A stretch of 40,605 nucleotides of DNA from Bacteroidota bacterium (GTDB taxonomy: Bacteria > Bacteroidota > Ignavibacteria > Kryptoniales > JAKASW01), in NCBI GenBank assembly GCA_021818875.1, contig JAKASW010000006.1:1-40605 (forward strand), in the 5' to 3' direction. Below, one piece after another: positions 1 to 40,605 of this stretch. Each line of letters starts with the position of its first letter. The stretch's first letter is position 1. Position numbers and translations under genes: made by a program. The notes under the pieces are model-generated. The model was not told where the DNA came from. It was given only the letters and a program-made list of their open reading frames with translations, and made no database searches.

Positions 1-426
1 AAGCCCGAGCATTCCTTCCTTGCACGCAATTGAGCAGTAATATCCAGCGGCGCCGAAGTGTTGGCTGTTCTTCACGCCTACCATCCCTACTCCGCATTCC
101 CTTGCGAGTTTTATCGCTTCTTTCATCGCCTTGACTCCCGCCACCTGACCTAATCCGTTATTCGCATCCAGCACTCCGGCAGCAGGCATGTTCTTCGTGA
201 ACGTCATCTCCGCTTTCGGATTTATTAGTCCCAACGAGATCCTTTTCAGGTATATCGGAAGTCTCGACACTCCGTGCGTGTCTATCCCTTTCAGGTTCGC
301 ATCGACAAGGCTGTCAGCAAGGATTGCAGCATCTTCATGGCTCACTCCCGACTTCTCTGTTAGATCTGTTACAAAACGGATTAGTTCTTCTGCCTTCACG
401 GCAACTGAGGCTGGTGCTTCTTTCAT
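1..426 (-). CDS. Ldh_2-family malate/L-lactate/(R)-sulfolactate dehydrogenase, N-terminal part (runs off left edge); ComC-like by context
   Basis: Minus-strand translation from ATG at 426: MKEAPASVAVKAEELIRFVTDLTEKSGVSHEDAAILADSLVDANLKGIDTHGVSRLPIYLKRI...VLDANNGLGQVAGVKAMKEAIKLARECGVGMVGVKNSQHFGAAGYY, with Ldh_2 family motifs (GxDTHGVSRLP, NSxHFGAAGYY). Adjacent to the SuyAB-like pair. Confidence 0.85.
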   Translation of the reverse strand, partial: MKEAPASVAVKAEELIRFVTDLTEKSGVSHEDAAILADSLVDANLKGIDTHGVSRLPIYLKRISLGLINPKAEMTFTKNMPAAGVLDANNGLGQVAGVKAMKEAIKLARECGVGMVGVKNSQHFGAAGYYCSIACKEGMLGL

Positions 427-555
427 TCTTGTCCTCGCTTTTCCTTTGTCTCAACTTTCCTCACGGCAAACCTTATCAAGGTTGTCCAACAGAAGAACGG
501 TAATAGTAAAAAGTTATCCGTAATTCCTGACAAGCCTTGACAAGGTTGCTTTTCT

Positions 556-1713
556 TTACGCGCTTCTATACAGCTTCGTTAGCACGAATTCTCTGTGCCT
601 GAGCACCTCCGCCGCTGTCAGCCTTCCCGACAAGGTCCGCAGCAACATATCCATCAGTGTATCTCCAGCCTGATCAAGCGTATGCTCAAGCGTCAGTACC
701 TTCTCGACGGAGACATCTATGTGTTCCGACATCGTGGCTGCCGTGTTCGGATTTGCCGTAAGCTTTATCACCGGCAATATCGGATTACCTATGATGTTTC
801 CCTGTCCCGTCGGGAACAAGTGAGCTATAGCACCACCCGCTGCAAACAGTGTTACGGCTTCTGCCGCCGCTGATGATGTATCCATGAAGTGCAAGCCTTT
901 TCCATGCGGTGCTTCAGCTGGTGCAAGGACTCCATCGACCTTCAGGTTCCCGATCTTCTGGATGTTCCCCATCGCTTTCTCTTCTATTGTCGTTAGACCG
1001 CCTGCTATGTTCCCCTGTGTCGGCTGTGATCCCAATAGATCCGCTCCTTGAGCTTCTATCATCGAATTGTAGTCGTTGAAAATATCCATAAACTTCTTTC
1101 GGAGTTCCGGAGTTTTCATCCTGTCTGCGACAACCTGCTCACCGCCGGTAAGCTCCGACGTTTCTCCAAACATTACCGTGCCGCCTGCGGCAACGAGTCG
1201 TTCAAAGACTTTTCCTACGGTCGGGTTTGCTCCAAGTCCTGAAGTCGTGTCTGATTCACCGCATTTTGTGCTGATCACGGCATCCGATACGTCAATCTCT
1301 TCTCTTTTGAGTTCAGACACCTTCTGTACCAGTCCTTTTGCCGCACGGGATGCCTTCTCAATCGTCTTGAAGTCTCCAGACTTCTCGATTGAAAAGACCT
1401 CAACAGGTTTCCCGGTCTTCGCTATTCCTTCGGCAACCTTGTTTGCCCAATTGGGCTCAATGCAGATTACTACCGCTGCCGCGACATTCGGATTCTTGCC
1501 GGTACCTATCATCGTATCGAAGAACAACTCAAGGTCCGCGCCGAACTGCAGTCTCCCATAAGCGTGCGGGAGTGGAAGTGTACCACTGACAAGGCTGGCT
1601 ACTCCTTCTGCAGCCGCGTTTGACAGATCGTCAACCGGTATTATCGCAACATGGTTTCTTGCTCCTACTGCACCGTTCTCACGGCGGTAACCCATAAACT
1701 TATATTTTGACAT
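556..1713 (-). CDS. suyB: UxaA-superfamily large subunit; best recognised as (2R)-sulfolactate sulfo-lyase beta subunit (SuyB-like) rather than altronate dehydratase
   Basis: 385 aa; [109 protein letters not shown]. The superfamily is clear; the SuyB call rests on remembered motif resemblance plus order with the small SAF subunit and a ComC-like gene. Confidence 0.7.
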
Positions 1714-1996
1714 TTTGCCACCTATTGCTTCTTACGTTATGTACGTGTACGTGCTGTCCGACAGAGATAGATTCCTTCGCCTGGCCTATGGTGATGCCGT
1801 ACTTCGTTACAACGTCGCCTTTCTTGATCGCCGTCAGTGCCACCTTATGGCCCAAAGGAATCGCTTCCTTTGCCTCTATGGTGAGCTGCGAGCCGTCGTT
1901 CAGACAGGAGCCGACGATCTTCTCTCCTGCCTTTATCTCAACTACCGCAACTCCCACGTTGTCCTTCTTCTCGTGAAATAGAAATTGTGGTCTCAT
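1700..1996 (-). CDS. suyA: SAF-domain small subunit, SuyA-like ((2R)-sulfolactate sulfo-lyase alpha) / UxaA N-terminal domain
   Basis: 98 aa: [54 protein letters not shown]...; overlaps the large-subunit start by 14 nt. Confidence 0.7.
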
Positions 1997-2798
1997 CGTT
2001 TGTTTCCTTTCATGTTATTACCCTGGTAAATTATTCAACTTGCCTGACAGGTATAACGTCGATCCTTGTCGTCCTGCTGATAATGTAATTGGGTTCCTTC
2101 CGGGATACCGTATCGTCGAGAGTCACTTCTCCATCACCAAGGCACTATATTCAGGAAAAATGTGCAAAACCCAAGTAGTCGAAGCGGTCGCTAATACCCT
2201 GGCCTGTCGACAATAGATGCTCCATGATGGGATAGTACTACGGTCGCAGTTATCGGCCTCTTCACATCTATGTTCACAACCAAGCATGCCCGATTGCCGT
2301 CTCTCAGATCAAAAACCGATTACTGGGAATCGACATTTGTTTCTTCATCGATGGTGTCACGGATCTTTGCGTACTACGGGAAATCAGTCTGACGCTCCCG
2401 AAATCCATCGAGCTTCTTCCCGCAAAGGGGGATACACGGGAAATTAGACAGATATCCCCATGGCTCATATTCGATGGGGGAGCATTTCAAAATAGGACAG
2501 TTAATCATTGGCCGGTCATCAAATCAGATGGCTTCGATCAAAGCACGACATTCATCCTCGATAGACCTTTGAACCGCTGTCGAACCAGCGTTGATTCCCA
2601 TGCAGACGAGAGGATGATATTGAGTCAGCCAATCTTGCGCTTCCTTGCCGGCATTAAGGAAGTCTAGCCAAATCTCCAACCTGTGACTCAAATGCCATAC
2701 GAACTCTGCTATCCTGGAGCGGGACCTCTCATGCGGACGCAGCTTCAACTCAAAGTGAGACATACAAAACCGCAACAGACTAGAATATTCTCACCAAA

Positions 2799-4283
2799 TC
2801 ACTCACCCGTTTCAACAACGACTTTGCCTATCTGCTCCGCGTCACGCCCCTCGATAGCTTCGCGTTCACGGGTCAGAGCTTCGGCCACCTCGTTGAAAGT
2901 CCGCGAAGGAGGTGGAGTCATGAAACTCACGACAACGAGCACAATTACGCCGGGCACCGCAAGAAGAACGGCGTTGTTGAAAGCAGAATTCGGAAAGAGA
3001 AACATGACCGTCAGTGAAACGACCGGCGTGACAACCTCGGCAGCAAGTGCACCCTGCCATGTGGAACGTTTCCAGAATCGGCCGAGTACCACAATAATTG
3101 CCAGACCACCCATTGTTACCGGCAAAAATTTTACAACAAAGCCGACGATTGTTCCAGCGTGGACGGCAACAACCGTACAGAACGCAAATGCGACCACAAG
3201 CGACAACCTCGCAGTGAGCAACGGCCGTTTCGGATAGCGGCCTGTGGCAAGCGGAAAGATGTGGCGCACAAAAAAAGAACTGACTGCCATGGCGTTTCCA
3301 TTAGCGCAGGAAAAAATCCCGGACGTGATTGACACGACGACAAGTGCGGCGAGCCATAATGGAAGGATATTCATCACAAGCCAGAGCAACGCCTCGTCGG
3401 GAGAATGCAGATTCGGATCAAGATGGAACGCATACATACCTGAGATGCCGATAATCCCGGAGAACATAATGACCGTGATCCCTGCAATCACCATCGATGC
3501 CCGTGCTCCGCCTTCGCTCCGGGAGCCATAAATGCTGAGGCGCCTTCCCGGATCCGCAAGTACGCTGAGCGACAACGCTGCAATCAGTCCGGCAATCTTC
3601 CAGCTACCATAAGAGCTTACCCCAAGGAATGAAAAGTAAGCGTGAGGGACAGCCCGCTGCAGTCCGATTATTCCGCCTGAACTTTGAAGCGCCACCACTG
3701 TCATCACAATGAATCCTGTCAGCAAAATTGCAGCCTGAAGGAAATCCGTGTAAACCACACTCTTGAACCCTCCCGGAATAGCTATGGCCGCGGTTATGAG
3801 CCCGGCAACGACAACGCTGATAGCTGGACTGAGACCTGTGACGGCAGCGATCACGCTCGCACCACCCATTATTTGAACTGTCAGCCAGCATAACTGCGAA
3901 AGGAACAAAGTAATACTGGAGAACTCGACCACGATGCGCTTATTCTCATAGTAGGATGCAATCTCTTCGCTCAAAGTCATAAACTTGTGCCGGCGCATTA
4001 CGGCAAACATAATCCCTGCGAGTGCAGTACCAAGGCCGAGTCCGATCGGATAGGCGCTCCCGGCCCAGCCATGGAGATAGGCGAGTCCCGAAGCACCGAT
4101 AATTACTCCTGTGCCGATGCTGCCGGCAGTGACATTGCCGGCCAGCACCCACGTCGGAAGGCTTCTTCCGCCGACGAGATAGTCCGTAGGTTTCCTGACA
4201 CGCCTCATCCAGAATATCGAAATCCCTAACATCACGACACCGTAGATCAAAAGGCCGAGTAGAACTGCTCCCTGTGTTGTCAT
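2799..4283 (-). CDS. Sodium:solute symporter (SSS/SSF family)
   Basis: 494 aa polytopic protein; SSF-like start (DYLVGGRSLPTWVLAGNVTAGSIGTGVIIGASGLAY) and many hydrophobic helices. Confidence 0.85.
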   Translation of the reverse strand: MTTQGAVLLGLLIYGVVMLGISIFWMRRVRKPTDYLVGGRSLPTWVLAGNVTAGSIGTGVIIGASGLAYLHGWAGSAYPIGLGLGTALAGIMFAVMRRHKFMTLSEEIASYYENKRIVVEFSSITLFLSQLCWLTVQIMGGASVIAAVTGLSPAISVVVAGLITAAIAIPGGFKSVVYTDFLQAAILLTGFIVMTVVALQSSGGIIGLQRAVPHAYFSFLGVSSYGSWKIAGLIAALSLSVLADPGRRLSIYGSRSEGGARASMVIAGITVIMFSGIIGISGMYAFHLDPNLHSPDEALLWLVMNILPLWLAALVVVSITSGIFSCANGNAMAVSSFFVRHIFPLATGRYPKRPLLTARLSLVVAFAFCTVVAVHAGTIVGFVVKFLPVTMGGLAIIVVLGRFWKRSTWQGALAAEVVTPVVSLTVMFLFPNSAFNNAVLLAVPGVIVLVVVSFMTPPPSRTFNEVAEALTREREAIEGRDAEQIGKVVVETGE

Positions 4284-4386
4284 CTTAACCTCACGAGGAC
4301 TGTGTAGGATGATGGTACAACCACGGCGCGTTTGTCATTGTCAATAAGCTTTGTCCCGCTTCATTCTGATTTCCAGTTGCAGGCTG

Positions 4387-5433
4387 TCAGAAAGATGTGG
4401 AGAAAAAATCCATCTCCTGCCCCCTGTTTTTGTCCATATATTTCATCGCGTCCTGAGTTGAATATCCTTCATGGACTATCATTGATAACGCCATGGCAAT
4501 GGCTCGCGGATCGTCGTCCTTCACAAAAGTCACGTTGCGGCCTACCATGGCACCACGAACGTTCGGAGCTGATTTCATCGCGGCAGCAAACGCCTTGATG
4601 GTGTCCAGAGGCGATTCCTTTGCAGGGCCTCCGAGAAGCAAAACCGGAAGCGTTGTGGAGCGCGCTATCCTCTCGAAGTCGCCGTTGTAAGAGATCTTAA
4701 GCCAGGTGCCGAGCGACGTTTCGCCCAATGCGGCCGCTGCCCCGACGTCGCGAACAAGCGTCTCAATATCTGTCTTGAATGCGTGACTTTTTTCTTTGCC
4801 CTCGACAGTCACCGGCTCAACGAAAGCGTATAAACCCAATCGACCAAGTTGTGTAATCGCATCCGCACATTCCTTTATCGTGACGAGTGAACCATGATCG
4901 GAAGGATCAAACCGGTACATCATCTTGCCACCGTCCAGGCTCATTTTCTTCAGGCTCTCAGGAGTGAATGACGTGAAACCGTCCTCCATCTCATACATTG
5001 ATCCGGCCTGTCCGCCCCTATTCATACACCCAGTTATTACTTTCCCATCAAGAAAGCTCTTCCCTGTTTTTCGCTCATACAGGTAGTCAACGATCAAGAT
5101 GTCCTCCACCATGTCGGTGGTGCCCATCACTCCGTCAAATTGTTCGCCAGTTATGACACGCAGGACGCGTCCGAGATATTCGTATCTGTCTCCCATCCCT
5201 ATCGCATCATTCCTAAGAGCTGTCACTCTTCTCCCCGGATGGTCGGCCGCAAGTATTACAAGTTTACCGTCCCTGGTGAGTTTGTTCCGCCTTTTCCTCT
5301 TCTGAGCATGTTTTACAACGGATTCGGGCTCCTCAACTCTTACGTCCGTAATCTGGTAAAAGAGCTTCTTGGGAAAGAAATCTTCAATCTTGAATCGATA
5401 ATTCGCCATGGTATTCCGTTTTTCATTGTTCAT
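4387..5433 (-). CDS. Cgl0159-family (beta/alpha)8 protein, putative class I (DeoC/LacD-like) sugar-phosphate aldolase
   Basis: 348 aa; GKLVILAADHPGRRVTALRNDAIGMGDRYEYLGRVLRVI...GVMGTTDMVEDILI...; start may be internal Met at 5409 (MANYRFKIEDFF). Confidence 0.7.
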   Translation of the reverse strand: MNNEKRNTMANYRFKIEDFFPKKLFYQITDVRVEEPESVVKHAQKRKRRNKLTRDGKLVILAADHPGRRVTALRNDAIGMGDRYEYLGRVLRVITGEQFDGVMGTTDMVEDILIVDYLYERKTGKSFLDGKVITGCMNRGGQAGSMYEMEDGFTSFTPESLKKMSLDGGKMMYRFDPSDHGSLVTIKECADAITQLGRLGLYAFVEPVTVEGKEKSHAFKTDIETLVRDVGAAAALGETSLGTWLKISYNGDFERIARSTTLPVLLLGGPAKESPLDTIKAFAAAMKSAPNVRGAMVGRNVTFVKDDDPRAIAMALSMIVHEGYSTQDAMKYMDKNRGQEMDFFSTSF

Positions 5434-5549
5434 AATAGTTCTGTCTCATTTCTTCGGTGGTTCCCGTTGAACTTGCGAGGCCCGCTAACCATCACCTTTC
5501 CGCTCAGCGTCAATGCGATACTCTTGCTGAGTTTCCATGATCGTAGCAG

Positions 5550-6593
5550 CTATTTAACTGAGAATTTATAGATCGTCTTTTGTTTGTACGCGTCGCCCGG
5601 CCTAAGAACCACGGATGGAAACTCCGGGTGGCTGGTCGAATCGGGAAAGTGTTGGCATTCCAGACAGAAGCCTGATCTCCTGCTTAAAGGCGAACCGTCT
5701 CTGCCATTTACCGTTCCGTCAAGATAATTGCCGGAATAGAATTGCAAGCCTGGCTGATCGGCGTACACGTCCATCAACCTTCCTGTAAACTGGTCATGAG
5801 CGCTCGCCGCTTTTCGTACCGAACCGTTGTAGTCACTGAGCTGAAAATTCTGGTCGTACCCTCCGGCAAACATGAGTTGCTCATACTCCGAGTCAATCCG
5901 ATCTCCAATTCGCGTTGGCACGCGGAAGTCGAGAGGCGTTCCTTCAACGCTGCGAACTTCCCCCGTCGGGATCGACAGATTGTCTGTAACAGTGAACTTA
6001 TCTGCGTTAATTGTCAAGATATGATCCACGATGGAATTCGCGGGCGAACCGGTAAGATTAAAATACCCGTGGCTTGTAAGATTGATAACAGTAGGCTTAT
6101 TGGAAACTGCAGAGTACATAATCACCAGCTCACTTTCTTCCGTGACTCTGTACTCTACCCTTACTTCCATTTTCCCGGGGAAACCCTCTTCCCCATCGGG
6201 ACTAATCAGGCTGAATTCCAGAGAAGGACCGCCAGAATCTTCCACAATTCTCGATACCCAATATTTCTTATCGAAACCAACTGTACCTCCATGCAGATGG
6301 TTACCTTTGCTGTTGACCGTCACCTGATGTTCTTTTCCATCGAGCTCGAACCTTCCTCGCGCTATCCTGTTAGCAAAACGACCGACTGTAGCACCGAGAT
6401 AGAATCTTCCACCTACAAAGTCTCTTAGGTCTGCATGCCCGAGAGTAACGTCTGCTATCTTTCCGGAGCTGTCGGGGACTTCGATCCAGGCAATGGCTGC
6501 TCCATAATTGATTATCGTGACTCTCATTTCGCTATCGTTGGTCAGTGCAAAAGACTCAAGATCACCGCCGATTTTGCTTTTGATTATCTTCAT
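5550..6593 (-). CDS. Aldose 1-epimerase (mutarotase)
   Basis: 347 aa; NYGAAIAWIEVPD, GATVGRFANRIARGRFELDGKEHQVTVN..NHLHGG, NLTSHGYFNLTG, DYDQNF-like (GGYDQNFQL), FYSGNYLDG - GalM family motifs. Confidence 0.92.
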   Translation of the reverse strand: MKIIKSKIGGDLESFALTNDSEMRVTIINYGAAIAWIEVPDSSGKIADVTLGHADLRDFVGGRFYLGATVGRFANRIARGRFELDGKEHQVTVNSKGNHLHGGTVGFDKKYWVSRIVEDSGGPSLEFSLISPDGEEGFPGKMEVRVEYRVTEESELVIMYSAVSNKPTVINLTSHGYFNLTGSPANSIVDHILTINADKFTVTDNLSIPTGEVRSVEGTPLDFRVPTRIGDRIDSEYEQLMFAGGYDQNFQLSDYNGSVRKAASAHDQFTGRLMDVYADQPGLQFYSGNYLDGTVNGRDGSPLSRRSGFCLECQHFPDSTSHPEFPSVVLRPGDAYKQKTIYKFSVK

Positions 6594-6601
6594 GTCATCC
6601 G

Positions 6602-7861
6602 CTACTGTAAAGAAGATTCTTGGACCTGACTGCTCTCCTTGGTTCTGCTTTGCTTTCGGACCAGCTTGCGACCACGAAGGACAGGGAACGATCTAATCGG
6701 TCCTCCGATTATCGGCAGGCAGTATTTTATAAATGCGTCGGTCACATAGTTTCCTTCTTCGTTCATAAACTCTGCCGGGAGCACCTTCTCAGCAATTGCA
6801 ACGGTTTCGAGAGGAACGCTTCCGACCGTGCATCGATAGACCTTCTTGTTCTGCCGGACAAGAGTCATCATTAATCCGTTCTTGCCTTTCAATGCCATTT
6901 TCACTCCGGACATCCCCACTAAGTACGCCTCTTTCTGATCGACAGTCGACACGTATTCAATCCCACTCCTGGCAGCGAGTCCGGGTTTTTCGCTCCTTGC
7001 TCTAATCTTCAATTTCCCGGAAATCTGTTCTGCAAGATATGATGCCGCTCCACCGGGCAAGCCTCTCCCAAATCCATCCCTCGCGGCCTCCGATCTGACC
7101 CCGCCAAGATAATTCCCGTTTTCATCCTTCAATCCTTCGCTCACAACTATCACAACTCGGCCCAGCTTGTCAAAAACGTTTGATGTATCCGACAAGATAC
7201 GTTCAACACTCGCTGGCATTTCTGGAATGTAGATTAGATTCGGTGCATCTCCTTCTACTTCTTTGGCGAGCGCCGCCGCCGCCGCAAGCCAGCCGGTATT
7301 TCTGCCCAATGTCTCTATGACCGAGATCGGCGGAGGAAGCGCCGCGACGTCAAGTCCGATTTCTCTAGTCACAGACGCGACGTACCTGGCTGCACTCCCG
7401 TAACCTGGAGAGTGATCTGTATATGCGAGATCATTGTCTATTGTCTTGGGGATCCCGATGACATTAAGCTCATATCCAATCCTCTCGGCTGCCTGTCCCA
7501 CCTTGTGCGCGGTATGCATAGAGCCATTGCCGCCGATGTAAAAGAAGTAGCGGACATCATACTTCTTCAAAGTCTCGACTATCCTGTCATAGTCTCCTTC
7601 CATCATCACTCTTCGACAAGAACCGAGAGCAGCGCCCGGCTTCTCGTATATTTGATTTAATGTCGATGGAAGCTCTTTCCCCAGATCGATCAAATCTTCT
7701 TCAATGATCCCGTTTACACCATGGAGTGCGCCAATAATCCTTCCGACCCTTCGCGAATCCGCGCGCTTTGCCTCTTCAATTATCCCGACTAAGCTACAGT
7801 TTATGACGGCTGTCGGGCCACCACCTTGAGCTACGAGCAAATTACCGACGGACATTATCAC
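6602..7861 (-). CDS. PfkA-superfamily phosphofructokinase-like kinase (ATP/PPi type not assignable)
   Basis: 419 aa; AQGGGPTAVINCSLVG, FYIGGNGSMHTAHKV, GIPKTIDNDLAYTDHSPGYGSAARY, VIETLGRNTGWLAA. Confidence 0.88.
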   Translation of the reverse strand: MIMSVGNLLVAQGGGPTAVINCSLVGIIEEAKRADSRRVGRIIGALHGVNGIIEEDLIDLGKELPSTLNQIYEKPGAALGSCRRVMMEGDYDRIVETLKKYDVRYFFYIGGNGSMHTAHKVGQAAERIGYELNVIGIPKTIDNDLAYTDHSPGYGSAARYVASVTREIGLDVAALPPPISVIETLGRNTGWLAAAAALAKEVEGDAPNLIYIPEMPASVERILSDTSNVFDKLGRVVIVVSEGLKDENGNYLGGVRSEAARDGFGRGLPGGAASYLAEQISGKLKIRARSEKPGLAARSGIEYVSTVDQKEAYLVGMSGVKMALKGKNGLMMTLVRQNKKVYRCTVGSVPLETVAIAEKVLPAEFMNEEGNYVTDAFIKYCLPIIGGPIRSFPVLRGRKLVRKQSRTKESSQVQESSLQ

Positions 7862-9263
7862 TTCTCTGCAAATAATCCTGGTACTTCACTGGCTTCATGA
7901 TTTCTATTCCAAGCCACGCACAAAACTCGTTTATTTCGGATGTGATGTCCTCATCGACGTAGGCTAAATGATGAGGTACAGCATTCACCAGAAGTGTGTT
8001 CATGTAATCTTCGCTCGATGTCGGCTGGCCGTTTATTCTGATGTCATTCATCCAGGAACTGCATCCTTTATAAATCGGTGATTCTCTCTCGTAGAATTTT
8101 CCGTTGGCTACAAATGCACTTGCATCGTTCTCCATAAACCGGAGGGCCGTAAGATCCGTCGGCTTCATCCTTCCGTCCCGGACCGTTCCCATCTTGTCAC
8201 GGTTGAAATGGTTTGCTAATCTGAATCCGCTTTTGTCGAACCAGTTCTTCGGTACGTTCCCGCAGTGCCAGATATAGATCGAGTCGTTCTTTTGATCCCA
8301 GCCCGACAGATCCATGAGGACTGTTTCCCTTCCACTCAAGTATTTCAAAGTCATCATCGAGATCGCCCCAAGCACATCCGTCTCAGTTGCTGCGATTGTA
8401 TTGTGATCAAGCTGGTTCAGTCTACCTATCGTCGAGCAAACCATAAGTCCAATTCTGCCGGGTACCTCCGGCCAGCATCGGAAGCTCACTGCAGATGCAT
8501 TATGCTTCGCAATGATTCTCTCGAACGCTACCTCCGCACCTGCAGATTTCGAAACATCTGCTTCCGAAGTGTCAGCTCCGTTGCTTTCTTTCACTATTTC
8601 ATTAACTCTGTTGGCCAATCCTCCGTCTTTCATTGCGGTCTCGTATTCGGCGTAGAATTCCTCAAGCTCGAGTTTCTCAACTGTAACTCCGAATATACTT
8701 CTGAGATTCTCTGAATCATATTTCAGATCATGATACCCAAACTCGGTGTCCCCAATTTGGAGTATCTTCGCATCCTTCAGGTTCTTTATGGCCGTCAACG
8801 CTCTAACGGTAACCTCGAAACGTCTGCCGAACTGCGCTGACTCCGCATCTCCGAACAGCCATTTAACCGGTCTGTCGTATCCGGGAGCATATCTGCCAGC
8901 AATGCTCACGTAGAGGTTCGTGGCACAGAATGAATTGAGAGGAAGAGGTCCACCTGTGGTGGACTCTTCGACCGCCCAAATTGCGAGTCTCGACGAGCAT
9001 GAGAAGAACGGCAATATCATGTTACCGTCCGCGAACGATGAGTTCTGTATGACCACGAAGTCCACATTCTTAGCTTCCAGATCTCTTGCAACCTCCTCTG
9101 CATCGGCAAGAGTCTCCATTCCTTTGTGGACCGGGATGAAGTCAAATCCCAATTCTTCACTCTTCTTCTCTATGACCTCGATACTATGATTTAACACTGA
9201 CCTCATATCACCCTTGAATATCGGTCGAAATGTTCCAGCAAGTGCTACCTTAAGTTTTTGCAT
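7842..9263 (-). CDS. L-fucose/L-arabinose isomerase superfamily sugar isomerase
   Basis: 473 aa; two-domain fucose-isomerase-like architecture; CWPEVPGRIGLMVCSTIGRLNQLDHNTIAATETDVLGAISMMTLKYLSGRETVLMDLSGWD; 3' end overlaps PFK-like start by 20 nt. Confidence 0.75.
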   Translation of the reverse strand: MQKLKVALAGTFRPIFKGDMRSVLNHSIEVIEKKSEELGFDFIPVHKGMETLADAEEVARDLEAKNVDFVVIQNSSFADGNMILPFFSCSSRLAIWAVEESTTGGPLPLNSFCATNLYVSIAGRYAPGYDRPVKWLFGDAESAQFGRRFEVTVRALTAIKNLKDAKILQIGDTEFGYHDLKYDSENLRSIFGVTVEKLELEEFYAEYETAMKDGGLANRVNEIVKESNGADTSEADVSKSAGAEVAFERIIAKHNASAVSFRCWPEVPGRIGLMVCSTIGRLNQLDHNTIAATETDVLGAISMMTLKYLSGRETVLMDLSGWDQKNDSIYIWHCGNVPKNWFDKSGFRLANHFNRDKMGTVRDGRMKPTDLTALRFMENDASAFVANGKFYERESPIYKGCSSWMNDIRINGQPTSSEDYMNTLLVNAVPHHLAYVDEDITSEINEFCAWLGIEIMKPVKYQDYLQRSDNVRR

Positions 9264-9602
9264 GACATATTACCTTTCGATTCAATGCTTATCCAACAGT
9301 TCTACAGCTTCCTCAAGCGAATCTGGACAGATTAAGTGTAAGAAATGAGTAATTCGAAATGACTTTTATGATCCTTACAATTAGGAACCAGTCTTAATCA
9401 GACAGCCGCGGACGCACCAATTTCTTACTAGTCAATCGGGTTGTCTCCATCGAGATTTTCCCTGCCGGCGACTTCGTACTTGACTTCGCCACCTCCATAA
9501 TAGTTAGGTTCACCAAAGGGTTGCAATTCTATAGACGCTTCTAGAAGTCAAGCCGAAAAGTGTAACCACGGCCAAAGGCATCACTTCGTGACAAATCACC
9601 AA

Positions 9603-9622
9603 CCTGCCTGGCGGTAGGCAGG
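9603..9622. repeat. Short inverted repeat cctgcct-ggcggt-aggcagg
   Basis: Perfect 7-bp arms (9603-9609 / 9616-9622) in a non-coding-looking 9264-9922 interval. Confidence 0.6.
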
Positions 9623-9922
9623 GCCACTAAGTATTGTACAACGACACCAATACCAAACATTTTTCTTTGAGCCTTTGAGTCTTTGTGGTTTCCAGAGGGG
9701 TTCTCTGCCTGGCATCTAGAGACGTTCGACCCGTCACCAACGACTCTGAAATCGTCTGCGATGAATGCAGATTTATCCAGTGACCCATCCGACAAACATG
9801 TTTTTGAAAGTATCAATATGCTGTCCTTATACCCATCGATGAGGAACTCGGATGGTCCGAATCATCCAATTCAAGATCTGCGAAGTATGGAAGATGGTTG
9901 ATGCAAGGACAAAGAGGTTGAC

Positions 9923-11374
9923 CTATAATTTGAATATTACGAGTTTGAGTTCGGTCATTTCTTCAATGGCGTACTTCAGACCTTCGCGTCCCATGCCGCT
10001 ATCCTTTACCCCACCGTACGGCATGTGGTCGACCCTGTAACTGGGCACATCATTTATCAACACCGCACCTGCCTTTATCTCACGCGCAGCCTTCATGGCC
10101 TTGCCTAGATCATTCGTGTATACCCCTGCATTAATACCAAAACGAGATGAGTTGACTAGTCTTAAAGCTTCATCAAAAGTGTCGTAGGTTGTTACCGCCA
10201 CAAGCGGGCCGAAGACTTCTTCGCTGAATACTCTCATATCCGGTTTCACGTCGGTGAGCACCGTCGCCATGATCGCGTTCCCATCCCGCTGGCCACCGGT
10301 TGCCACTTTTGCTCCACGCCTCCTTGCTTCGTCTATCCAATCCAGTACACGGGTGACATCCTTCTGTGTTATCAGAGCCGAAATATCGGTTGTATCCTCG
10401 AATGGATTTCCCACTCTCAGCTTCTCCACCGCCTCAGTAAGCTTCTTCACGAATTCTTTTTCGATCTTGTTCTGTATAAGTATCCTCTGCGTCGATATAC
10501 ACACTTGTCCCGAATGTGCATAGCCGCCCTGTACGCATCGGGTCACCGCCTCGTCGATCCTCGAATCGTCGTCAACAATCACCGCAGAATTGGAGCCGAG
10601 TTCAAATGTGAATCGCTTGAAACCGGCAACATCGCGGATGTGCTTGCCGACCTCGGGACTTCCGGTGAAGGAAACCATCACGACTCTTGGATCTTTCACA
10701 AGTTGTTCACCAACGGCCGAACTTCCTGTTACTACGTTAAACACCCCTTTGGGAACATCTGCTTTTTCGATCAATTCAGCAAGTTTGAGGGCGATGATCG
10801 GAGTTGAGGATGCCGGTTTTAGAACAACCGTATTGCCGGCCGCAATTGCAGGCGCTACCTTGTGCGCAACAAGATTAAGTGGTGCATTGAAGGGAGAGAT
10901 TGCCGCAATGACGCCAATCGGTTCACGAACTGTGTATGCCACCCTTCCCGAGCCTGTTGACACAGCGTCGAGGGGCACAGTCTCTCCATGAATCCTTTTT
11001 GCCTCCTCGGCCGCAATCGTGAACGTATCTGTGGCACGTGCGACTTCCCCTCGCGATTCTCTTATGACCTTGCTGTTCTCCGACGTGATGGTCTTCGCAA
11101 GTTCTTCGGAGTGCTCAGCAAGAAGCTCGGCTATGCTCTTTAAAAGCTTGTATCTATGAAATGATGTGGTCTTTGAAAAGCTCTCAAATGCTTCTGATGC
11201 GACATCTATCGCGGCGTCGATCTGTGAAGGTTCTGCAATAGGTACACGTCCCACAAGAGAACCATCATATGGAGATCTTACTTCAAAGGTCCTTCCAGAG
11301 CCCACCCACTCACCGCCGATAAACATCTTGTAAAGCTTCTCATCATTAGTCTTTTCGGTCCCTGTGTTATTCAT
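9923..11374 (-). CDS. NAD(P)-dependent aldehyde dehydrogenase (lactaldehyde/sulfolactaldehyde-type candidate)
   Basis: ORF 9923..11479; internal Met at 11374 (MNNTGTEKTNDEKLYKMFIGGEWVG) fits ALDH N-terminus. FELGSNSAVIVDD and catalytic-Cys region GGYAHSGQVCISTQRI present. Confidence 0.9.
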   Translation of the reverse strand: MNNTGTEKTNDEKLYKMFIGGEWVGSGRTFEVRSPYDGSLVGRVPIAEPSQIDAAIDVASEAFESFSKTTSFHRYKLLKSIAELLAEHSEELAKTITSENSKVIRESRGEVARATDTFTIAAEEAKRIHGETVPLDAVSTGSGRVAYTVREPIGVIAAISPFNAPLNLVAHKVAPAIAAGNTVVLKPASSTPIIALKLAELIEKADVPKGVFNVVTGSSAVGEQLVKDPRVVMVSFTGSPEVGKHIRDVAGFKRFTFELGSNSAVIVDDDSRIDEAVTRCVQGGYAHSGQVCISTQRILIQNKIEKEFVKKLTEAVEKLRVGNPFEDTTDISALITQKDVTRVLDWIDEARRRGAKVATGGQRDGNAIMATVLTDVKPDMRVFSEEVFGPLVAVTTYDTFDEALRLVNSSRFGINAGVYTNDLGKAMKAAREIKAGAVLINDVPSYRVDHMPYGGVKDSGMGREGLKYAIEEMTELKLVIFKL

Positions 11375-11381
11375 CTCAACT

Positions 11382-12365
11382 TCACTGACCACTTTTGGCT
11401 TCTCCTTTCTTTGGAAGCGGAAAATTAACATAATTGACCGCCGCGAGCCCCTCCAAGACTCTCCTGACATCTCCCGCAACTGAGTCGATTACTTTTTCTT
11501 GTGCTTCTACAGTGAGTCCGGCAACATGCGGCGTCAACACCACGTTCTCCATACGGTTCAACTCAGACTCGGGAGGCGGCTCTTTCTCACGGACGTCAAG
11601 TCCGGCGCCCGCAATGATTCCCTCTCTCAATGCGCGAACTAAGTCTCGCTCAACTATCAGCTCGCCCCTGCCTGTGTTTATTATGATCGACCCCATTTTC
11701 ATCAGTTGCAACTTTGAGTAGTTTACCATGCCGCGGGTCTCATCCGTCAGTGGAAGATGGCAGGAGATGACGTCGGCATTCACGAACACCTCATCCAGGC
11801 TCTTCAAATCTGCACCTGCTTCTGTCACTAAATATCCGTAACGCGAAAGGAATTTATCGTAGGCGATGATTTTCATTCCGAATGCTCTCGCCCTGATTGC
11901 CACCCGAGCACCAACCTTGCCCAGTCCGAGGATGCCGAGCGTCTTTCCAAATAGTTCATTGCCGAGAAATTTGAACCTATCCCAGTGCCCGTTCGCCGTC
12001 GAAAGATGGCCAGCCGGTATCTTTCTGTACAATGCAAGGATCAGAGCAAAGGCATGCTCTGCAGTTGAAATTGAATTCTCGTTCGGTGCATAACATACCA
12101 CAATCCCATGTTTGCTAGCTGCTTCAACATCGATGTTGTCGTAGCCGACTCCGGCACGCCCTATCACCAGGAGAGATTGCGTTGCCTCAAGCAGCTTGCC
12201 GTCAACCTTAGTTTGATTCCTTACGATCATTGCCTTAGCTTCGCTGATCCGTCTCGAAAGAGAGTCACGGTCCTTCCACAAGTCCTCGTCTCCAAGAACG
12301 TCATAAGTCTTCTTGAGCTCCTCGATCGCTTTTCCGCTTATCTTTTCTGTTATGATAATATCCAC
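11382..12365 (-). CDS. D-2-hydroxyacid dehydrogenase, SerA-like (candidate SlcC-type sulfolactate dehydrogenase)
   Basis: 327 aa; GRAGVGYDNIDVEAAS, LGILGLGKVGARVAIRARAFGMKIIAYD, INTGRGELIVERDLVRAL, GAGLDVREKEPP, NVVLTPHVAGLT. Confidence 0.88.
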   Translation of the reverse strand: MDIIITEKISGKAIEELKKTYDVLGDEDLWKDRDSLSRRISEAKAMIVRNQTKVDGKLLEATQSLLVIGRAGVGYDNIDVEAASKHGIVVCYAPNENSISTAEHAFALILALYRKIPAGHLSTANGHWDRFKFLGNELFGKTLGILGLGKVGARVAIRARAFGMKIIAYDKFLSRYGYLVTEAGADLKSLDEVFVNADVISCHLPLTDETRGMVNYSKLQLMKMGSIIINTGRGELIVERDLVRALREGIIAGAGLDVREKEPPPESELNRMENVVLTPHVAGLTVEAQEKVIDSVAGDVRRVLEGLAAVNYVNFPLPKKGEAKSGQ

Positions 12366-12557
12366 GTTGATGAGTCCTTTTCTGAAACAGAGCTGCGAAC
12401 ACAGTGCTCGAATCTCTTTCCCAGATTCGATTCTGCCAGATGCAGCTCATCGGTTTTAACTGAGTGAATATACATAGGCTCTTCAACCTTCAGGTGAAAG
12501 TTCTCTTATCGCATTCACCTCTTCGAATGCGTTCATCAGTCCATTGAAGCGATCCTA

Positions 12558-13403
12558 TCATGCAGGTTTCAGCGCGCTCTTTCGTCCCACACTGTGTCCC
12601 TTAAGGCCATGGAACCCGACCTATGAGATCTGCAAACCGCAGAGGCCTGCTATGTGACCCATCGTCGGGGGCAAAACTGCGCCGCCCAAGATAGCCGCTA
12701 CTGACAGTGAAGACACCTGGCTTTTGTAGATTCCGGTTCCCTCAAGCGCCAGCGAAAAAGTGTTCGACCAGCCGATTGAAGTGAAGAGCCCAACTCCAAC
12801 CACACACCACATGGCAACCCTTCCGCCAGCTACGATTGCTATCAAAAGCAAAACTACGGTTGCTCCAATAAAGATCGTCAATGTCCGACTATCGTTCGAT
12901 TGCCCAGACTGGAACAGGAGCCAGCACGCGAGTAGAATTGGTAGATAATTCTTCGTGACAGAAAAGCCTGACAAGATCGTAAGGACCACGAAAGCGATAA
13001 TAGGAATCAAGGCCAAGATGATCTGCTTGTTCCGCTTCCACATTTCGCTAAGTTCCGTCGCGCCCATGAACCGCCCGACAGCATTCCACCCAGAACAGTG
13101 AAACGAACTTACTCGCTTCAACCATACTTAATCCAGCGATGCTCTTCTGCCCCAGAAAGCTAATGATCGAACTCCAATCGAGACTTCTCCACCAACGTAC
13201 ATGAATATTGCAATGACTCCTAAGATCACGTGCGGGTAATCTAATGCTTGTGCGCCTTTTTCGATCTTTCCTTCGCCGACATGCGGCAAAAGAACGAAGA
13301 AGATTGCGGCCAGTATGATGAACACTTTGAAGGAAGCGAGGTAAGGCACCTTTACGGATTCTGCACCGTTTACACCAGATCTATTGAAATATTGGAAAAT
13401 CAA
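12558..13403 (-). pseudogene. FucP-family (glucose/galactose/fucose MFS) transporter remnant: 5'-truncated, two frameshifts, internal 3' deletion
   Basis: Fragments in three frames: KVFIILAAIFFVLLPH...HVILGVIAIFMYVGGEVSIG / SIISFLGQKSIAGLSMVEASKFVSLFWV / NAVGRFMGATELSEMWKRNKQ...GGAVLPPTMGHIAGLCGLQIS* then in-frame VGFHGLKGHS. Confidence 0.8.
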
Positions 13404-13415
13404 ATAGCCACCTTC

Positions 13416-15704
13416 CTATTTGCCGGAATCGATGGAGTAGGAGTACGGGAGGTCTTGCTTCTTGATTCCCCGGTTCTTATTGGGCACACTGCTCATCGTG
13501 AACCTGAGCGTGTCTCCTGACATGATATCATGGTACGTGATGTAATCTTTCGGATAGTCCACGCCGTTCAAGGTGGCTTTGGCTATGTACACATTCCTTT
13601 TGCTATTGTCGGGTGCCTCCACGACAAACTTCTTCCCGTTCTCAAGTGTAAGGATTACTTTCTTGAACAACGGCGAGCCGATAACAAATTGCCCGCTGCC
13701 GGGACAAACAGGATAGAACCCAATTGAAGAGAAAAGGTACCAGGCAGACATCGCACCTTCATCATCGTCACCGGGAAGGCCATTGGGATTCGGAGTGTAC
13801 AGCCACCTCATTGTTTGCCGCAGGTACCGCTGTGCCATCCACGGCTCACCGGTGTAGTTGTACAGATAGAGTGTGTGGAAGCTTGGCTCGTTCCCCATGT
13901 CATATTGTCCCTGACCAGCGATCATCATTTCCGTCATTTCATGGATCTGCCTGTGGTAGAACGAATAATCGAATGTCGGAAGCACTGTCATGAATGAATC
14001 GAGCTTTGCTATAAAAGCCTTATCTCCTCCCATGAGATTGATCAATCCCTGTGGATCGTGAAGCACACACCAGGTCCACTGCCATGCTGATCCCTCCGGG
14101 AAAACACCACCCCACTTGTCCACGATAAACGGAGTCTGCCACGTCCCGTTCAGGTTCCGCCCTCTCATGAAATTGTCCGACTTATCGAAGACGTTCCTGT
14201 AATTGTATGCCCTCTTCGCCAATGTATCTATCTCCGCTTTGGGGATGTGGAGAGCCTCCGCAAGCTTCATCGTAGCCCAATCGTCGTAAGAATACTCTAG
14301 AGTGCGCGAAACGCTGTAGTCTATGCCGACATTGCACGGGATATAACCAAGTTAATTATAGTACTTCGCACCCACTCTACCCAAGAAATTGTTAGGCGCC
14401 TCCCTGACACTATTCTTCATAATCCCCTCGTACAACGTCTTTATGTCATATCCCCTGATACCCATCAGGTAGGAGTCCGCAATTATCGATGCAGAATTAG
14501 ATCCGATCATCGAATTGCGATATCCCGGACTCGCCCATTCCGGGAGCCATCCGCCTTCCTTGTATGCATTAACCAGACCAGCCATCATGTGACTGTCCAC
14601 ATCGGGGTACATTACAGTCAGGAACGGAAATAGCGCCCTGAAGGTGTCCCAGAATCCGGTGTCGGTAAACATGTATCCCGGCAGAACCTTGCCGTTGTAC
14701 GGGCTGTAATGGACGATTTGATCAGACTTGTTGATTTCGTAGAACTCCCTTGGGAAAAGCATAGCATGGTACAGCGCCGTGTAGAACGTCGTCTTCTGTG
14801 CGTCCGTTGCACCTTCAATCCTGATCCTGCTTAACTGCTTGTTCCATACCTCCTTGTTCCTCTCCTTGATTTGGTCAAATGAGGCACCGCCAATTTCTCG
14901 ATCAAGGTTCAGCCATGCCTGATCATAGCTTATGAATGACGAGGCAACTTCTATCTCAATCACCTTTTTGTCGAGACCCTTAAACTCCACTACTGCACCG
15001 GCATGGTTTCCCTTCCTCTCCAGGCTGTTTTCATATAAACTCGAATCGTTCCATGTCCAAACCCTTTCGAATGGAGTCATGAACTTAAGAACAAAATAGT
15101 TGTGGAAATTAGCCGGCACCCCGCCGCTATTGTTCCGGCAATAACCAATGATTTCGTGTTTCCCAGGAATGACCTTTACGTAAGAGCCGTGGAAAAAGGC
15201 ATCAAGTACAAGATAGGACGGTTCGCCCGCCGGATAAGTAATCCTGAAATAAGCCGCTCGTTTGGTGGCTGTCATCTCGACCCACGTAGCATAATTGCCC
15301 AGGAACACACGATAGTAATATGGCTTTACGGTTTCTCTTTTGTGACTGAACCATGACGCCCTGTCGGCTTCCTGAAATTTCAATTTGCCCGTGACCGGCA
15401 TAATCGAGAAGGCACCATAATCGCCGATCCACGGCGACGGTTGGTGAGTCTCTCTGAATCCGACTATCTTGTTCTTTGTGTACTGGTATATCCAGCCGTT
15501 CCCCATCTTTCCGGTCTGCGGTGTCCAGAAGTTCATTCCCCACGGCAGCGCGATTGCCGGATACAGATTCCCATTCGACAAACTCGGCCGGGTCATCGTT
15601 CCAACCAACGGATTCACCCACCTGGTAAGATCCTCCTGTGACTTCTTCTCCTTGCCATAGATTACCATAGGAATGAGAAGGAGCAGCGCAAAGAAACTCT
15701 TCAT
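13416..15704 (-). pseudogene. GH92 family (alpha-1,2-mannosidase-like) glycosidase with a single in-frame TAA
   Basis: ORFs 15704..14352 and 14351..13416 share one frame across the TAA at 14352-14354: GAKYYN*LGYIPCNVGIDYSVSRTLEYSYDDWATMKLAEALHI. AGGAGG Shine-Dalgarno and signal peptide MKSFFALLLLIPMVIYG at start 15704. Confidence 0.85.
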
Positions 15705-15802
15705 TTTTCCTCCTGTCAAAATTTAACTCGGAATTGTCATTAGAATTACGAAGATCAAAGCCATAAACGAATCACACTAATCTGCACTCTTCAAAACAAA
15801 TG

Positions 15803-15880
15803 ACACGAATGAATATGTTCAAGAACCTCCCACCGGTGATATTCACGAGTCTGGTCAGCAATTACTTGTGTCATTCGTGT
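15803..15880. repeat. 10-bp inverted repeat acacgaatga ... tcattcgtgt flanking a ~58-nt spacer
   Basis: Arms at 15803-15812 and 15871-15880 in the transaldolase/GH92 intergenic region. Confidence 0.55.
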
Positions 15881-15915
15881 TCCATCTTTTCTAATGACCG
15901 ATGAGGGCGTTTATC

Positions 15916-17067
15916 TCAGCCCTTAAGAACGATTACGTCTTGCATGATTCTATTCTTTTTTTCCGTGAGATTCTCCAGCAGGGTATCAAAATCATTCTTG
16001 AATCTCTTCAAGCCGTCATCCAGCAATCGTTGGGACACCGTTACCATCTCAACGCCGCACAATTTCAGATAAATAAGGTCTTTCTCCACATTTTCCATAT
16101 CCGATTCGATAGAATCCTCAGCCACTGTACCATGATTGGCAAAAGCAGCTATGGTTTCCTCCGGCAGGGTGGTCACGGTGTTGCGCCCAATTAGAGGATC
16201 GACATATCTAACGTCGCTGTACTTCGGGTTCTTGGTACTCGTACTCGCCCAAAGCGGCCTCTGCACCATGGTATCTTTTTGTGCCAGCGCTTCCCATCTT
16301 TCTCCGGAGAAAATCCTCTTGAAAGCCTGATATGCCTGTTTTGCATTCGCCACCGCGGCCTTTCCCATTACATCATTTATATCAAATGAATGGTCCCAAC
16401 CGATCTTCGAAGCTGCTCTCTCTGAAAGTAAACCATCCACTAATGTATCGATTCGACTGAGGAAAAAGCTTGCGACGGACCTGATCCTGTTGACAGGTTT
16501 ACCTTCAGCCACTCTTCTTTCCAGTGCGTTGATGTAGGCATCAGTGACAGCCTTGTAGGTTGCAAGAGAGAATATAAGAGTAATGTTTATGTTAATACCT
16601 TCATAGAGCATTTGTTCGATGGCAGGCAACCCTTCGGGCGTGGCGGGAATTTTTATAAAGGAATTCTCACGATTCACTTTTTTAAAAAGTCTCCTGGCCT
16701 CGGCCATAGTGCCCCCGGTATCATTTGCAAGGTGTGGAGATACCTCCAGACTTACAAACCCGTCGACGCCGTCAGACTTGTCGTACACCGGGCGCATGAT
16801 GTCACAAGCGTTTTGTACGTCTTCAACAGCAAGCTCTTCATAGACTTCCTTAACAGGTCTCTTCTCTTTGAAAAGTTTTACTATTTGATCGTCGTAGGCG
16901 TCGCTATTTGAAATTGCCTTGTTGAAGATACTGGGATTCGTCGTGACTCCGCGAAGTCCTTCCTCGCGAACCATTCGTTCTAGCTCGCCGCTCGTAATTT
17001 TCAATCTTGCTAGGTTATCGAGCCAGTAGCTCTGACCGCACTTAATAAGTTCCTGTAATCTATTCAT
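15916..17067 (-). CDS. tal: Transaldolase (long Tal type)
   Basis: 383 aa; GLRGVTTNPSIFNKAI, DGFVSLEVSPHLANDTGGTMAEA, NSFIKIPATPEGLPAIEQMLYEGININITLIFSLATY, ASFFLSRID. Confidence 0.92.
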   Translation of the reverse strand: MNRLQELIKCGQSYWLDNLARLKITSGELERMVREEGLRGVTTNPSIFNKAISNSDAYDDQIVKLFKEKRPVKEVYEELAVEDVQNACDIMRPVYDKSDGVDGFVSLEVSPHLANDTGGTMAEARRLFKKVNRENSFIKIPATPEGLPAIEQMLYEGININITLIFSLATYKAVTDAYINALERRVAEGKPVNRIRSVASFFLSRIDTLVDGLLSERAASKIGWDHSFDINDVMGKAAVANAKQAYQAFKRIFSGERWEALAQKDTMVQRPLWASTSTKNPKYSDVRYVDPLIGRNTVTTLPEETIAAFANHGTVAEDSIESDMENVEKDLIYLKLCGVEMVTVSQRLLDDGLKRFKNDFDTLLENLTEKKNRIMQDVIVLKG

Positions 17068-17130
17068 TGTTACTCCTAAGAATTCTCAACGATTCATGAG
17101 TGGGAAATTTTCCAGGCACAATTTCGGCCT

Positions 17131-18399
17131 TCACTTTTCTAACGGCTTACCATGTGCGAGAAGGTACTCTTCGGCTTCCTTAGTCCAGACACCATTCGAC
17201 TTCTTGATTATCCCAAAAAGAGCCCTGAACAGAGGATCGTTCTTCCCTTTTTCTTCAAAATCCTGCAGCGCAACCAGAGGCATGGATATTCCCGTATAGA
17301 TTAATTTTTTTCCACCCGGGATGTTTGGCAGATCCAAAATGGACTGTGCTGCCGAATCCAGACCTCCGACATGAGTTATCATTATCGCCGGATTGATTAT
17401 CCGTTTGCCTATCATGTCAAGGGCATCGATCATATCTTCTCTTGTCGAGCCGGCCGAACCTATCACATGATGGCCGTAATAATGAACATTATAGAAATTG
17501 AATGGGGCAGTAAAATGCTGGTCTGTCGGGCCGGCGAAAAGGTTCAGGCATCCGTCCTGTCCCAGGACCAGGGAAGCCTGTTCCACCACGTTGGCGGTTG
17601 GCACCAAAACGAAGACGTCGTCGTACCCTTTGTTGCCGGATAATGCCATCAACTCGTCGATCGTCCCCTTTCCATTAGCGTTCACGTAAGATACTTCGAC
17701 ACCGCTTTTGCTGACAACATCGGGAGGAAACAACGCTATTGCTCGGTCAAGTTTATTCTGGTTTACATCAGTAAGAACCACCGCTTTTGGTTTGGGTTCG
17801 GAATGAAACAAAATGTCCAGGAACTCGAGTCCCATGGGACCTGCACCACCCAGGACAGCCACACTCCCTCCGGGCTTTATTCCCATCAGGTGTTTGTACT
17901 GGTTCGGCTTAACGTGGTACTGCGACTTGAGAGCAGCGAGAATACAGGCAACCGGCTCTGATAAAGATGCCTGGAAAAAAGAGTCTCCTGAATATGGTAT
18001 GAGACAATCCATCTCTGTGACTTCACGATGAACCACAATTTTCGTGGCATCGCCGCCTACATAATGGTACGAATAGCCGATGGCCTGACTCTCTTTGCCG
18101 GGATAGTTGAGTGCCGGTTGAATGCTGTATTTCATTCCCTCGGAGAACTTGTCTTTCAAGCGTTCGCCCACTTTGAGAATTGTACCGCATTGCTCATGTC
18201 CGATTATAATCGGATTCTCTGCAACGTCCCTGGTAACTCGCTTGTGGTCCGCGCCTTGCAGTACAGCTTTGTAGTCTGACATACAGATGCTATTTGTCAC
18301 GACGGAAGCGAGGACTTCATTCTCTCCTATTTCCGGCAGTTCAAACGTTTCGAGTCTCAGGTCCTTCTTGCCGTATAATCTCAGTGCCGTTGTTTTCAT
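17131..18399 (-). CDS. Zinc-binding medium-chain dehydrogenase (sorbitol/threonine DH-like)
   Basis: 422 aa; MKTTALRLYGKKDLRLETFELPEIGENEVLASVVTNSICMSDYK, IIGHEQCGTILKVG, Rossmann GGSVAVLGGAGPMGL. Confidence 0.85.
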   Translation of the reverse strand: MKTTALRLYGKKDLRLETFELPEIGENEVLASVVTNSICMSDYKAVLQGADHKRVTRDVAENPIIIGHEQCGTILKVGERLKDKFSEGMKYSIQPALNYPGKESQAIGYSYHYVGGDATKIVVHREVTEMDCLIPYSGDSFFQASLSEPVACILAALKSQYHVKPNQYKHLMGIKPGGSVAVLGGAGPMGLEFLDILFHSEPKPKAVVLTDVNQNKLDRAIALFPPDVVSKSGVEVSYVNANGKGTIDELMALSGNKGYDDVFVLVPTANVVEQASLVLGQDGCLNLFAGPTDQHFTAPFNFYNVHYYGHHVIGSAGSTREDMIDALDMIGKRIINPAIMITHVGGLDSAAQSILDLPNIPGGKKLIYTGISMPLVALQDFEEKGKNDPLFRALFGIIKKSNGVWTKEAEEYLLAHGKPLEK

Positions 18400-18417
18400 G
18401 ATTTGTTTTCTTTCTGG

Positions 18418-20880
18418 TTATATCCCTTTTCTGCTGCGCCTTTCGATTTCGCCGAGCGTTTGATTCGTCTTCACCTTGTGGCCGGGCAATGGACAGATGC
18501 GCTCGTGAATCGCGTCGATGAGCCACTCCTTCTGCGGGAAGAATATCTCTTCCATCTCGGCAGCGGGCGTTATCCAGTTCCTTGAGCCGACAACAACCGG
18601 TGGAGCATCCAGATAATCGAACGTCAACTGGGTCACCTGTGCCGCAATCGTGTTTAGGAACGAACCGCGTTCGACGGCGTCGGAGGTCAGCAGGATTTTG
18701 CCAGTCTTGCGGACCGATTCTACGATCTTGTCATAGTTGAGCGGATTGATGAAACGTGCGTCGATGACTTCAGCACTGAAATTGTATTCCTTTTCAAGGA
18801 CATCTGCTGCTTCAAGAGCCGTATAGAGAGTGGAACCGATGGTGAGTATCGTAATGTCATTTCCGTTTCTTTTCAAGGCCGGCTCGCCCTCTTCAATCTC
18901 GTAATAGCCTTCCGGTACGCCGCTCTTCACGAACATTTCACCGATATCATAAAGCCGTTGGCTCTCAAAGAAAACGACAGGATCACTGCCGCTTAACGCG
19001 AGGTTCAGCATTCCCTTTGCATCGTATGGAGTGGCAGGAAACATTACTTTGAGTCCCGGGATGTGTGCCACGATGGAGGTCCAATCCTGCGAGTGCTGAG
19101 CTCCGTATTTGTTTCCTATAGAGACACGAAGCACCAGCGGCATCTTCAGCACACCGGCAGACATAGCTTGCCACTTAGACATTTGATTGAAGACCTCGTC
19201 TCCAGAGCGTCCCAGGAAATCACAGTACATCAACTCCGCGACAACACGTCCGCCGCACATCGCATAGCCGACAGCTGAGCCTGCAATGGCTCCTTCGGAA
19301 ATTGGCGTATTGAATAATCTGTGGTACGGAAGTGCTTCTGTCAAACCGCGATAGACCGCAAATGCACCACCCCAATCTCTGTTCTCCTCACCGTACATAA
19401 CCAATGTTGGATCGATATACGCTCTATGCAAAACTGCCTCGAAGAGCCCGTCACGGTAGGAGAACACTTTGGCTTTAGGAAGCAGGCTGCCTTTTTCATC
19501 AAATCCAAACCGGCTTTTCTTCGCAAGCGATCTTACGCGCGGATTTTCTTCTACGGTAAGAAGGACTTCCGGCTTTCTATCTTCGAACTTTTCAATCTTC
19601 GCGTTCGAGAACATCAGGGAGCCGATAATCTCAGAATCTAAACTGATCCTGGGAGATACATCCGTGGATATTGCCAGCTTAAGTATATTCTCTATTGTTT
19701 CAGCCGCTGATTTCTCCATTGATTCGAATTCGTCTCTGTCAATTGCACCGTTGTCAATCAGATAATTACCATACTCCTTAATCGGGTCACGATCCATCCA
19801 AAGCTGCAACTCTTCTTTTGTCCTGTAAGACGAGGCATCTGAAGGCGAATGTCCGGAAAAGCGATATGTGATCGTATCCAGAAGGACGGGTCCATTCCCC
19901 CTTTCGAGAATCTTTCTCTTTCGTTCGATCGCATCTGCAACTGCTAACGGATTACTGCCGTCGACGCGTTCGCTGTGCATCGCGTCTGCATTGACACCAG
20001 CCCCGATCCTTGCAAGGATGCCGAAGCCCATGGTCTCGCCTGAGGTCTGTCCGCCCATGCCGTAGAAGTTGTTCATGAAATTGAAAAGCATCGGTGGAGC
20101 TCCGCCGACCTTCTTGTCCCAGAGTTTTGTGTACTGATCCATAGCCGCCAGCATCATGGCTTCCCAGGTAGGCCCCGTACCTGAAGCGCCGTCTCCGATG
20201 TTAGCGATGACTATGCCCGGCTTGAAGTTGACCCGCTTGAAAATTGCAGCACCGGTGGCGATATCCGAGGAACCGCCCACGATAGCATTGTTCGGCATGC
20301 TTCCGAAAGGCGCAAAGAAGGCGTGCATGGAACCACCAAGTCCCATGTTGAAACCCGTTTCCTTGGCGAATATTTCCGACATTGTCCCGTAGAGAACGAA
20401 GCTCATGGCCAATTCTTTCGTACGACTGTGTGGAGAAGATTCGACAGCTCTCAGTATTCTTCCGCCCATGTACGAACTCATTATTCCGACAAGCTCACCA
20501 TCGCTCAGTTTATGGACTGCTGAGAAACACTTGCTCAATATCTCACCGTGACTTCTGTGCGACCCAAAGACAAAATCGTCTTTTGTCAGGGTCAACGCTT
20601 GTCCGACCGCTGCAGATTCCTGCCCGATCGAAAGATGGGCGGGACCTTTGTGATTATATTTGATGTCATGGTACGCCCCTTCGATCTTGATATCGTTCAA
20701 ACAGGTTTCGAATTGGCGTATCAACAGCATATCGACAAGCACCTGCTTCAGGGTCTCTTTACCGTATTTACCGACTTCAGCAGCAAAATTCTGCCGGTAT
20801 TGATTTAATGGTATCTCTTTTGTCTTCAGTACTCCACTTTTCTTCACATCCTGCGGATTAACTACTATGCTTCGCGGCAC
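18418..20880 (-). CDS. Fused 2-oxoacid dehydrogenase E1 alpha-beta (pyruvate/acetoin/branched-chain type)
   Basis: 820 aa; alpha: GKCFSAV..., [41 protein letters not shown]; beta: [68 protein letters not shown] start with CAGGAG upstream. Confidence 0.9.
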
Positions 20881-20917
20881 AAGGTACTCCTGTTTTTTCT
20901 TGATTCAATTTATGATT

Positions 20918-22291
20918 TCATCTCTTGATCGCATCTGATGCAACGGCGAGATCTATTTCTGCGACCGTTTTTGCCAGGCTCTGAAGGAACCGGGCGCCGA
21001 CTGCACCATCAATGACCCGATGGTCTACAGTCAGTGAGAATGAAATGTAAGGGATATTTACTGTTCCATTCTCATTCCCGACGGGCCGCAGAGCGATTGC
21101 GTTTACCCCGAGGATCGCGGTCTGCGGCAAATTGAGAACCGGCGTAAAGGACTCGATTCCCAATACACCTAAATTAGTAACCGTGAATGTTCCACCGGTC
21201 AGGTCGTCAGTATCGACTTTGCCGGACTGAGCAGCGGCAGCCAATCGTTTAGCCTCTACGCTCAGTTGAAGCAGGTTCAACTCTTCCGCATTCCTGATTA
21301 CCGGGACTATCAGTCCTCTTGAAGTATCGACCGCGAATCCAAGGTGGATTTTGTTATGATACTCGATTTGGTCGCCTACGAGAAGTGTGTTGAGTTCAGG
21401 ATGCGCGGGGAGCGTTTTCACCACAGCGTAGTGAATCATATCGTTGATTGTGACGGACTGGAATTCCTTGAACACCGTACCGTTCTTGAATCTCTTCCGC
21501 AGGTTCAGGAGTGCCGACGCATCCGCGCTGCTGTTCAATGTCAACTGAGCAGAGGTTCTTAAGGACTCCAGCATCCGGTCTGCAATCAACTTCCTTATCC
21601 CTTTAAGCGGAACGATCTTGATTTCTTCCTTCCTCGCAAGCCGCGACTCCTGGATCGTGTTCCTATTCATATCAGATGTGGTGACTTCGTCCCTGATCCT
21701 GGTATCTGTAACCGGATGGAAATTCTTTTCTACAACCAGACCGCTCGCCCCGGGAAGCGGCAGTTCCAGATTTTTACTCGCAGCTAAGACATCTCTCGCC
21801 AATATCCGGTTTCCCGGCCCGCTCCCTTTTAGGCCTTTAGTCGAAACTTTCAATTCTTGCGCGATTCTCTTTGCTCTGGGAGAAATACGCATTCTTGAAT
21901 CTACAGGCGCTTCGCTCGATACCGCACGAGGGGCCTCGCCGTTTGATGGAGCCCCCGGTTTGTCTGAAGACGTCTCCTGCACGGCCTTTTCTGCTTCCTT
22001 TTTTACCGGAGCTTTACGACCGGCAACCGGAATATATTTATCATAATTTTCACCCTTGTCTCCGACAACAGCTATATTCGTGAGGACAGGCACGTCGTCA
22101 CCTTCTTCAAAGAACTTATCCAGGAAAATCCCGTCGGCAGGTGATTCGAGTTCGAAAATTGCTTTATCTGTTTCCACTTCACAGACGATCTCGCCCTTCT
22201 TTACATCATCACCCACGTTCTTCTTCCAGGCGATGATGAGGCAGGTCTCAACTGTGTTCCCCTGTTTGGGGAGTAATAATGGTGTAGCCAC
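20918..22291 (-). CDS. Dihydrolipoamide acyltransferase (E2)
   Basis: 457 aa; lipoyl motif VCEVETDKAIFELESPADG, E3/E1-binding region RISPRAKRIAQELKV, catalytic VDHRVIDGAVGARFLQ. Confidence 0.92.
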   Translation of the reverse strand: MATPLLLPKQGNTVETCLIIAWKKNVGDDVKKGEIVCEVETDKAIFELESPADGIFLDKFFEEGDDVPVLTNIAVVGDKGENYDKYIPVAGRKAPVKKEAEKAVQETSSDKPGAPSNGEAPRAVSSEAPVDSRMRISPRAKRIAQELKVSTKGLKGSGPGNRILARDVLAASKNLELPLPGASGLVVEKNFHPVTDTRIRDEVTTSDMNRNTIQESRLARKEEIKIVPLKGIRKLIADRMLESLRTSAQLTLNSSADASALLNLRKRFKNGTVFKEFQSVTINDMIHYAVVKTLPAHPELNTLLVGDQIEYHNKIHLGFAVDTSRGLIVPVIRNAEELNLLQLSVEAKRLAAAAQSGKVDTDDLTGGTFTVTNLGVLGIESFTPVLNLPQTAILGVNAIALRPVGNENGTVNIPYISFSLTVDHRVIDGAVGARFLQSLAKTVAEIDLAVASDAIKR

Positions 22292-22300
22292 TGAAACCTC

Positions 22301-23587
22301 TTAATGCTTTTTGATAACTATAAATTCTTTCTGAAATTCGTCTAACTGGGAACAGACCAAATCCAGAGATTCGTCGTGTTCCATGGTGTTCATATGATCC
22401 TTCCAGATATTCCCTATCATCAATCTTACCTTTTGCTCATCGAGGTCTTCGACGCTGGTAGGATACGTGAAATCAGTTTCAATCTTGTTATTGATAACGT
22501 AGCAAATCCCACCTAAAACAGCTTTCGCCAATATTTTCGGATAGACTCCCTGGCTTAATGTTTCTCTAATTGTGCCGAACAAGCGGTCATCATACCCTAG
22601 CTTTCTTATCGGGTCACGGCAAATCCTCTTGACTTCATCACGCAAATATGGATTGGTCATTCTTTCGAGCAAGTCCGTACCATAGAAATCAAAGCCTTCC
22701 TTAGTAAAGAGGGGGTCATTCAGATGAGCATACTTTTTCAACAAGAAAGCACCGCTCTCATTTTGAAGGGCGTCCATGCCATACTGGTACAACTGAGGAT
22801 CATTCCTTATTTCGCTCATGTATGTATAGCCCCGCAATGCGGCGAAAAAGCCCAGCATCGAGTGGACTGCGTTATGCCCGAATAGTTTTGCTTCTTCGAA
22901 CGGAAGCAAATCGTCTTTCTCAACGAAAACTTCTATGCCCCTTTTGAAATTCTTGAGACTAACTTTTGAAATAATAATCTTGTTGAATTCCTCGACCAAG
23001 ATCGCAGCCCTGCTGTAAGGTGTCATCAAATCCAGGTTGAATTCGTCAATGGTATGTCTGTCGAAGATTACCCCTCCCATTTTTCCGATTACAGTGTTGA
23101 TTGCCTGAAATTGATCGAGCCTCGTGTCTGGTTCGTGCGCCTTGATTTTCTCAATGAGAGTTTCGGCAGCGTAGTTGTTGTTCTCGGCGGCATATAATAT
23201 CTGGGGCTTGTCCGGGTTGATGTTGTTTGCCAACAGACCTGCTATGGAGTTCTCGCCTGCATCGTAGATACTGACGCTTGGTACCGCAGTTGCCATCTCA
23301 TCTGCCTGATAAATAGCTGAAGCGATCGCATTGTAATCGTCAGGATCATTGGGATTGTATATTTCAAAGTCTGAAATAGTTGACTTGACAATGCTGTCCT
23401 TCCCGGCCGTGTTGATAACGATCTTTCTGTTCCATCTTCTTACAGCATCGACTATTTCGCCATTCACCTCTAGGATTACGAACCTATCGAAGTTACCCGA
23501 ATTGAAAGCTTCAAAGAGCATCAAGCCGGATTGGACGGCGCCCAGCCCAAAACCGAGGTATGTCTTTTTATGTCTAAGTTGGCTCAT
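22301..23587 (-). CDS. Mannitol/tagaturonate dehydrogenase-family protein
   Basis: ORF 22301..23614, start likely 23587 (MSQLRHKK, preceded by GGGGAGG). YLGFGLGAVQSGLMLFEAFNSG, AAENNNYAAETL, NAVHSMLGFFAALRGYTYMSEI. Confidence 0.65.
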   Translation of the reverse strand: MSQLRHKKTYLGFGLGAVQSGLMLFEAFNSGNFDRFVILEVNGEIVDAVRRWNRKIVINTAGKDSIVKSTISDFEIYNPNDPDDYNAIASAIYQADEMATAVPSVSIYDAGENSIAGLLANNINPDKPQILYAAENNNYAAETLIEKIKAHEPDTRLDQFQAINTVIGKMGGVIFDRHTIDEFNLDLMTPYSRAAILVEEFNKIIISKVSLKNFKRGIEVFVEKDDLLPFEEAKLFGHNAVHSMLGFFAALRGYTYMSEIRNDPQLYQYGMDALQNESGAFLLKKYAHLNDPLFTKEGFDFYGTDLLERMTNPYLRDEVKRICRDPIRKLGYDDRLFGTIRETLSQGVYPKILAKAVLGGICYVINNKIETDFTYPTSVEDLDEQKVRLMIGNIWKDHMNTMEHDESLDLVCSQLDEFQKEFIVIKKH

Positions 23588-23638
23588 CGTGCTTCGCCTC
23601 CCCTCATGTAACAATCAGAATATTGAGACCTTGATCGC

Positions 23639-24919
23639 CTACAACGACCCGGTGTACGCCTTTACACTCCCGGTTGGATCATGGGATTCCTGCGATTCCT
23701 GAGACGCAAGTATTTCCATGATAAGTGCCGGAGGCTTTTCCTGACGAAGAAGTGTTGCCATAATCTGCATATAGGGACGTATGTAATTCAGAAAGTATTT
23801 GTAGCCGGCACATAGATAGTTCAGTCCCGGCTCTCCGTCAGGCGTCCTCACAAATCGATTCTTTGGACACTCTCCATTGCACGCAAATCGGACTTCGCAC
23901 CCTCGGCAGTAACCAGGAAGCGTGTCGCGTTTTGCGTTTCCGAATTCAGTTTGCCTGGGAGAATCCACCATCACAGCAAGTGGGGTGTCACGGATGTTAC
24001 CGAGCTTATAGTCCGGCAATACATAGTGGTCGCACGCGTAAAGGTCACCGTTGTGCTCAATGGCAAGCGCCCTGCCGCACGCCTCATTGAAGATGCAGAG
24101 AGTCGAGCCATAGCCAGCCCAGATGCCAAGCTGGACATCGAATGTCTGCACGAAAATCTTCCCGACATCTCTGTGTACCCATACGTCAAAGATCTCCGAC
24201 AGGAAACGGCCAAATTGCAACGGCTCAACTGTCCATGGAGCAACATCCCACCCCAGGGTTTTTGAATATCCATCCTTCGCTGCTTCGCTATCTCTAAGCG
24301 GCACACGTTCGACAAGTGGAATAAACTGCATGAAGCCGCTTCCATGCTCATGGAGAAATTCGTATACCTCCATCGGATGGCGAGCCAGTTCCCGGTGGAC
24401 TACAGTCAAAGTATTGAACTCCACGTTGTGCTGCCTGAGCAGTTCCAAGCCTTTCAACACTTGATCGAATGTCGGTTTGCCTCCCTTCGTCACGCGATAT
24501 TGATCGTGCAATTCTCTCGGTCCATCTATCGACAAACCCACAAGGAAGTTATTATCCGCGAGAAACTTGCACCATTCACCCGTCAGCAGAATGCCGTTGG
24601 TCTGCAAAGCGTTAGTAATGCGTTTGTCCTGCCGTGAAAATCTTTTCTGAAGCTCGACTACGCGTCTAAAATAGTCCAGACCCAGTAAAGTTGGTTCTCC
24701 ACCCTGCCATGCAAAAGAGACTTCCGGCCCCGGCTGAGATTCGATGTACTGCCTTATATAGCTTTCAAGAGTTCGATCCCCCATTCGGAAATCTGAAGCT
24801 TTCTTGTTCTCAGGGTACAGCGATTCCTTTTCTAAATAGAAGCAGTAACTGCAGTCAATATTGCAGACCGGCCCGATGGGTTTGCTCATTACATGAAAAG
24901 GAGTTGTCGCAATCTTCAT
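23639..24919 (-). CDS. Anaerobic sulfatase-maturating enzyme (radical SAM/SPASM)
   Basis: 426 aa; CNIDCSYCFYLEKESLYP (CX3CX2C), SFAWQGGEPTLLGLDYF, C-terminal CRGCEVRFACNGECPKNRF; next to a sulfatase. Confidence 0.93.
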   Translation of the reverse strand: MKIATTPFHVMSKPIGPVCNIDCSYCFYLEKESLYPENKKASDFRMGDRTLESYIRQYIESQPGPEVSFAWQGGEPTLLGLDYFRRVVELQKRFSRQDKRITNALQTNGILLTGEWCKFLADNNFLVGLSIDGPRELHDQYRVTKGGKPTFDQVLKGLELLRQHNVEFNTLTVVHRELARHPMEVYEFLHEHGSGFMQFIPLVERVPLRDSEAAKDGYSKTLGWDVAPWTVEPLQFGRFLSEIFDVWVHRDVGKIFVQTFDVQLGIWAGYGSTLCIFNEACGRALAIEHNGDLYACDHYVLPDYKLGNIRDTPLAVMVDSPRQTEFGNAKRDTLPGYCRGCEVRFACNGECPKNRFVRTPDGEPGLNYLCAGYKYFLNYIRPYMQIMATLLRQEKPPALIMEILASQESQESHDPTGSVKAYTGSL

Positions 24920-24953
24920 AAGCTTCTCACAAACAAAAAGGCACCATTAGATT

Positions 24954-26513
24954 TCATGGATAATATGGCCAGAGATCGATCGTCGGACGCTTCTCGCCTG
25001 CCTCGACCATTCGCTCGATAAGGCGTTCACGGAGTTCAGCAGTGACCTTCCGCATCGAGCGATCACCTATGTAATGAATCAGCGAGGGCGGATCAATACG
25101 GCCTGCCAAGTTTATCACTTGAGCAGGGTCTGCCCGGTTGTTGTAAAGCTGGTAGTCCTGATAATGCATGCTGTAAGAATCTTGATTCGGGTTTGAAGCC
25201 GGAGCGAGCGCAACGTAGGTCCATTCCGGTGTGCGCAGAACTCGCGCAGTTTCGGACTCACTTATCTGGATGAACACGTCGTTGCGCCATGATGCCCTCG
25301 CCTCCGGGTCGTTTATCAACGGGATGAAACTTCTCCCCTGGACGGTCGAGGGTATCGGCAAAGCAAGCGCATCAAGTACCGACGGCATTATGTCCACCAT
25401 GCTGACCATCTCCTCGATTTTACGGCTGTTGTTGAATCCCGGTCCCTGGATCATAAACGGGACGTGGATCGAGCTATCGTGCGGACTCCGCTTGTACTCG
25501 GTGTTGCGCGTTCTGAAATGACAGCCATGATCGCTGGTGAAGATTACGATAGTATTGTCTTCGAGGTTCTGTTCCTTCAATATCTTGAAGATTCGCCCCA
25601 TTGATTCGTCAATCGCTTTCACGTCGCCATAGTAGTTTGCAAGCTGGTACGGCCAATCACCGGGGAGCTGCCGTACGTCGGGTGGTGAATACGGATTCCT
25701 GAACCTTTCGGAGTAACCCTTCGGCGGACCGAAGCCGTTAAGGTCGTTCTGCTGGTGCGGCTCTAACTGTGAAAGCACAAGGAAGAAAGGTCTGTTATGC
25801 TTCTGCCGTAGAAATTTCTCTGCCAGGTCCGTCAGGAAATCAACCCGGTAAATGTCTTTGTAATGTATCGGAGTCCCGTCACCGTTCCAAAGGGTTCCAT
25901 GGTACGGGTGCGATGTCAGCTCAAGTACGTTTGAAGCCTGCCACAGGTCTGTGAATCCGCCGCGGTACTCCGGTGGCACGAAACCAAGCCCCTGCCCGGT
26001 TGCATTGTTCTTGGGTGCGAGATGCCATTTCCCTATGTAATTTGTGCTATATCCGACCTTGTGCAGTTGCTTCGCAAGAGTTACAGCATCAGGACTCAGG
26101 AATATGTTCGGCTGGGTTAGTCTCCACACTCCGGTCGTGGTCGCATACTGTCCCGTGAAGAGACATGCACGCGACGGTGAGCACAACGGTTGGTTCGTCA
26201 TCAAGTTCTGGAAGGCGGTACCGCGGCTATACATCGCGTCTAAATTTGGGGTATAGCTCATTGGGTTCAGGCCGACGGCGCTGATAAAGTCCCACCTAAA
26301 TTGATCCGAGTGAACCAGGAGAATGTTCGGGCGCTTTGCAGGAGTGGTTTCAGGCTCCCGGATAGTTTCCGATTGATATGGAGACGCGTGGATAGCGAGC
26401 GCCGCAGCAGCAAGCGCGGACTGTGCCAGGAACTTCCGACGCGTGGATCCCGTGTGTTCACTTACCCCCGTGGACTGCTTCGTGTCGATTTGGGAATGCT
26501 TATATCTGCTCAT
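24954..26513 (-). CDS. Cys-type sulfatase with Tat-like signal
   Basis: 519 aa; TRRKFLAQSALAAAALA, PNILLVHSDQFRWD, NQPLCSPSRACLFTGQYATTTGV (CxPSR), TIVIFTSDHGCHF. Confidence 0.92.
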   Translation of the reverse strand: MSRYKHSQIDTKQSTGVSEHTGSTRRKFLAQSALAAAALAIHASPYQSETIREPETTPAKRPNILLVHSDQFRWDFISAVGLNPMSYTPNLDAMYSRGTAFQNLMTNQPLCSPSRACLFTGQYATTTGVWRLTQPNIFLSPDAVTLAKQLHKVGYSTNYIGKWHLAPKNNATGQGLGFVPPEYRGGFTDLWQASNVLELTSHPYHGTLWNGDGTPIHYKDIYRVDFLTDLAEKFLRQKHNRPFFLVLSQLEPHQQNDLNGFGPPKGYSERFRNPYSPPDVRQLPGDWPYQLANYYGDVKAIDESMGRIFKILKEQNLEDNTIVIFTSDHGCHFRTRNTEYKRSPHDSSIHVPFMIQGPGFNNSRKIEEMVSMVDIMPSVLDALALPIPSTVQGRSFIPLINDPEARASWRNDVFIQISESETARVLRTPEWTYVALAPASNPNQDSYSMHYQDYQLYNNRADPAQVINLAGRIDPPSLIHYIGDRSMRKVTAELRERLIERMVEAGEKRPTIDLWPYYP

Positions 26514-26580
26514 AGTCTTACATGTTTTGTGTCTGAATCAAACGTGAGAAAGTGGCAAAGCTTCTGGACTCAAAAGTGGT

Positions 26581-29004
26581 TCAGACCTTGCCTTCGGTCT
26601 GGCCTCGTTTCAAATTGATCGTCAGGGAATTTGTTCCATATAGTGAATGTGTGGCCTCGACTCTAATTTGTCCGGAACTGTTCGGAGTACCCTTGACCCA
26701 TATTGCACCGACTCCTCCTGTCTCAGCCAACTGGAATGGGTTTACACCAACCATCTCGCCCGGTCCCGTAAGCTTGAAGGTGATCTCTCCGCCTGCAAGA
26801 AGACGAGGCGTGCCGTATTTGTCCACGACTTTGAACACCAACCTGGTTGCGTCCGTCCCGTCTCCGATCAGCTCCTCGTCGTCTGCCTGAAAGATGAACT
26901 TGTCCTGAGATGGGTCAGATGAATATGTTTGCGACATAACCAACTTGTCTCCGGCATATCCTTCAATCTTGAGTTCAGGATGGTTCGTACCCTTGATTTC
27001 CAGATCAGCAAAGAACGGAGGAAAATTCAGATTCGGGAATCCCATTGTATCGGGGTGAAGCGTCGAATGATGGTTGCCGTCCACAAATAACTGCAAGGTG
27101 TCACAGTTGGAGAATATGGCGACATGTTTGCCGGGCCCGAACGGAGTCCTTGCGCCGAAGTCCCAGTAGAAATTCGGCCCGATCACAGGTCGCACTTCAG
27201 GGCTGACTTGTGATCGATAAAACGAGGCTCCCAGTTTGGGGATCCTGAAGAAATCTGCCACGCCAGGGCACTTCACTCCATTGTAGGCGTTCAACAGACT
27301 GCCATAATCATAAGCGCACCAGCCGATAAGTCCCGATATGCGAGGGTTGCCACCTGCCCTGCTATGTGCCTGAGCATGCCAGATTGCCTGTTCTTCCTGC
27401 AGCCATACCGCTCCAGCCCGGCGGTATTTTGCATTCATACCCTCGTTTTGATATTTGTAATCTCTTTGTCCAACCGCCTCCGTGATGAGGTACGGGACTC
27501 CGGGAGGCGAATCGGCAATCTTTGGGCTGCCGTCAGGTTCTGACACGTAATCGTCATAGGCAAAGACATCCTCGCTCCATCCGGTCTCCGATGTGGTGGT
27601 CATGGTACCCGAACTCTGTCGGGAGTTGTCCAGCGCTTTTGCGATGGCTCTCGTTTTCTTGTACAGATCGACGTGGTTCGGTGCCTCGTTGGGACGAGTA
27701 CCCCAAATAATTATCGAGGGATGGTTGCGGTCCCGAATTACCATCTCCCGGACATCTTTCAGCAAATGCTCCTGCCACAATTCGTTTCCGACGTATCCCC
27801 ATCCCGGTACCTCTTCCCAGACCATAAGTCCGAGTTCATCGCAGACATCCAGAAATGCTTCCGATTGAGGATAATGAGAACAACGAACCATGTTGCAGTT
27901 GAACTCATCACGAATCATAATCGCGTCGTGCCGCATCACTCTCGCCGGCATCGCAAATCCCACATAGGGAAAAAGTTCGTGCCTGTTGAGGCCGAAAATT
28001 TGCAGTCTACTGCCGTTCAGGAAGAAGCCGTCAAGCTCGAATCTGGCATCGCGCAAACCTGTTCGGACCAGGTAGTCATGAACCGGCTCCCCGTTCACGA
28101 TGAGGGTCGCTACAACATCGTAAAGGTACGGTTCATTCGGGCTCCATAGCTTGATATTGCCTAACTTCGACAGCACGAGTTTAATTTCGCTCTTTCCTTC
28201 GCTCTCGATTTTTACTTTCTCACGAGTTCCAGCGACTACCTTGCTGCGGTTACGGAGTTCTACCTGCAGCTCAACATTCTTAGGCACGGCACCCGCTGCA
28301 TTAATGGTACAGTTGACCTCTATTCTCCTACTAGCATCCAAGACGTTTACCGGTTTCGCGAAGACATCCTCGATGAAGATCTGCGGCACCGCCTGCATGT
28401 AGACATCTCTAATGATTCCTCCTGGCTCAAGGTAATCAATCGATGCGGGTCCTCCAGGAGATCCTTCCGGCGGTACGTTGCTCCACCGAGAGTCGACTTG
28501 CACTGCCAATATGTTACCAGTGTCGGTGACCTCATCGGTGATTTCATACCTCGAAGGCAGATAACCGCCAAGGTGCTGGGGAAACGCGTGTCCGTTGACA
28601 ACCGGAGTCGTACCGACCATGACTCCCTCGAAATTCAAGAATACACGTTTCCCTTTGCTACCTGGTGGAAGGTCAAAATGTCTGCGATAGATCCAAAGAT
28701 GTTCCCAAGTATCGGGGTTCCAGTTATCCCAGGATAACTCCGTCACGCAATGTGGCAGCGTGACTTTCGAGAAACCGGAATCATCGAACTGCGGGCTCAG
28801 CGCATCCGGGTTGAACTTCCCACCGAAAAGCCAGTTCTGATTCATTCCAAACCTTAAACTGGCCGGGCCTGTTTTTGGAAGGAATGCACCACCGAGGCTG
28901 CCGTAGCGTATTAGTTTTGGACCGTATGCGAGAACTGCCGTCCCGAGCGCAACTGTGCGCATGAACTTTCGTCTCGACAAATCGGTGTTACCTGTTTTTT
29001 CCAT
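26581..29004 (-). CDS. GH2-family glycoside hydrolase (beta-galactosidase-like) with Tat-like signal
   Basis: 807 aa; LSRRKFMRTVALGTAVLAYG; N-terminal sugar-binding domain, GLNRHELFPYVGFAM, MVRCSHYPQSEAFLDVCDELGLMVWEEVPGWGY, RDRNHPSIIIWGTRPNE. Confidence 0.87.
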   Translation of the reverse strand: MEKTGNTDLSRRKFMRTVALGTAVLAYGPKLIRYGSLGGAFLPKTGPASLRFGMNQNWLFGGKFNPDALSPQFDDSGFSKVTLPHCVTELSWDNWNPDTWEHLWIYRRHFDLPPGSKGKRVFLNFEGVMVGTTPVVNGHAFPQHLGGYLPSRYEITDEVTDTGNILAVQVDSRWSNVPPEGSPGGPASIDYLEPGGIIRDVYMQAVPQIFIEDVFAKPVNVLDASRRIEVNCTINAAGAVPKNVELQVELRNRSKVVAGTREKVKIESEGKSEIKLVLSKLGNIKLWSPNEPYLYDVVATLIVNGEPVHDYLVRTGLRDARFELDGFFLNGSRLQIFGLNRHELFPYVGFAMPARVMRHDAIMIRDEFNCNMVRCSHYPQSEAFLDVCDELGLMVWEEVPGWGYVGNELWQEHLLKDVREMVIRDRNHPSIIIWGTRPNEAPNHVDLYKKTRAIAKALDNSRQSSGTMTTTSETGWSEDVFAYDDYVSEPDGSPKIADSPPGVPYLITEAVGQRDYKYQNEGMNAKYRRAGAVWLQEEQAIWHAQAHSRAGGNPRISGLIGWCAYDYGSLLNAYNGVKCPGVADFFRIPKLGASFYRSQVSPEVRPVIGPNFYWDFGARTPFGPGKHVAIFSNCDTLQLFVDGNHHSTLHPDTMGFPNLNFPPFFADLEIKGTNHPELKIEGYAGDKLVMSQTYSSDPSQDKFIFQADDEELIGDGTDATRLVFKVVDKYGTPRLLAGGEITFKLTGPGEMVGVNPFQLAETGGVGAIWVKGTPNSSGQIRVEATHSLYGTNSLTINLKRGQTEGKV

Positions 29005-29175
29005 TTAGGTCACTTTCAGGTTTCTCTTTGGAGTCAGCGGTGTCGCAAGACTTCCTTCAACTTATTGGTTATTTATCTTGCTTGCCTGCAAGTAGTGTTG
29101 TCATTCTCCCGAACGAATCTGTACATGGGGCTTGAATAATTGAGTAGTAGCAGCGCCTTGGCTCATCGCTTCCCG

Positions 29176-30924
29176 CTACTTGAGGAGGAGCATCTTGCGA
29201 GTCATGATGTTCGATCCTTGTCGTAACGTGTAGAAGTATACACCACTGGCATACTTATCCATGGTGACGTTGTACGTGTATTGGCCCGCTGGTTTGTATC
29301 CTTGAGCTACAACGCGTACCAATTGTCCGAGGACATTATAAATTTTCAGACTCATCACACCAGCTTGGTTCAAAGCAAACTTGATATCCGTTGATGGGTT
29401 AAACGGATTGGGATAGTTCTGGCTTAGAGTGAATTCGGTGGGAACTTGCTTGGCCGGTGTCTCTATGGCGTTGACTTTGCCGGCTTCAAACAATTTCCAT
29501 TGCGCAGGGAACCAGTTCAAGTCACCGATGGCAAATCCATCAGTGCCGGCTGAAGTCAGGGCTTCATTCGAGTAAGACAAGTTTTCAGGAACTGGATAGT
29601 TCTGCTTACTCGCCCAATCGCTGGGTATCTCGCTGAAAATATATGCCGGATTGAGCGTATCCTGAGAGTATAGGAAAGTCCCCGTCGTCTTCTGTGACCA
29701 CCATAAGTCAATCCAATTAACCAGACTGTTCATGGTCGGTGTTACAAGCGTGGAGTTGAAATCCGGATCAATACTGTCGTTGTTAGCCATATACATGAGC
29801 GGCCACGCCTTCTTGTCGGTAAACATGTCCTGCGTAATGCTGTCCATCCAGACAGGCGTCGTAACCAAACCCGGATCATGAGAAGTATCAGTTATCGCGG
29901 TCCAGAGCTTATAGAGGTCGCCATTCCAGTAGTAGACATTGTTCATGATCGTATCCGCCCGGTCTGCTTCGGTTAGGGAATAAGGCGGGGCTGCCAAATC
30001 AGTGAGAGAATCCAACGCAATATCCGCAGGCCTTCTGTCCTTAAGGTTGTAAATATTCCCCTTGTTCATGTAGGCGGAGTCCAGACCGCCGGCAAAATCG
30101 CTGTACCATATGTTGTTGGTAATGACCTCGTGAATTGCTTCTGGTGAATCGAGCGGCGGATCAGCAGTGCAAAAGATTGTGTTGTGGTTGAGTATCAGGT
30201 TTGCGCAATATCCGGCCTCACCCACGATCGACCTCTCGGTGCAGAACAGAGTGTTGTTCACAAAAACAATCGAATCGGATGGGACCTTGGCATTGAACCA
30301 GGCGACCGCCGCTCCGTTCATCTGCGGAGTCTGGATGTTTCTGAATTCACAATTGGTCACGAAGAGGTTGACATACGGCGCATTTATGTTGAACACATGA
30401 AGGGCAGAGTTCGTCATCGAACTGACGACGCAATTATCTACCCTGAGAGTCGAGCTATCCCCGTTGATTCCGACAAACTGAACGGTTTGCATTACTCCGG
30501 TAGGTGCCTTGCCCATGAAGAAAAGGTTCTTGAGAACAACTGTAGATTTCGAACCGTAGCAATTCATTAGAGTGTTCGGAATGTTTCCGTCGATATTGTA
30601 GATAGGAGCGACTACCGGAAGCATTCCCGTTTGGGGGTCAGGCACGCCGACAATAGTGATGTTGTTATACATACGTATGATGTTATCAAAATAGTATATC
30701 GAAGTGTCCTGGTCCGTGCCGCCGAAAAGAACATAGACACGATTTGGATCGGCGCGCTGCCCGGTGGAAGTCGTGTCGCCCATGATGGCTTCACTGAGGT
30801 TCCCAACCGGTTGGGGGTAGACGAACATTGTGTCACCCTTTACCAGTTGCGCATACAAGCCGCCTGGCACAGACACAAGCGATGCTGCTACAATCATGAA
30901 GATAGTGGTTACTGCTAGTTTCAT
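29176..30924 (-). CDS. Secreted right-handed beta-helix-like protein with T9SS type A sorting domain
   Basis: 582 aa; signal peptide; short beta-strand rungs with N-ladders (LFVTNCEFRNI, IVFVNNTLFC, LILNHNTIFC); C-term PTEFTLSQNYPNPFNPSTDIKF...SGVYFYTLRQGSNIMTRKMLLLK. Confidence 0.85.
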   Translation of the reverse strand: MKLAVTTIFMIVAASLVSVPGGLYAQLVKGDTMFVYPQPVGNLSEAIMGDTTSTGQRADPNRVYVLFGGTDQDTSIYYFDNIIRMYNNITIVGVPDPQTGMLPVVAPIYNIDGNIPNTLMNCYGSKSTVVLKNLFFMGKAPTGVMQTVQFVGINGDSSTLRVDNCVVSSMTNSALHVFNINAPYVNLFVTNCEFRNIQTPQMNGAAVAWFNAKVPSDSIVFVNNTLFCTERSIVGEAGYCANLILNHNTIFCTADPPLDSPEAIHEVITNNIWYSDFAGGLDSAYMNKGNIYNLKDRRPADIALDSLTDLAAPPYSLTEADRADTIMNNVYYWNGDLYKLWTAITDTSHDPGLVTTPVWMDSITQDMFTDKKAWPLMYMANNDSIDPDFNSTLVTPTMNSLVNWIDLWWSQKTTGTFLYSQDTLNPAYIFSEIPSDWASKQNYPVPENLSYSNEALTSAGTDGFAIGDLNWFPAQWKLFEAGKVNAIETPAKQVPTEFTLSQNYPNPFNPSTDIKFALNQAGVMSLKIYNVLGQLVRVVAQGYKPAGQYTYNVTMDKYASGVYFYTLRQGSNIMTRKMLLLK

Positions 30925-31059
30925 AATTTGTCTCCTTTTGCTGAATCTTTACTCCGAATGACTCCCCGCCTGAAAAAGAATTTGAAATGACCATAAATCA
31001 AGAATGAAAGATTGGTTGTTGTGTTGATTGCTTTGTCACCACCTCCTTGGAAGGACTGG

Positions 31060-34000
31060 CTACTGCAGACTCCAACGAACTCCTAAGTCGGCAGTTAGAC
31101 CGTAAGTATCCTGGGATGATGGGAATCCGTTTCCGGGGTCTATATATGTATCACTGGCATTGTTGAGATCGTTCAGGTCTAGGAATACTGAAAGGCCCGG
31201 CAACGGCAATAATTGCCTCGCAGCAAAATCCCATCTGACATATCTCTGCTTGTACGTGCGGAGTTCCGGCCAGAAGTTGGGTCCTGTGAAGATGTTCGCC
31301 TGATCAATTAACGAAATGCGGGCCGAAAAACCATTGTAGTCATAACCAAATGAAAGGTTAACTATGTCGTTAGGCTGATCAACCAGTCTGTCGGTATAAA
31401 AAGTGTCGACAACCACCGGGGCGTAGAACGGGGGCGGCCCTCTCCGCTGAAGCGAATATGGATACTTCGCACCTGAGAAGATGTGAGTGTAGTTTATGTC
31501 AAACACAAGGCCGCTTAACGGACCAGGCAAATACCAGAAGTGAGTCGCCCATTCTACTTCTGTCCCCCAGACGTTCACTCTATAAGGGTCGTTGATGGCC
31601 GTGCTGAGAGCATACCCCCGCGTATTGGCGGGGAGGCCAGGATATAGTGAAGGATTACTGATATAGGTGGCCTGTGAAAAAATCAGGTTGTCGATCTGTT
31701 TAAGGAACGGATTTATTTCAACCAGGCCGATGGCGTTGCTGTGAAAAGCTATCGCGAGGTCGTAGTTTTGAGCTCTCGCAGGCTGCAACGCATAATTGTT
31801 CCATGTCACCAAGCCTGCACCATTTGTGTTTACGTCGATAATCGGGATGATCTCGCCGTAGTCCGGATAAGTGATCGTGTTGTAGTAGGCAGCGTGTAAG
31901 TCAAGCCATGAAAGAGGCCTATAGGTAAGATCAACATCAGGGAGCCAATAGCCATGATACTGGTCGACGGTGGTATCTGTATGAGGGAGAGGCTCAGGGT
32001 AAGTATTTGGCGCAGCGGCATCATAATAGTGGCTTGCTCTGTATGATGTTTCAAGGCCCTGGTACCTTACGCCGGGTACAAGGCTAATATCTGGACCAAT
32101 GTTCAAGGTTCCCATGATGTACCCCGCGCTTCTATACTCGTTTCCATGGTAATCGCTTGCGCCGGAAGCATATTCGGAGGGACTGTAATAGGGATTAGCA
32201 CTTTTGTATTTGTTCTGTACATAAGTCATTACCGATTGTATTGCGTGAGCTATCATACCGACATTGGCGGCCGGACCCATCGGATAATTCCCGTTAAGGA
32301 AATGTCCGTAATTATACCCGGGCGACTCAAATGGTGTGAGTGGAATATCTTCTATCCCGTTGTCCGGAATATTATAAGGCGGCTGCGTCATCCATGGGAA
32401 AGCCTGTAGAACAGCTACGCGGTCATCCACGTCTACAGCACTGTAGAATGATCCTCCTCCTTGACTGTAATTATAATACCGATACGTGTTTTCGTATGAG
32501 CCACCGAATTTTACGTTTCCTGATAACAGGCTGGAAAGAGAAAAGTCCTTCTGAAAATCGATCGAGCCTGTGAGGTCCCTTTGCTTGAGATAGCTGTCGC
32601 TGACGCTAAATCCGTTCCAGAGCAAATTGCCGGGATTGATATATGGCTGTATCTGTTGAGCTACCTGCACAGGACTCAAACTCGTCGAAATACCACTTAC
32701 TCCGGCAGCGCCCTGCAGAAAATCCATACTCCATGAACCTGGGTTAATATTTTGGGAGAACGAATTGGAAATCTTCGCATCCATATCGAATGAAAGAATA
32801 TTATACCTGAAATCCAGGAGACTGGTAACGACATCCAATCTGTTTGGTGCATACCCTACTCCGTAGCTTAGACTGTTCCCGGCTGGGCTGTAATTTTGGC
32901 TTAGACTTTGTGTCTTTGTATGCCCTCGACTGAAAAAACTCATCAGGTCGATTTTGCCCCTTGGAAGTCTATAATCCAGAATGACGCTCGCATCATATCG
33001 CATCCTGTTCCTCGGGCTGAACGTAGTAGTCATGCTGCTGAACAGTAACCTGTTAGGAACACCGAAGTTTCTTGTTGCGAGATTGTACCCGGCACTTAGA
33101 TTGTCCCCGGCCAGGTTTACTCTTTCGACGACTCCTTCGACAAGGACTCCCAAGCGATTGTTGAGAAATCTGTCTCCGATGTTCGCAGTAAACTTATAGG
33201 GATTGTAAGCGGAGGTTAGCTCTTTGTACCCTCCTTGCAATGATAAGTCAACTTCGGGTGCACCGGAGGGAGACCGCCTTGCTTCAGGCAATTGGAAATT
33301 TACCACACCGCCGAGGACAGCCGCATCCATATTGGGAGTTACCGTGTTGTAAAGGGTAATTCCATTCAGCATGCTTGACGATATCATGCTGAGATCCACA
33401 CTTCGATTCCCTGAGTTAGTCGCCGCCATCCGCACGCCATCAATCTCAACCTCGTTGTATTTCGGTTGGAGTCCCCGAATCGCCACTTGATAGCCTTCGC
33501 CTCCTGATCTCAATACGTAAACACCAGGAAGCCTCCCTACAGACTCTGCGGCGTTGGCATCCGGCAACTCCTGTATCCTCGCGGCGGATACCACGTTGAC
33601 TATATTCTGCGATGTCAACTGCTGATTTATCGCTGCGTTCTGCCCACTTGCCTGTGCAGTGACTACCACCTCCTTCCCCCTCAAACCTACTGCCTCAAGC
33701 CTCACGTCCACGGTGATATTCGAACCACTCGTTACCGTCACCTTCTCTTCCCGACTATCATAACCCACGTAACTTGTCCGAACTGTATATGACCCCGCGG
33801 GAATACCTGTTATCGAATACCTTCCCTCTAGATCGGTCGACGCTCCCAGGCTTGTCCCCTTCAATAGCACGGTTGCACCAGGAAGAGCACTCCCGGTCTT
33901 GGCATCCCTAACCCGGCCATGGATCTTACCCGAGCCTTGTGGATCGTTGATCCTCTCGTGCGATGACGCACTCGATCCGTCCTTCTCATTTGAAGCGATC

Positions 34001-34125
34001 GCGACCTGATGCCTGGAGTTGTCCACCGCTGGCTCAAATCTTTTTTCCTGTGCACGGGCAGTGACTTCGAAAAGAAAAATCAAAATGAGGCTCAATAGAG
34101 TATAATAGGTTTTCACATAGACCAC
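31060..34125 (-). CDS. TonB-dependent receptor with N-terminal CarboxypepD_reg-like domain
   Basis: 1021 aa; GKIHGRVRDAKTGSALPGATVLLKGTSLGASTDLEGRYSI..., plug PDANAAESVGRLPGVYVLRSGGEGYQVAIRGLQPKYNEVEIDGVRM, C-terminal barrel ending GVRWSLQ. Confidence 0.93.
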   Translation of the reverse strand: MVYVKTYYTLLSLILIFLFEVTARAQEKRFEPAVDNSRHQVAIASNEKDGSSASSHERINDPQGSGKIHGRVRDAKTGSALPGATVLLKGTSLGASTDLEGRYSITGIPAGSYTVRTSYVGYDSREEKVTVTSGSNITVDVRLEAVGLRGKEVVVTAQASGQNAAINQQLTSQNIVNVVSAARIQELPDANAAESVGRLPGVYVLRSGGEGYQVAIRGLQPKYNEVEIDGVRMAATNSGNRSVDLSMISSSMLNGITLYNTVTPNMDAAVLGGVVNFQLPEARRSPSGAPEVDLSLQGGYKELTSAYNPYKFTANIGDRFLNNRLGVLVEGVVERVNLAGDNLSAGYNLATRNFGVPNRLLFSSMTTTFSPRNRMRYDASVILDYRLPRGKIDLMSFFSRGHTKTQSLSQNYSPAGNSLSYGVGYAPNRLDVVTSLLDFRYNILSFDMDAKISNSFSQNINPGSWSMDFLQGAAGVSGISTSLSPVQVAQQIQPYINPGNLLWNGFSVSDSYLKQRDLTGSIDFQKDFSLSSLLSGNVKFGGSYENTYRYYNYSQGGGSFYSAVDVDDRVAVLQAFPWMTQPPYNIPDNGIEDIPLTPFESPGYNYGHFLNGNYPMGPAANVGMIAHAIQSVMTYVQNKYKSANPYYSPSEYASGASDYHGNEYRSAGYIMGTLNIGPDISLVPGVRYQGLETSYRASHYYDAAAPNTYPEPLPHTDTTVDQYHGYWLPDVDLTYRPLSWLDLHAAYYNTITYPDYGEIIPIIDVNTNGAGLVTWNNYALQPARAQNYDLAIAFHSNAIGLVEINPFLKQIDNLIFSQATYISNPSLYPGLPANTRGYALSTAINDPYRVNVWGTEVEWATHFWYLPGPLSGLVFDINYTHIFSGAKYPYSLQRRGPPPFYAPVVVDTFYTDRLVDQPNDIVNLSFGYDYNGFSARISLIDQANIFTGPNFWPELRTYKQRYVRWDFAARQLLPLPGLSVFLDLNDLNNASDTYIDPGNGFPSSQDTYGLTADLGVRWSLQ

Positions 34126-34315
34126 CTTCTTTTAAAGTAAGCTGATAAATGCCATTCCAACTTTTCCTCTGAGAACTGGAGTAGTTCATTACTTGTGTTG
34201 AGTGCTTTCATGCCGAAAGTTTCCCTCCAGGTTAAATTTCCTTTGACTTGAGGAATGGAGCAGACTCTCTTCAGCCCCAAGACCCAACCCGGCACACTCG
34301 AAACCAAGAGAGTCT

Positions 34316-34378
34316 CCCGCGGATGACACAGACTTTCGCTGATGATTTTAATCTGTGGAGATCAGCGAGATCTGCGGG
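34316..34378. repeat. Imperfect inverted repeat, cccgcggatgacacagactttcgctgat / atcagcgagatctgcggg
   Basis: Arms 34316-34343 and 34361-34378 in the non-coding gap between two genes; resembles dispersed intergenic repeats of Bacteroidota-like genomes. Confidence 0.5.
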
Positions 34379-34450
34379 TAGCAGAAGTCTCTGCTTTTAA
34401 TGCCCAAAACCTTGCAGCCAAGAGATCTAATGAGGGAAAGAAAAGTGTCC

Positions 34451-36688
34451 TTATTTGAGGAGAATCATCTTGTGAATCGACATGAAGTTGTCGGTTCTCA
34501 AGATATAAAAGTAGACTCCACTGGCAAAATGGTCTCCGTTGAAGTTTGCTTCGTGGTAACCAGCTCTCTGATGCTCGTCGACAAGTGTTGCGACTTCCTG
34601 GCCGAGAACATTATAGATCTTCAGCGTCACCATCTGAGCTTTTGGTAGAGCGTACTTGATGAGCGTGGAGGGATTGAAAGGATTAGGATAATTTTGAAAC
34701 AACCGAAAAGCTCCCGGGATCTCTCCGGCTCCATTTGGGCTTACAATCGCCGATGCCGGCTGGTAGTACCGAAAAGCTGTGTAAGGATCTATGACCTTTA
34801 CGTGCAGGTTAGGGTAGTCCTTGTTTAGCAGTGCAACGCCACTTGCGAGCGTCGCTGGATTTGCAAGTACCGTACGGACAAACATCACATATCCGGTTCC
34901 TAGCCCTTTGAATAGAGTGTACAGCGATTGTTCAACCTGAGTAGGATTTGCCGGAGTTGGAGTGCCAAGATCATGAACCGTCACAAACGGTACATTATTA
35001 ACGAGCAACTGCGCTCCCTGAGTATTAACTCCTACTCCGTTAGTTGCAAACATTGTATAATCCGTCTCCAACGACTGAGGAAGACTACTGGAGTAACCCG
35101 TAATTACAAAACCTGCGATGCTAAGATCAAATTGTTTGAAGAGCCTCTGTGCGTAGTTTACCCAGTACGGGATGTATTGCGAGGGAAGCTCGATGGAGTT
35201 CAGATAACCTGTCCCGTTATCTGCAGAAACAAAATAATCATTCTTCGTCGCCGTTTCATAATAGTAGTCGAATGCCTGCGGGATCCTCGTAGAGAGATCG
35301 GGATCCAGTCCCCATGCGAGAGGGATTGTGCCACGACCGCTGCTGTTCCACAAATTGGGGAGCCTGCTTGATACCCACGGCGAACTATCGTAGTCCCCCA
35401 TATAGAAACAGACATAGTTCGTATCGGGACTATAAGTGCTTCTACTTAGCCCCTGGTCGTTGTTCTGCTTAAGGTTCGGGTCCAATGGGACATGCTGATA
35501 AAGGGAAGCGTTGGCGAGTCCTACATCGAGGGCATCGAGCTGGGCAAAATACGATGAGAACAGATTAACGGTGTTCCACTCCTGATGGACCGCATCCGCT
35601 TGCGTACCATTTGTATATTTGAAATGCCATGGCACAAAGCCACCGGCCGTTATTATAGATGTATCTGCCTCAGCCCTTAGAGCCGCGAGGACTTTTTGGA
35701 AAGTCTGATAATCAGTGCCCAGCGGCTGAGTGGGATCATCGTTCGGAATCCGTGTATCGGGGCACAGATCGACAAAGAACCCCTTGTTTGCAATATAGTA
35801 ATCGGCATTTATCAACATGCGCCAAAACAGACTGTCCGAATATACGACCTGATCGTTCTGTCCCCTAAGCGGCGACCAGGCATCTACGGCATACACAACA
35901 CATGTGGGGTTCACCAAGCCGGTATTTATGTACTTGTCAATTGCCCAGAGATAGGCATCGCATTTCTTGCTTCCAGATGTTGGGATGTTGGTCCCCGGTA
36001 TAGTTGCGTAACTCCCTGCGAACTCCGATGCAAGATCTATCGTGGGAAGATTCCCCAGATATTTTACCAGCATCGAGTCGAGCTCACCCCCCCTCACGGC
36101 GGGGAGATAATCATCCACCCCGCAGATGGTGGATGCAACATTTGAAGTCGCCGGAATGCTGTCGGTCCAGAGTACGACGCCCTTTATCTTATCCTTGAAA
36201 CGAGATAGCAAATCAGTGTAGAAGCTGTCCGTAGACGGATTAATCCAAATTTTTGTGTAACCGGACAAATAATTTCCCGGCTGAGATAGATAATTCAACC
36301 AGAACTGGTCGGGGTTGAAGTTGGGAGTTACCGGATGGTCTCCATGGTACATGTAGAATATTTTATTCCCCACCGAGTCCCTGTTTACAATTCCCTGAAG
36401 TACAGCGGCCATCTTCAAGAAATCATATCCATAAGCAGTGACATATTCTCCATAGTTGGTGTAAAAGGCGGGAGTATTCTGAAAACAACTATCGACATTG
36501 AAGACATAAAGTGTATCCTGCGCGAAGACCGTGGAAGATTGGGTAAACATGAAAGCGATAACGATCAGGATCTTCACAAAAGAAATTTCTGAAGAACTCT
36601 TTTTCAACAACTTAACAATATTAGAAAGTACGGCCGTGCTCACATCATTGAACCTTTCTTGAGAGTAACATTTTCGCACCGAGGCCAA
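34451..36688 (-). CDS. GxGYxYP-family putative glycoside hydrolase-like protein with T9SS sorting domain
   Basis: 745-aa ORF; true start probably GTG near 36577 (VKILIVIAFMFTQSSTVFAQ signal peptide). MGDYDSSPWVSSRLPNLWNSSGRGTIPLAWGLDPDLSTRIPQAFDYYYETATKNDYFVSADNGTGYLNS; C-term RLFQNYPNPFNPSTLIKYALP. Confidence 0.8.
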   Translation of the reverse strand: MASVRKCYSQERFNDVSTAVLSNIVKLLKKSSSEISFVKILIVIAFMFTQSSTVFAQDTLYVFNVDSCFQNTPAFYTNYGEYVTAYGYDFLKMAAVLQGIVNRDSVGNKIFYMYHGDHPVTPNFNPDQFWLNYLSQPGNYLSGYTKIWINPSTDSFYTDLLSRFKDKIKGVVLWTDSIPATSNVASTICGVDDYLPAVRGGELDSMLVKYLGNLPTIDLASEFAGSYATIPGTNIPTSGSKKCDAYLWAIDKYINTGLVNPTCVVYAVDAWSPLRGQNDQVVYSDSLFWRMLINADYYIANKGFFVDLCPDTRIPNDDPTQPLGTDYQTFQKVLAALRAEADTSIITAGGFVPWHFKYTNGTQADAVHQEWNTVNLFSSYFAQLDALDVGLANASLYQHVPLDPNLKQNNDQGLSRSTYSPDTNYVCFYMGDYDSSPWVSSRLPNLWNSSGRGTIPLAWGLDPDLSTRIPQAFDYYYETATKNDYFVSADNGTGYLNSIELPSQYIPYWVNYAQRLFKQFDLSIAGFVITGYSSSLPQSLETDYTMFATNGVGVNTQGAQLLVNNVPFVTVHDLGTPTPANPTQVEQSLYTLFKGLGTGYVMFVRTVLANPATLASGVALLNKDYPNLHVKVIDPYTAFRYYQPASAIVSPNGAGEIPGAFRLFQNYPNPFNPSTLIKYALPKAQMVTLKIYNVLGQEVATLVDEHQRAGYHEANFNGDHFASGVYFYILRTDNFMSIHKMILLK

Positions 36689-36729
36689 TGAACACTCCTC
36701 GATGCAAGCGTGATGGTATCGTTCCGCCG

Positions 36730-36783
36730 TGCCAGCCCCGTGTCAGGCACCGGGGTAAACTCGCTGGCATCCAGCTTCTGGAT
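36730..36783. repeat. Nested inverted repeats (REP/MITE-like dispersed element candidate)
   Basis: tgccag (36730-36735) / ctggca (36764-36769) enclosing ccccgtgtcaggcaccgggg, followed by palindrome atccag-ctt-ctggat (36769-36783). Confidence 0.55.
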
Positions 36784-37000
36784 TCCGGCTTGAAACCTAC
36801 CGGGACATGTTTCGCTGCAATGACGCCGCAGGCGGCGGCGAATATAACTCTGAGTGATTACCAAAAGATCGACAATGCTTGCCTTCATCCGCATTCGCAG
36901 GATATGCGTACATCCACAAGTCAGGCTCGCCATACGCTGATAATCCTACAGTCTCATCATAAAGACTACGCGCCTACTAAACGGGTCAGGTCATATTTGA

Positions 37001-37035
37001 AACAAAAGGGGGACAGGCAGGATTCCCCGTCCCCC
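37001..37035 (-). terminator. Rho-independent terminator for the large T9SS repeat protein
   Basis: Minus strand immediately after the stop: GGGGGAC-ggggaatcctgcct-GTCCCCC then TTTTGTTT. Confidence 0.75.
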
Positions 37036-37047
37036 GTTGATTTGGGA

Positions 37048-40000
37048 CTATTTAAGGAAGAGCATCTTGCGGGTCGCGGCGAAATTTCCTGCTCTGATGA
37101 CATAGAAGTAAATACCGCTTGCAAAACGATCTGCGTTGAAGTTCACGACGTGGTACCCGGCACTTTGCGGCTCGCTCACGAGGGAAGCGACTTTCTGGCC
37201 CAGGACGTTGTACACATTCAGTTGTACATACTCGACCTTCGGAAGAGCATACTGGATAACCGTAGTTGGATTGAAAGGATTTGGATAGTTTTGAGAGAGC
37301 GTGAATTCTCTCGGAATTTCGTTAGGCTCGCCAACGATCGCATCTAACCCGGTACCCGTAGTGAACGCTACGGGCTTAGCATAACCGCTGGTCCCCACAG
37401 TGCTCGTGGCACTCACATGCCAGTAATACTTCGTTGATGTACTGAGTGGAACAGACAGATGCAAAGACGTATCCGGAGCCGTCACAGTGGTGTCAAAAAC
37501 AACATCCTGTATCTTGAACGCAGTGGCCGAGTCGCCAGATGTGTAGACGGAAGAATCGGTGGCAACCTGAAATTCGTACTTAGTGGCTCCCGTCACCGGA
37601 CTCCACTCGAAAGTCGCCAAACGTGGCACGCTGGTCGTGTTCGTCGCCGGCGAGACAAGAGTGGGCACTGCAGGTAACGCTGATGTACTTCCGAGCACGA
37701 AATCATGAAACGAAGTGAACCCATTTCCGGTCACTGTGCCGGCGCTCAAGGTACCTGTCGTGCCGCCGGAATTATTCGCGGATGTCCATGCTCCACCATG
37801 AGTGCCCTCTACCACAGTAACTTCAGTCAGATTGTTTACGGAATCGTCCTGTCCCCATGAAAGGGTTACATCACCTGTCAATGCTTTGATCCCGGCAGCG
37901 GGTGTAATCGTGAAGTACCTTGTTTTCGAAATGCTCTCGACACCGGCGGGAAGGATCGAGCCTCCGGGATTAGCATCAGTCTGCAAGGCGGTTATGGTAC
38001 CCGATCCCGTTATTGCAGTCGCGTTCAGTGTCAGGGGACGGTATGCTGTGGCGGATCCGATTGGGAAAGTCTGGGAGCCCGTTGTCGAATAGGTCAATGC
38101 CAAAGGACCATCAACGTAGCTGGAGTCACTCGCTCCAGAAATATTTCCAGTGCCACTCAGCATCAAAATATTCGTCGTGTCTGTAGATACCTTACCGTTT
38201 GTCAGTGTAAGGGTTGTATTGTTGTTGAAAGTTCTGGGCGCACCGAGGACTACACCCGCCGCATTGTTGATTGCCACATCGAGCGTCAAATATGTGAACC
38301 CGAAAGTGCTATCAGTTCCCGACCAACTTTGAGAACTTGAACCATCAAGATTAATTGTCAACGACCCGCTTGTGGCGCTGTTCGTCATTATAATACCGCC
38401 GTCCTGAATCACGTTCCCTTTGAGATTAATGATCCCGGTTCCGTACGGCTTGGTGTTTGACTGAGTCCCGTATAACAACTGGCTGCCGCTTCCTATTACC
38501 AGGTTCCCATTAATATTATAAGTCGCAGTTCCGGTAAATGTACCCTGATTCGCAAAGAGACTCAACTTATTAACAGGGTAGTTGCCCGAAAGAACTACAT
38601 TGCCTCCGATATTCCAGGTGCAACTCGCAGTAACCATATTGCTCGCCGCGTTAACAGGGTCGGAGACAGCTACGATCGATGCCAATTTAGTAGTCAGGTT
38701 CACATTACCCTTGACTGTAATTGTTCGCTGCACGCTGGAATCAGCTACATCAACACCTCTGACAACATTATTTCCACTGGTCCCCGCTCCATTTACCGTT
38801 AAGTCGCCGTTCACAGTTAGGTTTCCGTTAACCGCCCCACTAAGCGGACCGGTCGCTACTGTAGAATAGGTTAAGTTACCATAGGGGTATGCCGCACTGA
38901 TCGGAGAAGGTCCATCGTAAACAACAGTACTAGTTGTTGCAGCAGACCATGAGGCCGCAGGCATGGTTCCACTATTTGTTTTCATAGTAACGAGCACTGC
39001 GCCGGCGTCCAAGGTCAAGCTTGCGCAAGTATCTCCATTCGCGCAGGTCACTGAGTCAGCTCCTAAGATCTCTACGTTGTCGGAACTTGTTGGGACGACG
39101 CTTCCCTGCCATGTCGACGTCGAGCTCCAAGCACCGCCACCGGTACCGTTGCTCTTTACGACAGGAGACGCAAACCCGAGGACAAAATCGTTAAATGAAG
39201 TGAAGCCATTTCCGGTCACTGTGCCAGCACTCAAGGTGCCCGTCGTGCCGCCGGAATTGTCTGCGGTTGTCCATGCTCCACCATGCGTTCCTTCTACCAC
39301 CGTGACACCGCTTAAATCGTTAACAGCATCATCTGATCCCCAGGAAAGGGTCACATTACCTGTCAATGCCGTAATTCCCGCGGCGGGTTTTACTGTGAAG
39401 TATCTCACTTTCGAGATGCTCTCGACACCGGCAGGGAGACTTGTGCTTCCCGGATTGGCATCGGTCTGCATAGCAGTTATAGTACCCGACCCTGCTATCG
39501 CAGTAGCATTTAATGTCAACGGACGATAAGCTGTCGCGGATCCGATTGGAAAAATCTGTGAGCCCGTATCCGAATACGTCAATGCCAGCGGACCATCAAC
39601 ATAGCTCGAAGCGGTGGCTCCAGAAATACTGCCTGTCCCGCTTACTGTCAAGATATTCGTCGTGTCTGTCGATAGCTTTCCTTTTGTCAGCATAAGGCTT
39701 GTGTTATTGTTGAAAACTATCGGTGCATCTAAGATTACACCAGCCGCATTGTTGATTCCAACATTAAGTTTCAAAGACGATATCGCAAATCCAGCTCCCC
39801 CGGACCAACCCTGAGAGGTTGAACCCACAAAATTCACTTGTAACGATCCTGTTTTCTCTGACGGGATAGAAATCGGGCCATCCTGCACAAAGTTTCCTTT
39901 GAGATTGATAATCCCTGTTGATAGATTCGCGTTTGCTTGACTACCGAACAAAATGGTGCTGCTGTTTCCTATGTTTAGGTCTCCACTTATGTTAAAGGTA

Positions 40001-40605
40001 GCCGTTCCGGAAAAAACTCCCGTATTCGCAAAGAGCACGAATTTATTACTTGCTGCGCCGCCTGTTAGATTTACGTTGCCACCGATATTCCATGTGCAAC
40101 TGGCGGGAATTGTGTCGGCGGCATTGTTCAAGGGGTCACAAACACCAACGATGGTTGATATCGGAGTGGTTAAGTTTACATTCCCCATAATAGTGATTAT
40201 TCGTTGCACACTCGAATCAACTACATCAACACCTCTTACGGCATTATTGCCGCCGGTCCCTACTCCATTTACTGTCAAATCTCCCTTTACAACCAGATCG
40301 CCGCTAACTGCTCCGCTGGTTCCACCAGGTGCCACAGTTGAGTAAGTCAGATTCCCATATGGATAAGCTGCATTGATCGGAGAAGGACCATGATATACAA
40401 CTGTACTGGTCGTTGCCGCCGTCCACGCAGTGGCTGGCATAGTCCCACCGTTCGTCTTGGTAGTGGTAAGAACTGCACCGGCGTCCAACGTTACGCTTGC
40501 GCAGGTATCTCCGTTCGCGCAAGTCACCGAGTCAGTTCCCAAAATCTCCACGCTGTCGGAACTTGTCGGTACAACACCGCCTGCCCATGTCGACGCGGAA
40601 CTCCA
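37048..40605 (-). CDS. Large secreted repeat protein (>=1185 aa in window) with FnIII-like domain and T9SS type A sorting domain; runs off right edge
   Basis: Frame open to the window edge ([23 protein letters not shown]...). Two ~492-aa repeats, then FnIII-like region and [27 protein letters not shown]...ATRKMLFLK. Confidence 0.9.
   Translation of the reverse strand, partial: [1185 protein letters not shown]
37688..40605 (-). repeat. Tandem intragenic duplication, period 1476 bp (492 aa)
   Basis: 'tgtcgga' and surrounding text recur exactly 1476 nt apart (40560 vs 39084). Repeat unit starts at WSS(A/T)STW (40605 and 39129). [30 protein letters not shown] and GFTSF all recur. Confidence 0.9.

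Follow-up and report, generated by a model that had tools for sequence, protein, structure and literature searches.

A four-gene sugar cassette and its flanking genes in an uncultured Bacteroidota bacterium (JAKASW01, Kryptoniales; GCA_021818875.1) probably encode, at a probability we put near 0.8, a sulfo-EMP variant coupled to sulfolactate desulfonation, in which sulfoquinovose (SQ) or sulfofucose would be the substrate and the sulfur would leave as sulfite. The window analyzed covers positions 1–40,605 of contig JAKASW010000006.1 (40,605 nt). Isomerase, PfkA-type kinase, GalM-type mutarotase and Cgl0159-family aldolase genes are close-packed at 4387–9263, all on the minus strand, at the coordinates given in a preliminary description. 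The features of the window, with their assignments, are as follows:

1..426, minus strand: ComC-like sulfolactate dehydrogenase (Ldh_2; PF02615), of which the contig, ending within the gene, holds the N-terminal part
556..1713, minus strand: large subunit of a SuyB-like sulfolactate sulfolyase (62% identical to the Cupriavidus and Paracoccus proteins)
1700..1996, minus strand: SuyA-like small subunit of sulfolactate sulfolyase, with a SAF domain (PF08666)
2799..4283, minus strand: SSF sodium:solute symporter, putative sulfosugar/sulfonate uptake (PF00474, 113 bits)
4387..5433, minus strand: Cgl0159-family class I aldolase (PF22649), predicted sulfoketohexose 1-phosphate aldolase yielding DHAP and sulfolactaldehyde
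5550..6593, minus strand: GalM-type aldose 1-epimerase (PF01263, TIGR02636), predicted sulfosugar mutarotase
6602..7861, minus strand: kinase of the PfkA superfamily (PF00365), from a PPi-PFK subfamily background and bearing a GGNG motif of the ATP type; predicted to phosphorylate sulfoketohexoses at C1
7842..9263, minus strand: 473-aa aldose-ketose isomerase of the FucI/SftI superfamily, predicted to act on sulfohexoses (NF048012, metal ligands, orthologues)
9380..9849, minus strand: GH2 gene remnant between isomerase and aldehyde dehydrogenase (tblastn with GH2 C-termini of L036/L037/L039/L041)
9923..11479, minus strand: aldehyde dehydrogenase (PF00171, 545 bits), predicted sulfolactaldehyde dehydrogenase
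11382..12365, minus strand: D-isomer-specific 2-hydroxyacid dehydrogenase (PF02826), SlcC-like candidate
12383..12490, minus strand: GntR regulator remnant (a tblastn match of 53% to the C-terminal 36 aa of the L037 GntR)
26581..29004, minus strand: GH2 exo-glycosidase resembling beta-galactosidases and carrying an export signal; its orthologues in relatives (59–63%) lie within the operon

The preliminary description had the layout right: the isomerase and kinase ORFs overlap by 20 nt (about 14 nt with the kinase start at an internal ATG), 8 nt lie between the kinase and GalM genes, and its spacing of "~120 nt each" corresponds to 116 nt from GalM to aldolase and 103 nt from aldolase to symporter. 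A real, conserved catabolic cassette is likewise supported: the four-gene association is kept in eight other Bacteroidota MAGs and the gene order, conserved at loci L036–L044, is far beyond chance. It had left the aldolase's substrate unassigned; the flanking genes that it left unjoined to the cassette, SuyA/SuyB/ComC at 1–1996 and the aldehyde and hydroxyacid dehydrogenases at 9923–12365, do allow the substrate class to be assigned, and the 6-sulfo sugars in its suggested test panel were a good guess.

Downstream of the cassette, SuyA, SuyB and a ComC-type dehydrogenase constitute a known sulfolactate racemization and sulfolyase module. The split SuyA (SAF) and SuyB (GD_AH) pair is present, with SuyB placed inside the SuyB sequence clade: its 62% identity to the Cupriavidus and Paracoccus proteins, which favors the sulfo-EMP variant, compares with at most 41% to the next UxaA clade, and SuyA matches its counterparts there at 42–47%. 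Two sulfolyase-linked dehydrogenases, both family-level matches, accompany the pair: the ComC-like ORF beside SuyB, whose best NCBIfam match is NF040650 (L-sulfolactate dehydrogenase), and the SlcC-like protein on the same strand, PGDH-type like Paracoccus SlcC and 37% identical to it. In the reference genomes, SuyB lies beside hpsN/hpsO in C. pinatubonensis and within a GntR-SuyA-SuyB-TTT-SlcC-ComC-sulfate exporter array in Paracoccus. Our locus resembles these clusters in its SuyA-SuyB, SlcC-like and ComC-like genes and, in relatives, its GntR regulator, but an SSF symporter replaces TTT and the source genome has no SuyZ-type exporter (PF03601). The missing SuyZ and the incomplete ComC both count against the sulfo-EMP variant.

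Of 297 genomes surveyed from the phylum, two have orthologues of both the isomerase and SuyB and none has only one of them (p = 2e-5, phylogeny ignored), and both same-genus genomes lack the isomerase as well as SuyB. SuyB is retained at 80% identity or more in six of the eight other carriers; a seventh has SuyA at 90%, its SuyB being cut by a contig end. In another genome, the aldolase sits directly upstream of SuyA-SuyB-ComC (locus L068), and an 83% symporter orthologue lies in SuyAB locus L069. The GntR regulators adjoining the cassette and the SuyAB module are 62–73% identical to each other. Co-occurrence, the L068/L069 linkage and this regulator likeness all favor the sulfo-EMP variant; against it, SuyAB-ComC occupies a separate locus in most relatives, the SuyB homologue of genome G303 reaches only 38%, and a shared operator sought upstream of the cassette and SuyAB modules was not found.

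The isomerase has no match in Pfam, and its sole NCBIfam match is NF048012 (SftI sulfoquinovose isomerase). This match supports the sulfo-EMP variant, and its score, well under the cut-off (152 vs 700 bits), detracts from it. The protein scores higher against the SftI profile than all other members of the phylum except one (in G107); its metal ligands E294, D318 and H432 align with E. coli FucI E337/D361/H528, and its orthologues are 66–84% identical. The AlphaFold models of isomerase and kinase, built from shallow alignments, were unusable (pLDDT 53 and 57). A Deinococcus plasmid cluster (L078) with the isomerase's best plasmid relative resembled a sulfo-EMP cluster, but its GH31 is YicI-like and devoid of sulfonate residues, and the cluster is left out of the evidence.

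As the preliminary description held, the PfkA-like protein (PF00365, 174 bits) is the cassette's only kinase. Its local statement that PfkB and FGGY kinases are absent stands: the genome has seven PfkB and six FGGY matches, all of them off this contig. A PfkA-type sugar kinase is not unprecedented in such a setting: SqiK, the sulfofructose kinase of sulfo-EMP2, belongs to PF00365 (PMC9594981), and this shared family favors the sulfo-EMP variant. As read from the alignment, the 6-phosphate site is altered, with Pro and Leu where E. coli has R162 and H249, and two arginines of the C6-anion site are kept, a combination that also supports the sulfo-EMP variant; a kinase stripped of every 6-phosphate residue is an incorrect description, as the gapless alignment retains the equivalents of R243 and R252. 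PPi dependence, hinted at by the subfamily, is disfavored by the GGNG motif, even though Lys139 supplies the second of the PPi-type residues, and the phosphoryl donor is probably ATP.

The aldolase scores 215 bits against PF22649 (Cgl0159; cut-off 27). Its predicted Schiff-base Lys246 aligns with PDB 3fok and MJ0400, and Lys246 and the GGP and GRN motifs are kept in seven orthologues. The family previously had no assigned role in sulfosugar chemistry, and the cassette gives, as anticipated, a route to its function. The mutarotase scores 270 bits against PF01263 and 320 bits against TIGR02636 (galM). The aldehyde dehydrogenase, whose true start is probably downstream of the listed TTG, is of the lactaldehyde/SSADH type and adjoins the cassette in relatives too; it and the hydroxyacid dehydrogenase lie upstream of the cassette on the same strand. 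The sulfonate-binding pair of SLA dehydrogenases is Arg171/Arg289 in RlGabD and His164/Asn280 in SlaB (PMC10599462). Read by eye, our protein carries, like SlaB, a His where RlGabD has Arg171 (FNA...H), and neither Arg nor Asn at the second position. Both dehydrogenase families are promiscuous, which weighs against the sulfo-EMP variant.

Gene content, conservation, linkage and residue conservation are observed directly; the reactions and the substrate are predicted from them. The GalM protein would anomerize a 6-deoxy-6-sulfo-hexose (sulfoquinovose or sulfofucose), which the SftI/FucI-like isomerase would convert to a 6-sulfo-ketohexose. The kinase would phosphorylate this at C1, probably with ATP, and cleavage of the 1-phosphate by the aldolase would give DHAP plus sulfolactaldehyde. 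Oxidation of the latter by the aldehyde dehydrogenase may then yield (S)-sulfolactate, which the SlcC-like and ComC-like dehydrogenases may epimerize via sulfopyruvate, and SuyAB would release sulfite and leave pyruvate.

Such a pathway shares with sulfo-EMP2 (SqvD, SqiK, SqiA; Bacillus urumqiensis, Megamonas) a FucI-superfamily isomerase, a PF00365 kinase and cleavage to DHAP and sulfolactaldehyde. It falls outside sulfo-EMP2 as defined in the families of its aldolase and mutarotase and in its host phylum, Bacteroidota not being among those reported: SqiA is a class II PF01116 aldolase (none was found among the scanned cluster ORFs) whereas ours is class I PF22649, SqvB is AllA-like rather than a PF01263 GalM-type protein, and the hosts are Firmicutes; here, moreover, the sulfolactate would be further desulfonated. 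E. coli sulfo-EMP (YihR, YihS, YihV, YihT) has a PF01263 mutarotase and the same reaction order, but its isomerase (PF07221), kinase (PF00294) and aldolase (PF01791) differ, and identity between GalM and the SQ mutarotase YihR is just 20%. The sulfofucolytic ED pathway of Paracoccus wurundjeri (2025) likewise joins sulfosugar conversion to sulfolactaldehyde with SlcC/ComC/SuyAB sulfite release in one organism. Its upper part comprises a dehydrogenase, lactonase, dehydratase and KDSGal aldolase in place of our EMP-type isomerase, kinase and aldolase; its sulfogalactonate dehydratase (PF13378/PF02746) is absent among the ORFs scanned here, and our locus encodes a predicted aldehyde dehydrogenase, whereas its cluster has no proven one.

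Within the sulfo-EMP variant, sulfofucose (6-sulfo-D-galactose), a rare sugar that acidophilic archaea make, ranks narrowly first among the substrates, though we favor it only tentatively and at less than even odds. It would pass through sulfotagatose and its 1-phosphate to DHAP and sulfolactaldehyde, with the GH2 acting as a beta-sulfofucosidase on archaeal N-glycans. We propose Thermoplasmatales glycoproteins as its source because the GH2 is beta-galactosidase-like along its full length (PDB 5ldr/5euv, 333 bits; GalA, 255 bits), GH92, GH125 and GH47 alpha-mannosidases adjoining SuyAB loci suggest mannose-rich N-glycans, and the bin prefixes DBS, WY and MAS of some relatives match acid mine drainage areas. 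There, Thermoplasmatota are dominant together with Proteobacteria, and Thermoplasma N-glycans carry 6-C-sulfofucose. The galM type of the mutarotase fits as well; the GH2, however, may act on something other than a sulfosugar. Sulfoquinovose, ranked second, is a possible substrate of the same pathway, either taken from SQ-bearing archaeal N-glycans or freed by a sulfoquinovosidase that is encoded elsewhere or belongs to a new type. It is the abundant sulfosugar, its isomerase is the nearest named one, and it stands beside mannose in Sulfolobus N-glycans, but the linked glycosidase is beta-galactosidase-like and no YihQ-type GH31 was found: the YihQ sulfonate-binding residues are not retained in any GH31 protein whose alignment reaches them. 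That the conserved GH2 belongs to no known sulfoquinovosidase family and that the aligned GH31s lack YihQ-type residues also count against the sulfo-EMP variant as a whole.

It is improbable that the cassette degrades a non-sulfonated sugar, with SuyAB serving unrelated sulfolactate uptake. A 6-deoxyhexose would then give lactaldehyde/lactate, galactose (via tagatose 1-phosphate) glyceraldehyde/glycerate, or a pentose glycolaldehyde/glycolate, which would suit the lactaldehyde dehydrogenase-like ALDH, the generic hydroxyacid dehydrogenase, the galactose-compatible GH2 and GalM, and the rhamnose genes near L068; the co-occurrence and physical linkage with SuyAB-ComC, the kinase's two remaining C6-site arginines and the isomerase's top match to SQ isomerase argue otherwise. 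Decay of the cassette to a non-functional state in the source genome is very unlikely: GH2, GntR and aldolase remnants, a GH92 gene interrupted by a single in-frame stop and an MFS fragment at 12621–13121 hint at it, but every pathway ORF within the contig is intact and SuyB is 94–95% identical to intact orthologues.

The sulfo-EMP variant would give the Cgl0159 aldolase family a concrete role, add Bacteroidota to the sulfosugar degraders, and place sulfosugar cleavage and desulfonation, whose joint encoding has been described as unusual, in one locus. The 2025 Paracoccus study sought an EMP-type sulfofucose route and a sulfofucosidase and found neither; if the substrate is sulfofucose, this locus offers candidates for both. 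The fullest version, a first sulfofucose pathway of the EMP type that employs a GH2 beta-sulfofucosidase and a Cgl0159 sulfotagatose-1-phosphate aldolase, by which acid-mine Bacteroidota would eat Thermoplasmatales sulfofucose N-glycans and mineralize the sulfonate within a single organism, is a doubtful but specific proposal; with sulfofucose as substrate, sulfonate cycling in acid mine drainage would be tied to feeding on archaeal glycoproteins.

The preliminary description placed an isomerase, a phosphofructokinase (PFK), a mutarotase and a Cgl0159-family aldolase at 4387-9263, next to a symporter. ORF coordinates and gap computation confirmed these positions, on the minus strand, and the spacings given there; profile searches bore out the family assignments, the mutarotase being GalM-type and the symporter of the SSF family. 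As it had stated, a family search detected no PfkB or FGGY kinase gene on the window's contig; seven PfkB and six FGGY matches lie elsewhere in the genome. Because two further PFK homologues in the genome are only 26-29% identical to the cassette PFK, the latter is likely, on sequence comparison, to be specialised and not the PFK of glycolysis.

A single scan covering 85,000 species genomes recovered nine cassette-bearing loci (L036-L044) in eight Bacteroidota MAGs, with isomerase identities of 66-84%. The usual gene order is GntR, hydroxyacid dehydrogenase, aldehyde dehydrogenase (ALDH), GH2, isomerase, PFK, GalM and Cgl0159 aldolase; L042-L044 instead carry hydroxyacid dehydrogenase, GntR, isomerase and PFK, then GalM and aldolase within contig reach, and L037 is without GalM. 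In the window, a GH2 remnant sits between isomerase and ALDH, an intact GH2 orthologue lies at 26581-29004, and GntR survives only as a remnant. Among 297 phylum genomes, isomerase, aldolase (72%) and PFK orthologues are confined to the window genome and one other (G200). Lack of conservation had been named as grounds for rejecting the cassette; since orthologues and gene order are kept in relatives, the association is conserved and this test does not refute it.

Downstream of the symporter, on the same strand, an 802-nt gap precedes genes resembling sulfolactate sulfolyase (SuyAB) and the sulfolactate dehydrogenase ComC:

SuyA-like: SAF-domain ORF, 98 aa, same strand as the cassette
SuyB-like: GD_AH protein, 385 aa, overlapping the SAF-domain ORF by 14 nt
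ComC-like: Ldh_2 gene following the GD_AH gene, interrupted by the contig end

The closest matches of the SuyB-like large subunit, sharing 60.7-64% identity with it, are UxaA-family proteins from Rhodococcus, Cupriavidus pinatubonensis, Paracoccus, Methylobacterium and Sinorhizobium; beyond this group identity drops to at most 41%, bar one intermediate at 58.8%. The C. pinatubonensis SuyAB pair adjoins hpsN and hpsO. Two Paracoccus plasmids encode GntR, SuyA, SuyB, a TTT transporter, a hydroxyacid dehydrogenase, an Ldh-family oxidoreductase and a sulfate exporter, in this order; this is the published SlcC/ComC/SuyAB module (PMC12421959). L-sulfolactate dehydrogenase is the top NCBIfam match of the window's partial Ldh_2 protein; against this profile, its full-length relative in L065 scores 290 bits and Paracoccus ComC 194, both below the 500-bit cut-off.

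Several observations bear on whether the sugar and sulfur modules belong together. In the 297-genome sample, a SuyB orthologue (at least 80%) shares the isomerase's two genomes and is absent elsewhere, the remaining 68 genomes with SuyB-matching proteins reaching at most 36% identity; neither orthologue was found in the two same-genus genomes. Of the eight other cassette carriers, six encode a SuyB of 80-95% identity; in another, SuyA is 90% identical and SuyB extends past the contig end; and one (G303) has a SuyB homologue of only 38%, encoded in an ALDH-ComC-SuyA-SuyB operon that includes a PF03601 exporter. At L068 (G301:C42), a Cgl0159 aldolase (73% to the window's) lies 170 nt upstream of SuyA-SuyB-ComC; rhamnose isomerase, kinase and aldolase genes are nearby. 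An 83% counterpart of the window symporter is located in another SuyAB locus, and GntR proteins flanking SuyAB loci share 62-73% identity with their counterparts in the L036-L041 sugar operons. A common operator for the two modules was sought and not found. A DUF6259 protein and a second Cgl0159 aldolase survive only as remnants (2194-2664 and 12894-12992), which indicates that the window locus has been rearranged; in relatives, the DUF6259 protein accompanies SuyAB loci.

The pathway genes are present and linked, and from protein families and gene neighbours we infer each reaction. A sulfohexose would be converted to a sulfoketohexose and then to its 1-phosphate, which would yield DHAP and sulfolactaldehyde; the latter would give (S)-sulfolactate, then sulfopyruvate and (R)-sulfolactate, and finally pyruvate and sulfite.

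The isomerase's sole named relative is the sulfoquinovose (SQ) isomerase SftI (152 bits); other phylum members score 163 (G200), 156 (G107) or at most 99 bits against the SftI profile. Its E294, D318 and H432 align with the metal ligands of E. coli FucI (E337, D361 and H528). More distant relatives occur on Deinococcus peraridilitoris pDEIPE01 (L078; 29.5%), with a PfkB kinase, LacD-type aldolase, SSADH-type ALDH and YicI-like GH31, and on Parasedimentitalea marina pW43B (L079; 24.6%), adjoining GntR, a LacD-type aldolase and a DhaK-type kinase. In E. coli PFK, R162, R243, H249 and R252 belong to the 6-phosphate-binding site; in the cassette PFK, Pro and Leu replace R162 and H249, and R243 and R252 are retained. 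The altered site would fit, without proving, a smaller anion such as sulfonate. The enzyme groups in a PPi-PFK subfamily yet has Gly (GGNG) at the donor-specificity position, a mark of ATP enzymes (PMC12203962); its Lys139 is PPi-like. The aldolase retains the GGP and GRN motifs and the lysine found at the aligned position in Cgl0159 (3fok) and MJ0400. Of the two sulfonate-pair residues in Bacillus sulfolactaldehyde dehydrogenase (criteria of PMC10599462), the lactaldehyde/SSADH-like ALDH has one and lacks the other.

As substrate, sulfofucose is our first guess, with SQ a close second, on the following grounds. The operon GH2 matches beta-galactosidases over its full length (5ldr/5euv; 333 bits versus 150 for the next), and the mutarotase is galM-type. 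The YihQ sulfonate-binding residues R301/W304/Y508 are kept in none of the GH31 proteins aligned there, one fragment being partial. Relatives' SuyAB loci adjoin GH92, GH125 and GH47 mannosidases, the pattern that mannose-rich N-glycans would predict. The bin prefixes DBS, WY and MAS coincide with mining areas sampled in a survey of acid mine drainage at 90 sites (PMC12153355), where two phyla dominate, Thermoplasmatota being one of them (PMC9061769); Thermoplasma N-glycans contain 6-C-sulfofucose (PMC12448462, PMC12421959).

Further genes were also observed. L074 (G297:C60), where GH125, GH47 and GH94-like genes lie directly upstream of SuyA, combines N-glycan degradation with a sulfolactate lyase in one locus. 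In the window, a GH92 alpha-mannosidase-like gene (13416-15719, minus strand) forms one reading frame with a single in-frame stop, either a recent pseudogene or an assembly error. A sulfatase adjoining an anaerobic sulfatase maturase (23639-26513, minus strand) suggests that sulfated glycans are attacked too. Consecutive genes at 15916-23614 (minus strand), possibly a separate operon, encode a transaldolase, a zinc alcohol dehydrogenase, 2-oxoacid dehydrogenase E1 in fused form, an E2 and a mannitol-dehydrogenase-like protein.

A literature search that paired Cgl0159 and sulfosugar terms turned up no paper connecting the two. The pairing of a PF00365 kinase with a FucI-type isomerase has precedent in the sulfoglycolytic route sulfo-EMP2 (PMC9594981), reports of which are limited to Firmicutes (PMC12890257). 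The cassette would therefore be a variant of a known pathway type, whose aldolase family, mutarotase combination, phylum and SuyAB linkage fall outside the sulfo-EMP2 description.
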